A stretch of DNA of 64,000 nt from Curtobacterium caseinilyticum. GTDB lineage: Bacteria; Actinomycetota; Actinomycetes; Actinomycetales; Microbacteriaceae. The notes under the pieces are model-generated. The model did not search any database, was not told the DNA's origin, and saw only the letters and a program-made list of their open reading frames with translations. The stretch lies in assembly GCF_030363035.1 (NCBI RefSeq), contig NZ_JAUCMN010000007.1, positions 1-64,000 of the forward strand. Direction: 5' to 3'. Positions 1 through 64,000 of the stretch are shown piece by piece; the first letter of the stretch is position 1, and every line of letters begins with the position of its first letter. The position numbers and the translations under genes were made by a program.

Positions 1-265
1 CGAACGCGCGGGCTTCGTCGGGATCAGTAGACAGGATGCCGTCGGGTCTCTCGCGATGACATTGGAGCTGGCAACCCCTGTCCGATAGCCGGTCCTCCAA
101 TGGAACCCCGGGTGCTTGCGGGCGGCCCGGACTCCTCCGCCCTGCTCCGGAGCGCTCCCCGTCTCACATAGGTGGTCCGCGCTCTATCTCAGTTCACGAA
201 CGCCATACGGACACCTCGCGACGCACGAAGACTTAGCCGACCCCTGATCAACGCGACCCGTCCGT
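1..265. other. Left-flank intergenic DNA
   Basis: No complete gene is visible here. A short frame open from base 2 ends at a TAG at about 89-91 and could be the tail of a gene lying to the left, but nothing in its roughly 29 codons is recognisable. The stop falls inside a dyad-like site (78-107) related to sites at 57.3, 59.0, 59.1 and 63.4 kb. The stretch is probably the interior of a neighbouring mobile element whose right end is at 266-341. Confidence 0.4.
78..107 (+). repeat. Dyad-like repeat, copy 1
   Basis: Contains TCCGATAGCCGGTCCT, which matches the minus strand of the site at 57271-57300 except near the arm ends. The outer arms pair less well here than in the other copies. Function unknown; possibly a recombination or protein-binding site. 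Confidence 0.5.
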
Positions 266-341
266 ACTGCCAAACAAAGTGTCCGTGTCCGTATTTCAGA
301 CACGTTGACTGGCAGTCGGACAAGTTAGCTGGCGGACGACA
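266..341. repeat. Right-end block of a neighbouring Tn7-like element
   Basis: The block has one forward unit, ACTGCCAAACAAAGTGTCC (266-284), then two reverse units beginning at 299 and 318 and ending in CGGACGACA at 341. It matches 43817-43892 almost base for base (17/19, 16/18 and 20/23 in the three units). These units resemble the TnsB/TniA-binding repeats of Tn7-like and Tn5053-like ends. Reverse units ending in ...ACA are what a right end should look like, so the block is best read as the right end of an element lying to the left, seven bases from the next left end. Confidence 0.6.
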
Positions 342-348
342 CCGAACG

Positions 349-438
349 TGTCGACTGCCAGCCAACTTGTCCGATATCGATCTTGGCTGACATGAAAGGC
401 GCCATGACGGTCCAGAGCTACTGCCAAATTACGTGTCC
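349..438. repeat. Left end of Tn7-like element 1
   Basis: Starts with a terminal TGT (349-351) followed by CTGCCAGCCAACTTGTCC and a second forward unit, ACTGCCAAATTACGTGTCC, at 420-438. The second unit differs at one base of 19 from the inner unit of the proposed right end at 43817-43835. Terminal TGT plus direct repeats of a TGCCA-N6-TGTCC unit is the expected form of a TniA-bound left end. The exact first base is inferred. Confidence 0.65.
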
Positions 439-520
439 GTTCTGGACGTGAACCTCAGAGACGGCAGGACCAATTGGAACTGAAGACGTTCGGCTCGCTT
501 CGGCCCGAGTGCCGTCCATC

Positions 521-1648
521 TCAGAGGGAGACGACAGGTCGGTGCTCGCTACCCGCAAGGACGACGTCCCGGAATATGGACTCTGGGAGTTGACTAGCTG
601 CTGCGAGTCGGTCGACCCCGAATCCAGCCTCTTCGAGCATCGCCACCGCACGTCCGACCGCGACCGGCTGCTCGCGCGGACCCAGGGGCCCTCGCTCGGG
701 TAGTCCCTCCGCGGAAAGACGCTTATTCGCGCGCAAGTATGTTGCATCGGACCAGAGCCCTAGGCGATGGGCACGGAAGATCAAAGCGCGGAGACTGATT
801 TTCCATTTTCGTTTCGCCGCAAGTAGCGCTTCCCAATCCGCCTTTTCCGGGAGATCCGGGAGCAGATCGTTGTCTGGCGCTAGAAACTGGGACGCGAACG
901 TGTGTGCCTGGTCCTCAACGATCTTCGAGCCGGGCTCGACGTCCGGGTGCATGACAAGGTGCCCGAGCTCGTGAGCCGCGTCGAATCGACTGCGAGCCTT
1001 GCCGTCCTTGAAGGGCGAGAGCAGGACGAGTGGCCGGCGTCCGATGTCGGTTGAGAACGCGTCCACCTCGCGAACGTCGCTTTCCGGTGGCATTGTCAGC
1101 ACTACGACGCCGGCCGCTTCGAGGGTACGAATCATGTGCGCGATCGGTCCCCGGGGAACTCCCAGAGCAGCACGCGTCGACGCTGCGATGCTGGCAATTT
1201 GGTCGACCGTCACCGCACTATCGACGAGGTGCGTTGGTACACGAAGTTCTGGAAAATCGACGTAGTCCTCGAGAACGTTGACCACAGCAGCGCCGAGCTC
1301 AGCAAACGCTAATGCTCGTTCACGAGATATTGCAGGGGTTGAGCGGAGGGAACGGAAGTGAGCGGCTTCCGTTGGAATCCGCGGGATCTCCGCACCACGC
1401 TGGAAGAAGGCAATGGGCAGTCCGAGGTTCAAAGCGAGTTGCGCAGCAACAGCGGTCGTTGGCCGGCTCTGGTTCCGCTCAAATTGAGTGATAGCCGCCG
1501 CAGACACGTCCGCGCTTCCCGCGAGGCTTGTTCGAGTGAGCCGGCGGAGTCGTCGCGCCAAGGACAGACGACCACCGTCGAAATCCTGCATTACCCCGCC
1601 AGCACGGCGGGCTCGGGCACGTCGGAGCGCGTCCGACTCAGCGCCCAT
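521..1648 (-). CDS. XRE-family regulator with ImmA/IrrE metallopeptidase domain
   Basis: This 375-residue protein has an N-terminal XRE helix-turn-helix (about 27-80, with AAITQFERNQSRPTT as the recognition region). A central ImmA/IrrE zinc peptidase domain carries the HELGH motif at 226-230. Proteins of this class cleave a repressor, or act as the regulatory half of toxin-antitoxin and stress modules. The ATG at 1648 has a GAGAGG ribosome site and overlaps the upstream gene by 11 bases, so the two are probably cotranscribed and coupled. It is the last gene before the transposon left end. The C-terminal 70 residues are unassigned. Confidence 0.8.
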   Translation of the reverse strand: MGAESDALRRARARRAGGVMQDFDGGRLSLARRLRRLTRTSLAGSADVSAAAITQFERNQSRPTTAVAAQLALNLGLPIAFFQRGAEIPRIPTEAAHFRSLRSTPAISRERALAFAELGAAVVNVLEDYVDFPELRVPTHLVDSAVTVDQIASIAASTRAALGVPRGPIAHMIRTLEAAGVVVLTMPPESDVREVDAFSTDIGRRPLVLLSPFKDGKARSRFDAAHELGHLVMHPDVEPGSKIVEDQAHTFASQFLAPDNDLLPDLPEKADWEALLAAKRKWKISLRALIFRAHRLGLWSDATYLRANKRLSAEGLPERGPLGPREQPVAVGRAVAMLEEAGFGVDRLAAASQLPESIFRDVVLAGSEHRPVVSL

Positions 1649-2354
1649 TGTTGCCCTCTCGGATGTTCTTCTTCAGACGGATGTGGAGCTTCGGCTCTTC
1701 GCCGACGTTCGGCCCGAGGGGAACGTCAGGGCGGGCGTCAACGCTGTCGCCCGCGGCTTCGTCACGCCAAAGGGGCTCGGCCGCAACCACGTGGTCGGAC
1801 CGCAACGTCGGGATCGCGAGCCATCCTGCAGTAAGCGGCGTTTCACTGAGGAGCCCGTTCCAAACGAGGAAGAACTCGTTCAACGACCCGGATGCCCCAA
1901 GGCCAGAAGCGGGGAACAGTGCCTCATGCCCGTGCTCCTGATGAGGGGCTCGGTAAACATTGTCGTTACGAGACGCTGATTCGCGGCGAACGTTGCTCTC
2001 CCATTCGAGGTCTGTTGACCAGTCCGGGTGCAGACCACTGGTGGAGGGTGCTTTCACCAAGCGGATCGTCACCTCCCCGAACGAGCAGAACACAACGCCG
2101 CTGCGACGCCCGACCGTCAGGCCGGCGTCGAGGAGCACGTCGTCCCGCCGAGAACGGTAGAGCCGCTTGCCAAGGTTCTCAGAGCACTGCGTGCCAAGCG
2201 ACCGAGCCGTGTCGCCAAGTGCATCGTCGTAGCGAGCGACGTTCGTCGTCCACATCGACGCGACCAGATCGTGGAAGAACGCCAGAGCGCCCGCTTGCTG
2301 CAGCCGCTCGGCGACAGCCGCCGCACGAGTGGCGGCCTCAGTGTCGAACGTCAT
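1638..2354 (-). CDS. Hypothetical protein paired with the ImmA-like gene
   Basis: Not recognised. It is 238 residues if translation starts at the ATG at 2354, preceded by AAGGGGAG; an ATG eight codons upstream (2378) is also possible. The protein is soluble, with no signal peptide or membrane segment. A central stretch reads like a compact beta domain (GVVFCSFGEVTIRLVKAP). Its stop overlaps the start of the XRE/ImmA gene, so the two are likely partners, for example the effector and regulator of a toxin-antitoxin or defence module. That role is inference only. Confidence 0.6.
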   Translation of the reverse strand: MTFDTEAATRAAAVAERLQQAGALAFFHDLVASMWTTNVARYDDALGDTARSLGTQCSENLGKRLYRSRRDDVLLDAGLTVGRRSGVVFCSFGEVTIRLVKAPSTSGLHPDWSTDLEWESNVRRESASRNDNVYRAPHQEHGHEALFPASGLGASGSLNEFFLVWNGLLSETPLTAGWLAIPTLRSDHVVAAEPLWRDEAAGDSVDARPDVPLGPNVGEEPKLHIRLKKNIREGNNGR

Positions 2355-2378
2355 CGTCTCCCCTTCAAGCAGAATCAT

Positions 2379-2688
2379 GCCGAGGGGCTACCCCTCCTCA
2401 AGTAGGATACGCACGAGCCCGTCGGAAAATCAAGTAGCACGCCAAGATCGGCTCCGCTCACTTCCGTGAGCCCCAGACGACGCGCTCTTGAGTGCTCTCT
2501 CTCATCCCGGCATGGACTAGGCCATGCGTACCCTTCGTCTCCCTTGGCTGAGCGTCGAGTATCGCTGCGCTGAACTTCCAGCGGACTCGCTCCGAGCGTT
2601 GAGGACGCGCCACTCGCTGATGAACGGTACGTCTGAACATCGTTGTTCTCCTCCGCGAAGGCGCGTCACCCGCCGCGACCGCTGATTA
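2379..2688. other. Intergenic region between tniQ and the ImmA module
   Basis: About 310 bases with no convincing gene; a 60-codon frame on the minus strand has no recognisable protein. The region probably holds the promoter of the two-gene module downstream (minus strand). Confidence 0.4.
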
Positions 2689-4893
2689 TCAGTGCCAGTC
2701 GATGAGGTGATTGCCGAGCGCTCCGCGGTAGACGCGGGCGCCGTGCCAGCCGTAGGGCACCAGCACGGTCACGTCCTGGTCGGTTTTGTTTTCGTTTCGC
2801 CGAGTCATTCGCATGACCGGAAGGTACGGCTGCCACGGAACCTCGCGTAGATGCGGGTTCCAGTCGATGGGGAAGATCGGCCGGTCGGACGGGATTGGGT
2901 GCCTGCGGAGGGCCCAGCGGACGTGCTGCGGCGTGCGGTGCACTGCTGCGGCGAGGGCTCTGACGGTTGTGACGCCGGAAGTGACGTGATCGTGGAGCAC
3001 CGAGACGTCGATGTCGTCAATCTCGGGGCCGAGGTTGACCCCTTCTCGTCCAGCCCATCGCTGGGGCTCCCAGACAGCGGCTGATGATGTGCCGTTGCCT
3101 TGGTCGTACGCGTTCACGGCATCGATCGCGACCGCAAGCCAGGCCTCTAAGTACGCGTCGAGGGCTGCCTGCAGCTGAGCCGTCATGCGGATCTGAAAGT
3201 CCGTGTACTCAGCGGCATCTCGTCCGTTCGCGACGATCGCCCAATGAGCGGGGAGAGCGCTGATCGGTTGTGCTGTGGCTCGAAGGTAGAGGTATCGGCG
3301 TGCGTTGAGGAGCCGTCGGGGGCCGCCGGTAAAGGTGCTGACGCTGGCGCAGATCATGTCCCAGTGCGTCGGCTTGAGGAGTTGCCACCACGGCAGGTGT
3401 TGGCGCCGGGTCGCGTAGTTGATGTGCGGTGTGGACGCTGCGAGGTAGCGGGCGAGTTCGCCGAGTTGACGCAGGATCGCGGTGGTCTGCGCGGGTGCCC
3501 CGAGCATGGTCGGCCTGAGTCTTCTTCCGATGCCGGCGATCACCTCCGGTTCGGGTGCGTCCCGGTGGGTGCCGGCGAGAGCAGCGGTAAGTCCTAAGGC
3601 GAGTGATCGTTGGAGCGTTTCGGGATCGGCGCCGCCGGCCACGCTCAACGGTACCGCCCAATTCGTCCAGAGCAGTGGTGGGATGTGGTCCGCGGTCCAC
3701 TCTGGGGTCCGGAGGGAGTCGCGGGGCATCAGGAAGTCGACGTAGGCCGCGACGGCTGGTTCATCGAACTCTGCTCGCACTGCGCTACCAGTCACGAGAC
3801 GTTGCATCGCGGGGAGGTCCTGATCGACGGCGCGGAGGACGCGGCCTCGGAATCGCGGTCCGACGCCCGGCCAGTAGCCGAGGAGGGTCGCGGCGCTCCC
3901 GGGACCGCGTGCGCTCTGCCCCCGCTCGGAGGGCCGCGCGAACGTGAGCCGCCGGATGATGTGCCGGACCTTCTCCTCCGGGTCGAACATGAGTGCGAAG
4001 GCGGCGGCCATGAGCGCCCCCATCGCCAACGCGTTTTTCGGAGGCGCGGTTCCGATACGTGCCGTCTCGTCGAAGAGACCGTGCAGCTGGGAGGGGTCGA
4101 GCGTGGCGAGCTCGGCGATGAGAGGGACGTCGTTCGCGGCGAGGAGTGCGATGCCGACGCCGCGCAGCGTGGGGAAGAGGTGCTGTGCGTCTGGGATGAA
4201 TACGTCCAGCGTGTCCCGGTCACGTCTCCAGGCGGCTGAGATCGCGGCCTGTGCGCGGACGATGGGAGCGCTTTCGTCGAAGGGTGCCTCGTCCCAGGTG
4301 ATCCGCAAGTCGTGACCACACCTGCCAGCGCCGGCGATGCGTGCACGGCAGCAAGAGGGGTCGACGGGGTGAGCTTCCATGAGCGCAGGATCTGGGATGC
4401 CTTGCCCGCAGGCAGGGCATGCGTCGTGCAGTGGCACGAGGTGCGTTTCGCAGAGGAACGACCACCACAAACGCCAATGGGCGAGGAAGACGGCTGGCCG
4501 CTCGGTGAGGCACTGTGGGCAGTATCGGGTCCCGGAACCTCGGGTCCAGTTCTTCGCATGCGCGGGGAGACCGTCGTCGCCAGGCGCGAGCGCGTCGTTG
4601 ACAAAGGACCGCATCATCCCGTCCAGAAGTTCGCTCGTGTCGCAGCCGACGGCGGTTGCGATGGACTGCGCGATCTCGTTCGGAAGGATCATGTCAAGGC
4701 GTCGACGATCTTCGGATCGAAGTGCACCGAGCCCGCACCATCGACTGATCGCTGCCGGGGGCTCGCCGACGTAGGCGGCGATCCGCAGCAACAGGCTCGG
4801 CAGGTGCTCTCCGGGCACGACGGTCGTCCGAAAGCCGAAGGGGACCGCGTCGTCCGGGTCGGAGGCACCCGCTCTTGGCGGCGACGCCTTCAT
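2689..4893 (-). CDS. tniQ: TniQ family target-site selection protein, element 1
   Basis: This 734-residue protein carries the TniQ/TnsD zinc-binding pattern: CPQC at 125-128, then C148/H151, then CPAC at 159-162. A long helical C-terminal part probably binds target DNA. In Tn7-like systems TniQ/TnsD recognises the attachment site and recruits the TniB/TnsC ATPase. It starts one base after the tniB stop, so the operon is tniA-tniB-tniQ. At 734 residues it is in the long, TnsD-like size range rather than the short range of CRISPR-associated TniQ. No CRISPR array or cas gene is in the window, so targeting is presumably by direct DNA recognition. Confidence 0.92.
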   Translation of the reverse strand: MKASPPRAGASDPDDAVPFGFRTTVVPGEHLPSLLLRIAAYVGEPPAAISRWCGLGALRSEDRRRLDMILPNEIAQSIATAVGCDTSELLDGMMRSFVNDALAPGDDGLPAHAKNWTRGSGTRYCPQCLTERPAVFLAHWRLWWSFLCETHLVPLHDACPACGQGIPDPALMEAHPVDPSCCRARIAGAGRCGHDLRITWDEAPFDESAPIVRAQAAISAAWRRDRDTLDVFIPDAQHLFPTLRGVGIALLAANDVPLIAELATLDPSQLHGLFDETARIGTAPPKNALAMGALMAAAFALMFDPEEKVRHIIRRLTFARPSERGQSARGPGSAATLLGYWPGVGPRFRGRVLRAVDQDLPAMQRLVTGSAVRAEFDEPAVAAYVDFLMPRDSLRTPEWTADHIPPLLWTNWAVPLSVAGGADPETLQRSLALGLTAALAGTHRDAPEPEVIAGIGRRLRPTMLGAPAQTTAILRQLGELARYLAASTPHINYATRRQHLPWWQLLKPTHWDMICASVSTFTGGPRRLLNARRYLYLRATAQPISALPAHWAIVANGRDAAEYTDFQIRMTAQLQAALDAYLEAWLAVAIDAVNAYDQGNGTSSAAVWEPQRWAGREGVNLGPEIDDIDVSVLHDHVTSGVTTVRALAAAVHRTPQHVRWALRRHPIPSDRPIFPIDWNPHLREVPWQPYLPVMRMTRRNENKTDQDVTVLVPYGWHGARVYRGALGNHLIDWH

Positions 4894-4894
4894 C

Positions 4895-6046
4895 TCAGCG
4901 CCAGCGCTGCCGGAACGAGAACCGGCCGGCGTCCCACAGTTGCAGGCGTTGCGCGCGGCCGTCCTGGGCGCGTTTCTCCACAGCGACCAGGTCGAGAATC
5001 TTCCGGGTGATGCGCTGGTCAGCGGTCGCAGCCGCGACGTTGATGGCGCCGGATACGAGTGTCGACACGTGGCTCATGTATCCGAGGGTCGACACCCAGA
5101 GGTATTCCTCGAATTCGCTGCTGAGTACTGCTTCTCCTGGCTCGTGTCCTCTGAGCCGGATCCGTTGCTCGATGCGTTGCAGGAGCTTCCTCCATTCGGT
5201 GATCTCGCCCTTGGTGCTGCGTCGGTACGGCTCGAGCTCGATGAGCATCCAGCGCGCTTCAGACTGGACCCGTGCTGCTTCTCGAGCGCCGCTGCGCTGT
5301 GCGGCGAGCTGCTGTCGCATGTCATGGCCGGTGAGGACGACTCGGACGCCCATGTTCTGCAGTGATTTGAAGCCGTCGTGGACGTACTTGCCTATTTGCC
5401 CGTCGAAGTTGATGAATTGGATCTCATCGACGAATACCCACCGGATTCGGTGACGTTCGACTGCGCGGCCGAATGCCGCGCGAGCGTCCTTGTCGAACGG
5501 CGCGCCAACCTGTTGGCAGAGCAACGCGAACAGCTGCTGCTCCGCCTGCTTTTTCGGCAGGTCCACGATGACGACGTCCCTGCGGGGTGCGGTGAACAAG
5601 CCGTCGTCGTAGAGCGGTGCGCTGATGCCGATCCGAGCTTCCCAAGCCGCTTGGCACATCGTCTCCGCCGCGATGCGACGCATCAGCTTGGTTTTGCCAG
5701 TTCCGGGCGGCCCAGTGATGAGTGTGATCGGGATCAGGTCGGCGGTGCGGCGGGGCCGCGGGCTACGGACGGTCCGGTACTGCATTTCGGCCTCCGCTGT
5801 CTGGAGCGTGCGTGAGTAGGGCCACGAGTGGTGCCAGTCTTCGAGTGCGATGCCGTAGCGCCGCCGCTCGTCGGGCCCGGCATCGAGTTGGGGTCGGCCG
5901 GGATCGGGAACATCTGCGCCGGTGACACCGCGGACAAACGCTTGATCCTGCGCCGTCATGAGCGCCCAGCTTTGCTCGGGGTGTGGATCTGCGCCGAAGA
6001 GTCGCCGGACCGTGGGCGGGAGGCCCAGTTCGTGGTTGAGAGTCAT
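4895..6046 (-). CDS. tniB: TniB AAA+ ATPase, element 1
   Basis: A 383-residue TniB/TnsC-type ATPase that links the target selector to the transposase and controls target immunity. Walker A is GPPGTGKT (112-119). Walker B is VFVDEIQ (about 204-210), followed by FINFDGQIGK, typical of the family. The start ATG overlaps the tniA stop in an ATGA arrangement, so translation is coupled. Confidence 0.92.
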   Translation of the reverse strand: MTLNHELGLPPTVRRLFGADPHPEQSWALMTAQDQAFVRGVTGADVPDPGRPQLDAGPDERRRYGIALEDWHHSWPYSRTLQTAEAEMQYRTVRSPRPRRTADLIPITLITGPPGTGKTKLMRRIAAETMCQAAWEARIGISAPLYDDGLFTAPRRDVVIVDLPKKQAEQQLFALLCQQVGAPFDKDARAAFGRAVERHRIRWVFVDEIQFINFDGQIGKYVHDGFKSLQNMGVRVVLTGHDMRQQLAAQRSGAREAARVQSEARWMLIELEPYRRSTKGEITEWRKLLQRIEQRIRLRGHEPGEAVLSSEFEEYLWVSTLGYMSHVSTLVSGAINVAAATADQRITRKILDLVAVEKRAQDGRAQRLQLWDAGRFSFRQRWR

Positions 6047-8091
6047 GCGAACCGGCCGAAGAGGTCGTCGATGTCGTCTAGATCATCGTCGAGTTCGGCG
6101 CCGTCGCCCGCGTCATTGTGGCCAAGGACTTCCTCGAGGTCGTGATCCATGTCGGCCGGGATCATCGTCCCTGAGTCGAGCGCTTGCAGCCGCTCGTAGG
6201 CAGCCGCGGTCATCTCGTCAGTCCGCGACAGCTCCGACCGGCTCCCACGGATCAGGGCATCATCAGCGCGCCACCGAATGAGCAGCTGCAGCATCCGGTC
6301 CTGGAACTCCGCCCGCCGCAAGGTGAGATCGCCAACCCGCCCGCCGAGGACGGTCAGAGAGTGGTCCGAAAACTGGGGCGTGTCCTCCGTTCGGAGCACC
6401 CAGGGCACCTCCCATGCGGCTCCGTCGGGGTCGAAGCAGTACACCTGCCGCAGGTCGGACGGGTTGTAGTGGAACGTCCAGTAGCCATCACGGGAAGCAC
6501 CCGGGGTACGCAGCAGGGTTTCGATGATGGGTGCGTTGAAAACCTCGTATCGGCGGGTGATGCCGTACTTCCCGAGCTTGGCGCGGAAGGTCGGCAGGAA
6601 GCGGATCCACTCGTTCTCCCATTTAGGCATCTCGACGAACCCGGTCTCGCCGACGAGTTCCGCCCATCGCTGGTACGGACTGATGCGCCGTCCGAGCTCA
6701 GCGCGAAGGCCCCGGTGCTGACGGAAGTTGTAGAGGTCCGTCCATTGCTGGTCGCGTTCCCAAAGCTGATCCCAGGTGAGGAGGGCCTCGGTGTGGAGGC
6801 CGCGTTCGTCGATCGACCCGCCGACATAGCCGGCGCAGAGTTCCTCGAACTCGGTCTTGTAGCTGAGGAAACTGCGCTCGATGAAGGCTTTTGCGCGCGG
6901 GTCACGAACGCGAGCGAACTCGACCTCGCACCCCAAGCGGGCGAGCTGGCCGACGTGGAAGTTGGAGAGGAAGTCCTTGCCGTTGTCGGTGATCAGGCGG
7001 CGAGGCGGGATCGGCCACCGAGTGAGAGCGCGCGGCATCCCAACGAAGGGACGCGGGTATACGCGGCCATCGACCGTGACCGTCTCGCGGTCGTCGACCA
7101 TCGACGCGAACGCGTCGGCCACGGCGAGGACGACACCAACGCCGGAGGAGTGCTCGCTGATGGAGCGTCCGACGATCATGCGGGTGGCGGAGTCGATGAT
7201 CTTCACCAGCGTGACCCGGTATGTGCGGGTCCTTCCGGTGCGATCCTTCGGGTCCCAGAGCATCACGTTCGAGGTGGTGGCGTCGATCTGCCAAAGCGAC
7301 CCGGGGCGTTCCAGATGGCGCGGCGCGAAAGACTGCTTGGGTGCTTGTGCGGTGCCGTGCTTCGTCTTCGACTTGGTCTTCAGATGCGGCATCCGCTTGT
7401 GCACTCGCCCGACGAGACGGTAGAACGTCCGCTCCGACGGCGGCTTCGTGATGTCTGGAGCGGTACCGAGGAGCCAGAGGCGGAACTCGAGGTACTGCGT
7501 CTGCGTGTGCAGGGCCGGATCGAACACGCGGTCGAGCAGGAACTTCTCCACGAGGACGGGGATGTCAGCGTCGCGGTTCTTCCGACGTTCCCGCGTGTAG
7601 CGACCGTCGACCGTGGCGGTGGGGCCAGCCGCTTCTCGCTTGATAGCGCGGCTGACGCGCTTGCGAGCCGTCTCGTAGGGGATCTCGTCGTGCTCGGCGA
7701 TGCGTCTCGCGATCGCGGCGATACGTTTGCGTTCGTTGTGGATCACGTCCGGGTCGACGTCCCGTAGGGGCTTGTCGTTCTCGCCTTGCCAGGGCGCGAT
7801 GCCGGTATCGATGTAGCGGATGAGCGCGCGGTGGTCGTCGCGCTTGTCGATTGCGTGGTCGCTGAGCCGGTCGTCGAGGTCGTGCAGCAGCATCGACGCC
7901 GGTGGCGGGTTCTCCGGGCTGGCGATCGCTTTCACGACCGCTCGCAGCGGTCGTGGGGTCACGGGTCTGTTCGCGGCGTCGAGGAACTGCACCCACCCGT
8001 CACCGCACGACTGCACGAAGACTTGCTCGCCGTCGAACACCACCGGCATGCCCACACGCAGCTTCAGAACCCACTCTGAGTCCTTCGTCAC
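6043..8091 (-). CDS. tniA: TniA/TnsB DDE transposase, element 1
   Basis: This 682-residue integrase-core transposase cuts and joins the 3' ends of the element. The catalytic triad is visible as D270 (WQIDATTSN), D369 (ITDNGKDF) and E405 (AFIERSFLS). The N-terminal 250 residues should hold the helix-turn-helix domains that bind the end repeats, and the C-terminal about 200 residues the mu-type barrel and TniB contact region. The GTG start overlaps the stop of the TnsA-like gene (GTGA), and the stop overlaps the tniB start. Confidence 0.93.
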   Translation of the reverse strand: MTKDSEWVLKLRVGMPVVFDGEQVFVQSCGDGWVQFLDAANRPVTPRPLRAVVKAIASPENPPPASMLLHDLDDRLSDHAIDKRDDHRALIRYIDTGIAPWQGENDKPLRDVDPDVIHNERKRIAAIARRIAEHDEIPYETARKRVSRAIKREAAGPTATVDGRYTRERRKNRDADIPVLVEKFLLDRVFDPALHTQTQYLEFRLWLLGTAPDITKPPSERTFYRLVGRVHKRMPHLKTKSKTKHGTAQAPKQSFAPRHLERPGSLWQIDATTSNVMLWDPKDRTGRTRTYRVTLVKIIDSATRMIVGRSISEHSSGVGVVLAVADAFASMVDDRETVTVDGRVYPRPFVGMPRALTRWPIPPRRLITDNGKDFLSNFHVGQLARLGCEVEFARVRDPRAKAFIERSFLSYKTEFEELCAGYVGGSIDERGLHTEALLTWDQLWERDQQWTDLYNFRQHRGLRAELGRRISPYQRWAELVGETGFVEMPKWENEWIRFLPTFRAKLGKYGITRRYEVFNAPIIETLLRTPGASRDGYWTFHYNPSDLRQVYCFDPDGAAWEVPWVLRTEDTPQFSDHSLTVLGGRVGDLTLRRAEFQDRMLQLLIRWRADDALIRGSRSELSRTDEMTAAAYERLQALDSGTMIPADMDHDLEEVLGHNDAGDGAELDDDLDDIDDLFGRFA

Positions 8092-9125
8092 GATGCCACC
8101 GTCCAGACGATCGACGTTGACCGGAATGGCAAGCGCATGTCGGTACGGAGGTCACGCCGCCAGAGCATCCTGCGGATCAGCATCATCGCAAACCCGGGCT
8201 CATAGCCCCGAGCCGCGACGCGCGTCACGAGCTCGACGACGGGCATGGGACGAGAACACAGCTCCGCAGCGACCGGCGCCCAACGCAGGTACGACGGCTC
8301 AGGGACGCGTGCTTCAGTGAAGTTCTCGAGATTCGCCTGCATCAGCCGCGGCATCCCCGTCCACACCTCGTAACCGATGCCGGCTTCGGCAAGGATGTCC
8401 CGGATAAGAGACGCGCGAGCCCGCCACTTCGGCGTCGACGCCTGCTCAGCGTTCTTCACGTCCACAACCAGCGGCGGCAGCCCGTCCCCAAGAAGGACCA
8501 GATCCGGCGTGTGCAGCTTGCACAGCGCTCCTGGCTCGAACGCCAGCGTGAATGGTTGCCCGCCGATGTACCTCACGGCCGGGTGGAAGTCGGCGAGGGT
8601 GATGAAGTCGCGTTCGAGATGCGACTCGGCACCGATGAGTGAGCCAGTCGTGTGCGTCCAAACCGCTACGGGTTTGTGCGCCTGCGTTAGCCGGCGGGAG
8701 AATTCCCTCATCGGATGAGCGGCGGATAGCATCTCCGCCGTCAGATCAGCCACCTGAACAGTGCGGACGGTGCGCCCGTCCGCCGAGTACCCGGCGACCA
8801 CGCCTTCGGAAGGGCTCGCTGGCTTCAAGCGGTACGTCGACCACGGACGGTGAAACCGCATCCGTAAGCCCCGCACCGAGCCGCTGACTCGCACCGTCCG
8901 GCCACGGGGATGAGCCGCCCACGAGTTGAGGATCGTCATGGGGTCGGTGTCCCACTCGGCGACGCGTGTCCGGCCGCGATGTACAAGCCGTTCGCTGTCC
9001 CGAAGAAGCGTTCTAGCAAGGTCGCCTGCCCATGCAGGAAGCACGCTAGCGATTCGTACGCGTGGCGGTCGTTGAGGTCGACTGGGTTCTTCAGACGAAT
9101 TGCACACCGGTGGGCGCGATGTCAT
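8088..9125 (-). CDS. tnsA: TnsA-like endonuclease, element 1
   Basis: A 345-residue protein with the TnsA nuclease core: ESHLERDF (E167/E171), HTPDLVLL (D208) and VVDVK (221-224), the acidic-acidic-lysine arrangement of restriction-type nucleases. TnsA cuts the 5' ends, so together with TniA the element should move by cut-and-paste. This separates it from Tn5053-like elements that lack TnsA. The first 60 residues are poorly conserved, and an ATG at about 8939 is a possible alternative start. The stop overlaps the tniA GTG start. Confidence 0.85.
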   Translation of the reverse strand: MTSRPPVCNSSEEPSRPQRPPRVRIASVLPAWAGDLARTLLRDSERLVHRGRTRVAEWDTDPMTILNSWAAHPRGRTVRVSGSVRGLRMRFHRPWSTYRLKPASPSEGVVAGYSADGRTVRTVQVADLTAEMLSAAHPMREFSRRLTQAHKPVAVWTHTTGSLIGAESHLERDFITLADFHPAVRYIGGQPFTLAFEPGALCKLHTPDLVLLGDGLPPLVVDVKNAEQASTPKWRARASLIRDILAEAGIGYEVWTGMPRLMQANLENFTEARVPEPSYLRWAPVAAELCSRPMPVVELVTRVAARGYEPGFAMMLIRRMLWRRDLRTDMRLPFRSTSIVWTVAS

Positions 9126-9279
9126 GCTCCGTTACCCCCGAGCGAAGGCGCGACCACATGGTGGCCGCGCCTGGAAGGGTGCCCCTGCACCCACGACGCG
9201 ACGGGAGGGATGGACAAGGGTGCGGTCATGGCGGCACACTAATCTGACTCCGAGACAAAAAACAACCTCGGCGAGAGGA

Positions 9280-9546
9280 TCAGTGCTGTTGCGACTTCGC
9301 CTGCTCTTTCGCCGCCCGGACCCATCTTCCGACCGCCACATTGCTCACACCGAGCGCGTCTCCGATGGCGTCCAACGTGAACCCTTCCTCGTGAGCCTGG
9401 AGCGCCAGCCGTACGCGTTCCTCGGTCGTCTCACGAAGCACACGTTCGGCGTTCCGCATTGCCTCGAGGAGAGCGTCCGCCCGCTCCTGATCCTTCACAC
9501 GCTTCGGGGGACGACCCGTCCTGCGGGCAGGGGTCGATGCGTTCAT
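9280..9546 (-). CDS. Small helix-turn-helix protein upstream of tnsA, element 1
   Basis: An 88-residue basic protein: a charged helical N-terminal half, then a homeodomain-like helix-turn-helix (about 55-78, FTLDAIGDALGVSNVAVGRW). Its counterpart at 50384-50650 has the same size, position and layout, so the gene belongs to this transposon family. An inverted repeat sits about 67 bases upstream of both genes. I infer an autoregulator of the transposition operon, or a DNA-bending accessory protein. It is not a known Tn7 Tns protein. The gap of about 150 bases to tnsA leaves room for a separate promoter. Confidence 0.75.
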   Translation of the reverse strand: MNASTPARRTGRPPKRVKDQERADALLEAMRNAERVLRETTEERVRLALQAHEEGFTLDAIGDALGVSNVAVGRWVRAAKEQAKSQQH

Positions 9547-9929
9547 AACTGCGTTCCTACGGTCGGTTCGAGCGTCGGAACGGCGCTTGCACGGCCTATG
9601 GACACGTGGAATGATCCGACGCGAACCTCGCTCGGATCAGACAGGCAGTCTCGAATTGTGGCGGGCACCACACGCGGTTTGCCGATCGCGTGCCGAGGGG
9701 TCAAAGACGACCCCTGCGAGTCGTGCCTGCCGGTCATCGTAGCTCCCCGATCTCTCCAACATCTCCCCGGCACAGAGCCGGACCAACCTCGCCATTCTCC
9801 CTCGTTTACGAGGCGAAACACCGATTTGAAGACTCTAAGAGAGGGCAAGCGGCTCGATCCGTCGCTCACCGCACCCGCAACGCGCCGGGACGTCCACGGA
9901 CCCGTCAAAGCTCGTCGATCGGCAACTCA
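9547..9929. other. Divergent intergenic region with HTH operator
   Basis: About 380 bases between the small helix-turn-helix gene (minus) and the MbcA/ParS-like gene (plus). It holds the inverted repeat at 9613-9638. I searched it for TniA-type end repeats and found none. Confidence 0.5.
9613..9638. promoter_or_regulatory. Palindromic operator upstream of the element 1 HTH gene
   Basis: Perfect 7-base arms GATCCGA and TCGGATC around CGCGAACCTCGC. Element 2 has TCCGACGCGAA...CGCTCGGA at the same distance (about 67 bases) from its own homologous gene. Conservation of both sequence and spacing between otherwise diverged elements supports an operator. Confidence 0.65.
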
Positions 9930-10688
9930 GTGACCCGCCCAGAACCAGACTCCGGTGAACCTGCTTCAGACGCCCGGATCCAGATGATCCGCGCAGCCGC
10001 CCTGCGGCTGACGGACTCGGTCCTGCGTCGGCTGCTCGAGCAATTTGCTGACGGGACGGTGTCTGCGTCCGACGCCGTCGAGAGTGCCATGAACCACGTT
10101 GATCGCAATCGTCGGAGTGACACTCATGGCGGTGACGTCAACCGGGCGATGTCGCTTGCTGATGCGGCGCTTGGCGCGGAGGGCTTGCAGGTCAGCGGCA
10201 CTGCCGTTCGGGAATTGGGCCGACGAGTTGCCGAGGGGCGCATGACGGGCGACGAAGCTTCCGCCCTCATCCACGTACTCCTCGCATACGGCACCCCAAG
10301 GACGGAGGGGCCGGCTTCTGTCGCCACCCTCGACGATCGAGTCGGACCGTTCTTCGACAGCACCTCGCTACTCGACCTACTTCGACTGAGCGCCGACGCA
10401 CTCGCTGCGTCGGTCGAAAATCGTGACGTGCTAGCGGTCGTTACAGCTGATGGCTTCCTCCTCTACCCCTCGTTCCAGTTCAACGAGAACGGTGAGCCCC
10501 TACCCCGACTCACGGAGGTGCTCGCTGACCTTGACCCAGACCTGGTCGACCCGTGGGGAGACGCCGTTTGGCTCAACGCTCCAGGCGATGATCTGGACGG
10601 CATGAGTCCAGCAGCTGCCCTTCGGAACGGGCGAGCTGAGGACGTGATTCGTCTGGCCGGCCAGTCGGCGTTCCGCCGCGCCCGATGA
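9930..10688 (+). CDS. MbcA/ParS/Xre-type antitoxin-like protein
   Basis: About 252 residues from the GTG at 9930; an ATG at 9984 is an alternative. The C-terminal 100 residues match the toxin-binding domain of Xre/MbcA/ParS antitoxins (DUF2384): FLLYPSFQF...G.P.PRLTEVL, then DPWGDAVWL, then AAALRNGRAEDVIRLA. Such antitoxins normally sit next to a RES-domain NAD-degrading toxin, but no RES gene adjoins it here. The N-terminal part is helical and not a standard Xre domain. It could be an orphan antitoxin or a regulator that has reused the fold. Confidence 0.65.
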   Translation: MTRPEPDSGEPASDARIQMIRAAALRLTDSVLRRLLEQFADGTVSASDAVESAMNHVDRNRRSDTHGGDVNRAMSLADAALGAEGLQVSGTAVRELGRRVAEGRMTGDEASALIHVLLAYGTPRTEGPASVATLDDRVGPFFDSTSLLDLLRLSADALAASVENRDVLAVVTADGFLLYPSFQFNENGEPLPRLTEVLADLDPDLVDPWGDAVWLNAPGDDLDGMSPAAALRNGRAEDVIRLAGQSAFRRAR

Positions 10689-10878
10689 AGGCCGACGCGC
10701 AGCTCAGCTCCTCGGCCGTCTCGTTAAGCGGACCTTCATCGGAACCTATTCCGGACCACTCATCCGGACTGTGCGGCGGCGCAGTCCTTGAAAGACCCCG
10801 CCCTCACAGCTGAGCGTCCGGTTGACGACCGGTTACCGGTTCACTCGTGCCTTGCCGGTGAAGGCAGCTGAAGCCTCG

Positions 10879-11463
10879 CTACATCCGACGCGTCCCTGCG
10901 GCGAGTCGGAGTGCCTGGACGGAACGTCGGTGCTGTTCCGCGCGGTGGCGGCCGTTGGCGGGAGAGGGGTGTGGTGCCGCGATGACGGGGACGAGTCGGG
11001 CGTGCTCGTCCAGGGTGAGGTGTCGCATGACTCCCTCGAGAGCGATGCTCCCGTACGTGACGATCGCCTCGACGGAGGGAAGCGCCCTGAGGAGAACGCC
11101 GAGGGCATGTCGTCCCTCGTCGATGTCTGCGGGTCGTCCACGGCCGGGGAGTTCCCACGGGATGAGGTTCCAGCGGAGGTACTCGTTGCGTGCAAGTCCG
11201 GACTCGATGCGGGCTGCGCGGAACGCGGCCGCGGTCGGCCCCGGGTTGTCCTCGCTGCAGACCGCCGAGTGCGCTGCGGCAATGGTCTGCGGGCCGGGTG
11301 ACTGCATGAGGACCAGCACTCGGCTGGACGTGCCGCCGGATCGTGGGTCGAAGCTCGGGACGAACCGTCGCGAGCCGTCGGGTGCGGTGCGCCATGCCTC
11401 CGCGAGGACGTTCAGCGATCGAACGTCCGCGACCTCATCCGCGAGTTCGTCAGGGGTGCTCAC
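10879..11463 (-). CDS. Uracil-DNA glycosylase superfamily-like protein
   Basis: About 194 residues from a GTG that overlaps the stop of the transporter gene upstream (GTGA). Elements fitting this fold are VLVLMQSPGP, EYLRWNLIPWELPG, a helical region ending in VEAIVTYGSIALEG, and a late PHPSPANGR loop. The PHPSP/AHPS-type loop and the NLIPW region are typical of the superfamily, though the usual GEAPG motif is replaced by MQSPGP. It may repair uracil or act on another base. Coupling to a TDT transporter is unexplained. Confidence 0.55.
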   Translation of the reverse strand: MSTPDELADEVADVRSLNVLAEAWRTAPDGSRRFVPSFDPRSGGTSSRVLVLMQSPGPQTIAAAHSAVCSEDNPGPTAAAFRAARIESGLARNEYLRWNLIPWELPGRGRPADIDEGRHALGVLLRALPSVEAIVTYGSIALEGVMRHLTLDEHARLVPVIAAPHPSPANGRHRAEQHRRSVQALRLAAGTRRM

Positions 11464-12617
11464 GCCGGCTGTGGTGGTGCGAGGAGCGTGCCGCGGATGA
11501 CGGAGCCGTGGAAGGTGCGGACGGCAACGGTGATCCACGCGGCGACGAGGCCGGCGTAGTAGACGACTGCGAGGACGGCGACGACGGTGAGTCCGGAGTG
11601 CAGGGCCAGGCCGTTCAGCCCGGTGACGCAGGTACCGACGGGGAACGTGAACGACCACCACGTCAGGCTGAAGGGCAGGTGTTCTCGAGCGGTGCGGATG
11701 GTGATGGCGAGGGCGATGACGGTCCACAGCAGCGCGAAGCCGAGCATCGCGAACCCGTACACGAGCGCGACGACGAGGAGCGCGTGGGCGGTCGACGCAT
11801 CAACCACGGTCGGCGCGTTCGAGGCGAGGAGGTTCACTGCGGTGATCGACTGCCCGACCGGTCCGAGGACGATCCACAGGGTCGGGACCATGCCTGCGGC
11901 GCCGACCTTGTGCTGCGCGAGTCGGTTCCAGATCAGCGTGATCACGACCAGGGACGTGACGAGGCTGAGGCCGAAGAATCCGTAGCAGGACCACAGCAGC
12001 GTCTCCCGCACTTGCCCGGCGGGTGCGTACGGCAGCAGGAGCGCGCCGGTGGAGGCGGACACCATCGGCGGGACGATCGGCATCAACCAGCCGCCGAACG
12101 CGGAGTCGGGTCCGTTCTCGTGACGGGTGAACGCCAGGTACGGCACCAGGACCGCGGTGAGCAGGCCGCCGATGGTGCCGATGCTCCAGAGGACCCAGTC
12201 GATGTGGACGGCGGCGGGGAGGCCGATCCAGTCCTTGCCGAGGAGGATCGTTCCGGCTCCGACGGTCAGGAACGCCATCGGCGGTGCCCCATAGAAGTGC
12301 GAGATCACCGGATGGAGGTGGTGCTTGGCTGCGGTACTCCGGTACCGGACCCAGTGCAGCACCATCGCGACCGTGAGGGCGACGAGCAGCACCGCCGCGA
12401 TCGCCCAGACGAGTGTTGCGGCGGTGCGGAGCCCCGGGAACTGCAGCGGCAGCGACGCAGCCGCGACGGCGACGATCCCGGTGCCCATGATCGACGCGAA
12501 CCAGTTCGGGGTGAGGTTCGACACGATCAGGCCGGGCCGCTCCAGCTCTCGGAACAGCCGCCGGTCGCGCACACCGTGCTCGGACGTTGCGGGTGCGTGG
12601 GCGGGATGAGCGGACAT
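11460..12617 (-). CDS. TDT family transporter (TehA/SLAC1-like)
   Basis: A 385-residue membrane protein with about ten hydrophobic helices. The signature near the N-terminus, NLTPNWFASIMGTGIVA, is typical of the tellurite-resistance/dicarboxylate (TDT) family that includes TehA and SLAC1 anion channels. In actinobacteria these are anion or C4-dicarboxylate exporters. A LysR regulator is transcribed divergently 70 bases away and probably controls it. The substrate cannot be told from sequence. Given the cargo around it, export of a toxic anion is plausible. Confidence 0.85.
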   Translation of the reverse strand: MSAHPAHAPATSEHGVRDRRLFRELERPGLIVSNLTPNWFASIMGTGIVAVAAASLPLQFPGLRTAATLVWAIAAVLLVALTVAMVLHWVRYRSTAAKHHLHPVISHFYGAPPMAFLTVGAGTILLGKDWIGLPAAVHIDWVLWSIGTIGGLLTAVLVPYLAFTRHENGPDSAFGGWLMPIVPPMVSASTGALLLPYAPAGQVRETLLWSCYGFFGLSLVTSLVVITLIWNRLAQHKVGAAGMVPTLWIVLGPVGQSITAVNLLASNAPTVVDASTAHALLVVALVYGFAMLGFALLWTVIALAITIRTAREHLPFSLTWWSFTFPVGTCVTGLNGLALHSGLTVVAVLAVVYYAGLVAAWITVAVRTFHGSVIRGTLLAPPQPA

Positions 12618-12687
12618 GCATCAAGCGTGCGCAAGTTGCCCACGGTTCGGGAACGGCGAACTCGTTGGCAGGGCACAATGGTCGTTT

Positions 12688-13614
12688 GTGGCACTGCGGC
12701 GGTTGACGGACCGGACTCTGGACCTCGACACCCTCGAGGTCCTCGTCCGCGTCGCGGAGACCGGTTCGTTGACCCGCGCGGCTGAGGTGTTGGGGGTGAC
12801 GCAGCAGGCGGTGTCTGCGCGTTTACGTGCCGCGGAGCAGGCGGTCGGTCAGCCGCTGGCGCTCCGGGCGGCATCCGGGACCGCGCTGACCGACGCCGGT
12901 CGGGTGGTGCTCGGTCTGGCTGTTCCGGTGTTGGAGACCTCCCGGCGGCTCGAAGCAGGAGTCGCCGCACTCGGAGAACCCGTGGGGTCCCTCGTGGTTG
13001 CGGCGTCGCAGACGATCGCCGAACTCCTGCTGCCCGGATGGTTGCTCGCCCACCGGGCCGTGACACCCGAGGCGTCGGTGCGCCTGATCGCGGGGAACTC
13101 CGCCGCGGTGACCGACCTCGTTCGCTCCGGCGCTGCCGACGTCGGATTCACGGAGACCCCTGCTGCGCCACCTGACCTGTCCTCGCTGGTGGTCGACGAA
13201 GACGAACTCGTGGTCGTCGTCGCTCCGCATCATCCGTGGGCAAGCGCTTCGGTCATCACCGCGGATGAGCTCGCGGAGACGCCGCTGCTGCTCCGGGAGG
13301 AAGGGTCCGGCACCCGCGCCACGGTCGAGGCATGGCTCGACGACGCGGGACTGACCCTAGCGCCGCCGGCGGCGGTGCTGGAGACGACGGGCATCATCCG
13401 CGCCAACGCTCGGGCAGGCATCGCGCCCGCGGTGATGAGTCTCCGCACGGTCGACACTGACCTCGCCGACGGCGCCCTCGTCCGGGTGCCGCTGCTCGGC
13501 CCGCCACTGATCCGGTCGCTGCGTGCGATCTGGTCGGGCCACCCGAGGCCTGCTGTGACGGCGTTCCTGGACACCGCCCGCAGCTCGAGCGTCGGTGGTC
13601 AGATCAGTCCGTAG
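12688..13614 (+). CDS. LysR-family transcriptional regulator
   Basis: About 308 residues from the GTG at 12688. The N-terminal winged helix-turn-helix is clear (LEVLVRVAETGSLTRAAEVL, then GVTQQAVSARLRAAEQAVG), followed by a periplasmic-binding-like effector domain. The start is very close to the likely promoter, and the transcript may be leaderless. It is divergent from the TDT transporter, the usual layout for a LysR protein controlling its neighbour. It converges with the enolase gene, whose stop lies inside its 3' end. Confidence 0.85.
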   Translation: MALRRLTDRTLDLDTLEVLVRVAETGSLTRAAEVLGVTQQAVSARLRAAEQAVGQPLALRAASGTALTDAGRVVLGLAVPVLETSRRLEAGVAALGEPVGSLVVAASQTIAELLLPGWLLAHRAVTPEASVRLIAGNSAAVTDLVRSGAADVGFTETPAAPPDLSSLVVDEDELVVVVAPHHPWASASVITADELAETPLLLREEGSGTRATVEAWLDDAGLTLAPPAAVLETTGIIRANARAGIAPAVMSLRTVDTDLADGALVRVPLLGPPLIRSLRAIWSGHPRPAVTAFLDTARSSSVGGQISP

Positions 13615-14933
13615 GGCAGATCCGGGTGCTGCTCGGCGATCTCGGTGAGCCGGTTGTACTTCGCGACCCGTTCCCCCCGGGCGGGTGCGCCGGACTTGAT
13701 CTGCCCGGTGCCGGTTCCGACAACGAGGTCCGCGATGAACGTGTCCGTGGTCTCCCCGGATCGGTGCGACACCATGCTGCCCATCCCGATGCTGGTGGCG
13801 GTGGCAATCGCTTCGAGGGTCTGTGAGACGGTGCCGATCTGGTTCGGCTTGATCAGTGCCGCGTTCGTCAGCTGCTGTTCGCCGCCGTCGCGGATCCGTT
13901 GCGGGTCGGTGACGTAGAGGTCGTCGCCGACGGTCTGGATCCGGCCGCCGAGCGCTGCCTGCATGCGGCGGAACCCCTCATGGTCGTCCTCCGCGAACCC
14001 GTCTTCGACGCTCCGGACCGGATACGTGTTGATGAGGTGTCGGTAGTAGTCGACCAGTCCGTCCCGGTCGAGGCTTTCGTCGAGCATCCGGTAGGAGCCG
14101 GCGCCCTGGTGGAACTCGTTCGCGGCCGGGTCGAGGGCGATCGCCACCTGATCGACGCCCGGCTCGTGGCCGGCGGCGCGGATCGCGGCGACGAGCAGGT
14201 CGAGCGCTTCCTCGGGTGCAGCGATCGAAGGGGCGAAGCCGCCCTCGTCGCCGAGGCCGAGGCTGCCGAACCGGTCCCGCACCAGGCTCGCGAGGGCGTG
14301 GTAGACGTCCGCGCCGGTTCGGACGGCGTCGGCCATCGAGCCTGCGTTGACGGGGGCGATCATGAACTCCTGGAAGTTCAGCTTGTTCGCTGCGTGCGCG
14401 CCGCCGTTGAGGACGTTGAAGTGCGGGACCGGCATCCGCGGCGTCGAGCCGGTGATCTCGGCGATCCACTGCCAGAGCGGGAGGTCCGCGGCGTGGGCGA
14501 GAGCCCTGGAGGCGGCGATCGAGGTGGCAACGACGCTGTTCCCGCCGAGCCGACGGTACCCGGTGGTGCCGTCGAGGTCGGCGAGGGCGGCGTCGATCTG
14601 CCCGATCGCCGACCAGGACCGGCCGGTGAGGAGCCCTGAGATGTCGGTGTCGATCAGGTGCAGCGCCTGGGTGACGTCGCGGCCGCCGAACGCGGAACCG
14701 CCGTCGCGCAGCTCGACGGCTTCGTGGGCGCCGGTGGAGGCGCCCGCTGGGGCGTCCCCGGTGACGGTGCTGCCGTCGTCGAGTTCGAGGGACACGCGGA
14801 CGGTCGGGTAGCCGCGGGAGTCGAGGATGCGGGCGGCGTGGACGGCGTCGATGGTGATCGGGTGGTCGTGGTGGGTGACGTACTCGCCCTGATGGGCTCC
14901 GTGATGGTGGATGCCGCTGATGTAGTCGTTCAT
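13599..14933 (-). CDS. eno: Enolase, accessory copy in the fluoride operon
   Basis: A 444-residue phosphopyruvate hydratase (2-phosphoglycerate to phosphoenolpyruvate). Hallmarks present are the N-terminal ILDSRGYPTVRVSLELDDG, GGAHAANKLNFQEFMIAP, ALDPAANEF, the catalytic lysine region ALIKPNQIGT and SHRSGETTD. A His-rich extension of about 30 residues precedes the usual start region. A strong GAAGGAG site precedes the ATG. Enolase is a classic fluoride target (fluoride with phosphate and Mg), so a second copy beside crcB genes probably gives a spare or more resistant enzyme. Last gene of the operon, 134 bases after ppa. Confidence 0.93.
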   Translation of the reverse strand: MNDYISGIHHHGAHQGEYVTHHDHPITIDAVHAARILDSRGYPTVRVSLELDDGSTVTGDAPAGASTGAHEAVELRDGGSAFGGRDVTQALHLIDTDISGLLTGRSWSAIGQIDAALADLDGTTGYRRLGGNSVVATSIAASRALAHAADLPLWQWIAEITGSTPRMPVPHFNVLNGGAHAANKLNFQEFMIAPVNAGSMADAVRTGADVYHALASLVRDRFGSLGLGDEGGFAPSIAAPEEALDLLVAAIRAAGHEPGVDQVAIALDPAANEFHQGAGSYRMLDESLDRDGLVDYYRHLINTYPVRSVEDGFAEDDHEGFRRMQAALGGRIQTVGDDLYVTDPQRIRDGGEQQLTNAALIKPNQIGTVSQTLEAIATATSIGMGSMVSHRSGETTDTFIADLVVGTGTGQIKSGAPARGERVAKYNRLTEIAEQHPDLPYGLI

Positions 14934-15067
14934 GGTGACGCTCCTTCGGTTCGGGTCATACGTCGAGCTGGCGGGTGGTTGCGGGAAGCCGCGGGGAAGC
15001 GGAGGGACAACCTGCTGGCGATCACTCGGCGCCAGTGCCTCCCCGCGGCAGTCTGTGGACCCGTAGG

Positions 15068-15553
15068 TCACGGGTGTCGGGTGTGGGCGTCCTGTGCGGT
15101 GCGGATGATGGCTTCGGCAGCAGCACGGTCGGCCCACCCATTGGTGGTGACGTGCTTGCCGTGCTCGATCTCCTTGTAGTGGGAGAAGAAGTGCTCGATC
15201 TCCGCCAGCGTGTGCTCCGGCACGTCGGTGATGTCCTGCAGCTGCGCGAAGCGGTCGTCGTTGGCGGGGACGGTGAGGATCTTGTCGTCGCCGCCGTTTT
15301 CGTCGACCATGCGCAGCATCCCGACCGGCCGGACCGTGATGACGACGCCGGGGAACGTGGGACGGGGTAGGAGCACGAGGGCGTCGAGGGGGTCGCCGTC
15401 ATCGCCGAGGGTGTTGTCGATGGAGCCGTAGTCCTGGGGGAACACCATGCTGGTGAACACCGCCCGGTCGAGCCGGATCCGGCCGGTGGCGTGGTCGACT
15501 TCGTACTTGTTGCCGCTACCGCGGGGAATCTCGATCGTGACGTCGAACAGCAT
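15068..15553 (-). CDS. ppa: Inorganic pyrophosphatase
   Basis: A 161-residue soluble family I pyrophosphatase. It shows [21 protein letters not shown] and the signature [10 protein letters not shown] with the metal-binding aspartates. The ATG at 15553 has a good GGAGG site and gives the usual length; a GTG at 15604 overlapping the crcB stop would add 17 residues. Family I pyrophosphatases are strongly fluoride sensitive, so like enolase this is a spare copy of a fluoride target. Confidence 0.92.
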
Positions 15554-15600
15554 GGATGCCTCCGGTTCTGGAGCGGGTGTGTGGTCCGTGGGCGGGGTGG

Positions 15601-15972
15601 TCACAGGGTGCCGCCGAGGAGGATGCCGGCGGTCGCGGCGGTGACGGAGACGACGAGCATTCCGAGACCGTTGATCGCGGCGGCGGTGATGCGGCCGCTG
15701 CGGGCGAGGCGGACGGTTTCGAAGCTGGCGGTGCTGAACGTGGTGTAGCCGCCCATCACCCCGGTGCCGAGGACGGCGACCGGCACCGCGCCGAGGTGGG
15801 TGGCGGCGCCGACGGTGATCCCCAGCAGCAGCGACCCGGTGATGTTGATCGTCAACGTGCCGACAGGGAGCCGGAACTCTCGGCCGGTGTTGATGAGCCC
15901 GTCGAGGAGGAACCGGCCGGCAGCGCCGGCACCGCCGCCGAGGGCGACGGCGAGGACCAGGAGCGGGCTCAT
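15601..15972 (-). CDS. crcB: Fluoride channel CrcB/Fluc, second subunit
   Basis: A 123-residue, four-helix membrane protein. Fluc signatures are [23 protein letters not shown] (the Asn that faces the pore) and [10 protein letters not shown] with the F-box residues. The ATG overlaps the preceding crcB stop (ATGA). Paired, divergent crcB genes in many Gram-positives form heterodimeric channels that passively export fluoride. Confidence 0.93.
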
Positions 15973-16472
15973 GCTTCCTCCGTGCGGGGTCGGAACCAGC
16001 CGGCGACGACGAGACCGACCGCGGTCGCGATCGCGCCGGACAGGACGGTTAGGAGTGCGTAGCCGGTGCCGGCGAGGCCGTGCCCGTCGAGGAACAGGGC
16101 GGCGGTGGACTCGGCGAGGGTGCTGTAGGTGGTGAACCCGCCGAGGACCCCGGTGCCGAGGAGCAGCCGCAGCACGCGTCGGCGGCCGGCGTCGGGCCCG
16201 CGGTGCGCGAGCGCTTCCAACAGCACACCGAGGGCCAGCGCTCCGGTGATGTTGATCCAGAAGATCGACCAACTCGCCCCGCCTTGGGCGGGGAGCAGGC
16301 TACTGATGACGTCGCGGAGAGCAGTACCGGCTGCCCCACCGATGGCGACGAGGCCGACGTACCGCCACCGCAGATGCACCGGCCGCATCGCCGTTGACGG
16401 GTCGGAGACGTCGACGTCGGGGTCGGAGGGGAGCTGGTCGTCGGGCATCGGGGTGTCCGTTCGGGTGGTCAT
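15969..16472 (-). CDS. crcB: Fluoride channel CrcB/Fluc, first subunit
   Basis: A 167-residue Fluc protein with a polar N-terminal tail of about 40 residues, then four helices. Visible motifs are [22 protein letters not shown] and [12 protein letters not shown]. It is the partner of the downstream crcB; translation of both is linked by 4-base overlaps. The start ATG overlaps the stop of the phosphoglycerate mutase gene. Confidence 0.92.
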
Positions 16473-17215
16473 GTTCCGCCTTCTGCCGCGACCAACGCCG
16501 CGGCGTGCTGTGCTGCTACCGGATCGAGGAACGCCCCACCCCGAGGGACGAGAGCACCCGTCGGGGCGAGGTGGTACTGCACGGGTTGCCCGGTCGGCAG
16601 GTTGAGCTGCTCGAGCTCCGGGTCGGTGAGGTCGTCGATGCATGCGCAGAGTGCGCGGAGCGAGTTCCCGTGCGCGACGACGAGGACGCTCCGCCCTGAC
16701 CGCACCATCGGCAGGAGCCGGTCGTGCAGCACGGGACGGACCCGCTCGATGACGTCCGAGAGCGCCTCGGTGCGTCGGAGGGCACCGTCGGGCAGGCCGT
16801 GCAGCGCGGAGCTCGACCGCAGTTCCTCCCACAGCTGCAGCGACATCGGTGGCGGTGTGCCGGTACGGGACCTGCGGAGCCGCATGTACTCGTCGTCACC
16901 GAGCGTGTGACGGGCGTCGGTCTTCGTCATCCCGGTCAGGGCGCCGTAGTTGCGTTCGTTGAGCTGCCACACCGCTTCCGTGGGCAGCTGCGTCCCGAGG
17001 GCGTCGCAGACCAGTTCGGCGGTGCGGACGGCACGGCGCAATGTGGAGGTGACCACGACGTCCGGCGTGATGTGGTTCGACCGGAGGAGCCATCCGGCTG
17101 CGGACGCTTGCCGTCGTCCGTGGGGCGTGAGCGGGACGTCGAGGAGCCCGGTGAAGGTGCCGGCTTCGTTCGCGGTGCTCTCCCCATGCCGCAGGAGCGT
17201 CAGCGTGCCAGTCAC
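16469..17215 (-). CDS. gpmA: Phosphoglycerate mutase (histidine phosphatase superfamily)
   Basis: A 248-residue protein matching 2,3-bisphosphoglycerate-dependent mutase: LLRHGESTAN with the catalytic His at about 9-10, GLLDVPLTPHG, RRAVRTAELV, LNERNYGALTG, and VLVVAHGNSLRAL with the second catalytic His. It makes 2-phosphoglycerate, the enolase substrate, so the operon holds two adjacent lower-glycolysis enzymes. GTG start overlapping the usp stop. It could also be a general phosphatase, but NERNYG favours a mutase. Confidence 0.85.
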   Translation of the reverse strand: MTGTLTLLRHGESTANEAGTFTGLLDVPLTPHGRRQASAAGWLLRSNHITPDVVVTSTLRRAVRTAELVCDALGTQLPTEAVWQLNERNYGALTGMTKTDARHTLGDDEYMRLRRSRTGTPPPMSLQLWEELRSSSALHGLPDGALRRTEALSDVIERVRPVLHDRLLPMVRSGRSVLVVAHGNSLRALCACIDDLTDPELEQLNLPTGQPVQYHLAPTGALVPRGGAFLDPVAAQHAAALVAAEGGT

Positions 17216-17718
17216 GGGGCTTCCGACGGGAGGAGGACGGTGGCGCCGACCGGGTCGTGCGGGACGACCAGCACCGGCCGGTGCTGCTGATGCGTCAGAT
17301 GCGCGGCGACGGACCCGGTGAGCAGTTCCGCCATCCGGCGTCGGCCAGCCTGGGATCCGACGACGATCATCACCGCGTCACGTTCCTCAGCCACCGCAGC
17401 GAGTGCGTGACTCGGATCTCCGACCCGGGAGAGAATCTCGACGCCCACTGACCGCGCCGCAGCAAGACCGTGAATGACCCGCACGTCATCGTCGGGAAGC
17501 TGCTGCGGGTCGCTGTCCGCCGTGTCCGGGTCGATCGGTTCGATGATCTCCGACCCGTCCGCACGCATCCCCGCTGACAGCAGCGCCGGATCGACGACCA
17601 CACACACCATCGGGGCGCTGAAGCGTTCAGCGACGGCAGCCGCGACACCGACGACGTCGTGCGCCTGCCCGGACTGCACACCGACGACGACAACACCGGC
17701 AGTGTTCGATTCGACCAT
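17212..17718 (-). CDS. Universal stress protein (UspA family)
   Basis: A 168-residue single Usp domain: VVVGVQSGQAHDVV at the start, and late VVGSQAGRRRMAELLTGSVAAHL, the ATP-binding loop form G-x2-G-x9-GS. A good GGGAG site precedes the ATG. First gene of the fluoride operon; every following gene through crcB overlaps its neighbour by four bases. Confidence 0.85.
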   Translation of the reverse strand: MVESNTAGVVVVGVQSGQAHDVVGVAAAVAERFSAPMVCVVVDPALLSAGMRADGSEIIEPIDPDTADSDPQQLPDDDVRVIHGLAAARSVGVEILSRVGDPSHALAAVAEERDAVMIVVGSQAGRRRMAELLTGSVAAHLTHQQHRPVLVVPHDPVGATVLLPSEAP

Positions 17719-18109
17719 GACATCTCCCTACCTCAGGCGTGCAGAAGCGCGACCAGCTGAGATAGGGACTGTTGTCGACGAGTGTCGAGGTTGGGTCCGG
17801 CAAGCCCCACTGCCGGGTCCGAAGACACCACCAGTATGCACCCACCACCCCATGCCCGCACCGACGATCTTCCGCACCTCGAGAACCGGTCCGCTTCGTG
17901 ACGCGGGACGACAGGGAAAGAAGCTTGAAGGGCGACACTGAGCGGAGCTGCTCACAGCCGACGCGGACCGCCTCCGAGGGCCCAAGTGTCCGGTTGGGGA
18001 TCGTCTAGTGAGACATCGTCTGCCTTGCGCGTGCGTGCTTTCACACGTTCGCGCCAATACCGAGATCGTTGCAGCGGAGCAAGGTTGAATTCCGACGAAG
18101 GAGGGTCCC
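17719..18109. other. Divergent intergenic region
   Basis: About 390 bases between the fluoride operon (minus) and the permease (plus). I looked for a crcB-type fluoride riboswitch on the minus strand and saw no match to its conserved core. The region must hold both promoters. A strong AAGGAGGG site lies just before 18110. Confidence 0.5.
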
Positions 18110-19294
18110 GTGTTCGTGCTGCGAGGAGTTGGTGATGCGCTGGCGGCTGCTGGCTCGATGGGGTGGGAGATCCTCTGGCCCCTCGTGCTCGGCTTCACCC
18201 TGTCCGGCATCATCCAGGCGATCGTCCGTACGGATCAGATCACCAAGCTGATGCGCGACGACTCGCCACGCGCGATCAGTGTCGCGACCGGGCTTGGCGC
18301 CCTGTCATCGTCGTGCTCCTACGCCGCGGTCGCGCTCGCGCGGGCCCTGTTCCGGAAGGGTGCGAGCCTGAGCGCCGCGATGGCGTTCGAGGTTGCGTCG
18401 ACGAACCTCGTTGTCGAGCTCGGGCTGATCCTGGCGTTCGTGATGGGGTGGCAGTTCACGGTCGCGGAGTTTGTCGGCGGGCCGATCATGATCATCCTCA
18501 TCGCCCTCGGCTTCCGGCTCTGGATGCGCGGCAGGATCCTCGACGCCGCCCGTGAGCAGGCCGACAAGGGGCTCGCTGGGTCGATGGAGGGGCACGCGGC
18601 GATGGACATGTCGGTGCCGGGCGATCAGGGGTTCTGGCGACGGTTGTTCTCGAAGCCTGGGCTGACGAGCGTGTCGCAGTACTTCGTGATGGACTGGGCG
18701 TCCGTGCTCCGCGACATCATCATCGGTCTGCTCATCGCCGGCGCGTTCGATGCCTGGGTGCCGAAGGCTTGGCTGCAGGCGGTCTTCTTCGAGGGACATC
18801 CGACGTTGGCGTTCATCATCGACCCGATCATCGGGCCGGTGCTGGCGATGGTGAGCTTCGTCTGCTCCGTGGGGAACGTGCCCCTCGCGGCGGTGTTGTG
18901 GAACGGTGGGATCAGCTTCGGCGGGGTGGTCAGCTTCATCTTCGCGGACCTGATCATCATCCCGATCATCGTCATCTACCGGAAGTACTACGGCTGGAAG
19001 GCAGCCCTCCGGATCACCGGGATCTTCTACGGGGCGATGGTCCTCGCCGGCTACGCCGTCGAACTGCTGTTCACCCCGCTGGGCCTGATCCCTACGAACC
19101 GGCATCTGAGCATCGTGGCGACCTCTATCAGCTGGAACTACACCACCTGGCTCAACATCGTGTTCCTGCTGATCGCGTCGTTCCTGCTGGCCGTGTTCAT
19201 CCGCAGCGGCTCCTGGTCGATGCTACGGATGATGAAGGGCGCACCCGACGACGGCGGCCACGACCACCCCGCACACGAACACTCACACGCCTGA
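18110..19294 (+). CDS. Permease, SO_0444/DUF318 type
   Basis: A 394-residue membrane protein with about 8-10 helices in two related halves. The half-signatures are SSSCSYAAVALARALFRKGA and SFVCSVGNVPLAAVLWNGG, each with the Ser-Cys-Ser core typical of this permease family (ArsP-like). The C-terminus is His-rich (DDGGHDHPAHEHSHA), which hints at metal contact. GTG start with AAGGAGGG. Members move arsenicals or other metal species, but the substrate here is unknown. It lies between the fluoride and copper modules and converges with the DUF4396 gene. Confidence 0.8.
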   Translation: MFVLRGVGDALAAAGSMGWEILWPLVLGFTLSGIIQAIVRTDQITKLMRDDSPRAISVATGLGALSSSCSYAAVALARALFRKGASLSAAMAFEVASTNLVVELGLILAFVMGWQFTVAEFVGGPIMIILIALGFRLWMRGRILDAAREQADKGLAGSMEGHAAMDMSVPGDQGFWRRLFSKPGLTSVSQYFVMDWASVLRDIIIGLLIAGAFDAWVPKAWLQAVFFEGHPTLAFIIDPIIGPVLAMVSFVCSVGNVPLAAVLWNGGISFGGVVSFIFADLIIIPIIVIYRKYYGWKAALRITGIFYGAMVLAGYAVELLFTPLGLIPTNRHLSIVATSISWNYTTWLNIVFLLIASFLLAVFIRSGSWSMLRMMKGAPDDGGHDHPAHEHSHA

Positions 19295-19328
19295 CCGCGC
19301 GCCGCGATCGAGTTGACTAGCGGACCGG

Positions 19329-19829
19329 TCAGTGGTGGCCGTGGACGACGGCGTGGCCGAGGCCGCGGCTGATCATCCACCGGTTCACGGGCGTGGTGAT
19401 CACGAATGCGATCGCGAGGGAGAACAGCAGCGCCGTCCAGAACAGCCAGTCGCTGAGCTGCGCGTCCATCGCGCCGGGGATCGCAACGATGACGGTGTTG
19501 TCGATCAGCTCCATGACCGCGATCGACACGGTGTCCGCGGCGAGAGCGACCTTGAACGCAGCGCCGAGGCTCAGACCCGACTTGATGACGCCGCGCATGG
19601 TGAGGGCGTAGCCGAAGATGAACGCGAGGACGATTGACAGGACGATCGTGCCGGCGTTGTGGAAGCCGGCAGCGGTGCCGATGACCATGCCGAGGACCTC
19701 ACCGATCGCGCAGCCGGTGAGGCAGTGCAGCGTCGCTTGCGCAGCCATCGACCACGTCGTCGCCCCGTGCCCGCCGCTGTGGCCGGCGTGCTCGTCTCCG
19801 CTCATCTGATGGTGCTCGTGCGTGTCCAT
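19329..19829 (-). CDS. DUF4396 membrane protein
   Basis: A 166-residue protein with a His-rich N-terminus (MDTHEHHQMSGDEHAGHSGG), three to four helices, and a late NRWMISRGLGHAVVHGHH tail. Matches the DUF4396 family found in copper-handling loci. The promoter region holds a CsoR-type box, so copper induction is likely. Divergent from a DUF6153-type gene. Confidence 0.75.
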   Translation of the reverse strand: MDTHEHHQMSGDEHAGHSGGHGATTWSMAAQATLHCLTGCAIGEVLGMVIGTAAGFHNAGTIVLSIVLAFIFGYALTMRGVIKSGLSLGAAFKVALAADTVSIAVMELIDNTVIVAIPGAMDAQLSDWLFWTALLFSLAIAFVITTPVNRWMISRGLGHAVVHGHH

Positions 19830-19866
19830 GCTGCTCCGATCTGGCGCGGTCGACGCCAACAGTTCA

Positions 19867-19887
19867 CATATACCCCTAGGGGGTACC
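19867..19887. promoter_or_regulatory. CsoR-type copper operator
   Basis: TATACCCCTAGGGGGTAC is a G-tract palindrome of the kind bound by CsoR copper sensors. It sits between the divergent DUF4396 and DUF6153-type genes. No csoR gene is in the window, so control would come from a regulator elsewhere. Confidence 0.75.
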
Positions 19888-20033
19888 ATGCGCTGTAACG
19901 CGAAACTCCACGCGATGTTCCCGGTTCGGCCGGTCGCGGCGGGTTCGGTGTGAATCCGGACACCAGGTTGCCGCCGCCGTTCGGGGTACCGCACCATAGA
20001 AGCGCTCCTCCGACCCGTCTGCTCGAAAGACTG

Positions 20034-20486
20034 ATGCTCACCACCGCCACCTCCCCGCGTCGCCGGCTGCTGTTGCAGGCCACGGCGACGCTGGCGTTGC
20101 TGCTGCTGGTCGGGTTCACGGTCCTGATGCACACGATGGCCGGGCACACCGCCGGCCACGAGCACCCGATGGCTGCTCCCGCAGCCACCGCCGAGCACAG
20201 CCACGTCGCCGCCGGCCACACCGAGCACGCGGCTCCTGCGACTGCGGTGATGACCGTCCTCACCGATGCGGGCTGCGACAGCGGCCTGTGTGCGCTGATG
20301 TGCTCGCTGATGGGGATGGCGTGCGCGCTGACGATCGCCCTGTTCACGTGGGCGCTGCTGCGCGCACGGACCGGCGGCATCCTCTACCTGCTCGCGCGGC
20401 TTCTCGCGCTGGCTGACCGGCTGCCGCGCCGCATCGCGGCACCGAAACCGCCATCACTGACGGCGTTGCAGATCATCCGCATCTGA
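20034..20486 (+). CDS. DUF6153-like membrane protein, copper-linked
   Basis: 150 residues: an N-terminal helix, a central His/Met-rich outer segment (HTMAGHTAGHEHPM, then AEHSHVAAGHTEHA), a second helix with CDSGLCALMCSLMGMAC, and a C-terminal helix. The His, Met and Cys content suits copper binding at the membrane surface. A related protein is encoded at 28960-29376. It is followed by the DUF305 gene and likely shares the CsoR-box promoter. Confidence 0.65.
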   Translation: MLTTATSPRRRLLLQATATLALLLLVGFTVLMHTMAGHTAGHEHPMAAPAATAEHSHVAAGHTEHAAPATAVMTVLTDAGCDSGLCALMCSLMGMACALTIALFTWALLRARTGGILYLLARLLALADRLPRRIAAPKPPSLTALQIIRI

Positions 20487-20593
20487 TCCGCCCCCAGCGG
20501 GATCCCACCCCCGATGGGTGGCCTCCGCATGCCCAGAACCGGGAGGCGTCCGCCTGCCCGGAACGCCTGACGCATTCACGGGAACGGAAGATC

Positions 20594-21190
20594 ATGCACA
20601 CCACCACCACGCGCACGCTCGCGATCGCTGCCGCGCTGACCCTCGGCCTCACCCTCGCAGGCTGCTCCACCAGCAATAGCGGCTCCGACGCGGGCTCGTC
20701 GTCCTCGTCGACGTCGGCGGCGTCGGCGCACAACGACCAGGACGTGATGTTCGCGCAGATGATGCTGCCGCACCACAAGCAGGCCGTCGAGATGAGCGAC
20801 ATGCTCCTCGCCAAGGGCTCGGGCGTCGATACCGACGTCGCTGGACTCGCGAAGCAGATCAAGGCCGAGCAGTCCCCGGAGTTCAACCAGCTCACCGGTT
20901 GGCTCAAGGGTTGGGGCGAGCCGGTCGAGTCGGAGCACTCCGGGATGGGGCACTCCATGTCCGGGATGATGTCCGACTCCGACATGACCGACCTCGACAA
21001 GGCGTCCGCGAAGGACGCCGGGAAGCTCTACCTCGAGCAGATGATCCAGCACCACAAGGGCGCCGTCGACATGGCCAAGACCGAAGTCGACAAGGGCAAG
21101 AACACCGACGCCGTCGCGATGGCGAAGTCGATCGTGTCCAGCCAGACCGAGCAGATCACCCAGATGCAGGACATGCTCGCGTCCCTCTAA
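20594..21190 (+). CDS. DUF305 lipoprotein
   Basis: A 198-residue exported lipoprotein. The signal peptide ends in the lipobox LAGC (Cys at about 24), then a Ser-rich linker, then a DUF305 domain with two paired-His motifs, MMLPHHKQAVEM and MIQHHKGAVDMA. DUF305 proteins are four-helix bundles, often in copper loci and thought to bind metal through the His/Met motifs. Maturation would need a type II signal peptidase; one is encoded at 24226. Confidence 0.88.
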   Translation: MHTTTTRTLAIAAALTLGLTLAGCSTSNSGSDAGSSSSSTSAASAHNDQDVMFAQMMLPHHKQAVEMSDMLLAKGSGVDTDVAGLAKQIKAEQSPEFNQLTGWLKGWGEPVESEHSGMGHSMSGMMSDSDMTDLDKASAKDAGKLYLEQMIQHHKGAVDMAKTEVDKGKNTDAVAMAKSIVSSQTEQITQMQDMLASL

Positions 21191-21332
21191 AGCCCCGGCG
21201 TGGGTCGCGGCGGGCTCCCCCCTTTCCTGCCGCGGCCCACGACCGGCCCGCCCTCTCCTCCCTGCTCGACTTGCGTTCGGGTCACCCCTCCCGTTTCGGC
21301 CTGCCGGCCACCACCACTCTTGGAGCCTGCCC

Positions 21333-22289
21333 GTGCCTCAGCAGCATCCCCTGACCCCCGCCATTCCCGCACCCCGGACGCGCCGCGAAGCCCTCGCCGC
21401 CGAACGCTCCGCCTCAGCCCCGACCGCCAGCCGCACCCGAACCGCGACGATCACTGCCGCTGCCCAGCCGGCGCTGCGGCCGCTACCGACCGTCGCGGCT
21501 GCACCCGCAACACCGGTCCGCTCACTGCGGTCACGCGTTCTCGCCGCGGTCCCGATCACTGGTGCCGCGGCCGCGATGGCGCTGTTCACCGCTGCCGCGG
21601 CGCTGCCCGCGCAGGCGACGACCGGCTCCGCCGCAGTCGTGTCCAGTGTCGCTCCTGCCGCCGCCGGGCAGAGCTTCACCGCGTCCGGGCTGGCCCTCAC
21701 GGTCGACCGCGATGGGTACACGATCACCAAGCCGGCCCCGAAGCCCGTGATCACCAAGACCGCACCCGCCTCGCAGGCCGCGCCAACGGGGGCCACACCG
21801 GCCTCGACGAAACAGAGCGTTCCCACGACCACGGGCGGCACGATCGTGAACACCGGAATCGGCGACATCCGATGGCCTGTCGCCGGAACTATCACCGTCA
21901 GCTCACCGTTCGGTCCGCGAAGCGCCCCATGCGCGACCTGCTCGTCGATTCACCAGGGCGCGGACCTCACCCCCGGCGCCGGCACCCCCATCGGAGCTGT
22001 CGCTGCCGGCACTGTCCGAGTGTCGACAACGCACCCCGAGTACGGGCAGTACGTCATCATCGACCACCAGATCGACGGTCGCCTCGTGTCCACCCTGTAC
22101 GCGCACATGATATTCGGCTCCTCGCCGCTTCGCCCAGGCGACACCGTCGCCGTCGGGCAACTCGTTGGCCTCGTCGGCAACACCGGCGCGAGCACCGGTG
22201 CGCACCTGCACCTGCAGGTCATGCCTGGCGGCACCACACCCATCGACCCGATCCCGTGGCTCACCGCCAACGCCGGACGCACGCTGTAG
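21333..22289 (+). CDS. M23 family metallopeptidase, copy 1
   Basis: 318 residues from a GTG start. A basic N-terminal region with RTRREALAAE is followed by a membrane anchor (about 70-95), a linker, and a C-terminal LytM domain: SIHQGADLTPGAG, TLYAHMI, GASTGAHLHLQV (Zn ligands H, D and HxH). It should cleave peptidoglycan cross-bridges at the cell surface. Closely related to the copy at 27979, and near an unrelated M23 protein at 26114. Confidence 0.88.
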   Translation: MPQQHPLTPAIPAPRTRREALAAERSASAPTASRTRTATITAAAQPALRPLPTVAAAPATPVRSLRSRVLAAVPITGAAAAMALFTAAAALPAQATTGSAAVVSSVAPAAAGQSFTASGLALTVDRDGYTITKPAPKPVITKTAPASQAAPTGATPASTKQSVPTTTGGTIVNTGIGDIRWPVAGTITVSSPFGPRSAPCATCSSIHQGADLTPGAGTPIGAVAAGTVRVSTTHPEYGQYVIIDHQIDGRLVSTLYAHMIFGSSPLRPGDTVAVGQLVGLVGNTGASTGAHLHLQVMPGGTTPIDPIPWLTANAGRTL

Positions 22290-22367
22290 CACCTAGCCCC
22301 AGCGGTGTCCAACCAGCCATCGGCTATTAAGACGGGTGGAGGGGGCGCCCTCGTATAACAATGCGAG

Positions 22368-23291
22368 TCAGCGCCCACTGCCTTGTCGGAGGCCTTGGAG
22401 GTAGGCGTTGTAGTTGTCGAGCTCAGTGTCTCCATGCCGGTCGGCTTCGCGAGTGGCGCGAGCGGCTTTTCGGGAGTCCTGTCGCTGCCAACGGATGATG
22501 CTGGCGAGCAGGATGATGGCGACCGGTAGCTCGCCGTACGTCCAGACCAGACCTCCGGCGAGTTGCTGATCGCGAAGTGCGGTGGTCTCGAACTCGGCGC
22601 TCGGCGAGGCGAATGTCGCCACAAGGGGTGCGCTGCTGAACATCAGGGTGAGCCCGAATGCGGCATGGATCTGCATCTCGACGAACGCATCGACGATGCG
22701 GATGACGTACGACGTGCGCCGGGGAAGTGGGTCAACGGTTGCGAGCGGCAGCATGATCACTGTGCCAAGAGCCACGAACGTCAGTTGGAGCGCGATTCGA
22801 CCTGCTTCCGTGGAGAGAAGCGCATCCGCTGCCCCGGTGAGGTAGAGCCCGAAGAGGGGCACGACGAGCAGCGGCACGACTGCCAGCGGATGCAGGATCA
22901 GCCGGGCGAACGGGGATCGGAGAACGCCGACCGCCAGCCTGAGCACACGGCGGCCGAATCCGCGACGCGGCATGCCTCGCAGGAGCACCGTTCCCGGGGA
23001 ACCGAGAATCAGCAGCGGCGGGACGATCAGCAGCAGAGTCAGCTGCTGGAACATGAACGCTGAGAGCAGCTCGCGGCTGTAGGTCTGGAGGCCGGTTGTC
23101 GTCGCTGTGAACATGACCGCGCACCCGAGGATGAACACCACGGCCCGACCGAGAGCTGGGGCACGCGGTCCGCGCCGGGCGTTGACGTACAGGACGAGGT
23201 AGGTCGTCGCTAGGAGAACAGCGACGACCGCTACGGGCGACAGCGGTCCCGTCGCCCAGGACCAGAGGACGTTCGAATCGAGACGGGGCAT
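22368..23291 (-). CDS. CtaG-like cytochrome c oxidase assembly membrane protein
   Basis: A 307-residue membrane protein, about eight helices, matching the caa3-type CtaG family: FMFQQLTLLLIVPPLLILGSP, then a late LAGGLVWTYGELPVAIILL. The actinobacterial family delivers copper to oxidase or confers copper tolerance. The C-terminal tail (about RWQRQDSRKAARATREADRH and on) is like that of the CopD-CtaG fusion at 29528. Last gene of the copper operon. Confidence 0.85.
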   Translation of the reverse strand: MPRLDSNVLWSWATGPLSPVAVVAVLLATTYLVLYVNARRGPRAPALGRAVVFILGCAVMFTATTTGLQTYSRELLSAFMFQQLTLLLIVPPLLILGSPGTVLLRGMPRRGFGRRVLRLAVGVLRSPFARLILHPLAVVPLLVVPLFGLYLTGAADALLSTEAGRIALQLTFVALGTVIMLPLATVDPLPRRTSYVIRIVDAFVEMQIHAAFGLTLMFSSAPLVATFASPSAEFETTALRDQQLAGGLVWTYGELPVAIILLASIIRWQRQDSRKAARATREADRHGDTELDNYNAYLQGLRQGSGR

Positions 23292-23456
23292 CGTTACAGT
23301 CGCTCCTGCTGTTCAACCGGGCAGCTCCGTCGAGCTCGTTCTCGGTGAACGCTGTCGGTGAGTGGCGGTTGCATCGTTTCCTCGTCTGCGGTGGTGACGG
23401 CTGATCGCGTTGAGTCGGCGACTCAGCGGGGGGAACTGGGTCGTCGTGGCTTGGTC

Positions 23457-24185
23457 TCAGATCGGCATCGTGGTTCCGGAGATGAGGGCTTGCATGGCGT
23501 ACATGATGCGTGTCCATACGCCGGTGACCATGGCCGCGCCGGTGAGGATGAGGATCGCGCCGCCGATGATGTTGACCGCGCGGATGTGGGTGCGTAGGAA
23601 CCGGACGGTGTTCTTCGCCCAGCCCAGTCCGGCTGCGATGAGGACGAACGGGATCCCGAGGCCGAGGCAGTAGGCCAGGCCGAGGAGTGCGCCCCGGCCC
23701 GCGGTGCCCGCGTCGAGGCTGAGTGCGGTGATGGTGGCGAGGGTGGGGCCGAAGCACGGGGTCCAGCCGAGACCGAAGGTCGCGCCGAGGAGCGGTGCGC
23801 TGGTGAGTCCCGTGGGTGGCCGCCAGGACGTCCGGACGGTGCGCTGCAGTGGGCGCAGTAACCCGATGAAGGCTGCTCCCATCACGATGACGATGACGCC
23901 GAGGAGCCTGATGATGAGGTCCTGCCATTGCACGAGCCAAGTACCGAGGGCGCCGAACAGTGCACCGTAGGCGATGAACACTATGCCGAATCCGGTGACG
24001 AACAGCAGCGCGCCGATGATGGTGCGTCTGGTCGTGGATGCGGCGACGGATCCGGTGACGTAGCCGAGGTAGCCCGGCACGAGTGGCAGCACGCACGGGG
24101 ATGCGAAGGAGATCAGGCCGGCGAAGAGCGCGATCGGGATCGCTGCAATCATCTGCCCGCTGAAGACGGCGTCCTGCCAGTTCAT
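23457..24185 (-). CDS. ccdA: Cytochrome c biogenesis protein CcdA
   Basis: A 242-residue, six-helix protein. It shows SFASPCVLPLVPGYLGYVTG with one redox Cys and GLGWTPCFGPTLATI with the second. CcdA passes electrons from cytoplasmic thioredoxin to extracytoplasmic thiol proteins. The likely clients are the TlpA-like lipoprotein and DsbA-like protein just upstream. Confidence 0.93.
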   Translation of the reverse strand: MNWQDAVFSGQMIAAIPIALFAGLISFASPCVLPLVPGYLGYVTGSVAASTTRRTIIGALLFVTGFGIVFIAYGALFGALGTWLVQWQDLIIRLLGVIVIVMGAAFIGLLRPLQRTVRTSWRPPTGLTSAPLLGATFGLGWTPCFGPTLATITALSLDAGTAGRGALLGLAYCLGLGIPFVLIAAGLGWAKNTVRFLRTHIRAVNIIGGAILILTGAAMVTGVWTRIMYAMQALISGTTMPI

Positions 24186-24225
24186 CGTTCCAGCTCCTCA
24201 CGTGGGCAGGCTGCGTCGAGCGAGG

Positions 24226-24810
24226 TCATCGCAGCTTCTCTGACGTCGAGGTCGCCGCGTTGGTGGTGGCGGTGGTAGCTCCGCGGTGGCGGCGTTTGGA
24301 CGGCGAGGTGCGTGCGTAGGTGAGGGCGAGGAGGCCGACGCCGACCGCGATGGCGATATCGGCGATGTTGCCGATGGCCAGATTGGCGTAGTTGATCATG
24401 TCGACGACGACGCCGCTGCCGAATTGGTCGCCGCGGGCGAGCCGGTCTAACAGGTTGCCGACGGCGCCGCCGAGCAGCACGCCGACTCCTGCGGTGTATT
24501 TCGGCGGGATGCCGAGGACGGTTCGGGTGAGGAGTCCGATGACGACAACGGTCGAGGCCAGCGACAGGATCCAGGTCGTGTCGCTACCGAGGGAGAACGC
24601 TGCCCCGGTGTTGAAGGCCAGCCGCAGGCCGAGCAGCTCTCCGACGAGGGGGATCGTCCGGTGCGGGTCGAGGTGCCAGAGGGCCCACTGCTTACTGATC
24701 TGGTCGAGGACCGCGATGGCGGTACCGGTGACGATGACCGCGATGAGTGTGCGCCGGGATCGCCAGCGTGATCGTTGTCGGTCAGCGCCGACGGGTGCGG
24801 GCTGCGTCAT
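24226..24810 (-). CDS. lspA: Lipoprotein signal peptidase (signal peptidase II)
   Basis: 194 residues, four helices. Signature regions are LDQISKQWAL, LAFNTGAAFSL, GGAVGNLLDRLARG with the first catalytic Asp, and VVDMINYANLAIGNIADIAI with the second (normally FNxAD). It overlaps the TlpA-like gene by four bases. A dedicated lspA inside a mobile copper island would mature its lipoproteins (TlpA-like and DUF305). Confidence 0.92.
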   Translation of the reverse strand: MTQPAPVGADRQRSRWRSRRTLIAVIVTGTAIAVLDQISKQWALWHLDPHRTIPLVGELLGLRLAFNTGAAFSLGSDTTWILSLASTVVVIGLLTRTVLGIPPKYTAGVGVLLGGAVGNLLDRLARGDQFGSGVVVDMINYANLAIGNIADIAIAVGVGLLALTYARTSPSKRRHRGATTATTNAATSTSEKLR

Positions 24811-25424
24811 CGGCGCAGCTCGTCGTCGATGAGTGTGGACAAGGTGCCGGGTCCATCGATCGCGCCGACGATGCGAGCGGCGACGCGACCCTTGGTGTCG
24901 AGCACGATGGTGGTGGGGACAGCGTTCGGGGCTACTTCACCGGAGAGCGCCAACTGCATCCGGGCCTGATCATTGTCGAGCACGCTGGGGTAGGGGATGT
25001 TGAAGCGCCGTTCGAAGGCGTCCGCTGTGCCCTTCGCGTCGCGGACGTTCACGCCGATCATTTGCACGTTCTGGTCCTGGTAGCGATCCCAGACGGTATT
25101 GAGGTGCTTCGCTTCCGCGCGGCACGGCGGGCATGCGGCGTACCAGAAGTTGAGCACGACGACCTTGCCCTGAAGGTCGGCGGAGCGCATCGGTTCTCCG
25201 TCCGAGGAGACCTCGTCGAAGTCGATGACGGTTTTCCGGTTCGCAGTGGGCACTTGGGTGACAGTGCCGTCCCCGGAGACGTAGTTTTTCGTGCCGCCGT
25301 CACGGTATTGCGCGCTCAGACCGGTGTTGGTGTCGCTGTTGGAGGAGCAGCCGGTGAGCACGAGCGCGCTGCTGACGGCGAGCACAACGGTTGCCACGAT
25401 GATCCGGGTTTGCCGGGGCCTCAT
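24807..25424 (-). CDS. TlpA/ResA-like thioredoxin lipoprotein
   Basis: 205 residues with a lipobox (LVLTGC, Cys at about 26). The thioredoxin fold carries the WYAACPPC active site, then MIGVNVRD and a cis-Pro region VPTTIVLDTKG. A membrane-anchored thiol-disulfide reductase, likely reduced by CcdA two genes downstream. It may serve oxidase/cytochrome assembly or copper-thiol chemistry. Confidence 0.9.
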   Translation of the reverse strand: MRPRQTRIIVATVVLAVSSALVLTGCSSNSDTNTGLSAQYRDGGTKNYVSGDGTVTQVPTANRKTVIDFDEVSSDGEPMRSADLQGKVVVLNFWYAACPPCRAEAKHLNTVWDRYQDQNVQMIGVNVRDAKGTADAFERRFNIPYPSVLDNDQARMQLALSGEVAPNAVPTTIVLDTKGRVAARIVGAIDGPGTLSTLIDDELRR

Positions 25425-26098
25425 TGGGCTTCCTCGAGTGCTGCGTCGACGGCGTCCTGCAGGTCGGTGTACGACTGCAGCGTGACCGGTTTGCCGTTGA
25501 TGAAGAACGTCGGGGTGCTGCTCACACCGAGCTGGGTGCCGAGGTTGACGTCGTCCTGGATGAGCTTCTGCACGCTGGAGCTGTCGACGTCGCGGTCGTA
25601 CTGTCGCATGTCGAGGCCGAGGTCTTCGGCGTAGCCGCGGAACCGGTCGGCCTGGGAGTCGGTGCCCCGCTCACCCCACTCGGCTTGCGTCTCGTACATC
25701 CGCTGGTACATCGGCTCGAGCTGGTTCTGGCGAGCTGCTGCTTCGACTGCGCTTGCGGAGGTGCGGGAGTTGCCGTGTCCGGGGAGCGGGAAGTAGCGGA
25801 ACCCGAACGTGATCTTGCCGGCGTAGTCCTTCCGGAGCTGTTCGACGTAGGGGTAGAACGCACCGCACGCTTCGCATTCGAAGTCGAGGAACTCAACGAC
25901 GGTGATCGCTCCGTCGCCTTCCTCGCCGAGTACGTGCGTCGGCGTGAGCGCTTCAGCTGTGGCCGCTGCCGTGCTGGCTGGAGTACCAGCACGGGTGTTT
26001 TCGATGTTCGCCCGGATGACGAACACGGCGATGAGGATGATGACGAGCGCTCCGGCGATGACGCCGGAGATGATGCCGATGCGGGCGCTTTTGGTCAT
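25421..26098 (-). CDS. DsbA-family thiol oxidoreductase
   Basis: 225 residues from the ATG at 26098, which has GAAAGG seven bases upstream; a TTG at 26113 is weaker. An N-terminal membrane anchor (about 8-30) is followed by a DsbA-type domain with FECEACGAFYPYV (CxxC) and a helical insert, then cis-Pro region VSSTPTFFING. An extracytoplasmic disulfide oxidoreductase. Its stop overlaps the TlpA-like start. Confidence 0.88.
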   Translation of the reverse strand: MTKSARIGIISGVIAGALVIILIAVFVIRANIENTRAGTPASTAAATAEALTPTHVLGEEGDGAITVVEFLDFECEACGAFYPYVEQLRKDYAGKITFGFRYFPLPGHGNSRTSASAVEAAARQNQLEPMYQRMYETQAEWGERGTDSQADRFRGYAEDLGLDMRQYDRDVDSSSVQKLIQDDVNLGTQLGVSSTPTFFINGKPVTLQSYTDLQDAVDAALEEAQ

Positions 26099-26113
26099 GT
26101 GCTGGCCTTTCAA

Positions 26114-27373
26114 TCACGCGCCGCGCGCGTTGAGGAACGGTGTCGGGGGGACGGGGGTGCCGTTCTGACGGATCTCGAAGTGGAGGTGACAGCCGGTGGA
26201 CAGGCCGGCGTTACCGACTGCGGCGACGGTCTGGCCGGCGCTGACTTTCTGGCCAGCTCGCACGAGCACCCCCGAGGAGAACATGTGCGCGTAGTTGCTG
26301 GTGACGCCGCCGCCGTGGTCGATGGTGATGAGGTTGCCGTAGTCGCCATAGGGGCCCGCGTAGGTGACGGTGCCGGCAGCGACGGCGTAGAGGCCGGTGC
26401 CGCACGCGGCTCCGAAATCGTCGCCGGCGTGCAGCCGGTAGTAGTTGAGAATTGGGTGGAGGCGGTTGCCGTAGGCCTGGTACGACGAGTACGACCGGAT
26501 CGGTTTCGTCCATCCGGACGACGACGCGGCCCCTGGGTTCCCGCCTGGTGCAGCCGCTGAGTCTGCAGTGCTTGGTGGGGTCTGTGCTGCGCGGGCCGCA
26601 GCTGCTGCTGCGGCGATCCGGGCAGCTTCCGCTCGGGCTGCTGCGACGCGGCGCCGTTCCGCTTCTGCGTACGCCGACTCGGTGTTGAGCGTGTGGTCCC
26701 GCAGGACTGCAAGCTGGTCGGTGAGTTCCTGCTTCCGGGATCGTTGCGCCGTCTCGGCCTCGGCAGCCTCTGTGGCGGCTGCCGTAGCGGCAGCGAAGGT
26801 GTCAGCTGCCTTCTGCTGCAACCGGTCCCGTTCGCGGCGGGCGGCGGCTGCTTGCTTGGTTAACGCCTCCGCGGTTCCGGCGCGGGTTGCCGCGTCCTCG
26901 AGCGCAGCGTTCATGGTGTCGGTCACCTTTGACGCGGTGCCGAGCCGCTCGAGGAGGGTGTCACTATCCGCGGTGATCGATGCGGTCAGGTCACGCCCGG
27001 CCGACCGGGACAGGTACGCCGACCACGCCGCGATCTGCTCCTCAGCGCCTGCTGCTTCTGAACGGGCGGTGCTGGCTTGCTTGGTGAGGGTGTCGTACTT
27101 GCCGGTTGCGGTGTCCGCTGCATCTTGCGCAGTTTGCAGCTCCTTGCCGCGGGCTGCTGCAGTCTGCTTCGCTGCGGCGGTCGCGGTTTCGAGCTGCTGC
27201 ACCAGGGCAGTGATCTCCGCGGCTTTCGATTCCGCGGCCGCTTCACTCTTCCGCGCCTCGAGCACATCAGCCCATGTCGGCGCGGTCGCCGCGGCGGCGG
27301 GGACGGCTATGACAAAGCTGGCGACGGCGACAGTGAGGGCAGTCACGGCGGCGAGGACATGCCGGCGCATCAC
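26114..27373 (-). CDS. M23 metallopeptidase with coiled coil
   Basis: 419 residues. Signal peptide (1-28, ending AVPAAAA), a long Ala/Glu/Gln-rich coiled coil (about 35-265), a low-complexity linker, and a C-terminal LytM domain: YYRLHAGDDFGAACG, TSNYAHMF, GLSTGCHLHFEIRQNG. The layout is like EnvC/NlpD or mycobacterial RipC-type proteins, so it may regulate or carry out peptidoglycan cleavage. The start overlaps the copC-like stop (ATGA). Confidence 0.88.
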   Translation of the reverse strand: MMRRHVLAAVTALTVAVASFVIAVPAAAATAPTWADVLEARKSEAAAESKAAEITALVQQLETATAAAKQTAAARGKELQTAQDAADTATGKYDTLTKQASTARSEAAGAEEQIAAWSAYLSRSAGRDLTASITADSDTLLERLGTASKVTDTMNAALEDAATRAGTAEALTKQAAAARRERDRLQQKAADTFAAATAAATEAAEAETAQRSRKQELTDQLAVLRDHTLNTESAYAEAERRRVAAARAEAARIAAAAAAARAAQTPPSTADSAAAPGGNPGAASSSGWTKPIRSYSSYQAYGNRLHPILNYYRLHAGDDFGAACGTGLYAVAAGTVTYAGPYGDYGNLITIDHGGGVTSNYAHMFSSGVLVRAGQKVSAGQTVAAVGNAGLSTGCHLHFEIRQNGTPVPPTPFLNARGA

Positions 27374-27966
27374 TCGGGTGCCTTCGGGCGGCGGCGAGTG
27401 AGGAGAAGAATCCCGACGATTGCCACGATGAAGAGGGCGGTCAGGCCGGCAAGGACCCAGATTCCGGCGCTGTTACTCGGGGCCGATTCCGCGCCGGAGG
27501 CGGCAGGAGTCGCCGCGGATGACGCTGCAGCTGTCGGAGTGGGGGTCTCCTGCGGGGTTGACGCGGATGGGGTGGGGGAGGGTGTGCTGCCGGTGGAGGT
27601 GAACTGGTAGCTGCCGGAGATGGGGTGACCGTCGACAGACACGCTCCGCCAGGTGACGGTGTAGGAACCGGGCGTGGTGATGGTGATCGGCTTGGTGAGG
27701 GTGCTGCCGTCCACGGTGATCTGGCCGGTGGTGACTTCTTCATCGTCCGGGTCGACGACGCTGATGATGATGCCGCTCTCCAGCGCTGCGAGCGGCGGCT
27801 CTGAGTACGTCAGGGTGATCTGGTCGAGGTCCCCGGCGACAGTACTGTCGGCGGCTGGGTTGGCGGACGCGAGGGCGTCGTGGGCTGCGGCTGGGGTTGC
27901 GGTGACGAGGACAGCGGCGAGGACCGCAACGGGAACTGCGGTGGCGATCAGAGCGCGAAGACGCAC
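27370..27966 (-). CDS. copC: CopC-domain copper-binding protein
   Basis: 198 residues. The signal peptide ends at AAAHD, leaving the mature N-terminal His that CopC uses for copper. The CopC beta domain follows (AHDALASANPAADSTV, ITLTYSEPPL, SVDGHPISGSYQF with the second copper His), then a Ser/Thr/Pro linker and a C-terminal membrane anchor. Likely passes copper to or from the CopD-CtaG protein. Confidence 0.92.
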   Translation of the reverse strand: MRLRALIATAVPVAVLAAVLVTATPAAAHDALASANPAADSTVAGDLDQITLTYSEPPLAALESGIIISVVDPDDEEVTTGQITVDGSTLTKPITITTPGSYTVTWRSVSVDGHPISGSYQFTSTGSTPSPTPSASTPQETPTPTAAASSAATPAASGAESAPSNSAGIWVLAGLTALFIVAIVGILLLTRRRPKAPE

Positions 27967-27978
27967 GGGGAACCTTTC

Positions 27979-28881
27979 CTAGAAGACACGGCCAGCGTTG
28001 GCGCGAAGCCACGTGTCCGGATTGATGGGCGTGGTGCCGTCCTGGTGCACTTCGAGGTGCAGGTGCGCGCCGGTGCTCCGGCCGGAGGAACCGACGAGAC
28101 CGACCCGGTCGCCTGCGGCCACGGTCTGCCCGACCCGCAGCGGCGAGGAGCCGACGATCATGTGTGCGTAGAGGGTGGAAACCAGTCGACCGTTGATGCG
28201 GTGGTCGATGATCGCGTACTGGCCGAATTCCGAATGTCGGCCGGCGACGCGCACGGTGCCGGCAGCGACGGCACCGATCGGCGTCCCCATACCAGGCGTC
28301 AAATCCAGCCCCTGGTGGGCGCTTGAGCAGGTTGCGCATGGGGCGATCCGGTACCCGAACCCGGAGCTCATCGGCACCGGGCCGGGGAACGGCCACTGCA
28401 CGTCCCCACCGCCGGTCGACGCCCCCACTGCCGGTATTCCTGACGAGCCTGCCGACGTCGCGGGGGCCGGTGCAGGGGCGGAGACCGTGAAGCTGTCGCG
28501 GGTGAGGTTCGGGTCGAGTGCTGCGGCTGCGACGGTCAGTGTCTGCGCGGGCGCCGCAGTTGCTAGTGGCATCCCGGGTGTGGCCGCGACCGCAGTCGGG
28601 CCCGGGAGGGCTGCGGACGCGAATAGCACCACCGCTGCCGCTGCCGCCGTCGCGGCTGCAGCTGACGGGACGGGACGCGCCCGACCAGCGGACGTTGCGA
28701 CTGGAGCCGGCGGCGTCACAGTCCGGCGAGGGGTGCTGCGACCACCGGTTCCTGCAGTCACCCGTCTGCGGGTGACGGGGCGCGAACGGGTTTCGAGGCG
28801 CTCAGCGGCAAGGGCTTCACGGCGGGTCAGTGGAGCCAAGGGACGTTCGGAGTTGGCAGGGGTGGGTGCGGGAGTATTCAC
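27979..28881 (-). CDS. M23 family metallopeptidase, copy 2
   Basis: 300 residues, with the same architecture as 21333-22289: LTRREALAAERLE, basic stretch, membrane anchor, linker, LytM domain (SAHQGLDLTPGMG, TLYAHMIVGSSPLR, RSTGAHLHLEVHQDG). The two are clearly duplicates. Sits between a DUF6153-like gene and copC in the copper operon. Confidence 0.88.
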   Translation of the reverse strand: MNTPAPTPANSERPLAPLTRREALAAERLETRSRPVTRRRVTAGTGGRSTPRRTVTPPAPVATSAGRARPVPSAAAATAAAAAVVLFASAALPGPTAVAATPGMPLATAAPAQTLTVAAAALDPNLTRDSFTVSAPAPAPATSAGSSGIPAVGASTGGGDVQWPFPGPVPMSSGFGYRIAPCATCSSAHQGLDLTPGMGTPIGAVAAGTVRVAGRHSEFGQYAIIDHRINGRLVSTLYAHMIVGSSPLRVGQTVAAGDRVGLVGSSGRSTGAHLHLEVHQDGTTPINPDTWLRANAGRVF

Positions 28882-28959
28882 GCGTCGAAAGGTCTTCCGG
28901 TGAGGTGCGGGCAGGACGCAACTGACGGCCCCGCAGCGCAGGGTCGTCTGGAAGAGTGA

Positions 28960-29376
28960 TCAGACGCGCGCGATCGAGAGCACCGTCAGCGATACCGCTG
29001 ATGGTGCTGCCATACGCCGCGGCACCATGGCCACACGGGCGAGCATCTGCGACAGGGTGAACAGCGACCGCCGCGGCGAGGTGATCGCTGCCAGCGCGGC
29101 GACCGCGCCAACGACCATCGCCGCCAACCCGAGCAGGGCGCAGAAGATGCTCGCGGCACCATGCTCCGCATCCACATGCGTCGCCGCCGGGTCGACTTCG
29201 GCTGTGTCGAGGGCAGATGCGACGGCGCCGGTGAGCGTCGGGATTGCTTCGTCGGTGTGGCTGGCGAGGTTCTGCAGTGTTAGCGCACCCAGCAGCAGCA
29301 AGACGGCAGCAACGACCGCGGTGACTGCTCGAAGCAGCCGGAGCGGGAGGTCGTGGCGAAGTGTCGTCATGATCAT
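28960..29376 (-). CDS. DUF6153-like membrane protein, second copy
   Basis: 138 residues from the ATG at 29376. An N-terminal helix, an outer loop with Asp/His, a Cys-containing helix (ASIFCALLGLAAMVVG) and a C-terminal RRMAAPSAVSLTVLSIARV tail that matches RRIAAPKPPSLTALQIIRI of 20034-20486. It has fewer His and Met than that copy. No strong ribosome site. Confidence 0.65.
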   Translation of the reverse strand: MIMTTLRHDLPLRLLRAVTAVVAAVLLLLGALTLQNLASHTDEAIPTLTGAVASALDTAEVDPAATHVDAEHGAASIFCALLGLAAMVVGAVAALAAITSPRRSLFTLSQMLARVAMVPRRMAAPSAVSLTVLSIARV

Positions 29377-29527
29377 GTGGGGGCCGTGCGCGGCTTCATC
29401 CAGTGTGCAGGACGCGTTCGCGCCGCACAGACTGGATGGTGGCGTGTTGCCGCCGCGCTGATTGTCGGGGATCCGGATGGGAGAGCACTGCAAACCGGCG
29501 CCAGTGGCGGGTCGTGCTGCTGTTGGG

Positions 29528-31552
29528 CTAGTCACGGTCGTTGAGGGCGGCGAGCCGGTCGTTGTAGGCGGTCAGGTCTGCGTCGCCGTCCCGGTCAGCT
29601 TGCCGGTCGAGGCGTTTCGCGGTGCGCTCTTCCGAGCGTCGCCAGTTCCGGACGACGAGGAGCGCGACGAACACCATCGGCAACTCACCCGCTCCCCAGG
29701 CGATCCCGCCGCCGGTGCGTTGGTCCGCCAGGAGCGCTGCGGTGTCGGTCTGTCCGAGAGCACGGAACCAGTCGAGCGCGTACACGGTTGCGCTGCTCAT
29801 CACCGCGACGCCGAAGAACGCGTGGAACGCCAGCGTCGCCAGCAACGCGATGATCAGGATCGGGTACGGCGGCCGGCGGGGGCCGGGGTCGATTCCGACG
29901 AAGACCCAGAAGAACAGGTACCCGCTGAGCACGAAGTGCAGCACCATCGCGACGTGCCATTCATGGGACTGCATCGACGCTTGGAACGCACCTGTGAAGT
30001 AGAACGCGACCAGCGAGCCGGCGAAGATGACACCGGCGACGGCGGGTTGGGCGAGGAACTGCATCCACTTCGAGTGCACGAACAGCAGCAGCCACTCGCG
30101 GGCGCCACGGGAGCCGTCGTTGCGGATCGGCAGGGTCCGGAGGGCAAGGAGAACTGGACCGCCAAGGACCAGCGGCAACGGGACGAACATCATCAGCAGC
30201 ATGTGCTGGATCATGTGGCTGGAGAAGTGGATCATGCCGTACACGGCGGGGCCGCCGTTCATCGTCCAGATGAACACCGCGCAGCCGAGCACCCAGCTGA
30301 TCGTGCGACCGATCGGCCACCGATCGCCGCGCTGCCGTAGTTTCCGGACGGCCAGGAGATACCAGACGATCCCGGTCACGGCGAGGGCGGTCCACACCCA
30401 GTCCCAGTGCCATGCGGTGAGAAACCGTTGAAGCGTCTGCGGATCCGGGTACGTGTACCCGATCAGCCCGTCGCGCGTGTCCGCGCCAACTGTAGGGGCC
30501 TGTGGGATCGGCGGCTGGCTGCGAGATACGGCCACGGATGCGCCGATGGCGATCGCCATGAACACGATTTCCGCTAACGCGAACCGGACGAACAGCCGTC
30601 GGTTCGTGGGCTCGCGCAGCAGCCCCGGGACGATTTTTCGTCGTTGGACCGCACCAGCAACGCCGAGGAGCACCAGAGCTCCAGCTTTCACGGTAATCAG
30701 CCACCCGTAGGAGGTGGTGACCAGGTCCAGCGGGCCGGTGAGACGGAGCGAAGCGTTCACAACGCCGGAGAACGCGACCGCGCCGAACGCCCACCCGGCA
30801 AGGGCCGAGTAGCGGGCGATGACCCGGCCGGTGGCACCCTTGGTGCGGGTCCGCAGCAGCAGCACCGCGACGAGCCCCCCGACCCATACGCACACCCCGA
30901 CGAGGTGAATCGCCAGGGAGTTCACGGCGTTGGCGTGTTCCAGGGAACCCGCGGCGTGACCGGAGAGAGATAGTGGCAGCAGCGCGAAGAGCGCAGCAAC
31001 GGTCGCGACAGCGAGGGTCGTTACGCGAGTCGCGAAGGCGGCGAGGACTGTTGCAATCAGCGCCGCGATGGCGGACACCAGGTACACCTGGCCTGCCTCC
31101 AGGCGGAACAAGAACTCCGGGAAGATCCGGTTGAACACGGCGCTGCCGATGGGAGCGCCAATTGTGTTCGCGCCGGTGAACACGATGCCCGCGACAGCGG
31201 CGAGGAACCAGACTGCTCCCGATGTTGCCGCCCACCGGGCAGCACGGTGTTGGACGCTGGAGACAGCGCCGTGGTCGGTGCGGCGGGCCGGCAACGCGAA
31301 CGCGGCCACGATCAACAGCCCAACAGTGACGGCCGCCATCGCGTCATGTAGGACTCGTGCGACGGGCATGCCCCAACGGACGAGGCTGCCGGCGTCGACG
31401 AGCTGCGTTTCCTCGTTCAGCGCGCCGGTCATCGTCAGGCCGAGCAGCGCGCAGCCAAGGGCAACGGGCACGGCGACGGTCAGCACCGTCACCGTATTGG
31501 CACCCTGTCGGCTGAGCTGCTGAGAGGCTGTGGGAGCGGTCACCGAAGCCAC
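29528..31552 (-). CDS. copD: CopD-CtaG fusion copper membrane protein
   Basis: A 674-residue protein with about 15-16 helices. The N-terminal half (to about 330) is CopD-like, with RLEAGQVYLV and NSLAIHLVGVCVWVGGL. The C-terminal half is a CtaG domain: MIHFSSHMIQHMLLMMFVPL, TGAFQASMQSHEWH and RTGGGIAWGAGELPM. The fusion is common in actinobacteria and implies copper passed across the membrane toward oxidase assembly. Probably heads the long minus-strand copper operon. Confidence 0.92.
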   Translation of the reverse strand: MASVTAPTASQQLSRQGANTVTVLTVAVPVALGCALLGLTMTGALNEETQLVDAGSLVRWGMPVARVLHDAMAAVTVGLLIVAAFALPARRTDHGAVSSVQHRAARWAATSGAVWFLAAVAGIVFTGANTIGAPIGSAVFNRIFPEFLFRLEAGQVYLVSAIAALIATVLAAFATRVTTLAVATVAALFALLPLSLSGHAAGSLEHANAVNSLAIHLVGVCVWVGGLVAVLLLRTRTKGATGRVIARYSALAGWAFGAVAFSGVVNASLRLTGPLDLVTTSYGWLITVKAGALVLLGVAGAVQRRKIVPGLLREPTNRRLFVRFALAEIVFMAIAIGASVAVSRSQPPIPQAPTVGADTRDGLIGYTYPDPQTLQRFLTAWHWDWVWTALAVTGIVWYLLAVRKLRQRGDRWPIGRTISWVLGCAVFIWTMNGGPAVYGMIHFSSHMIQHMLLMMFVPLPLVLGGPVLLALRTLPIRNDGSRGAREWLLLFVHSKWMQFLAQPAVAGVIFAGSLVAFYFTGAFQASMQSHEWHVAMVLHFVLSGYLFFWVFVGIDPGPRRPPYPILIIALLATLAFHAFFGVAVMSSATVYALDWFRALGQTDTAALLADQRTGGGIAWGAGELPMVFVALLVVRNWRRSEERTAKRLDRQADRDGDADLTAYNDRLAALNDRD

Positions 31553-31602
31553 CTGCCTGCGCGGGTTTGGGTGCGGTGGTCGGTGCGGGGCATGGAGTCC
31601 GA

Positions 31603-32529
31603 TCAGGTGTGTGGGGTGTGCTCGTGCTGCGTGTGACCGGCAGGTTCGAGCTGGAATGTCGAGTGCTCGACGCTGACCTCGAAATGCTCGGCGACACAGG
31701 TCTGCAGCTCATCCAGAAGCGCCGGCAGTGAACCGTCTGTGAAGGAGTCGCGGTCGACGATGACGTGCGCCGTCAGCACGGGCAGTCCGGTCGCGATCTG
31801 GCTGGCGTGCAAGTCGTGCACATCCACGACGCGGTCCCGTTCCAGGAGGTGCTGCCGCACCGCGTCGAGGTCCAGACCCGACGGGGTGGTCTCAAGCAGC
31901 ACGCTCACTGTCTCACGAAGCAGCTTGAAGGCCCGCGGAAGGATCAGAACGCCAATCAGCAACCCCGCAATCGCATCCGCGCCACCCCATCCGGTGACCG
32001 TGATGACGAGCGCGGCGACGATGACCGCGACGGACCCGAGCGCGTCATTGACGACCTCGAGGAACGCCGCCCGAAGATTGAAGTTCGCGTTTCGTCCGCT
32101 GACCAGGACCAGGATCGACGCGATGTTGCCGACCAGGCCGATCACACCAAACGTCAGCAGCCCCGCCGAAGCGATCTCCGGCGGCGCGAACAACCGCTGA
32201 ACACCCTCGATCAGCACGAACAGACCCACCGCCAGCAGCACCGCAGCCTGCGCGGTCGCAGACAGCACTTCCGCGCGAGCGAACCCCCACGTGCGCTTCG
32301 CTGTGGCCGGTCGGCGTGCGAGGTTCGCTGCGATCAACGCGGTCGCGAGGCCGCCGGCGTCGGTGAGCATGTGTGCCGCATCGACCAACAAGGCGAGGCT
32401 GTTGGTCAGGATCGCGCCGACCACTTCCGCGACAAGGATCGTCGCCGTGATCGAAAACGCGATTGCGAGGCGCTTGCGATTCACTGCGTGCGCGTGCGCG
32501 TCCGCGGCGTGGTCATGTCCGGTGCTCAT
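31603..32529 (-). CDS. czcD: Cation diffusion facilitator (CzcD-like)
   Basis: 308 residues with six helices. His-rich N-terminus (MSTGHDHAADAHAHA), metal site VDAAHMLTDAGG (HxxxD) and VNDALGS (DxxxD region), a cytoplasmic C-terminal domain and a His tail (HTQHEHTPHT). It exports Zn, Co or Cd in exchange for protons. Its start overlaps the stop of the ArsR/SmtB repressor upstream, which should derepress it on metal binding. Confidence 0.92.
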   Translation of the reverse strand: MSTGHDHAADAHAHAVNRKRLAIAFSITATILVAEVVGAILTNSLALLVDAAHMLTDAGGLATALIAANLARRPATAKRTWGFARAEVLSATAQAAVLLAVGLFVLIEGVQRLFAPPEIASAGLLTFGVIGLVGNIASILVLVSGRNANFNLRAAFLEVVNDALGSVAVIVAALVITVTGWGGADAIAGLLIGVLILPRAFKLLRETVSVLLETTPSGLDLDAVRQHLLERDRVVDVHDLHASQIATGLPVLTAHVIVDRDSFTDGSLPALLDELQTCVAEHFEVSVEHSTFQLEPAGHTQHEHTPHT

Positions 32530-32888
32530 GCGTCGTGCTCCGCACTGTGGTGGTGTCGCACCACGTCGCCGACCGTGTGCTCGGCTTGGAAGATGGCGTC
32601 GTGCACGAGCTTGTTCGCGTGGTCGTTCGCCAGCCGGTAGAACACGCGATTGCCCTCCTGCCGGGTGGTCACCATCCGCGCCATCCGCAGCTTCGCCAGG
32701 TGTTGAGACACCGCCGCCTGCGACCGGTCGACCGTCGCCGCGAGATGGTTCACCGACAACTCGTCCTCCCGCAACGCCAGGATCAGGCGAATCCGGGTGG
32801 GATCAGCGAGCATCGAGAAGATCTCGGCCGCAATCTCGACGTGAGCATCGTCAAACTCCGACAGTCCCACGTTCGAATATTCGCTCAT
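32526..32888 (-). CDS. ArsR/SmtB-family metal repressor of czcD
   Basis: 120 residues, start ATG inside the operator at 32877-32896. The winged helix-turn-helix is clear: LADPTRIRLILAL, DELSVNHLAATVDRSQAAVSQ. The C-terminus is His-rich (DVVRHHHSAEHD), matching the alpha-5 zinc site of SmtB/CzrA/NmtR-type sensors. Coupled to the CDF exporter. Confidence 0.9.
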   Translation of the reverse strand: MSEYSNVGLSEFDDAHVEIAAEIFSMLADPTRIRLILALREDELSVNHLAATVDRSQAAVSQHLAKLRMARMVTTRQEGNRVFYRLANDHANKLVHDAIFQAEHTVGDVVRHHHSAEHDA

Positions 32889-32896
32889 GCGAATAT
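32877..32896. promoter_or_regulatory. SmtB/ArsR-type operator
   Basis: A perfect inverted repeat, ATATTCGC-TCAT-GCGAATAT, covering the start codon of the czcD repressor. It matches the imperfect 12-2-12 class of SmtB operators. Confidence 0.8.
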
Positions 32897-32977
32897 CCTT
32901 GCATGGCGAGCAGGCAGACGGCAACGCCGTGTCCGTCGGTTTCTGTAGTCGACAACTACCAGCTACACGTCATTGGA

Positions 32978-32989
32978 GACTGTATAGTC
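32978..32989. promoter_or_regulatory. CmtR-type promoter/operator
   Basis: GACTGTATAGTC is palindromic and overlaps a likely -10 box (TATAGT), five bases before the regulator ATG, so the transcript would be short-leadered or leaderless. Confidence 0.6.
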
Positions 32990-32994
32990 ACCGC

Positions 32995-33348
32995 ATGCTG
33001 ACCATTGCTTCGCGGCTTGACGTGATGACCCGTCTCGGACGTGCCCTGGCCGATCCGTCCCGAGCCCGGATCCTGCTTCGGCTGCTGGACGAACCCGGCT
33101 ACCCGGCACGCCTGGCGGACGAGCTGCAGTTGACCCGCACGAACGTGTCGAACCACCTTGCGTGTCTCCGCGGCTGCGGCATCGTCGTCGCCGTCCCGGA
33201 GGGGCGCAGCACCCGGTACGAGATCGCGGACCCGCACCTCACGCGAGCGCTGGGCGCACTGGTCGACGTCGTTCTCGCCGTCGATGACGGCGCCGAGTGT
33301 ACGGACGAGGACTGCGACGTCCCGCTGTGCTGCGGAGCCGGCGCATGA
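32995..33348 (+). CDS. cmtR: CmtR-like ArsR-family Cd/Pb sensor
   Basis: 117 residues: a winged helix-turn-helix (RLADELQLTRTNVSNHLACLRGCG) and a C-terminal metal tail CTDEDCDVPLCC. The recognition-helix Cys and the tail Cys residues fit CmtR, the mycobacterial Cd/Pb repressor. The stop overlaps the start of the following exporter. Confidence 0.88.
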   Translation: MLTIASRLDVMTRLGRALADPSRARILLRLLDEPGYPARLADELQLTRTNVSNHLACLRGCGIVVAVPEGRSTRYEIADPHLTRALGALVDVVLAVDDGAECTDEDCDVPLCCGAGA

Positions 33349-34028
33349 GCGCCGCGATGCAGCTTGGTGCGCCCCTGACCGCCGCGCGTCGGACGCTGTT
33401 GCAGCGACGGGTGCGGTGGATCGTCGCCGCGACGATCACCTACAACGTGATCGAAGCCGTGATCGCGATCGCCGCCGGCACGGTGGCGTCCTCCACAGCG
33501 CTGATCGGGTTCGGTCTCGACTCCATCGTGGAAGTGCTCTCCGCTGCAGCGGTCGCGTGGCAGTTCGCCGGCCGCGACCCGGAAGCGCGCGAGCGCACCG
33601 CGTTGAAGGTCATCGCGGTGTCGTTCTTCGGCCTCGCGCTGTACGTCACCGTCGACGCCGGCCTCACCTTCGCCGGGCTTCGCGAGCCAGAGCACAGCAC
33701 CGTTGGCATCGTCCTCGCCGCGGTGAGCCTCGCGGTGATGCCGTTCCTCAGCTTGCTGGAACGGCGCACCGGGAAGGAACTCGGCTCCGCGTCCGCTATC
33801 GCTGACTCGAAGCAGACCCTCGTGTGCAGCTACCTGTCCGCCGCGGTCCTGGTTGGCCTACTGCTGAACACGCTGTTCGGGTGGACTTGGGCTGACCCGG
33901 TGGCGGGGCTGGTCGTGGTGGTCTTCGCGGTCCGGGAGGGGTTGGAGGCCTGGCGCGGCGACGCGTGTAAGCAGCCGGTGTCGGCGCTGACCGGTGAGCG
34001 CGACGTCGACACCTGCGACTGCTGCTGA
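33345..34028 (+). CDS. CDF-like cation transporter
   Basis: A 227-residue, six-helix transporter. Metal-site helices are GFGLDSIVEVLSAAAVAW and ADSKQTLVCSYLSAAVLVG, then WADPVAGLVVV. It lacks the cytoplasmic CDF domain and ends in a Cys-rich DVDTCDCC tail. Paired with the CmtR-like regulator (ATGA overlap), so Cd or Pb export is likely. Confidence 0.88.
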   Translation: MSAAMQLGAPLTAARRTLLQRRVRWIVAATITYNVIEAVIAIAAGTVASSTALIGFGLDSIVEVLSAAAVAWQFAGRDPEARERTALKVIAVSFFGLALYVTVDAGLTFAGLREPEHSTVGIVLAAVSLAVMPFLSLLERRTGKELGSASAIADSKQTLVCSYLSAAVLVGLLLNTLFGWTWADPVAGLVVVVFAVREGLEAWRGDACKQPVSALTGERDVDTCDCC

Positions 34029-34043
34029 CGGGCTGGGCTCCTT

Positions 34044-34265
34044 GTGCAGCGCGGGGAGCGGTTCCTGCTCGACTGGTTCGAGTTCGAGGCCATCGCGGAC
34101 GGGTACCGGCTCTGGTCTGCGGACGATCGAGAGCCCGTCGCGGACGTCGAGGCGCTGCCGGAACAGTGCCAGGTGTGCATGCTCCGCTCGGGGCTCCGGT
34201 TCCGATACGACAGTCTCGATGACGTCGAGCGGCGGGTGGGTGCATGTCGCCTGCTCGGTCTGTAG
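34044..34265 (+). CDS. Small hypothetical protein
   Basis: 73 residues from a GTG 16 bases after the exporter stop, so it is probably its operon partner. Contains CQVCMLRSGLRF, which could bind metal. Not a family I recognise. Confidence 0.5.
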   Translation: MQRGERFLLDWFEFEAIADGYRLWSADDREPVADVEALPEQCQVCMLRSGLRFRYDSLDDVERRVGACRLLGL

Positions 34266-34350
34266 GGGTCTCGGCAGACCGTCCCGCGGCCCATCTGGCT
34301 AGGGCGTGTTGATCAAGAGGTTCCGCTCCTCGGTGGGTGAGTCTTGAACG

Positions 34351-35250
34351 GTGACGCGACAGGAGATCTCTGACGAGGTGTGGGCCGTGATGGAGCCGTT
34401 GATGCCGACGGTGACCGGTCGGTCGCGGCCGTGGACGGATCACCGGCTCGCTATCGAGGGGATGGCGTGGAAGTACCGGACCGGTGCGCCGTGGCGTGAC
34501 GTTCCGGAACGGTTCGGGAAGTGGAACTCGATCTACAAGCGGTTCAACCGGTGGGCCGGGGACGGCACCTGGCAGAAGCTGCTCACCGAGGTGCAGAAGC
34601 AGGCCGACGCCGCTGGGGAAATCGACTGGGTCGTCTCGATCGACTCCACGATCGCGCGCGTGCATCAGCACGGCGCGACCCTCGCCCGGGACACAGGGGG
34701 CTGTGCCGAATCACAAGAATCCGTGGTCCGAGCCGCCTGATCACGGGATCGGACGCTCCCGCGGCGGGCTGACGACCAAACTGCACCTGGTCTGCGACGG
34801 CCGCGGCCGGCCGCTGAGCATGATGATCACCGCCGGGAACATCAACGACACCACGATGATGAGCGCGGTGCTGGAGAACATCCGCGTTCCCCGCGACGGG
34901 AAGGGCCGCCCCCGCACCCGCCCCGACCGGGTGCTCGCCGACAAGGGGTACCCCTCAAGGGCGAACCGCGCCTGGCTCCGCGACCGGAGGATCGCGGCGA
35001 CCATCCCCGAGCGGGACGACCAGATCGCGCACCGCCGCAAGAAGCCGGGCCGGCCGATCGCTTTCGGCGACAAGCAGAAGGAACGCTACAAGGGACGCAA
35101 CGTCGTAGAACGCTGCTTCAACCGTCTCAAGCAGTGGCGCGGCATCGCGATGCGCTCGGACAAACTCGCCCGCAACTACCGAGCCGCCGTCAGCCTCGCC
35201 GCGGCGCTGATCTGGATCAAGACCGATCTCCGCCGAGCGCTTCGCGCTCC
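34351..35250 (+). CDS. IS5-family transposase in two reading frames
   Basis: Frame A (34351-34740) gives EVWAVMEPLMPTV...WKYRTGAPWRDVPERFG and DSTIARVHQHGA with the first catalytic Asp. The rest, including GGLTTKLHLVCDGRGRP, VLADKGYPSRANR (second Asp) and KGRNVVERCFNRLKQW (Glu), lies one base over. The switch needs a +1 (or -2) shift near GGGGG at 34696-34700. This could be programmed or a disabling mutation. The second frame has no stop where this family usually ends (after about 35220) and stays open to 35599, overlapping the passenger gene. Confidence 0.85.
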
Positions 35251-35546
35251 TGCAGCGTGCGCTCAAGCTGTCCCACCGTCGGCGCACCCGCAAAGCCGCG
35301 CTCGGTCAGATAGACCCTGCACGCCAAGTCGGCAGTGTTCCCCTGGGACGGGAACAAGTCCTGACCGTCCAGAAGAATCGTGGGCGAGCCCGCGAAACCA
35401 GAGCTCACCGCCTCAGCCTCGGTGCGGATCAACACGAACTCCACCGGAACATCGCCCCGTCCGATCGAGTCGAGCACCAGCCGTACTCGATCGCCCGCCT
35501 CCTGCCAATTCGGGCAATCCTCGATATGCAGCACCTGGATCTTCAT
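35217..35546 (-). CDS. Thioredoxin-like passenger protein in the IS
   Basis: 109 residues from the ATG at 35546. The start VLHIEDCPNWQEA and later FAGSPTILLDGQDLFP (cis-Pro) give a thioredoxin fold with a single N-terminal Cys and a later LACRVYLTE Cys. Proteins of this type often sit in mercury and other metal-resistance loci of actinobacteria. It lies wholly inside the IS ends, antisense to the transposase tail, so it moves with the element. Confidence 0.75.
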   Translation of the reverse strand: MKIQVLHIEDCPNWQEAGDRVRLVLDSIGRGDVPVEFVLIRTEAEAVSSGFAGSPTILLDGQDLFPSQGNTADLACRVYLTERGFAGAPTVGQLERTLQEREALGGDRS

Positions 35547-35717
35547 ACGCCCATTCTCCCGCGCAACTCGCGGCGGCTGGCCACCCCGCACCTTCTTGAT
35601 CAACACGCCCTAGGAAGACGGGCCATTGGTGCTTGCAATCTCACATGAGGCACCCCTATCGATACAAGTCAAGGTAGAGCTCTCCTTCCCGAATGAGGGT
35701 TGGCGTTTTTTCGGCGG

Positions 35718-35945
35718 CTACTTCTTCCCAAGGCGGGCTCGTCGCAGTTCTGCGACGATGCGTGCCCGCTCGGGGTCTCTGGCCAGCGTGCGATCGTCGA
35801 CGACGTCCACGATGTGCTTGACCAGCTCCACGACCTGCTTGCGCAGGAGGAAGCCGAGCACGGCGAGGACGACCGTGATGACGCCGGTCAGGATGGTGCC
35901 GCCGAAGGCCGTCAGCATGTCCACCGTGGTGTCGGTGATGGGCAT
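35718..35945 (-). CDS. Small membrane protein
   Basis: 75 residues with a strong AAGGAGG site. One or two N-terminal membrane segments (about 12-35, FGGTILTGVITVVLAVLGFLL) and a basic, charged helical C-terminus ending in KK. It resembles small holin-like or phage/plasmid membrane proteins, but the family is unknown to me. Confidence 0.6.
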   Translation of the reverse strand: MPITDTTVDMLTAFGGTILTGVITVVLAVLGFLLRKQVVELVKHIVDVVDDRTLARDPERARIVAELRRARLGKK

Positions 35946-36099
35946 GTTGCCTCCTTCGGGTTTGGCCGTGTGGCCAGCCCGCCCGTTGTGGGCGGGGGTC
36001 TAGAGCGTCGGAAGCCGACGCGAGCGCCCGGTGGGCGAGTGGTACCCCTATGCGGGAGCGGTCGGCTTGCTGTGTGCTCGCGCGTTGCGGGCATGGAAA

Positions 36100-36124
36100 A
36101 GGCCGGCCCTGACGGGACCGGCCT
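36100..36124. terminator. GC-rich hairpin
   Basis: Stem AGGCCGG...CCGGCCT with inner CCC/GGG pairing and a TGAC loop. No T-run follows, so it may be a weak terminator or another RNA structure. Confidence 0.4.
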
Positions 36125-36203
36125 GTTCGTGGTGCTCGGGTGCTGCGCTGAGGGCAGAGTCGTTCCGAGCGGTTCCAGCCTACGATTCAGGCCGGACATG
36201 ACG

Positions 36204-36230
36204 AAAGCCAGTCCGATGGACTGGCTTTTT
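36204..36230. terminator. Rho-independent terminator
   Basis: AAAGCCAGTCC-GAT-GGACTGGCTTTTT. An 11-base stem with T and A tracts on the two sides, so it can work in either direction. It would end the arsenic operon 84 bases after its last gene. Confidence 0.8.
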
Positions 36231-36313
36231 GCGCGCACTAATGACGCGTGCCACAGCATAGCGGGTTTGGGAACATACCTGCAAGCATGCGGATCGGGGC
36301 GTGCCGCTCCTGC

Positions 36314-36835
36314 TCAGGAGCCGGCGTGGGGGCTTCGGCGTTCGACGAGGACGTTGTCGCGCCACTGTCCGGCCCACGGCCCGAACGTCATGAGGCCGAT
36401 GCGTTCGCGGGTGCCGAGTTCGCGGAACCCGTGGCGGGCGTGGAGGGCTCGGGAGGCGGTGTTCTCGGGGAAGATCCCGGACTGGATGGTCCAGATGCCG
36501 GCTGCCTCGGTCGACGCGATCAGTGCGTCGAGGAGCAGGTGTCCGACGCCGCGGCCGCGCGCTGCGGCGGCGACGTAGACGGAGTGCTCGACGACGCCCC
36601 GGTACACCGGCCGGGCGGAGGTCGGAGAGACCGCCACCCAGCCGAGGACCTCGTCGCCATCGACGGCGACGAACCGATACTCGGGCAGCTTCCCGTCGTC
36701 GAATGCCTCCCAGGTCGGCGGTTCCGCCTCGAACGTCGCGTTCCCGGTGGCAATGCCCTCCCGGTAGATCGCCTCGACAGTTGGCCAGTCGGCGGCGGTC
36801 ATCGGCCGAATGGAGACCGGGGTGTCGTCGGTCAT
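36314..36835 (-). CDS. arsN1: ArsN1-like GNAT acetyltransferase
   Basis: 173 residues. The GNAT pattern IRPMTAADWPTVEAIYREGI, ATGNATFEAEPPTWEAFD, AAARGRGVGHLLLDALI (acetyl-CoA loop) and NTASRALHARHGF matches the phosphinothricin/arsinothricin N-acetyltransferase group. Next to arsC with an ATGA overlap, it fits ArsN1, which detoxifies organoarsenical glutamate analogues. Confidence 0.85.
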   Translation of the reverse strand: MTDDTPVSIRPMTAADWPTVEAIYREGIATGNATFEAEPPTWEAFDDGKLPEYRFVAVDGDEVLGWVAVSPTSARPVYRGVVEHSVYVAAAARGRGVGHLLLDALIASTEAAGIWTIQSGIFPENTASRALHARHGFRELGTRERIGLMTFGPWAGQWRDNVLVERRSPHAGS

Positions 36836-37227
36836 GGGTGCAGGAGCTCGTCCTGGATGCGAGCGGCGACGGCGTCGCGCATGGGGCGTACGTCGTCGGG
36901 GGACCAGGAGTCCGGGTCCGGGAACGACCACTGCAACACCGTCCCGCGGGGCGTCGCGGGAAGGTTCAGGCCGGGCTTCATCAGCACGACGACGTCGGCC
37001 TGATCCAGCAGCTCGGGCGTGACCTGCCGTGGGGTGCGGTTGCTGATGTCGAGGCCGAGTTCCGCGACGGTCACGGCGATCGACGGGTTCACCTCGTTGG
37101 CGGGGGCGACCCCTGCGGAGGTGGCGGTGTAGCGGTCGTCGGCGGCGAGTTCGAGAAGGGCTGCGCCGAGTTGGGAGCGGCCGGCGTTGTGCTTGCAGAT
37201 GAACAGCACGGTGGGCTTGTCGGTCAT
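36832..37227 (-). CDS. arsC: Arsenate reductase ArsC (LMW-PTP type), copy 1
   Basis: 131 residues: FICKHNAGRSQL P-loop with catalytic Cys, then SAGVAPANEVNPSIAVTVAELGLDIS. It has the CxHNxGRS pattern of actinobacterial ArsC enzymes that use thioredoxin or mycothiol. Reduces arsenate to arsenite for export by ArsB. Differs clearly from the second arsC at 38658. Confidence 0.9.
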   Translation of the reverse strand: MTDKPTVLFICKHNAGRSQLGAALLELAADDRYTATSAGVAPANEVNPSIAVTVAELGLDISNRTPRQVTPELLDQADVVVLMKPGLNLPATPRGTVLQWSFPDPDSWSPDDVRPMRDAVAARIQDELLHP

Positions 37228-37239
37228 GTGGGGTCCGGT

Positions 37240-38643
37240 TCAGTTCGTGCAGCAGGAGCTGCTGGCGGGCGGCGCGGCCGGCGCGGGCGCGGCGCAGCAC
37301 GACAACCCCTCAGCCGCTTCGGTCGTCGCGGGAACACCGCAGGAGGATGAGCCGCCGACATCGGTGGTGCAGACGCCGGTCTCGGGGAGCACGAGCTGCA
37401 CGTCGCGGGCGGCCTGGTGGTCGCCGGCGAGTTCCGCGGCAATGGAGCGGACCTGCTCGTACCCGGTGAGGAGCAGGAACGTGGGGGCGCGGCCGTAGGA
37501 CTTCATGCCGGCGATGAAGAAGTTCGGCTCCGGGTGCGCCAGCTCCGCGACACCGTGCGGCGGAACGGAGCCGCAAGAGTGCAGGTTCGGGTCGATCAGC
37601 GGCGCGAGCGCCCGCGGTGCTTCGACAATGTCGTCCAGGCCCAAGCGGATCTCGCGGAGCATGTCGAGGTCAGGCCGGAACCCCGTCGCGTTCACCACAA
37701 CGTCCACGATGACGGTGAACGGCTCCCCGGAGCGGCGGCCGGTGACGGTGACTTGGTCGCCGTCAGGACGGACGTCGTCGATCTCGAACGAGGCAAGCTG
37801 GTCGACCTGCCCGGACTCGACGAGCCCGTGCACATTCGAGCCGAGCTGCCCGCGTGCGGCGAGCCCGTCAGCGGCGTCCGCGCCGAGGCGCGCAGTGCCG
37901 GCGTTCCGGATCGCCCACAGCAGCGTCGTGCCCGGTTCGTCCTTCGCGAGGGCGGCGAGCTTGATGAGCGTGTTCGCGGCCGAGTGGCCGGCACCGACGA
38001 CGAGGACCCGCTTCCCGGCGAATCGTACCCGGTCGACACCGAGCACGTCGGGCAGAGCGTGCGCGATGCGGTCGCCGAGGTCGGCTGTGGGGTCGAGGCC
38101 GGCGGCGGTGAGCGGGTTCGGGGACGTGTACGTGCCGGAGGTGTCGACGACGGCGCGGGCGGTGACGTCCTCGACGCCGTCCGCGGTGTGGAGGCGGAGG
38201 AGGAATGGGGTGTCGGCGCGGCCGGCGGAGCGGGTGCGGTCCATGCCCTGCCGGGACACCGCTTCGACGCGGACCCCGTACCGGATCACCGGTGCCAGCT
38301 CGGGCGTCTGGGCGAGGGGTTCGAGGTACTGGGCGACGAGGTCGTGGCCGGTCGGCAGCGACGACCGGCGCGGCTCAGCCCAACCGGTGGGTTCGAGGAG
38401 CCGGCGGGCTGCGTCGTCGATGACGTACCGCCACGGGGAGAACAGCCTGGTGTGCCCCCACGCACGGACGGACGTGCCGACCTGGTCGCCGGCTTCGTAG
38501 ACGACGACGGGCAGACCCTGCTCGAGCAGGTGCGCGGCCGCGGCGAGCCCGACGGGGCCGGCGCCGATGACGGCGACGGGCAGCCGGGTGAGGCGGTCCG
38601 CGTCGGCATGGGGTGGGACGGTGAGGGTGAGCGTCATGGTCAT
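37240..38643 (-). CDS. arsO: FAD/NAD(P)-dependent monooxygenase-like, ArsO type
   Basis: About 467 residues with GGAAGG before the ATG. Nucleotide-binding motifs are VIGAGPVGLAAAAHLLEQG near the N-terminus and VLVVGAGHSAANTLIKLA in the middle; ATGFRPDL follows. This layout matches flavin-containing monooxygenases annotated ArsO in arsenic operons. The C-terminus is an odd Cys-rich tail (CTTDVGGSSSCG, LSCCAAP, SSSCCTN) that may bind As(III). The reaction is not established for this family member. Confidence 0.8.
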   Translation of the reverse strand: MTMTLTLTVPPHADADRLTRLPVAVIGAGPVGLAAAAHLLEQGLPVVVYEAGDQVGTSVRAWGHTRLFSPWRYVIDDAARRLLEPTGWAEPRRSSLPTGHDLVAQYLEPLAQTPELAPVIRYGVRVEAVSRQGMDRTRSAGRADTPFLLRLHTADGVEDVTARAVVDTSGTYTSPNPLTAAGLDPTADLGDRIAHALPDVLGVDRVRFAGKRVLVVGAGHSAANTLIKLAALAKDEPGTTLLWAIRNAGTARLGADAADGLAARGQLGSNVHGLVESGQVDQLASFEIDDVRPDGDQVTVTGRRSGEPFTVIVDVVVNATGFRPDLDMLREIRLGLDDIVEAPRALAPLIDPNLHSCGSVPPHGVAELAHPEPNFFIAGMKSYGRAPTFLLLTGYEQVRSIAAELAGDHQAARDVQLVLPETGVCTTDVGGSSSCGVPATTEAAEGLSCCAAPAPAAPPASSSCCTN

Positions 38644-38657
38644 GGTCCTTCCGGTGG

Positions 38658-39107
38658 TCAGGCGGATGCTTCGGCGGGCAGTAGCTCGGCCAGGAGCGCT
38701 TGCACGCGGGTCTTGATCTCGTCGCGGATGGGGCGGACGTCGTCGATGCCCTTCCCGGCGGGGTCGGTGAGGTCCCAGTCCTCGTACCGCTTGCCGGGGA
38801 AGATCGGGCACGCGTCGCCGCAGCCCATCGTGATGACCGCGTCGGACTCGCGGACGGCGTCGGTGGTGAGGATCTTCGGCTGGTTTGAGGCGATGTCGAT
38901 GCCGTCCTCCGCCATCGCTTCGATCGCGACGGGGTTGATCTGGTCCTTCGGCGCGGAGCCTGCAGAGAGGACCTGCACGCGGTCGCCACCGAGGGTCTGG
39001 GCGTAGCCGGCGGCCATCTGGGAGCGGCCGGCGTTGTGGACGCAGACGAACAGGATCGTGGGGGTCGCGGTCATGGCGGTGCTTTCGGTAGGCGTGGGCG
39101 TGGTCAT
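38658..39107 (-). CDS. arsC: Arsenate reductase ArsC (LMW-PTP type), copy 2
   Basis: 149 residues from the ATG overlapping the arsB stop; an ATG at 39074 would give 138, closer to family length. Motifs are [27 protein letters not shown] and [20 protein letters not shown] with further redox Cys, typical of the thioredoxin-coupled ArsC group. Confidence 0.92.
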
Positions 39108-40507
39108 CGGATGAGGGTGAGCCAGCCGGCGAGGGCTGTCAGGGTGACGGCGAGGACGGGGACGGTCAGGACGATGCCGGTGCGGAAGTACTGTCCCCAG
39201 CCGATGTGGATGCCCTTCCGGTCGAGCACGTGCAACCACAGCAGGGTCGCCAGCGACCCGATCGGGGTGATCTTTGGGCCGAGGTCGGAGCCGATGACGT
39301 TGGCGTAGATCATCGCCTCGTGGGTGAGCCCGGTCGCGCCGGCTCCGCCGATCGCGAGGGCGGCGATGAGGACGGTCGGCATGTTGTTCATCAGCGACGC
39401 GAGGATCGCGATCACGAATCCGACCCCGAGCGCGGTGACGAGGACCCCGTGGTCCCCGAACACGTCGAACAGGCGGGCGAGGTAGTCGGTGAGGCCCTGG
39501 TTCTGCAGCCCGTAGACGACGAGGTACATGCCGATCGAGAACAGCACGATCTGCCACGGCGCCTCTCGAATCGTCTTCCACACCGGAATCACCCGCCCCG
39601 ACCCACCACCGGGGCCACCACTGCCGGCGGTGACGGTGGCGGTGCCGCCGGTGGTGACGAGGACTGGGGACGCCGCCTGGCGGGCGAAGAGGAACGCGGG
39701 CTGCCGGGCGGCGACGAGCACGATCACGACCGCGCCGACACCAGCGACCGCGGCGAGGGGAACCCCGAGCGGGTCCGCGGCGAAGTAACCGACCAGCAGC
39801 ACGGCGAGGACCACCCATCCGGCGCGGAACGTCGCCCGGTCCTTCACCGCGGCGGTGGGCCGGGTGAGGGCGAGGACGTCGTACTGCTTCGGGATGCTCC
39901 TGCCGAAATAGGCCAGCAGCATCCCGAGGGACGCCAGCACGGACACGATGCCGACGGGCACCATGACGGCGGCGTACTCGGCGAACCCGAGGCTGAAGTA
40001 GTCGGCGGAGACGATGTTGACCAGGTTCGACACCACCAGCGGGAGGCTGCCGGTGTCGGCGATGAACCCGGTGGCGAGGATGAACCCTAGCGCCGCCTTC
40101 GCCGGCATGTTCAGCGCGCGGAGCATCCCGACGACGATCGGGGTGAGGATCAGCGCGGCCCCGTCGTTGGCGAACACGGCCGCGATGACCGCGCCGAGGC
40201 CGACGATCAGCACGAACAGCAGCCGACCGTTCCCGCGACCCCACCGGGCCACGTGGAGAGCGGCCCACTCGAAGAACCCGGCCTCGTCGAGGATCAACGA
40301 GATCAGCACCACCGCGACGAACGTCAGCGTCGCGTTCCAGACGATCCCGACTACCGTCGGCACGTCCCCGAGCCCGACGACCGTGGTCGCGAGAGCGATG
40401 ACGGCACCGATGAGCGCGGTGTAGCCGATCGGGAAGCCCTTGGGCTGCCAGATCACCACCACGAGCGTCGCGACGAAGATCGCCGCAGCGACGACAGCCA
40501 GCACCAT
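39104..40507 (-). CDS. arsB: Arsenite efflux permease ArsB/ArsAB-type
   Basis: About 467 residues with 11-12 helices, of the ArsB/NhaD superfamily. [16 protein letters not shown]-type signature is present as [19 protein letters not shown], and later [15 protein letters not shown] and [23 protein letters not shown]. Exports As(III), and probably Sb(III), using the proton gradient. Its start overlaps the preceding stop by one base. Confidence 0.93.
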
Positions 40508-41895
40508 CAGACGCTCACCCCGGCTGGGTTCGCTGCCGCGGCGGCGCGCTCCCAGCCCTGCGCGGCGACCTGCACGGCATCCCACGGGGACCCGAGCGGC
40601 GGCGTGTAGCTGAGGTCCAAGTCGATGACGTCGTCGACCGACAGGCCGGCGTGCAGGGCGGTGGCGAACGTGTCGATCCGCTTGCTGATCTCCGCGGTGC
40701 GTTCCCCGACGATCTGCGCCCCGAGGAGCCGTCCGGACGTGTGGTCGCCGGTGACGCTGATCGTCAACGGCACTGCACCCGGGTAGTACCGCTTGTGGTC
40801 GTCCGCGACCGTGACACGGGTCAGCGGCGACACGTCCAGCGGGGCGGTTTCGTGGTGGCGGAGGCCGGTGCGGGCGGCGACGAGGTCGAACACCTTCACC
40901 ACCTGCGTCCCCACCGAGCCCGCGAAGGTCCGGGACCCGCCGAGCATGTTCTCCCCGGCGACGCGTCCCTGCTTGTGCGCGGTTGTCCCGAGCGGCAGCC
41001 AGGTCGTCCCGAGCAGGCGGTGGTGTGTCACGACGCAGTCACCCGCTGCCCACACGTGCGGCACCCCGGTGCGCATCTGCTCGTCGACGACGATCGCGCC
41101 GGCCTGCCCGAGCTGCGCACCTGCCGCGACCGCGAGATCCGTCACCGGCCGCACCCCGACACAGACCACCACGAGCGCGAACGTTCCGGCGGCGTCCCCA
41201 AACGTGGAGGTAGTCGCGACGCTCCACTGCCCGCCGCCAGCGGGCGTGATTCCGGTGACGGTCGCACCGGTCAGCACCGTCGCACCGTGCCGACGGACCT
41301 CCTCGGTGACCAGGGACCCGAGTCCCGGGTCGAGGGTGGAGAGCACTTCCGGGCCGCGCTGGATCAGCGTCGTGTCGAACCCGCGGGCGACGAGCCCCTC
41401 GGTCATCTCGAGACCGATGTAGCCGGCGCCGACGACCGCGACGCGGCTGCCGGCAGGCAGGAGCTCCAGGGCGGCGACAACCTGCTCGGCGTCGGTCATC
41501 GAGTGCAGCAGGTGGATGCCGGGCTTACCGAACGGGATCCCGGCCGGGCGGACCGGCTCCGCGCCGGTCCCGATCAGCAGCTCGTCGTAGGCGATCTGCT
41601 CCTCACCGGCCGGGCCGGTGACGGAGAGCAACTGGCGGTCGACGTCGACGGCGGAAGCCCAGGTGGAGGAGCGGACGGTCATCCCGGCGGCTTCGAGGTC
41701 TCCGCGGGTGCGGTGCGCGAGAGACGCTTCCGTAGCGACGTCGCCGGAGACCCAGTAGGGGATGCCGCAGATGGAGAAGTTCGGGAACTCGTCGGCGAGG
41801 ACCACCGTCACGTCGGTCGACGGGTCCAGCTCACGGGCGCGGAGCGCTGCGGCGATGCCGGCGTCGCTGCCCCCAACGGCAACAAGGTGAGTCAT
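40507..41895 (-). CDS. FAD-dependent CoA-disulfide reductase-like protein
   Basis: 462 residues. FAD site [20 protein letters not shown], active-site Cys in [13 protein letters not shown] (SxxxCGxP, single Cys as in CoA-disulfide reductase and NADH oxidase), NAD site [25 protein letters not shown], and a C-terminal dimer domain. First gene of the arsenic operon. It may keep thiols reduced for the ArsC enzymes. The exact substrate is unknown. Confidence 0.85.
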
Positions 41896-41934
41896 CGGGT
41901 CGGTCCTTTAGATCGATCGGAAGTCGAGCAGGAA

Positions 41935-41958
41935 CATCGAAGCACGTCGATATCGATG
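41935..41958. promoter_or_regulatory. ArsR-type operator between arsR and the ars operon
   Basis: CATCGA at 41935-41940 and TCGATG at 41953-41958 form an inverted pair, with an inner palindrome TCGATATCGA (41947-41956). It sits between the divergent arsR and reductase genes. Confidence 0.7.
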
Positions 41959-42003
41959 AACGCAAATATAGACCTGCATCGAAGGGCGTGGGATGATGGT
42001 GCG

Positions 42004-42360
42004 ATGACGACGATCGAGCTGCTTCCCATCCAGGACGTCACCGCATGCTGCTCGCCTGTCACGACGGAAGCGATGACGCAGGAGTCCGCCGAAGTCCTCG
42101 CGAAGTCGTTGAAGGCGATCGCTGACCCTGCGCGGCTCCGGCTGATCTCGATGGTTGCCGCGCACGAGGGTGCAGAAGCGTGCGTCTGTGACCTGCAGGA
42201 ACCGCTCGGCCTGTCTCAGCCGACCGTGTCGCACCATCTCAAGGTGCTCGTCGACGCCGGCATCCTGCACCGGGAGAAGCGCGGCACGTGGGCCTACTTC
42301 TCCCTCGTCCCCGGCGCCCTCGAATCAGTCGCGGCACTGCTCACCTCACCCACCCGCTGA
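42004..42360 (+). CDS. arsR: ArsR arsenic repressor
   Basis: 118 residues. Winged helix-turn-helix ACVCDLQEPLGLSQPTVSHHLKVL, with CVC at the DNA-binding helix, and a CC pair near the N-terminus (DVTACCSPV), both possible As(III) ligands. Divergent from the arsenic operon. Confidence 0.92.
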   Translation: MTTIELLPIQDVTACCSPVTTEAMTQESAEVLAKSLKAIADPARLRLISMVAAHEGAEACVCDLQEPLGLSQPTVSHHLKVLVDAGILHREKRGTWAYFSLVPGALESVAALLTSPTR

Positions 42361-42411
42361 GATCACCAAACTCACCTCGCGATGAAGCCTCCGCACGGTG
42401 AGGATGAAGAC

Positions 42412-42816
42412 ATGACCGACGAGCAAGAATCCAACCCAATTGCGGACGCCCGTGCACAGATCCGTTGGATGATGGAGGAGCAACGCAAGCAGCCGAAGGT
42501 GTTCACCGAGGTGAAGGACAGAGACCTTGTCACCTTGATGGACCGATTCGCTGGATCGCTTGAGTTCAACTCGATGCTCGTTGCTTCGCAACTGATCGCG
42601 GAAGTCAGCCGACGACAACTGTGGGATGCCGTCATCGAGCGGCGCACCGCCATGCTTGCTTTGGGACATCCTGACGAGGACCGAGCGACACTCCGAGATC
42701 GTGCGCAGCTGGAGCTGGACCACTTCCGGAACGAGCACTTCCCAGTCGACCCTGACATCTTCGGTGATGACGGAGCAAAAGCAGAGGCAGCTTGGAACGG
42801 CTACATCCAATTCTGA
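42412..42816 (+). CDS. Hypothetical protein
   Basis: 134 residues from the ATG at 42412 with a GAGGA site. Soluble, acidic and helical; no recognised motif. It lies 51 bases after arsR on the same strand but shows no arsenic-related feature. Cargo near the right end of element 1. Confidence 0.6.
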   Translation: MTDEQESNPIADARAQIRWMMEEQRKQPKVFTEVKDRDLVTLMDRFAGSLEFNSMLVASQLIAEVSRRQLWDAVIERRTAMLALGHPDEDRATLRDRAQLELDHFRNEHFPVDPDIFGDDGAKAEAAWNGYIQF

Positions 42817-42946
42817 TCGAACGATCGAAACCCGCGTCCAGCAAAGCGGTAGAGCATGGGACCGTGGCGGCGACCACTCCCAACGAGCCCGACGACGGAG
42901 ACGGCACGCTGAGTCAGCGACCAGTACGACGTCGCGGGAGGTTCGC

Positions 42947-43720
42947 GTGGCGACGGTAGTGCTCGAGATCCGCTATCAATGGCCGGCGCATCAGGTCGAC
43001 CACTCTGCGGTCCGCCGTCACTTCAACGCTCCCCGCCTGACCGTCGCCGGCGAGGAGAACGGGCCAGAGACGTTGCGGTTCCAACCCGATGCGACTCAAC
43101 GGGCCACTCTGACGTGGGTCCTCGGGGACCGAACCATGTGGACGATTGAGCCACCCGGCGAGACGCTGCCGGAGCCTGCGGAGGCATGGGACGACTGGCA
43201 GAAGCAGGCGGACATGGCGCTGTGGATGTTCCGCGGCGATCTCGCCAGCAGAGGTAAACGTCACTCAGTGGTCTACGCCCTACTGACCGGTGAGGTTGTG
43301 TTTTACGCAGCGGACGGAAACACCATCATGCGGTACCCCCATGAACCAATCCCGGACGAGACGCCGGAACCCGACGGCTACGTCGCAAGTGAGCTCGGAA
43401 AGGCGTGGGCCGACAACTGGGAGTTCGGTTTCGAGCCCTTGTCCGGCGATGAACGCGACTACGTTGGCCTGATTTGGCAGGCAGATGAACATCGATGGCT
43501 GGATGCTGGCACGTACAAACCGGTCGACAAAGACGAATACCCGGAGCTAATCAGCTTCGCCGAGCAGGATCTCCAGCGCATCCGCCGCGCTGAAGAGATC
43601 GCAGATGAGTGGTACGAGGCGTACCTACTGGTCCTCATCAACCTGTTCCCTGGCGGAGTCAGCATCGAGCATCGACGACGGGCAGTTCGGCACGACGATC
43701 TGAGCGCCGGGCTGGCGTAA
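42947..43720 (+). CDS. Hypothetical protein
   Basis: 257 residues from a GTG with GGGAGG upstream. Soluble, Trp-rich and acidic (WTIEPPGETLPEPAEAWDDWQ, WADNWEFGFEPL). No motif recognised. Last gene before the right end of element 1. Confidence 0.6.
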   Translation: MATVVLEIRYQWPAHQVDHSAVRRHFNAPRLTVAGEENGPETLRFQPDATQRATLTWVLGDRTMWTIEPPGETLPEPAEAWDDWQKQADMALWMFRGDLASRGKRHSVVYALLTGEVVFYAADGNTIMRYPHEPIPDETPEPDGYVASELGKAWADNWEFGFEPLSGDERDYVGLIWQADEHRWLDAGTYKPVDKDEYPELISFAEQDLQRIRRAEEIADEWYEAYLLVLINLFPGGVSIEHRRRAVRHDDLSAGLA

Positions 43721-43816
43721 CGCCGAGTAGGGACACACCACTCCTCGCGGGCGCCGAGGTAGCGAGCGGTCACGACGCCACCGCGTGGTCACTCAGGTCT
43801 GAGGAAGACCGGCGGG

Positions 43817-43892
43817 ACTGCCAAATAACGTGTCCACCTCCGTATTTCAGGACACGTTGTGTGGCAGTTGGACACGTTCGTTGGCGGACGAC
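43817..43892. repeat. Right end of Tn7-like element 1
   Basis: Forward unit ACTGCCAAATAACGTGTCC (43817-43835), then reverse units at 43850-43868 and 43870-43892, ending GGCGGACGAC. Same order, spacing and nearly the same sequence as 266-341. The last base expected from that copy (A) is replaced by the T that begins element 2, so element 2 may have inserted at the very tip. Confidence 0.65.
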
Positions 43893-44035
43893 TGTGAAGA
43901 GCGCACCGATTCTGTCCGACGGATGGCCCGTCTTGCACGGACTTGGCTTGGAAGTTGTCCGCGGCGTCGGCGACCGAAACTGTCCGTCTTCAGCTCGAGC
44001 GCCTCGAAGACGCCTTGACCTGCCGTCGACGGCAG
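43893..44035. repeat. Left end of Tn7-like element 2
   Basis: Begins TGTGAAGAGC directly after the element 1 right end. Three forward units are visible: ACCGATTCTGTCCG (43905-43918), TTGGAAGTTGTCCG (about 43948-43961) and ACCGAAACTGTCCG (about 43974-43987). They share the TGTCCG half with element 1 units but are otherwise diverged, as expected if TniA of element 2 has its own specificity. Confidence 0.5.
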
Positions 44036-44112
44036 GGCGGCGCACCTTGCCTGGACGTCTCGGAGAGTGTCGTCCACGTCAGATGTTCAGACTGCAACGA
44101 CCTGTTGCACAG

Positions 44113-46059
44113 TCACTGCGCGCTCGGAGGGCACTCATCGACGGCCCAGAGCACGCGCCGAGCACTGACTCCGAGCTCGCTGGCAAGAACTCGTTGCTGT
44201 CGTTCTCCGGATCGCAGTAGTTCGTGTAGGAGCGCGAGGTTGACGTCATTGAGTTCTCGCCCTGGGCTGCCGAGCGGCAGCTCGATCAAAGGGGGCGCCC
44301 AGGTCACGGGGCCACGTAGGTCTAAGGAGCGGAGAACTGCGCCCGCGTGCGCATCGAGCTCCCGCTGCAACTCGCCCGTCATGCTCAAACGGAAAATCGT
44401 GTAAGTCGCCCCGGATTCGGCAGTCGTGGGTGCACCTCGCCCGGGTTCTCGAACGCCTGTCACGCGGTTCGAGAGGTACCACCGAGCACATGCCAATCCG
44501 AGACGGCCACCAGCAGGCACCCCTGCGCGATCTGCAACGAGCTTCCATGCGGCTGGAGTCAACAACTGCCGAAGGGGGAACCGTGTGCGCGCGTAGTAAT
44601 CGATTGGGGACGGCGATGCTTCCATTGCGAGTCGTAGCTGCCCAATGCCAGCCAGGCGTTGTGTGAGAGCGTGACCTTCACCAAGGGCGGGAAGGATGCT
44701 TCTGTCCCTCACCTGCCCCAGGTGGCGTGGCCCTCGGGACAGGTCCGCTTGTTCCCAAGAGTCGGTGTGGAGCAGAACGAAACGAAGCGCACGAGCCAGA
44801 GCTCCCTCGCTGGTTCCCGAGTCCCCGTCGAACCGGGCGGTCCAAGACGGCCAAAAGTTGCGCGGCACGTTCTGCGCTAACCATTCCACTGGTGTCGGCT
44901 TTGCGAGTTCTGGGTACTTGTCTCGTACCGCCCTCGTCAACGTGCTGCCCCACACGATGCGCTGCGTAGCGGACAGGTCACGGTCGTGTGCCCGGAGAAT
45001 CGCACGTCGAAGCGTCGTAGATTGCTGCGCCCCCGGGTAGTGCGCTATGAGGTCTCGGGCAGATCCAGGACCTAGATGCACCGATGCGGGCGCGTACCCG
45101 ACTGGGCGCTCGAAAGTGGTGATCCGTATACGTTCTTCGCTGATCTCGTCCGGAGCGTGAAGTATCTCTACTGCTGCTGCCGTGAGAGCGCTCATCGCGA
45201 ACGCATCAAGTGGTGCCGTTGTGCCGGGGTGCTCTTCACGATCGATCATTCCCTCAAGTTCTGCCGGTTCCAGATTTGCGAGGCGCGCTATCCGGCCGGT
45301 GTTGCCCGTCGCGCGCAAAGCGGCACCGATGGAGCGGAGATTGTTGAGCAGCTCGAGGGCCCCGCCTGGTGCGCCGATGTGGTCAAGAATCAGTCGTTGT
45401 GCCTTCGCCGGTCGCCCCTCGGGGTCTACCGACTCGACAATGTCATCTGGATATGGGAATCCACAGAAACTGAATCGGCTGCTCGGATCAAGTCGGTTGC
45501 GGCAAGTGTCGGGATCGAAGCTCCTGGTTGTTTTGCTCCGGTCGTCCGCAGGAGTGCGGCCGCAGTCCGGGCATGTGTCGCGAAGGAGGCAGCTGTGTAT
45601 TGGGCAGATGAAGGACCAGTGCAGACGCCACGTCAGGTTGTACACGCCGGGCTGCTCTCTCAGACAGGCAGGGCAATAACGGGTGCCCGCCAGCCTTGCC
45701 AGGGGACTGCGACGGGCGATGCTGTGCGCCGCCCGCTCCGTGGTGTCGTCGATGATGAGCGCCTTGCCATTCAGACTACTCATCAGCGACCCCCGCAAAG
45801 CTGCGGTCGCCAGGCGCGTGGACGCAGCGATGCGTTCGATGACATCCTCTTGGGCGTGATTTCCGAGCGAAATCAGCTCGTTGTGCGGTAGGCCGCGCAG
45901 CCCGAAGAAGTCGAGAAGCTCGCCTCGTGACGACCGCATCTCGTACGCCCAGCGGCTGATCGCCGTCTGCAGCCATTCGCCCGGCCCGAGCCTCACCTGA
46001 ACTCCAAGGACCTGCGGCATCTCAGAAAGCGTGCGGGACCTGCCTTCATCAGTCGTCAT
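44113..46059 (-). CDS. tniQ: TniQ family target-site selection protein, element 2
   Basis: 648 residues from the ATG at 46059, overlapping the tniB stop by 11 bases. Zinc motifs CPAC (129-132), C152/H155, CPDC (163-166) match the TniQ pattern. The C-terminus ends in LASELGVSARRVLWAVDECP, a helix-turn-helix-like end resembling the end of the element 1 protein (ALAAAVHRTPQHVRWALR). Sequence identity to that protein is low outside the zinc region, so the target is probably different. Confidence 0.9.
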   Translation of the reverse strand: MTTDEGRSRTLSEMPQVLGVQVRLGPGEWLQTAISRWAYEMRSSRGELLDFFGLRGLPHNELISLGNHAQEDVIERIAASTRLATAALRGSLMSSLNGKALIIDDTTERAAHSIARRSPLARLAGTRYCPACLREQPGVYNLTWRLHWSFICPIHSCLLRDTCPDCGRTPADDRSKTTRSFDPDTCRNRLDPSSRFSFCGFPYPDDIVESVDPEGRPAKAQRLILDHIGAPGGALELLNNLRSIGAALRATGNTGRIARLANLEPAELEGMIDREEHPGTTAPLDAFAMSALTAAAVEILHAPDEISEERIRITTFERPVGYAPASVHLGPGSARDLIAHYPGAQQSTTLRRAILRAHDRDLSATQRIVWGSTLTRAVRDKYPELAKPTPVEWLAQNVPRNFWPSWTARFDGDSGTSEGALARALRFVLLHTDSWEQADLSRGPRHLGQVRDRSILPALGEGHALTQRLAGIGQLRLAMEASPSPIDYYARTRFPLRQLLTPAAWKLVADRAGVPAGGRLGLACARWYLSNRVTGVREPGRGAPTTAESGATYTIFRLSMTGELQRELDAHAGAVLRSLDLRGPVTWAPPLIELPLGSPGRELNDVNLALLHELLRSGERQQRVLASELGVSARRVLWAVDECPPSAQ

Positions 46060-47152
46060 CGAGCTCTGCCGTACGTGATAGACGGTTCTGCTCACGCGTC
46101 CATTCGATACGTGCTCGTTCCAGAAGCGCGCGGTCGACATGTTCCGACCCATCTGCGATCGCTCGGACGAAACTACGCTTCAGGACTCCAAGCAGAGTGT
46201 TGAAGCGCCCCTCGGACAGGGCGTACAGGTAGTCAGCAAGCCCCTCGGACAACCATCCCTGCTCCGGCAAGTCGCAAAGCCGGACGCGGCGCTCAATGGC
46301 CGCAAGGAATTGACGCCACTCTACTTGTTGACTTTCATCATCGTATCCAAGGGGGTTGACTCTAAGGACGATCCACCGGTCAGCGGAAGCATCCGTCCCG
46401 AACGTCGCACCGAACATCTTCGGCCGTTCGAGCATCCACCTAGCGTCGTTTCCGGCGAGAATCAGTCGACTGTGGCCTTCACTGAGTTCTCGAAGAAGCC
46501 CGTGGACATGTTGCCCAGTCTTCCGGTCGAAGTTCACGCGCTGCACCTCGTCAAAGACGATGAGCGACGTGCGGCATTCCTTCAACGCCAACGCAAGGCT
46601 CTCGTGTGGCCGTGGCCCGATTGGTCGGCCCAGCTTCCCGAGTAGTCCCGCTACGATCGTCGGGACAGTATTTGCGGAAGTGTGGCGAAATCGGATGACC
46701 GGTTGGTACGTCGGAAGATGTCGGTAGCTGGTGCTCGGTTGAGCGACTTTTTCGTCTTCGTCGAGCCATCGGGTCCGAGCGGCCAAGGCAAGCGAGCTTG
46801 CAATCTCCGCTCGAAGCAAAGTGGACTTGCCCACTCCGGGCGGTCCGTCCAGCACGCTGACAGGATGCCCTTCCGCGTAGTCACCTCGCGACCACTCGTC
46901 TTCGCGGCGGTCCACCTCGAACTGCTCGTAGATTTGCTCACGCGACGACAGTCGGATGATGGGGAAGTGCCGGTGCCATTTAGTGCGCCTCATGGCGTAG
47001 CGCTCCCGATCCAGATCCGAGAGGGCGCGCAGTGAACGCATGGTGAGCAGGCCGGGGTCTGGGATGAGTTCACCGCGGACGGCGGCAATGAAGTCGCGAT
47101 CGGTGTCGGTGAGCAAGTTGAGCCACGGCTCCGCGGGGCGGGCCTGGTTCAC
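46049..47152 (-). CDS. tniB: TniB AAA+ ATPase, element 2
   Basis: 367 residues. Walker A GPPGVGKS (103-110), Walker B SLIVFDEVQRVNF (about 196-208), then LILAGND (sensor region). GTG start overlaps the tniA stop (GTGA). Same role as the element 1 protein. Confidence 0.92.
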   Translation of the reverse strand: MNQARPAEPWLNLLTDTDRDFIAAVRGELIPDPGLLTMRSLRALSDLDRERYAMRRTKWHRHFPIIRLSSREQIYEQFEVDRREDEWSRGDYAEGHPVSVLDGPPGVGKSTLLRAEIASSLALAARTRWLDEDEKVAQPSTSYRHLPTYQPVIRFRHTSANTVPTIVAGLLGKLGRPIGPRPHESLALALKECRTSLIVFDEVQRVNFDRKTGQHVHGLLRELSEGHSRLILAGNDARWMLERPKMFGATFGTDASADRWIVLRVNPLGYDDESQQVEWRQFLAAIERRVRLCDLPEQGWLSEGLADYLYALSEGRFNTLLGVLKRSFVRAIADGSEHVDRALLERARIEWTREQNRLSRTAELDDD

Positions 47153-49281
47153 GGTGTCCAGATGGGCAGCGGCTCGATGGCCTTACGAGTGGTGGCAGGC
47201 GCGACGGCTTCCACGCGGACAGGAGGCGTCGCCGGGGCCTGCGGGCGTTTGCCCTTCGTTGCCCGGATCGCTTTCGGCGAGACAGGCGAGGGCACCTGGA
47301 ATCGCTCGCGGAATCGCCGCATGACGGGGTCGATTGCCTGCCGCATGACCTGCTCTGATGTGCTCAGCAGCGCTGGCGGTTCGAGGAGTTCATCGCGATC
47401 GAATCGGTTGATGATCTCGTTGAGGAGCGTGCCAACGGCTTCTGGGTCGAGGTGTTCGGCGACCAGGCGCTCTCGAACCTGTCCCGCGAAGTAGAGACCG
47501 AACCGGCGCGTCCAGGGCTGCCGATCCTTCCAGGGGATCTCGTGGCACCGTCCTGCGGAGTCGAAGACGTAGACCTGCCGCATATCTGTCGGGTCGTAGT
47601 AGATGCGGAGCTGACGAGCATCGTTGACGGCGAGTGGGTCGGAGGCGATCTCTGCCAACACGGGACTGCGGTAGTACAGCCGACGGCAGAACACTCGCCC
47701 AGCATCGACGGCGAGATCGGAAAACGGGAGCAGCCGGATGGGGTCGAGTGCGTGGGCCGGTAGCCGAATCGCCCCGTGGCGGCGCAAGGAGTACTCGAAC
47801 ATTTCCATCGGGCTCATGGCGGTGTACGGATCGTCCTCCGTGTGGAGCGTCTCCATGACACGGCGGTTGTAGACGTAGGCGAATCTCCGGACGGCGAGTT
47901 CGTAGTCGCCGGGAGTCAGCGTCGCGTGGCGCTCGGTGCCCTCGCCACGGTCGTCAGTGCTTCCGCCGAGGAAGCCGGGAAGTAGCTCTTCGAGCATCTG
48001 CTTGATCGTGAGGAATACCCGCTCGATCTGCGCTTTGTCGGTCGGCGTGTAGGCACGGGACTGCTCATAGGAGATTTGGAAGTAGGCACAGAGCGCCACC
48101 ATGGTTGAGGATACGTAGGCGCTGCCATTGTCTGTATGCACGGTTTCCGGCAGGAATCCTCGCGCATCCGGATCTTCGACTCGGGCGAAGAAGTCAAGCT
48201 CCGCCGGGCAACCGACATAGGGCGTCGGCGGATCGCCGCGCCACTCCTCTAGCGCTTCCTGCGCCTTGGGCACGATGACGTCGGCGAGACAGAGGGCTAT
48301 TGCTTGCGCTGGTGTCGTGTGGGTAAGCGCGATACCGACGATCGCTCGTGAGTAGAGGTCAAGAGCTACCGTCAGCTCCAGCCGAACCAAGCCGGATCCC
48401 TCCGGGTTCCGCACCCAAACGTTGACCTTCGTGGTGTCGAACAGCACAAGTTCCCCCGCGCGCGTAGCAACGCGAAGCCGTGGCGACATCGCAGGCCTGT
48501 TCGCTGCAGATCGTTGACTCTTCGCCGTTCCGCCGGCATGGTCTCGCGCTCGCAACCATGCCGAGATGTAGTCCGCAAGCGTGTCGTCCTCCGGTAGGCG
48601 AAGATCGGCCCGCTCCTTCTGCGCCCACGCCCTGAACAGACGAGCCCACGATTGGGCCGTGCGTTTGGTGCCCTTCAGTTGTGATGTCATGAACTCAGCA
48701 ACTGCCGCCCGAATTGGGTTGTCCATCGGGTCCCGTGCGCGCAGCCGGGACGCGTGCACGAGCCCCATCGGCCCCTTCTCGAGCCACTTGCGATAGGTGC
48801 GGCGGATGTAGGTCAGCTCCGACTCGAGCGTGACGGTCGTTCCCGTCCGGCGGCCTTTCACCCGTGGGTCCCGGTAGCGCTGCTCGGCAAGAGCTCGCAT
48901 TCGTTTCGGTAGCTTTGTGTATTTCGGGTCCTGCTCGGGGCGGGGTACAGCGCCAGCTGGAGCGTCAGTTGCTAGGCCGGTGAGGAGTCGGTGGATGATG
49001 TCGTATTTTTCGCGATACTCCTGCAGTGCCGCCGCATCGTCGCGGAGTATCTCAGCGGGATCTTGATCGCGCCACAGCTGTGTGTTGGAGCCGGGTTGTT
49101 GTAGGGCGACGAGGACGTCTTTGATCGGTGCGGTCCCGAGCAGTGCGCCGTTTACGGAGACGAGATCTACGTCGAAGACGCCGATTCGACCGATGTGGAC
49201 GTCGTGCCCGAACCACTGCAGCCGCGTACCAACGGCCATGGTTCGAACAGCCGGGCGCGGTTGACTCTCGTGCAGGCTCAT
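47149..49281 (-). CDS. tniA: TniA/TnsB DDE transposase, element 2
   Basis: 710 residues from the ATG at 49281, which overlaps the tnsA stop (ATGA). Catalytic triad D282 (LVLFDTTKVNV), D384 (VHTDNGSAYV) and E420 (DKAQIERVFLT). Well diverged from the element 1 transposase, in line with the different end repeats. Confidence 0.93.
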   Translation of the reverse strand: MSLHESQPRPAVRTMAVGTRLQWFGHDVHIGRIGVFDVDLVSVNGALLGTAPIKDVLVALQQPGSNTQLWRDQDPAEILRDDAAALQEYREKYDIIHRLLTGLATDAPAGAVPRPEQDPKYTKLPKRMRALAEQRYRDPRVKGRRTGTTVTLESELTYIRRTYRKWLEKGPMGLVHASRLRARDPMDNPIRAAVAEFMTSQLKGTKRTAQSWARLFRAWAQKERADLRLPEDDTLADYISAWLRARDHAGGTAKSQRSAANRPAMSPRLRVATRAGELVLFDTTKVNVWVRNPEGSGLVRLELTVALDLYSRAIVGIALTHTTPAQAIALCLADVIVPKAQEALEEWRGDPPTPYVGCPAELDFFARVEDPDARGFLPETVHTDNGSAYVSSTMVALCAYFQISYEQSRAYTPTDKAQIERVFLTIKQMLEELLPGFLGGSTDDRGEGTERHATLTPGDYELAVRRFAYVYNRRVMETLHTEDDPYTAMSPMEMFEYSLRRHGAIRLPAHALDPIRLLPFSDLAVDAGRVFCRRLYYRSPVLAEIASDPLAVNDARQLRIYYDPTDMRQVYVFDSAGRCHEIPWKDRQPWTRRFGLYFAGQVRERLVAEHLDPEAVGTLLNEIINRFDRDELLEPPALLSTSEQVMRQAIDPVMRRFRERFQVPSPVSPKAIRATKGKRPQAPATPPVRVEAVAPATTRKAIEPLPIWTP

Positions 49282-50240
49282 GCCCAGACCTCGCTTTCGG
49301 GCAGAAGGAAGTGGTGCATGTGTATGCGCAGCTGACGCTGCCAAATGAGTTCGCGCAGAAAGGTCTTCGCCGCGAGATCTGGCACGGAGTGTTCACGCGT
49401 GAGCGCTGTGGCCAGACTTTCGAAGGTTTGAGGCCCGTCGAGAACCCACTGGATCGTCACATCACGGAGGACATTGCGCCGTTCTCCGCTGATCGGCGTT
49501 TGCGCGCGCGAGAGGAGGCTGAGGTTGGCGACGACCGGCTCGGCCAGCCCGGTCCACACGAGGTAGTGCATACCTGCAGCAGCTAGGGCCTCAGCCACCA
49601 GCCAGTGCCGCTCCTGGGTTCGAACGACGAGCGCTTGCTCAGGTCGTTTGACGTCCACCACGAGAGGCGGTGCCCCGTAACGTAGGACACAGAAGTCTGG
49701 CGTATGCCATCGAATCTGCGATCCGACACGGAACATGATTGTCAGCGGCTGACTGATGATGTGCAAGACCGTTGGAGTGAAATCGGCCAGCAGCACGAAG
49801 GCACGCTCTAGCCGAGACTCGCACATGACCAGATCGCCAACGGTGCCTGCGTACTGCGCGATGGGGTGATGATGCTGATGCGGCCGCCTCGAGAAGTCGC
49901 GTCGAGGGTGCGCGAAGACGAGGTCGGCGAGCGTGACGGCTTCCGCTTGCCGGGTCACACTGGTCCGCCGCCCAAGCGCGATCACGTAATCGAGATGAGG
50001 TCCAGTCGGCTGCGGCGGCAGTGGAGTGCTCTGCTTCGGCGCGCCGATTGGACGGTTCAGCCGCGCTCGCACTCCGGGCGATCGACGGGTCTCGCTTCTA
50101 AATCGCTCGAGTAGGGCGCGCAGTTCGATGTCAGAACTCTGCGAGCGCTGCGGAAGCCACCGTTGCGCGTGCCAGTCCTCAACTTCACGACCCGGGGATA
50201 CCTCGAGCGGGATCGTCTGCAGTTGCTCGATAGCTTGCAT
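49278..50240 (-). CDS. tnsA: TnsA-like endonuclease, element 2
   Basis: 320 residues. Nuclease residues ESRLERAF (E141/E145), HTPDFCVL (D182) and VVDVK (195-198) match those of the element 1 protein. Supports cut-and-paste movement together with TniA. Confidence 0.83.
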   Translation of the reverse strand: MQAIEQLQTIPLEVSPGREVEDWHAQRWLPQRSQSSDIELRALLERFRSETRRSPGVRARLNRPIGAPKQSTPLPPQPTGPHLDYVIALGRRTSVTRQAEAVTLADLVFAHPRRDFSRRPHQHHHPIAQYAGTVGDLVMCESRLERAFVLLADFTPTVLHIISQPLTIMFRVGSQIRWHTPDFCVLRYGAPPLVVDVKRPEQALVVRTQERHWLVAEALAAAGMHYLVWTGLAEPVVANLSLLSRAQTPISGERRNVLRDVTIQWVLDGPQTFESLATALTREHSVPDLAAKTFLRELIWQRQLRIHMHHFLLPESEVWA

Positions 50241-50383
50241 CGCGAACGCGTTTCTCCCGCGAAGAACCGCCCCGCGTCAGCTCCTCGGATCAGACCAGTG
50301 AAAGCACAGACCGACCCCATTCGATGGAGGCTCGGTTGCTCGAGTTCACCGTACCGCCCACGCAGGCATCTAGCAACCAGTCG

Positions 50384-50650
50384 CTACTCACTAGAACTGC
50401 GCTCGCCTGCTACGCGAGCCTCACGAATCCACTTCGCGATCGTCGTCTGACCGACGCCGATCTCGCTACCAAGACGGGTCGTACTCAGCCCGGCGTCGTT
50501 AGCGGCGAGGGCGAGCTTCGCGCGTTCCTCGATGGCTTCCTGGATACGCTCATCAGCCCGACGCACTTGCTCGATGAGCACGCGCGCGACCGCCTCCTCC
50601 GGAGGGTGCTTGCGGGGCTTGCCAAGGCGGCGGGTCGGGGGAGTGGGCAT
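50384..50650 (-). CDS. Small helix-turn-helix protein upstream of tnsA, element 2
   Basis: 88 residues, same size and position as 9280-9546. N-terminal basic patch (RRLGKPRKH), amphipathic helix, then helix-turn-helix GLSTTRLGSEIGVGQTTIAKW. Both proteins keep the pattern ...EERxxLALxAxxxG...IGxxxGVxxxxxxxWxxxA. Likely an autoregulator. Confidence 0.75.
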   Translation of the reverse strand: MPTPPTRRLGKPRKHPPEEAVARVLIEQVRRADERIQEAIEERAKLALAANDAGLSTTRLGSEIGVGQTTIAKWIREARVAGERSSSE

Positions 50651-50973
50651 CGCGGTTCAGTTCCGATCGTCAGCGTGAACGTCGGATCCGGTTGCCAAGT
50701 TCGCGGGCATGTGAAACGATCCGACGCGAAACGCTCGCTCGGACGTGAGACCCACTCTTCGACTGCAGGGAGCACGCGGCGCAACTTCCCGGGAGCGCCC
50801 GCACGGCCGAGTTGGCCGTCCTTCAGCGTGCTCGAGGTCAGTCTAGTTACCGCGCCACACCCTGTCGTGTGCACCGGATCGCCGCCACTGTAAAGGCGAA
50901 GCTCTTCCGGAACGCCAGTTGCGGCGGGTCGCGCACGATCCGATGCGCCAGGCGCACTGAGTACTGTGCTCGC
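50651..50973. other. Divergent intergenic region with HTH operator
   Basis: About 320 bases between the small HTH gene (minus) and the XRE-cupin gene (plus). Holds the inverted repeat at 50720-50743 and no visible gene or end repeat. Confidence 0.5.
50720..50743. promoter_or_regulatory. Palindromic operator upstream of the element 2 HTH gene
   Basis: TCCGACGCGAA...CGCTCGGA, with arms TCCGA/TCGGA. Same core and same distance from the HTH gene as the site at 9613-9638. Confidence 0.6.
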
Positions 50974-51654
50974 ATGATCGATTTCCACAAGGTGCGTGGG
51001 GACGAACGCGAACGCCTCGGGCGCGCATTCAAACAGCTACGAGAAGACGCTGGATGGAGCGTGCGGGAGGTTGCGGCATGCCTACAGCGCGACCCGTCCG
51101 TGGTGACACGGATCGAAGCAGGCAAGCTCACGCTGACAGAAGAGCACATTGTCAAGCTGCGGCGAGAGCTCGGCGTATCGATCGATGACCTAATCGACAG
51201 GTCGTCGCCCCCCTCCCCCTTCCTCGACCGTGAGGAATGGTCAAACACTCAAGGGCATTGGCGGGCACTCACTCCCCCCGGCCGGCGTGACCGACTCTTC
51301 GCTCTAACGATGGACCGTCAGGCATCTCAGCCTCACACGTGTATCCACGCGGGCGAGGAGTTCGTCAGCGTGCTCTCCGGGGCAATAGTTGTGACGCTGG
51401 GCAGAACAGAGCACCGGATCGAGGCCCGTTCCGCCGTGCTCCATGTCGCTCCCTACGAAAGTCATGCCGTCCACCTTGCTCCTGACTGCGAACGAGCCGA
51501 GCTGCTGTGGACGCTCCCTTCCGATGGCCTGCGCCGCCACACGCTCATCGAGGGACCAGTGACGGCGTGGACATGCCTTACCGATCCTGAACACGACGAG
51601 ATCGAGAAGCAAACGGTCTCCGAGGCCGACGCGTCCCATACGCTTGAGCGGTGA
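50974..51654 (+). CDS. XRE-family regulator with cupin domain
   Basis: 226 residues. N-terminal XRE domain (about 15-70: LREDAGWSVREVAACLQRDP, SVVTRIEAGK), then a cupin-like domain (PHTCIHAGEEFVSVLSGAIVV, LHVAPYESHAVHLA). Typical of small-molecule-responsive repressors. The stop overlaps the next gene (GTGA). Confidence 0.82.
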   Translation: MIDFHKVRGDERERLGRAFKQLREDAGWSVREVAACLQRDPSVVTRIEAGKLTLTEEHIVKLRRELGVSIDDLIDRSSPPSPFLDREEWSNTQGHWRALTPPGRRDRLFALTMDRQASQPHTCIHAGEEFVSVLSGAIVVTLGRTEHRIEARSAVLHVAPYESHAVHLAPDCERAELLWTLPSDGLRRHTLIEGPVTAWTCLTDPEHDEIEKQTVSEADASHTLER

Positions 51655-51944
51655 CAGAGAGCCACCAGCGTCGCGCTCCTGTCGACCTTTCCCCGACTGG
51701 TTGGCCACATGAAGCCGCGTCCGATCCGATCGCAGAAGTGGATCGGCGCTTCATCTTGCGGGTCCGTGCAGCCATGGGACAAGAGACAGCTCGGTCTCTC
51801 GCCGAACGGGCCGGCATCAGCCATGGCACCCTCAACAACCTCCTAGCCGGGAAGGCGTGGCCGACCCTCTCAACCATTGCTCGCCTCGAGCGAGCTCTCG
51901 CAACCGACCTTTGGCCCGGGCGCGTACTTTCCGACCACGACTGA
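51651..51944 (+). CDS. Small XRE-type DNA-binding protein
   Basis: 97 residues from a GTG coupled to the gene above. The helix-turn-helix ARSLAERAGISHGTLNNLLAG is followed by WPTLSTIARLERAL, a standard XRE domain with little else. Probably works with the XRE-cupin protein. Confidence 0.78.
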   Translation: MTESHQRRAPVDLSPTGWPHEAASDPIAEVDRRFILRVRAAMGQETARSLAERAGISHGTLNNLLAGKAWPTLSTIARLERALATDLWPGRVLSDHD

Positions 51945-51981
51945 GAGCAACTCTCCGGATTCGGCGTCCGCGCCGCGGGAT

Positions 51982-52347
51982 CTAACCGATCGTCATCCAT
52001 CTCGCGCTCGGAACTAAGGCGGCAATCGCCCACAGAGGACTCTCGTCCGCAGCCCCAGTTCGGTTCCCTGCCCACACCGCGCTACGCCGCGCGAGCAGGG
52101 CGCTTGCCAACGCCATCAACTCGCCATCGTCGATGTCGTCCTCCACGAGCGCCCGCCCCAACGCGAGGTCCGCAACCACCGTCACTGCTCGCCCTCCCCG
52201 GACGACGTGCACATCACAGCGTCGCCCGAGATCAACGAACTCGAGTCGCACCCCGCTCGGTACGACGAAACCGTCGAGCCAACCGGTGAAGCGCTGAAAG
52301 CCACGCCCGTGGGTCACGTGAAGCTCCCCTGGCCAATCGTCCGTCAT
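51982..52347 (-). CDS. Hypothetical protein
   Basis: 121 residues from the ATG at 52347; soluble. An N-terminal beta-rich half (LHVTHGRGFQRFTGWLDGF...VRLEFVDLGRRCDVHVV) and a helical C-terminal half. Not recognised. Divergent from the unknown operon at 52396 with an inverted repeat between them, so possibly its regulator or partner. Confidence 0.55.
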   Translation of the reverse strand: MTDDWPGELHVTHGRGFQRFTGWLDGFVVPSGVRLEFVDLGRRCDVHVVRGGRAVTVVADLALGRALVEDDIDDGELMALASALLARRSAVWAGNRTGAADESPLWAIAALVPSARWMTIG

Positions 52348-52364
52348 GGACAGTACACTATCCA

Positions 52365-52384
52365 CCTAGCCATACCTTGCTAGG
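52365..52384. promoter_or_regulatory. Inverted repeat in the divergent promoter region
   Basis: CCTAGC-CATACCTT-GCTAGG lies between the divergent genes at 52347 (minus) and 52396 (plus). It could be an operator for either. Confidence 0.45.
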
Positions 52385-52395
52385 AGGAGTGTCCT

Positions 52396-52482
52396 ATGAC
52401 CAGTGCACCACAGCATTCAGTGCCGAGCCGCGCTGCAACCGCCAGATCGGCGTCGCGGCTACCTGGGACAGCGCGCGCGTGA
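52396..52482 (+). CDS. 28-residue leader ORF of the unknown operon
   Basis: ATG at 52396 has a strong AGGAGG site. The frame encodes 28 residues and stops at a TGA overlapping the GTG of the next gene (GTGA). It may be a translational-coupling leader. The alternative is that the site serves only as the operon entry point. Confidence 0.45.
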   Translation: MTSAPQHSVPSRAATARSASRLPGTARA

Positions 52483-53081
52483 GCGACCACGACTCGCCCT
52501 TCGTCCCGAAGCACAGGCGTCCGGAGTCTCGGCTGCAGTCAGGGTCTGGTCAGAGATTGTCTCGAATCTCACTGTCCGACCTTCGGGGGGTCAACCAGCC
52601 CGACCTGGAAGCTCTCCTCGTCGAAGTGCGAGAAGACCAGGCCCTCATCTCCGGTCTCACGATGGGTATCGGCTCGCTCATAGTTCAGCGGTGGGATCCG
52701 GCTTATGCGGCGACCGGGTGGACGCTTCATGGCGCGGACCTCACCCTCGACATGGGTCACCCGTTTGGGTCGATGTTCTACCGCAACGAGAAGGACGGCC
52801 GGATGCTCCGCATCGGCGTCAAGTGGCACCCGCCCGTGCAGCAGCTCGAGTTCCCCGCCCTTCACCCGTCGAAGCCCGAACTGACCTCGAACTGCACGGA
52901 GGAGGAGGTCTCCGCGGTCGTGTTGGACGCGCGGAGTCGGATAGGGACTCTTGTCGCGGTCAACGCGCAGATCGGGTCGTTCGTCGCTACTGAAGAGTCG
53001 GAGAACGCGATCCTCGACGCCTCAGGATTGGGCTTGGAGCGTCTGTCGGAGGATGACCCACGGTTGGCTGGCGATGCCTGA
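52479..53081 (+). CDS. Unknown operon, gene 1
   Basis: 200 residues from a GTG. Soluble and acidic, with no recognised domain. A helical segment DLEALLVEVREDQALI is followed by beta-rich GWTLHGADLTLDMGHPFG and later helices. Its stop overlaps the next start by eight bases (ATGCCTGA). Confidence 0.6.
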   Translation: MSDHDSPFVPKHRRPESRLQSGSGQRLSRISLSDLRGVNQPDLEALLVEVREDQALISGLTMGIGSLIVQRWDPAYAATGWTLHGADLTLDMGHPFGSMFYRNEKDGRMLRIGVKWHPPVQQLEFPALHPSKPELTSNCTEEEVSAVVLDARSRIGTLVAVNAQIGSFVATEESENAILDASGLGLERLSEDDPRLAGDA

Positions 53082-53388
53082 GCGTCGGGCGCCGCGGTTC
53101 GAGCCGGTTCCGTTGCGGCTGCTGTCGTTGTCGGCGCAGTTCGACGCCGTGATCTGGCCGACGGTGGCGGGGATGACGTTCACGAACTCCACCGGGCCGA
53201 AGATTCTGCAACGAACCGTCAACGTCCGCACCACGAAAGACGGGCGGGTGTTCACGCTCCTCAACGGAGCACCGTTGACGGACCCTGCTGACCCGCTCCT
53301 GGAATCGGCGACGCAGGTGATGGACGTGCTGGTGAAGCTTCGCGCGGTTGGGCGTCGTGCGGATGCGGTGGGGTCGGCTGATGTCTGA
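53074..53388 (+). CDS. Unknown operon, gene 2 (small-protein family)
   Basis: 104 residues. Core LRLLSLSAQFDAVIW...TKDGRVFTLLNGAPLTDPADPLLESATQVMD matches, by eye, the pattern of genes 4 and 6 and the N-terminus of gene 5: L-x-L-x-S-L, a short beta run, D-P, then a terminal helix. Overlaps gene 3 by eight bases (ATGTCTGA). Confidence 0.6.
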   Translation: MPERRAPRFEPVPLRLLSLSAQFDAVIWPTVAGMTFTNSTGPKILQRTVNVRTTKDGRVFTLLNGAPLTDPADPLLESATQVMDVLVKLRAVGRRADAVGSADV

Positions 53389-54418
53389 TCGGCAGTGGGT
53401 GCAGGACATTCGGCGCGAGCAGTCGATCTTGTCGTTGCCGTTTGGGCTCGGGTACACGATCGACATCACCCAGACGCTCACCGCCCTCGCGGCTGCCGGG
53501 ATGCCGGCACGGGTGGAGGCGTTCGACCGGCTCCGGTTCGACGACGGCCGCACCGCGTTCCTCGCCACCCCGGACCCGACCGCCACCGTCACCGACGACG
53601 GCGACGGTGCCGAGAGCCGTGTGGATGATGTGATCCTCCTGCCGGGCGGGTCCGAGGGCGGGGTGCTGTCACTGGTCCGCCGCTACCCGGACCTCGTGGT
53701 CGTGAACGGGAAACGCGGGCGCGTGTGGGCGAACGGCCGGCAGGTGCATGGCACGTCGATGCAGCGAAAAGCGACCCCGGGGTGGCGGACCGTGTTCGCG
53801 ATCGCCCGAAGCATCGTCCTACACGGAGGCGGCACGCACGCGATCGCGGACCGCACCGGCATCCCCATGGGCGAAGTCCGCGCCGCCATGCCGGCCCTCG
53901 GTCCGCACGTGTTCCACACGCCCATCGGGTGGGAAGCCGCCGACCGGCCCGTCCTGGTCGACTGGGCCCTGGCGGCCTACCCAGGCTATGGCGGAGTCCG
54001 CACCTGCTGGCGACGGGACGACACAATCGATGCGCAGGCGGATCAGCTGATCGGGCTGGGTGGGGTGATGTCGGATCGGTGGGCGGCGCAGCAGTCCGGG
54101 GTGCTCGTTCCCCCGAACCGGTTGACTGCGCTCTTCGCCGACCACCCGGACATGCAGGCGCTCGGCTACGAGCCTGCGTCGGCGGGTGACGCGACGGTGT
54201 CGGTCGTCATCCCACAGGACACCACCGTCCTCAGCAGCGCTGAGGGGTGCTGCACGAACGACTTCATCACCGCGCACGTCCTCTACGAAGACAGCTGGGT
54301 TACCGCGAACACGGATGCGGTGAACGGATTGCGGCAGCTGCTGCACTTCCAGTCCGACCTCGCCCACGACCTCCGCTGGCACCCCAACAACGGCAGCGGT
54401 GAGGGCGGGGTGGGCTGA
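53381..54418 (+). CDS. Unknown operon, gene 3 (large-protein family)
   Basis: 345 residues, paralogous to gene 7. Both share an N-terminal (Y/P)GLGxTxDxTxTL..L..AG(M/L)(P/R)A.VE..D..R..DGR, a WxxGxQxxGT segment, a winged-helix-like stretch (AIADRTGIPMGEVRAAM) and CYPG/AYPGxGGVRTxW. The C-terminal part (VMSDRWAAQQSGVLVPPNR...GYEPA...VSVVIPQDTTVL) recalls AbiEi-like antitoxins. That similarity is by eye and weak. Confidence 0.6.
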   Translation: MSDRQWVQDIRREQSILSLPFGLGYTIDITQTLTALAAAGMPARVEAFDRLRFDDGRTAFLATPDPTATVTDDGDGAESRVDDVILLPGGSEGGVLSLVRRYPDLVVVNGKRGRVWANGRQVHGTSMQRKATPGWRTVFAIARSIVLHGGGTHAIADRTGIPMGEVRAAMPALGPHVFHTPIGWEAADRPVLVDWALAAYPGYGGVRTCWRRDDTIDAQADQLIGLGGVMSDRWAAQQSGVLVPPNRLTALFADHPDMQALGYEPASAGDATVSVVIPQDTTVLSSAEGCCTNDFITAHVLYEDSWVTANTDAVNGLRQLLHFQSDLAHDLRWHPNNGSGEGGVG

Positions 54419-54693
54419 TGCTGCAGCTGCTGTCGCTGACGCTGGCCTACGACGACACCCGGTTCTTCGGGTCGGTCATGTTCACCGACCCCGACCACCC
54501 GGACGACAAGCCGGCCGTGGTCCTCATCGACCACGCCGACGAACCGCCCTGGTTCCGCCTCACCAACGTCGACCCGGAGGGTCAGGATCCGACGGTGCCG
54601 GCGATGGTCGAAGCGGACCGCATCATGCGGTCCCTCCTCCGCTACACGCCCGACCGCATCGGCCGCACCCAAGCCGACTTCCCGCAGCCCTAA
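54418..54693 (+). CDS. Unknown operon, gene 4 (small-protein family)
   Basis: 91 residues; its ATG shares a base with the gene 3 stop (TGATG). LQLLSLTLAYDDTRFFGSVMF, TDPDHPDDKPAVVLIDH, then DPTVPAMVEADRIMRSLLR. Same family as genes 2 and 6. Confidence 0.6.
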   Translation: MLQLLSLTLAYDDTRFFGSVMFTDPDHPDDKPAVVLIDHADEPPWFRLTNVDPEGQDPTVPAMVEADRIMRSLLRYTPDRIGRTQADFPQP

Positions 54694-54732
54694 CCCGCTC
54701 TGCTCACGCCCAACTTTTGGAGGTAGTTGCTG

Positions 54733-55596
54733 ATGATGCGTCTGGTGTCCCTGCACTTGTCAAACGACCGGATCCTTTGGGGGCATGTGCTCCTTGAGGA
54801 CACGGAGAACCCGGACGCGCACCTGGCGCAGATCCTCGTCCGCCCCATCGACGTCGAGCCCGGCTATGAGCTCTACGACAGGACCAACACGGTGCTGTCG
54901 GACCTTTCGGTGCCGGCGGTGCGGGAAGCGAACCGCATCGTGCAGACCCTCCTCATCCCCGCCTCCGAGATCGCGCGACGGGAGAAAGCCGTTCGGGCGG
55001 TGATCCACTCCGGCTACTTGGAAGGGTTCCCGGACGACATGCCGTGGCAGTCGCAGCTGTGGATGTATGCCCGCGGAGAGGTGACCCGCGAACAGCTCAG
55101 CGCCTACGCCGACGAAGGCCGACAGATCCCCCGGCGTCCCGGACACAGCGCCGCCGGTCCGGCGGACGTTCCCGAGGACTGGTGGCAAACAACGCAAGCC
55201 CGCATCCGCCGGAACCTCCTCGACACCACCCTCACCGAACCAGAAGTCGCCGCCGCCCTGCAGATCAGCATCGAGGAAGTCGGTGAGCTGTTCGATTCCT
55301 GCCGACTGACGAGCTTCGACCTCGAGGGCGAAGAACGCATCCCCGACTGGCAACTCGTGAAGCCCGCCCTGCTCGAGTTCGGTGACCCGTCCTCGCTCCT
55401 GCCCGGCCTCGACCTCCTCTACGCGGCAGCACCGCAACCGCTCCTCGACGCAGCAGCGATGACCGAGTTCATGACCACACCCCTCGACTTCCTCACCGTC
55501 GACGACCGAGTCCTGACGCCGCTCGACTGGATACGGGAAGGCCGGCCCCTGACGACGATCATCGCCCTGTTCCGTGGACGACGGTGGCGACCATGA
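54733..55596 (+). CDS. Unknown operon, gene 5 (small domain + HTH)
   Basis: 287 residues from the ATG at 54733, GGAGG upstream. N-terminus is the small-protein domain (MRLVSLHLSNDRILWGHVLL ... VPAVREANRIVQTLL). Then a helical part, an excisionase/MerR-like helix-turn-helix (LTEPEVAAALQISIEEVGEL), and a C-terminal LTPLDWIREGRPLTTIIALF that resembles the toxin-binding end of MbcA/ParS-type proteins. Possibly the operon's DNA-binding adaptor. Confidence 0.6.
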   Translation: MMRLVSLHLSNDRILWGHVLLEDTENPDAHLAQILVRPIDVEPGYELYDRTNTVLSDLSVPAVREANRIVQTLLIPASEIARREKAVRAVIHSGYLEGFPDDMPWQSQLWMYARGEVTREQLSAYADEGRQIPRRPGHSAAGPADVPEDWWQTTQARIRRNLLDTTLTEPEVAAALQISIEEVGELFDSCRLTSFDLEGEERIPDWQLVKPALLEFGDPSSLLPGLDLLYAAAPQPLLDAAAMTEFMTTPLDFLTVDDRVLTPLDWIREGRPLTTIIALFRGRRWRP

Positions 55597-55838
55597 CCCG
55601 CCGGCCCGACCTGTTCCTCTTCAATGTCGCCTACGACGCCACCGGGGTGAACGGGCAGGTGTTCTTCCGCGACCCATCCAGCACCGTGCTGCGGCAGGTC
55701 ATCATCCGCAGCACCGCCACCGGCAACATCTGCGAACCTGCACACGGTGATACCCGCGACGGGTGGGAACCGTTTCTCGAAGAAACCCGCTGGCTTATCG
55801 CCCTCACCCGGCCCGACACCTCGGACGAGCGCAGCTGA
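55593..55838 (+). CDS. Unknown operon, gene 6 (small-protein family)
   Basis: 81 residues; ATGA overlap with gene 5 and TGATG with gene 7. PDLFLFNVAYDATGVNGQVF, FRDPSSTVLRQVIIRS, then a terminal helix with EETRWLIALTRP. Third stand-alone member of the small family. Confidence 0.6.
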   Translation: MTRRPDLFLFNVAYDATGVNGQVFFRDPSSTVLRQVIIRSTATGNICEPAHGDTRDGWEPFLEETRWLIALTRPDTSDERS

Positions 55839-56863
55839 TGGGTCCGCGGCTTGAATGGGTGGCCGCCGCGTACTCCGGCAGGCCGCAGATCACGATGCCG
55901 TATGGCCTCGGGGACACCACCGACCTCACTGACACCCTCGCTGTCCTCAGGCTCGCTGGACTTCGCGCGGTCGTGGAGTCGCACGACACGATTCGCCTCG
56001 CCGACGGCCGCCGCGCACGCTTCCCCTCGTTGACGCAGCGGCCTCGCGGCGAGGAAACGGACGTTGACCTGCTCCTGTTAGCACCGCGCACCGTGACGGT
56101 GACGCAGATCGCGCTCGCGGAACAGACGGCGACGGTGCTGCTGGTCGACGTCGACCGGCGCCGCGTCTGGATCGACGGCAAGCAGGCCCTCGGCACAAAG
56201 GAGCGGTGGAAGGATGCGGCACCGATCTACTTCACGTTCGCCGTAGCACGCATGCTCGCGGTCAACGGCTCCACCTTCGACGGGCTGGTGCGGGCTGGGC
56301 TCACCCCTGGCCAGGTCGATGACGCGCTCGCACGCCTCGGGAAACGCGTGCACCGCACCGACATCGGCTGGGAGTCGCGACAGGTGGGCGGGCTCGTCGA
56401 CTTCGCAATTGCCTGCTACCCCGGGCCCGGCGGGGTCAGGACCAGGTGGACGTCCGACCTGCCGCTCGTCGAGCAGGCCGAACGGCTCATTAGCGCCGGA
56501 TGCCGCATCTCCGGCCGCGCCATCTCCGAGCGGCCCGGCTACCCCGCCATTAGCAAACGCGAGATGCCGTACCGGCTCGTCGCGTTCACCGAGGAGGAAG
56601 TCGACATGGCTGCGCTCGGCTTCGAACCCGACACGATCGGCTACTCCGGCACCGAACTCATCCGCCCAGCAGACCCCACGATCTTCCTCACCGCAGCCGC
56701 CGCCGGATTCAAGGACAGCACCGACGACACCATCACCGCCAACACGCTCCTCCGCGCCGACTTCCGAAACGACGACGACGCAGCTTCGCTGCAAGAAGTA
56801 CGCGACCGGCTGCAGTTCCTCGCCGACACCGGCTACGACCTCCGCCACAACCTGCTCAACTGA
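55838..56863 (+). CDS. Unknown operon, gene 7 (large-protein family)
   Basis: 341 residues, paralogue of gene 3: MPYGLGDTTDLTDTLAVL, RRVWIDGKQALGTK, LTPGQVDDALARLGKRVHRT, IACYPGPGGVRTRW, RISGRAISERPGYPAI, GFEPDTIGYSGTEL and IRPADPTIFL line up in order with that protein. Last gene of the operon. Confidence 0.6.
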   Translation: MGPRLEWVAAAYSGRPQITMPYGLGDTTDLTDTLAVLRLAGLRAVVESHDTIRLADGRRARFPSLTQRPRGEETDVDLLLLAPRTVTVTQIALAEQTATVLLVDVDRRRVWIDGKQALGTKERWKDAAPIYFTFAVARMLAVNGSTFDGLVRAGLTPGQVDDALARLGKRVHRTDIGWESRQVGGLVDFAIACYPGPGGVRTRWTSDLPLVEQAERLISAGCRISGRAISERPGYPAISKREMPYRLVAFTEEEVDMAALGFEPDTIGYSGTELIRPADPTIFLTAAAAGFKDSTDDTITANTLLRADFRNDDDAASLQEVRDRLQFLADTGYDLRHNLLN

Positions 56864-56877
56864 GTAGGACCGGCAGG

Positions 56878-57156
56878 CTAGCTCGATGGTCCGGTTGAAG
56901 GGCGTCGGTGCTTCACGGAACTACGCCACACCCAAGCGGCGAGCTTGGTCTCACCTCGACCCGCTTCCACCCACACAGCGTCTCGGGTGAAGCGGTACGC
57001 CTCGGCGTCACTTCGACGTGTCAGCCGGTCCGGCAACTGAAACCACGCATGCACCGGCAACGGCTCCGGCAACTCACCCACCTCCGTCCCACGAGCATCC
57101 TCCTCAAGCGAGAACGGCGACCCGGGCACCCAACGATCCGAACGACGACGACCCAT
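56878..57156 (-). CDS. Hypothetical small protein
   Basis: 92 residues from the ATG at 57156. PLPVHAWFQLPDRLTRRSDAEAYRFTRDAVWVEAGRGE... AAWVWRSSVKHR reads like a conserved small actinobacterial protein, with Trp pairs and alternating polar residues. Function unknown. Convergent with the 52.4-56.9 kb operon. Confidence 0.55.
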   Translation of the reverse strand: MGRRRSDRWVPGSPFSLEEDARGTEVGELPEPLPVHAWFQLPDRLTRRSDAEAYRFTRDAVWVEAGRGETKLAAWVWRSSVKHRRPSTGPSS

Positions 57157-57270
57157 GACCGCGACAGTAGAAGCCGGCACCGACGTTCGCATACGGGGCC
57201 CTGGGCGAGAACATCAACGGACTAGGCATCTGAGACAGAACAAAGTGCAGTCAGAGCAGGTCACGCTGAC

Positions 57271-57300
57271 GCGCCCGTTGAAGGACCGGCTATCGGACGC
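57271..57300. repeat. Dyad repeat, copy 2
   Basis: Arms GCGCCCG and CGGACGC around a 16-base centre. The core GTTGAAGGACCGGCTATCGG (57277-57296) matches copy 3 at 17 of 20 bases. It lies 67 bases upstream of the TetR gene. Confidence 0.6.
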
Positions 57301-57366
57301 ACCGGGCCGGATCACGGCCAAAGCGCTCAGGTGGCAGTTTCTGCCAGCCGAGCGTAGGGTGCCCTT

Positions 57367-57945
57367 GTGAGCGATGAAGGTCTGACGGCATTGGAGGGTT
57401 CCCGACTCCATGCATCGGTCCGCTGCTGTGAGTTCTTCATCAGCCGCGGCACCACCGATCTGCCGATCGCGGAGATCGCGGAGGCTGCCGGGATATCGCA
57501 GCGCTCCTTCCACCGCTACTTTCCGGTCAAGGCGGAATCGGTGAGTCCGGTGTTTGACTGGACCACGCGCCGCTTCGACGAGGCGATCCTTGAGGCGGCG
57601 CCGGAAACCGATGTGTCGTCGGTGCTTCTCGCGGCGTTCCGCGCCAGCCTGCTCGGGGGCGTCGCCGAACGCACGTCCGCGCTGTTCCCGCTGGTGTTCG
57701 CCGACCGAGAGATGTGGTCGGTGTTCCTGCGGAAGGTGCACGACGGTGAGCGCTCCCTTGCGCCCGTCCTGGCGCCGCGGCTGGGGATTCCGGCGGACAC
57801 CGTCGCTGCTCGTGCTGCTGCGGCCGCCGTGGCGAGCGCGACCCGTATCGCGCTCGAGGCGATGGTCACCACGGGCGCCGGCCCCGAAGAGACCTACATG
57901 CAGACTATCGACGCGTTCGCGTCAGGAGCAGTCCGTCGACGATGA
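57367..57945 (+). CDS. TetR-family regulator
   Basis: 192 residues from a GTG. N-terminal helix-turn-helix DLPIAEIAEAAGISQRSFHRYFPVKAE is textbook TetR (split here for length); the ligand domain is of the MftR/AcrR C-terminal type. Followed by an SDR gene in the same direction, which it probably represses. Confidence 0.88.
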   Translation: MSDEGLTALEGSRLHASVRCCEFFISRGTTDLPIAEIAEAAGISQRSFHRYFPVKAESVSPVFDWTTRRFDEAILEAAPETDVSSVLLAAFRASLLGGVAERTSALFPLVFADREMWSVFLRKVHDGERSLAPVLAPRLGIPADTVAARAAAAAVASATRIALEAMVTTGAGPEETYMQTIDAFASGAVRRR

Positions 57946-58018
57946 CGGATCACGCCGTCGGGGTCGGCCCGACCGACGGCGCACGAACCCGCGGGCCAGG
58001 ACTACGAGGACAACAACC

Positions 58019-58855
58019 ATGACAGGACTGCTCGAAGGCAAGGTCGCCATCGTCACCGGTGGCACCAGCGGCATCGGACTCGCAACGGTCGAACGCTTCG
58101 TTGCCGAGGGTGCGAAGGTCGCCATCGCCGACATCCAGGACGACCTCGGCGCTTCCATCGTCGACCGGTTCGGCGAGAGCGCCACGTACTTCCACACGGA
58201 CGTCACCGACGAGGCCGCAATTGAAGCGCTCGTGGCGGCAACTGTCGAGCGCTTTGGCAAGCTCGACGTGATGTACAACAATGCGGGCGCGCAAGGGGAC
58301 CCGTCGCCGATCCTCGAGCTCGGTGCGGCCGGTTTTGACAAGACCGTTGCGCTCGTGGCCCGGTCGGTACTCCTCGGTCATAAGTACGCTGCCCGGCAGT
58401 TCCAGGCGCAGGGCACCGGCGGATCGATCATCTCGACGGCGTCGGCTGCGGGAATGCAGGGCGGCTGGGCGGCCGCGGGGTACACGATTTCCAAGCACGC
58501 AGTCATTGGAATTGTCCGGCAGGCGGTGGCGGAACTCGCTCCGCTCGGGATCCGGTCGAACGCGATCGCTCCGGGCATCATCATGACGCCGATCATGGCG
58601 CGCAGCTTCGGGGTTCCGCTCGAGGAAGCGGTGCCGTTCGCGGGCTTCCTCGCCGACCGCCTCGGAGCAACGCAGCCAATCGGCAGGGTCGGCACCGCTG
58701 ACGACATCGCAAAGGTCGCCACGTTCCTCGCGAGTGACCTCGCCGGCTACGTGACCGGCGTCACGATCCCCGTCGACGGCGGTGCCACTGCGATCACGCA
58801 GGGCACGTTTGCCACAGAGGTCGTCCTGGCAGCGAACGAGTACAACCAGCGCTGA
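58019..58855 (+). CDS. Short-chain dehydrogenase/reductase
   Basis: 278 residues. Cofactor loop TGGTSGIG (about 14-21), DIQDD after beta-2 suggesting NAD preference, NNAG, catalytic Ser in STASAAG and YTISKHA (YxxxK), then APGIIMTPI. Classical SDR that oxidises or reduces an alcohol/ketone; substrate unknown. GAGGA site upstream. Confidence 0.9.
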   Translation: MTGLLEGKVAIVTGGTSGIGLATVERFVAEGAKVAIADIQDDLGASIVDRFGESATYFHTDVTDEAAIEALVAATVERFGKLDVMYNNAGAQGDPSPILELGAAGFDKTVALVARSVLLGHKYAARQFQAQGTGGSIISTASAAGMQGGWAAAGYTISKHAVIGIVRQAVAELAPLGIRSNAIAPGIIMTPIMARSFGVPLEEAVPFAGFLADRLGATQPIGRVGTADDIAKVATFLASDLAGYVTGVTIPVDGGATAITQGTFATEVVLAANEYNQR

Positions 58856-58898
58856 GCTGAGACCTGAAGGGCAACTCGAGCCAACGAAGGCGTGAGAA

Positions 58899-58933
58899 GA
58901 GAGCACCCGTCACAGGAAGCGCCGGGTGCTCTC
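58899..58933. terminator. Hairpin terminator after the SDR gene
   Basis: GAGAGCACCCG and CGGGTGCTCTC form an 11-base perfect stem around a 13-base loop, 44 bases after the SDR stop. Confidence 0.75.
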
Positions 58934-58982
58934 GCCCTGCCATGGCAGCTTTACGACTGGTGAGCGTAGCGGTGAGGCGCAG

Positions 58983-59012
58983 GTGGCCGTTGCAGGAGCG
59001 GCTAGCGGCCAC
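58983..59012. repeat. Dyad repeat, copy 3
   Basis: Perfect 7-base arms GTGGCCG and CGGCCAC. The core GTTGCAGGAGCGGCTAGCGG (58989-59008) matches copy 2. Same strand sense as copy 2, so the two flank the TetR/SDR pair as direct repeats. Confidence 0.6.
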
Positions 59013-59078
59013 TGGCCCTGGCAGGGCACGATCGAATCATGACGCCGGCGCCGCCCAACGGAGGCTGACCGCGCTCAA

Positions 59079-59108
59079 TCGTCCGCTAGAGGATCGTTTG
59101 CCGGACGG
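59079..59108. repeat. Dyad repeat, copy 4
   Basis: Arms CGTCCG and CGGACG around CTAGAGGATCGTTTGC. More diverged than the others, and in the opposite sense to copies 2 and 3. Confidence 0.45.
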
Positions 59109-59139
59109 CAGCAGCGACTCGCGGTACCTCCTGAGTACC

Positions 59140-59533
59140 GCAGGTCGGTCCGGCTGTGCCAACAGCCACCCCGTGCGGGGAAGTAGCTTCGAATGCGGTC
59201 GAGATCGCTCGTGGTGAGCACCAGGTCAGCAGCGGCGACATTTTCTTGACTCGGGACGCTTTGGTCGTGCCCGGGATCGGGACAGTGCCGGCTTGGATCA
59301 GCCACGCCAGCGCAAGCTGTGCGGTGGTCACGCCCTTCTCATCGGCGATGACCTTCAGCGCCTCGACGACGCGGAGATTCGCATCGATGGCTTCGGCGGA
59401 GAACCTGGGGAGGTTCCGCCGCGCGTCCCCCTCGGGGAGGTCGTCCTTCCGAGTGACGGTGCCGGAGAGGAATCCACGGCCGAGCGGCGAGAACGGCACA
59501 AACCCGATCCCGAGCTCGGGAGCGCCCGGGTGG
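59140..59533 (-). pseudogene. Aldo/keto reductase remnant
   Basis: Only the C-terminal third remains: [18 protein letters not shown], then [15 protein letters not shown] and [14 protein letters not shown]. After that the family sequence ([22 protein letters not shown]) continues in another frame around 59230. The N-terminal two thirds and the catalytic Tyr are missing, cut off at the end of the lipid kinase gene. Both truncated and frameshifted. Confidence 0.85.
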
Positions 59534-60502
59534 CTATTGGGCGCTGCGAAGCGGTGCCGTGCGGAGGGTGAGGCCGTGGTGGTGGGTGGTGAGAGTCACT
59601 GATCGGACCGTTCCGAATGGGTCGCCGTCGAGCTGAACGCGTTCCGGTGTGTCCAGGTCGAGGCGGAGGTTCCGTGCCCGGGTGGTGGGGAGTGCACGTG
59701 ATCGTGGAAGGACCTTGGCGAGCACACGCCCGAAGCCGGTGCGGGCGAAGAACCGGTTGAGGGTGAGGGTGTAGCCGATTTTGGTCCACCCAAACCAGCC
59801 GTTGGGCCGGAACGCGACAGCGTCGAGGATGCCGTCGTCGGGTTCCGCGCGCGGCAGGAGCAGGACGCCGGCGGTGAGGGTGCCGCAGTTGCCGACGATG
59901 ATCGTGTGCGCCCGCATCGAGCGTGCTGGGCCGTTGTCCAGCGTGTAGCGGATGGGGATCTGACGGTTGCCGATCACGGACCGGGCGATGGGGTCGGAGT
60001 ACGCCACCCAGCCGAAGCGTTTCTTGACCCAGGCGTTGGTGTCGGCGGCCATGCTCGCGTCGAGTCCGATGCCCGCCATGACGAGGAACACGTGTTCGCT
60101 TGTCGAGTGGTCGGCGTGGGTGAGCTCCGCAAGTCCCAGATCGATCTGCCGGTCGGTGCCGGTGAAGACGGTGTCGATGACCGCGTCGACGTCGTTGCGG
60201 GGCAGGCCAAGGTTGCGGGCGAAGAGGTTCCCGGTGCCGGTCGGGAGAACTGCGACGGGGATTCCGGTGCCCCGGAGTTGCTCCGCGACGATTCGCAGTG
60301 TTCCGTCGCCGCCGACGGCGAGGATGACGTCGGGGGCGCTGTCGGCGGCTGCTCGTGCGGCGGCGCGGCCGCCGTCGTCAGCCGCTGTCGGGTACCAGCG
60401 GGTCGATGCCCACCCGTGCCGGACGGCAGCCGCGTCGAGTACCCCCTGCAGTCGATGTTGGTCGGTCTTGGTCGGGTTGAGGACGACCGCGGCAGTGCGC
60501 AC
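59534..60502 (-). CDS. Diacylglycerol/lipid kinase family protein
   Basis: 322 residues with the DAGK catalytic domain: VVLNPTKT at the start, [12 protein letters not shown] (GGDGT) near 80-90, [28 protein letters not shown]. The C-terminal beta domain follows. Phosphorylates a membrane lipid. Its 3' end abuts the reductase remnant, suggesting a recombination joint. Confidence 0.88.
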
Positions 60503-60528
60503 GGATGCGAGTGAGGGTGTTGCCGGGT

Positions 60529-60696
60529 TCAGTTGACGCGCCTGGCCTTGCGTCCGGCACGGCGGACTGCGCCGAAGATCAGGGTCCCGACGAACAGGAC
60601 GATGCCGATGATCGCGAGCCAGAGCAGGCCCTTCAGTGCGAAGCCGACGATCGCGAGGATGACCCAGAGGGTGAGGAGGACGATGACGGTCTTCAT
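60529..60696 (-). CDS. Small membrane protein
   Basis: 55 residues, GGAAG site upstream. Two adjoining hydrophobic helices (about 3-42) and a basic tail (RRAGRKARRVN). Common small actinobacterial membrane protein type; function unknown. Lies between desaturase and lipid kinase on the same strand. Confidence 0.6.
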   Translation of the reverse strand: MKTVIVLLTLWVILAIVGFALKGLLWLAIIGIVLFVGTLIFGAVRRAGRKARRVN

Positions 60697-60737
60697 GGTG
60701 ATGCTTCCTGTCGGAGGTGGGAAGAGCGAGAGTGGGG

Positions 60738-61844
60738 TCAGTGGATGCGGAGCTCGGCGACCATCGGGCAGGCGAAGGGGTCGCGTGCGGCGAGTCCGAC
60801 CCGGTTGAGGTAGCGGACGACGATGCCGTAGGAGCGCAGCAGCGTGGTCTCCGTGTAGGGCACGTCGAGGGTGTCGCAGTGGTCGCGGACGAGCAGGCGG
60901 GCCTGCTTGAGCGCGGGCCGCGGCATCGACGGGAAGAGGTGGTGCTCGACCTGGTAGTTCAGGCCCCCCATCAGGAACGACACCCACCAGCCGCCGCGGA
61001 TGTTGCGGGAGGTGCGGACCTGTCGGGAGAAGAAGTCGACCTTCGCGTCGTGCGCGATGGTCGGCATGCCCTTGTGGTTCGGGGCGAACGAGGCGCCCAT
61101 CATCACGCCGAACACGGCGAGCTGCACCCCGAGGAACGCGCAGGCCATGCCGAACGGCAGGAACCAGAACACGACCGTCAGGTAGATGCCGAACCGGGCG
61201 ACGAGCAGCGTCCCCTCGACGGTGCGGCCGCGACGATCGGCCTTCGTGCTCGCCCCGACGGCAATGGCTCGGGCGGCGTTCCAGTGCAGATTGAGGCCCT
61301 CGAGCGTGAGGAGGGGGAAGAACAACCAGCCCTGGTGCCCGGTGAAGCTGTGCAAGCCGCGCGGTGCGTTGGCGGCGTCCTCGGGGGTGAAGCGGAGGAC
61401 ACCTGATGCGATGTCGGGGTCCTTACCGACGGTGTTCGGGTTGCCGTGGTGGCGGGTGTGCTTGTTCATCCACCACGAGTAGCTCAAGCCCACCAGGAAC
61501 GTGCCGAGCCACCGGCCGGCGTGGTCGTTCCACTTCTGTGAGGCGAAGACCTGGCGGTGGGCGGCCTCGTGCGACAGGAACGCGAACTGGGTGAAGATGA
61601 CACCGAGCGCTCCGGCGACGATGAGCTGGAACCAGGAGTCGCCGAGGAAGGCGAACGCGACCCACGCCAGCGCGAGACCCGCGACCAGGCTGCCGAACAG
61701 GGACCAGTAGAAACCGGTGCGCCGACGGAGCAGGCCGTTCTCCTTCACCTGCGCCAGGAGCGCGGAATAGGTGGATGTACCGTTGCGGCTGCCCGGACCG
61801 GGTCGGGTCCGGGTGAAACCGAGGGCGAGCGGGGTGGTCGTCAT
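60738..61844 (-). CDS. Membrane fatty-acid desaturase
   Basis: 368 residues. Three His boxes typical of acyl-lipid/acyl-CoA desaturases: SHEAAHRQ (H92), NKHTRHHGN (129-133) and a late NYQVEHHLFP, with paired membrane helices. Resembles DesA3-type enzymes. The frame stays open upstream to an ATG at 62171 that has a strong GGAGGGTGGTGAC site, which would add 109 residues; which start is used is uncertain. Confidence 0.88.
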   Translation of the reverse strand: MTTTPLALGFTRTRPGPGSRNGTSTYSALLAQVKENGLLRRRTGFYWSLFGSLVAGLALAWVAFAFLGDSWFQLIVAGALGVIFTQFAFLSHEAAHRQVFASQKWNDHAGRWLGTFLVGLSYSWWMNKHTRHHGNPNTVGKDPDIASGVLRFTPEDAANAPRGLHSFTGHQGWLFFPLLTLEGLNLHWNAARAIAVGASTKADRRGRTVEGTLLVARFGIYLTVVFWFLPFGMACAFLGVQLAVFGVMMGASFAPNHKGMPTIAHDAKVDFFSRQVRTSRNIRGGWWVSFLMGGLNYQVEHHLFPSMPRPALKQARLLVRDHCDTLDVPYTETTLLRSYGIVVRYLNRVGLAARDPFACPMVAELRIH

Positions 61845-62350
61845 CGAGGATCGACCTTCTGTGGTGAGCGATCCTTCGACCGATCCGGAGAGTTGACGCA
61901 TCCGCGCTTGATGCAACGCTACGGCCTCCGGATGCGTTCCACCCGTGAACGTTCGGTCGGGAATGCCGTGCAGCCGCTTGTCCGCCGCTTCCACGGCGAG
62001 GAGCGCGCGGCTCCTGCTGTCGAACAGGCCGAGCAGTCGGACGACGCCGTCCTGCTGATGCGCGAGCGCTCGGAACCCGTCGCGCTGCGGCCGGACCCGG
62101 CCGATCGAGTGCCCCTCGAGCGCGGCGACGGGCCAGCCCCATCGCCCGCGTGCTTGCAGTCGTGTCCTCATGTCACCACCCTCCTCGTCCCCGGATGATG
62201 AACGATGAAGGGGTCCCTGGTCGCCGCCGTTCGGAACCTGCACGCCGTCACCAGCGGCGAGGAGCAGACTGCCGTCAGACGGTTCCGACCACGATGCTCG
62301 CAGCGACGCACGCACCCTGGCGGTCACCACCGTCGACGGAAGCAGTCACC
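61845..62350. other. Region upstream of the desaturase
   Basis: Minus strand carries an in-frame 109-codon extension of the desaturase (62171-61845) with its own strong ribosome site. From 62172 to 62350 is the divergent promoter region for the desaturase and the gene at 62351. No other gene seen. Confidence 0.45.
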
Positions 62351-62851
62351 ATGACCGGCTCATCCACCACTGCTGACCAGCACCTCGCACTGACGGGCGT
62401 CGTTGCGTCCGGCCTCCCAACGTCTCTCGGCACCGACGCAGCCGAACGGTTCTACGACGTTCCCGCCGTCTTCAATCGGCGACCCAACCCGCAGGAGCTC
62501 ACGGCGCTGGAAGGCTCAGCGAGTCATCACTCGCTGGAGCGTGCCGGCTACCGGGATGTGACCCTCGCCGTCCACGACCGGCGCTTGATCATCGGCAACA
62601 CCAACCTCGGCCAGCTCGAACGCGGTCTCGCCACCGCCATCGCGAACCTGATCCACGAGATCAGCACCAACGCCCTAACAGCCATGCGCCAGTCACGTGC
62701 TGATGCGCAGACCGCGCAAGATGCCCAGATCGCTCGCGCCCAAGACATCACCCGCGCCGCCGAACGAATCCACTTCACCCCCGACACCTCCGACGATGCG
62801 GTGGGCGGCGCACCAGACAGCCTCGCAGAACGCAGGTCTGAGGCGCTGTGA
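62351..62851 (+). CDS. Hypothetical protein
   Basis: 166 residues, soluble. A middle beta-type region (RDVTLAVHDRRLIIGNTNLGQ) is followed by a long Ala/Gln/Arg helix (about 90-140) that may form a coiled coil. No motif recognised. Confidence 0.6.
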   Translation: MTGSSTTADQHLALTGVVASGLPTSLGTDAAERFYDVPAVFNRRPNPQELTALEGSASHHSLERAGYRDVTLAVHDRRLIIGNTNLGQLERGLATAIANLIHEISTNALTAMRQSRADAQTAQDAQIARAQDITRAAERIHFTPDTSDDAVGGAPDSLAERRSEAL

Positions 62852-62958
62852 GCAGTCATGCTCACCGCCGACACAGCACGGCACGCCGATCGGTCGACTT
62901 GCCTTCGCCCCCGTGCGCTGGCATGAACCGGCTGACCGCAGAGATCGAGAAGAACACC

Positions 62959-63195
62959 ATGTCGGACTCAGCAACTCACATCACGCTCGACCCCGCAGGA
63001 GTGCTGCGGACCCTCGTCCTCCAAGAGCCCGCCGGTCCTGACATCACCCTGACCCTCCGGGGAACCGCCCCGGAAAGGTTGCAGTACAACGGGCGGATTT
63101 GGGCAGCCACGCATCATCGCCTGCACCGACCGATGGCACGCAACGGCTACCAATACACGCTCCTACAACCGCCAGAAGCACCCCCGCTCAGTTGA
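62959..63195 (+). CDS. Hypothetical small protein
   Basis: 78 residues from the ATG at 62959. Beta-rich (DITLTLRGTAPERLQYNG) with a C-terminal polar tail. Not recognised. Follows the gene above after 107 bases. Confidence 0.5.
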   Translation: MSDSATHITLDPAGVLRTLVLQEPAGPDITLTLRGTAPERLQYNGRIWAATHHRLHRPMARNGYQYTLLQPPEAPPLS

Positions 63196-63225
63196 AGAGC
63201 ACGCACTTCTCGTACACTCCGGAGC

Positions 63226-63408
63226 ATGCGTTGGGCGGCGATCTCACTAGCGCTGGTGCTCCTGGGCTTGTTTCTGACCGTTGGCGCCGTCTAGCTCATC
63301 GCCCAAAGCAACTCACTCGGCTGGGTCCTCCTTGCGACTGACATAGCACTCGGTTTCGCAAAGGTGCGCGTGCCGGCGGCGCTCGACGGTGTCCCGTCCG
63401 ACCGGTAG
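63226..63408 (+). pseudogene. Small membrane protein frame with in-frame amber stop
   Basis: MRWAAISLALVLLGLFLTV-GAV, then TAG at 63292-63294, then LIAQSNSLGWVLLATDIALG and a polar end. Read through, it is a two-helix membrane protein of about 60 residues, with Trp (TGG) the simplest lost codon. The gene looks inactivated by one nonsense change, unless the TAG is read through. Confidence 0.55.
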
Positions 63409-63426
63409 CGGATCGGCTATCGGACA
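63395..63426. repeat. Dyad repeat, copy 5
   Basis: TCCGA...TCGGA arms, with CGGCTATCGGAC (63414-63425) shared with copy 2. Its left arm overlaps the last codons of the broken small gene. Confidence 0.5.
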
Positions 63427-63530
63427 GCCTTAGTCAGACCTGAGGACCGCATTCGCTTCTCCTCGAGCGGTAGGTGGCATCCGGCACACTGGGGCCATGG
63501 CTACCGCCCCCACTTGCCCGATGTCGCGGC

Positions 63531-64000
63531 ATGACTGAATCTGACCAGTCTCACGAAAGCTGGCAACAGCGCGTGACGCGTATGGCTGAGACGACAGATC
63601 AATGGTCGATTCGGACGAACGATGCGCCTCCGATCCTGCCGGGAAGCGCGCTTGGAGGGGACGATCACCCTGGCCTGCACGTCTCCGGAATCGCTTGGTA
63701 CGCCATCGTTGTCGCAGTGGAGCATCTCGAGTTCACGTTCTCTGCGATGAGAGCGACGGGTACCTTGTACCCGACCGCGCAGATGACCGCGCTGCGGACT
63801 GCCCTACTGACAGGTTCGCAAGCCGTTTGGGTCCTAGCGCCAACGCTGCGCGCGGAGCGTCGGGCGCACGCAATGCGGCTCCAAATGCAGGACTCACGGG
63901 ATGAGCTCGCGATGGTCCGCGGACTGTCAGCACTCGACGCTACTCAAGCGGCACTTCGAGCCGAGACCGAAGCGAACCTCGAGCAGCGGCAAGTGGATCG
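63531..64000 (+). CDS. Hypothetical protein, cut off by the window end
   Basis: Open from the ATG at 63531 to the edge (at least 156 codons). A polar N-terminus, a moderately hydrophobic middle (GIAWYAIVVAVEHLEFTFSAM and LLTGSQAVWVLAP), then an Arg/Glu-rich helix that may be a coiled coil. No family recognised. Confidence 0.6.
   Translation, partial: MTESDQSHESWQQRVTRMAETTDQWSIRTNDAPPILPGSALGGDDHPGLHVSGIAWYAIVVAVEHLEFTFSAMRATGTLYPTAQMTALRTALLTGSQAVWVLAPTLRAERRAHAMRLQMQDSRDELAMVRGLSALDATQAALRAETEANLEQRQVD

Follow-up and report, generated by a model that had tools for sequence, protein, structure and literature searches.

What is the role of the tightly packed operon of seven genes (g1-g7) found in the 64,000-nucleotide stretch of Curtobacterium caseinilyticum DNA analysed here (the window)? 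The original prediction described it as two duplicated protein families in mobile DNA, none of which could be named, and suspected a defence or toxin-antitoxin function. The features discussed below are listed in Table 1.

Table 1. Coordinates of the operon and of the surrounding features in the window
Feature	Position	Strand	Remarks
Inverted end sequence, contig start	79..206	-	possible left end; hA E 2.4e-8; starts TGTCCGATAGCCGGTC
tniQ-tnsC-tnsB-tnsA	44113..50240	-	Pfam
tniQ	44113-46152	-
tnsC	46049-47152	-
tnsB	47149-49344	-
tnsA	49278-50240	-
HTH regulator, 97 aa	51651..51944	+	upstream of operon; HTH_3 5e-8
rev127 ORF	51982..52353	-	divergent from operon; homologue in L102
'Leader ORF', 28 aa	52396..52482	+	open frame, GGAGG upstream
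Operon g1-g7	52479-56863	+
g1, 200 aa	52479..53081	+	GTG start; unnamed family; 24/24 loci
g2, 104 aa	53074..53388	+	small protein, optional; 13/24 loci
g3, 345 aa	53381..54418	+	AbiEi-like, by hhalign to A4 family
g4, 91 aa	54418..54693	+	small protein; 24/24 loci
g5, 287 aa	54733..55596	+	predicted chimera: small domain, VbhA segment, possible HTH-type end
g6, 81 aa	55593..55838	+	small protein; 24/24 loci
g7, 341 aa	55838..56863	+	AbiEi-like, by hhalign to A4 family
rev104 ORF	56878..57156	-	convergent with g7; longest form 56878-57192, 104 aa
Right end of Tn7-like element, type A	57190..57298	+	end model hA
Terminal motif GACCGGCTATCGGAC	57284-57298		perfect 15-mer; inverted perfect copy at 80-94

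Organization and conservation of the operon

The predicted overlaps of 1-8 bases hold for five of the six junctions (8, 8, 1, 4 and 1 bases), but not for g4-g5, where a 39-base gap carries its own GGAGG. The tightly coupled set recurred in a sample of 24 Curtobacterium/Microbacteriaceae loci: g1, g4, g5, g6 and g7 were each present in all of them (some copies being broken) and g3 in 23. Up to three copies of the operon occur per genome, and the block retains its gene order and stays under selection amid unrelated neighbours. The median dN/dS values of the individual genes, 0.15-0.36 (7-14 comparisons per gene), indicate that the reading frames g1-g7 are under constraint; together with the conserved gene set, they argue that the operon is real and beyond chance.

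Decay of single genes was also seen: g5 is broken in L041 and L044, the other genes looking intact, and g3 is broken in L032, missing in L043 and split in G033, with assembly errors as a possible source of the broken or missing g3 and g5 copies. The repeated small-large unit (g2-g3 and g6-g7) proved not to be obligatory, as 11 of the 24 loci are without g2, and in L043 g3 is missing as well. The leader ORF was unsupported as a gene, being matched at E <= 1e-3 in a single locus of the 24 (L022) by a 28-residue query, which is a weak probe.

In g1, about 40 N-terminal residues are poorly conserved, dN/dS is 0.22, and distant versions were found in L099-L102; the sole Pfam match was sub-threshold (Polysacc_deac_2, E 0.008, 15.7 of 27.5 bits). 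The HPF string of g1 was considered as a Fic motif and rejected, since the remainder of the motif is absent and HPF itself is lost in distant g1 genes. The pattern supposedly common to the small proteins and the N-terminus of g5 stood for g4 and g5 (hhalign E 2.7e-9), probably extends to g6 (g4 vs g6, E 4.1e-5) and is weak for g2 (g2 vs g4, E 0.001). Thus, as judged by these profiles, g4 and the g5 N-terminus share a predicted small beta domain, to which g6 and g2 are linked more weakly. No profile likeness was found between g1 and any small protein or the g5 N-terminus (hhalign E >= 0.6).

Large proteins g3 and g7

The two large proteins were correctly recognised as paralogues (g3 vs g7, hhalign E 5e-59). 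Both align with the A4 family (g3: hhalign 99.06%, E 1.6e-17; g7: 99.84%, E 3.3e-29, 303 columns) and, on sequence grounds, represent full-length homologues of the first gene in AbiE-like (type IV) toxin-antitoxin pairs. Such pairs are carried by plasmids of Rhodococcus, Frondihabitans and Curtobacterium and by further actinobacterial genomes. Behind 12 of the 13 distant relatives examined lies a nucleotidyltransferase (NTase) motif, GG(h/q)MV..R.T.DAD.G, a pattern composed after viewing six of these neighbours and matched by six of the seven unseen ones; Pfam AbiEii matched three of eight scanned neighbours weakly (E 1.8e-4, 0.0099 and 0.037). The NTase motif is absent from the three forward frames of 52301-57400, and none of g1-g7 matched Pfam AbiEii. 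The Pfam AbiEi models did not match g3 or g7; three relatives weakly matched AbiEi_2 or AbiEi_4 (best E 0.019). Residues 130-180 of g7 show a winged-helix-like order of elements in a low-confidence structure model. The quality of the two structure models obtained for the operon is low (mean pLDDT 63.7 and 49.9), and a fold search with both returned nothing at E <= 0.001.

AbiEi is a repressor of its own operon. The present operon resembles AbiE type IV systems in the homology of g3/g7 to the first gene and in a predicted HTH region, but it is devoid of an AbiEii nucleotidyltransferase and has two paralogues alongside small proteins. Moreover, the HTH of g3/g7 would be placed mid-protein, whereas that of AbiEi is described at the N-terminus (PMC3985639).

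Gene 5 and the Fic antitoxin segment

The product of g5 appears to be composed of the small domain (residues 1-80), a VbhA-type Fic-antitoxin segment (83-123) and a possible HTH-type, Rv2175c-like end (~150-285). The match to Pfam VbhA (PF18495; E 6.4e-5) scores 23.3 bits, short of the 25.9 bits set as curated cut-off. The inhibition motif SGYLEG ([S/T]xxxE[G/N]) is invariant in all aligned close copies, i.e. 20 of the 25 copies, four with a broken g5 and L028 being left out; it is lost in the distant g5 of L099. The segment shares 44-55% identity with small VbhA proteins of Curtobacterium, two of which adjoin a Fic gene (50% and 44% identity to g5 over 52 residues), and in L077 the VbhA gene overlaps a Fic gene with HPFMEGNGR. 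Among PDB chains, the segment matched 5nh2_B (E 0.046), which is named uncharacterised, and 5eu0_B (E 1.4), which is named antitoxin 1; the top PDB profile hit for g5 is a 'CAP repeat' chain unrelated to antitoxins (E 1.4e-4, residues 158-190). Weak HTH_17 and Rv2175c wHTH matches in some relatives of the C-terminal part are faint pointers to an HTH end. The MbcA/ParS-like end formerly proposed was abandoned, as no such Pfam match was obtained for g5, its C-terminal part or seven relatives of that part; the VbhA match had been missed. With AbiEi-like large proteins and a VbhA homology in g5, the view that no family can be named no longer holds for these proteins.

Like class I FicTA (VbhA/FicA) systems, g5 has a VbhA segment with the inhibition motif; the segment differs in being embedded between the small domain and the putative HTH-type end, and the operon differs in having no Fic gene (no Fic match in g1-g7). 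The single Fic match of the source genome is on contig C8.

No toxin was recognised in the operon by Pfam, NCBIfam, PADLOC or PHROGs, and the PADLOC anti-phage defence models did not match g1-g7. We found no g5 relative in viral_contigs, no match to g5 or g7 among phages and none to the operon DNA or g1 among plasmids. A viral or plasmid origin was rejected, since there was no whole-operon match and the plasmid matches were limited to parts of g5 and g3/g7. A non-exhaustive search of the literature, including PMC8649781, PMC3985639, PMC9938897 and PMC5033356, yielded no description of the operon itself.

Position near the ends of a Tn7-like element

The suggestion that the operon lies in mobile DNA was borne out and can be sharpened: the link of the operon to Tn7-like transposon ends is a new observation. 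A tnsABC-tniQ set is located 2 kb upstream of the operon, which therefore lies between the tns genes and the element end at 57298, i.e. between tnsA and the right end. Pfam supports this set by TniQ (2.3e-15) and rve (3e-10) with Mu-transpos_C (3.7e-5), and by AAA_22 (8.4e-6, narrowly) and TnsA N-terminal (0.0029), both under the cut-off. Of the 24 loci, L022, L037, L041 and L045 have tns genes upstream of the operon (0.3-6.9 kb upstream of g1 covered). The right end matches end model hA with E 1.4e-17, this row itself being included in the model. As in Tn7-like transposons, there are inverted ends with a subterminal repeat, and in several strains the ends lie on the 3' side of a gene judged UDG-like from a Pfam match below threshold (E 1.2e-4). 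No target duplication was seen by eye when the end at 79 was paired with either 57298 or 10843. The g7 3' remnants were earlier considered as integrase attachment sites; this was dropped, as the ~137 bp of shared terminal sequence point to transposon ends.

Twelve of 29 copies match the end model within 700 bp of g7, all in the same orientation, and the other 17 do not; in a control, 20 of 1000 700-bp stretches drawn at random from these loci matched, some of them probably real ends. Three frameshifted-g7 copies outside the 29 (L037, L040 and L064) also match, L040 being part of the model. The rev104 ORF, queried in its shorter-start form, is found at type A ends; 13 of the 29 copies have a match to it no more than 700 bp from g7, the match being weak in two (54% and 57%). 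The end motif alone is too loose a marker, with 202 matches vs 135 in the reversed control (36 Curtobacterium genomes) and 46 vs 132 in 23 other genomes; none of its ten best scores falls in the operon promoter region. Twenty regions surrounding other end-motif sites all lacked the operon. Of the six that reach E < 1e-5 with the end model, one contains rev104 and another a lone g7-like gene; the latter region had been chosen because that gene was known. As ends also occur without the operon, it is not a constant part of such elements.

Possible role of the operon

We tentatively favour, at somewhat less than an even chance, a toxin-less operon of largely antitoxin-type, DNA-binding-type proteins that regulates or stabilises the Tn7-like element as a terminal module. 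For this function, which we infer from sequence, the g1-g7 products would form one complex, the small domains joining g3, g5 and g7. The complex might bind the operon promoter and/or element DNA, silencing the element and favouring its stable inheritance, by analogy with AbiEi self-repression and CAST repressors, and the VbhA segment could additionally neutralise a Fic toxin supplied elsewhere in the cell. A precedent is offered by repressors encoded in Tn7-like/CAST transposons, such as CvkR and Arc-like proteins (PMC9938897). These are likewise DNA-binding-type proteins inside Tn7-like elements, but of MerR and ribbon-helix-helix types, whereas here an AbiEi-like and VbhA-HTH operon lies near the end. 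A bolder form, which we consider distinctly doubtful, is that domesticated AbiE and Fic antitoxins, linked via a new small domain, make up a toxin-free, end-bound regulator deciding when or where the element moves. Two unrelated antitoxin types are in any case combined in one conserved operon near transposon ends, one of them within a chimera; if it is an element regulator, it would exemplify a mobile element recruiting toxin-antitoxin parts for its own control.

It is rather unlikely, yet deserves weighing, that the operon is a genuine toxin-antitoxin or abortive-infection system forming part of the transposon cargo, with g1 or a small protein as the toxin and g3 and g7 as antitoxins; it would then hold an undescribed toxin. 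The relatives of g3/g7 are antitoxin-position genes, the genes overlap tightly, some copies have partly defence-like neighbours, and Tn7-like cargo is enriched for toxin-antitoxin and defence genes (PMC8649781). However, all nameable parts are of antitoxin type, g2 is dispensable, and g3 or g5 may be broken or missing singly (assembly errors aside) with the other genes apparently intact. In g5 the small domain is joined to an antitoxin segment, an arrangement unlike that of a toxin, and PADLOC found no match. The defence or toxin-antitoxin role originally suspected is the less likely reading.

Improbable in our view is a bank of antitoxins shielding the element or host from the toxins of other elements (Fic, AbiEii-like) in an anti-addiction or counter-defence role. 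It would fit the presence of two unrelated antitoxin types, each lacking its toxin, and the retained VbhA motif, and Fic genes are present in 58 of 60 Curtobacterium genomes. On the other hand, the presence of the operon does not track that of AbiEii (5/25 operon-bearing vs 8/35 other genomes, G163 and G221 being counted with the others), G018, with two copies, gave no Fic match at E <= 1e-5, and L099 has lost the motif; co-occurrence with AbiEii or Fic thus gave no useful association. We assign the same small likelihood to plain cargo, i.e. regulators of neighbouring cargo genes whose end position is a by-product of recombination between elements. The window and L022 are 95.6-99.6% identical per 500 bases over 47.2-54.2 kb and then 84-91%, and homology stops after g7, so the right halves appear exchanged; the genes upstream of the operon also vary between copies, and ends without it exist. 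Nevertheless, the shared orientation in all 12 copies with an end, and a gene order and selective constraint kept despite unrelated neighbours, speak against this explanation.

Several minor observations concern the surroundings of the operon. The distant operon in L102 has two homologues of the HTH regulator upstream of it, and a rev127 homologue whose position and orientation agree with those in the window (E 7e-7). Some ORFs are presumably enolase, arsenic and fluoride cargo, DUF5131/TcmP-like and methylase-like genes. By eye, the genes around some operon copies are varied and in part defence-like.

Conservation and organization of the operon

The window takes up bases 1-64000 of contig C7 of a 3.45-Mb genome. 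The short overlaps originally noted between nearly all of the seven genes (g1-g7) apply to five of the six junctions; g4 and g5 are separated by 39 bases. Scanning of genome contigs for g5 yielded 69 candidate stretches, 24 of which encode a g5 relative, exclusively in Curtobacterium or in Microbacteriaceae without a genus name, with some genomes contributing two or three loci. Genes g1, g4, g5, g6 and g7 are present in all 24 loci, g3 in 23 and g2 in 13. Some genes are broken, and the gene order is identical throughout. Median dN/dS values extend from 0.15 (g7) to 0.36 (g6).

Features of the window discussed in this section
Feature	Position (strand)	Remarks
Second Tn7-like locus	79-10843	tniQ, tnsC, tnsB, tnsA at 2689-9125 (-); ends at ~10843 beside the UDG-like gene
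Last ORF of the second locus before its end	9861-10688	weakly matches Rv2175c_C (E 0.0017) and, again weakly, VbhA (E 0.0051)
UDG-like gene	10844-11727	3' side is an insertion site common to several strains
HTH97	51651-51944 (+)	HTH regulator
rev127	51982-52353 (-)	ORF
g1-g7	52479-56863 (+)	operon
rev104	56878-57156 (-)	ORF convergent with g7

The g5 profile matched 27 of 60 Curtobacterium genomes, or 25 after removal of G163, where the VbhA part alone matched, and G221, which has a distant form. Seven of these 25 genomes carry two or three copies, and in three (G746, G753 and G754) the sole copy is broken. Family-wide, g5 matches at E <= 1e-3 were obtained in 21 of 299 genomes; the 15 outside the genus gave partial matches only, mostly to the C-terminal part.

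Distant operons with differing gene order were found in L099 and L100 (both from the same genus), L101 and L102, the last being preceded by HTH97 and rev127, as in the window. Parts of g5 form individual genes in L101 and L102, pointing to g5 as a fusion. A further small protein of an unnamed family accompanies the operons of L101 (8007-8321), L102 (5361-5735) and L099 (7513-8055); by eye, it shares a G-Y/S-rich beta-strand pattern, and no Pfam match worth naming was obtained.

Protein families encoded by the operon

PADLOC and NCBIfam gave no matches for g1-g7, and the sole PHROGs match was that of g1, at chance level (E 0.27). A sub-threshold Pfam match of g1 to Polysacc_deac_2 (E 0.008, 15.7 of 27.5 bits) was distrusted. 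The credible Pfam match is VbhA in g5 (residues 83-123, E 6.4e-5), slightly below the curated cut-off. The statement that no product belongs to a nameable family holds for g1 and the small domain, and fails for both large proteins and for the central part of g5, which have known relatives.

Pfam gave no AbiEi match for g3 and g7 themselves. Their relatives (~30% identity) occur on plasmids of Rhodococcus, Frondihabitans and Curtobacterium and, at E <= 1e-6 with five candidates scored per genome, in at least 8 of 395 other genomes of the phylum (at least 9 of 396 with our own). Profile comparison with twelve of those relatives gave 99.84% for g7 (E 3.3e-29, 303 columns) and 99.06% for g3. The distant relatives are the leading gene of two-gene sets, and three of eight second genes scanned match Pfam AbiEii weakly (E 1.8e-4, 0.0099 and 0.037). 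The motif GG(h/q)MV...R.T.DAD.G lies ~30-130 codons past the first gene behind 12 of 13 relatives; the pattern was drawn up from six of these neighbours, and the remaining seven, except L117, also match. Other sequences compared gave two additional matches, of which one is spurious and the other lies behind a further distant relative of g7 (L020); there was none in the window operon. The profile matches and the motif-bearing second genes thus indicate, at the sequence level, that g3 and g7 have a common origin with antitoxins of the AbiEi type, the toxin being missing.

The sequence SGYLEG of g5 conforms to the inhibition motif [S/T]xxxE[G/N], as given in PMC5033356, and is unchanged in all 20 aligned g5 proteins (of 25 copies, four broken ones and L028 were left out); the distant g5 of L099 has lost the motif or never had it. 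Over 52 residues, the VbhA segment is 50% and 44% identical to 63-residue antitoxins of L077 and L079, respectively, and over 44 residues 55% identical to an antitoxin of plasmid D40. In L077 the antitoxin gene overlaps a Fic gene encoding HPFMEGNGR, and in L079 a Fic gene adjoins the antitoxin gene. In a PDB search with the g5 profile, the VbhA segment matched 5nh2_B (E 0.046) and the antitoxin chain 5eu0_B (E 1.4); the top match (E 1.4e-4), outside this segment, was an unrelated 'CAP repeat' chain. An MbcA/ParS-like end had been proposed for g5, yet no such match was found; the end is similar to proteins that match HTH_17 and Rv2175c wHTH weakly.

The single pattern ascribed to the small proteins was recovered by profile comparison for g4 with g5 (E 2.7e-9) and g6 (E 4.1e-5), and perhaps extends to g2 (E 0.0011 with g4); g1 falls outside this group. 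For g5, the AlphaFold model can be used at ~residues 1-75 only, where it has four strands and a helix; the g7 model is of moderate quality (mean pLDDT 63.7), its predicted element order at 130-180 being winged-helix-like. Foldseek searches with both models gave nothing at E <= 0.001.

Association with Tn7-like element ends

Downstream of the g7 stop, one of two sequences recurs in copies from different places: type B (~137 bp) immediately 3' of g7, or type A, in which rev104 precedes the end sequence. Both terminate in a motif similar to GACCGGCTATCGGAC, beyond which homology is lost. The window has two perfect copies of the 15-mer (57284-57298 and, inverted, 80-94), and nine sites in the whole genome have at most one mismatch (reversed control: 0). 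The first 77 bases of contigs C7 and C11 are identical and lead, after a one-base difference ahead of TGTCCGATAGCCGG, into an element end; the assembly probably broke here at a junction present more than once.

Among 29 distinct copies, of which one is truncated, nhmmer end models matched <700 bp from g7 in 12, six of the 12 not having been used for model building; 20 of 1000 random stretches from the same loci matched. L037, L040 and L064, with frameshifted g7 and outside the 29, also match. On the other hand, the operon is absent from all 20 regions around other end-motif sites, which argues against a constant operon-end link; six of these regions fit the end model (E < 1e-5), and among the six one carries rev104 and another a lone g7-like gene.

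The tniQ-tnsC-tnsB-tnsA genes lie 2 kb upstream of the operon in the window, and tns genes were found in the upstream stretch examined in four of 24 loci (L022, L037, L041 and L045). The last ORF of the second locus has no BLASTP similarity to g5, though the VbhA match is common to both. An element ends directly at the UDG-like gene in the window, L023, L056, L169 (G009) and L173 (G020). Lone g7-like genes, 39-42% identical to g7, are present in L056 (9663-10934) and L173, shortly before the element end and with the operon otherwise absent.

Window positions 47201-57200 are 95.6-99.6% identical to L022 per 500 bases until ~54.2 kb and 84-91% beyond, to near the g7 end, after which homology is lost; by this comparison, a recombination joint lies inside the operon. 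Remnants of the g7 3' part, behind full copies or isolated (L053, L059, L060, L066, L069-L071 and L109), several with end sequences or rev104 behind them, are traces of repeated insertion and decay.

Possible function of the operon

We place the operon with the toxin-antitoxin-derived modules of mobile elements. It is not classed with AbiE or FicTA, because the toxin, a defining part, was sought and not found. The literature searched gave no instance of the toxin-free combination, of the g5 chimera or of the position at the element end.

The sequences show antitoxin-type homologies, no named toxin, a conserved operon and an element-end position in many copies. The toxin-antitoxin or defence role suggested originally, here with a toxin that escaped recognition, seems rather unlikely. 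Single genes are lost or broken beside intact ones (g5 in L041 and L044, g3 in L032 and L043), which argues against an addiction pair, weakly, since assembly errors are possible. A bank of antitoxins and plain cargo both appear improbable. Our tentative preference is that the products may form a DNA-binding complex, which would repress its own operon and act on the element. AbiEi is described as an autorepressor in PMC3985639, and Tn7-like CAST elements as encoding their own repressors in PMC9938897.
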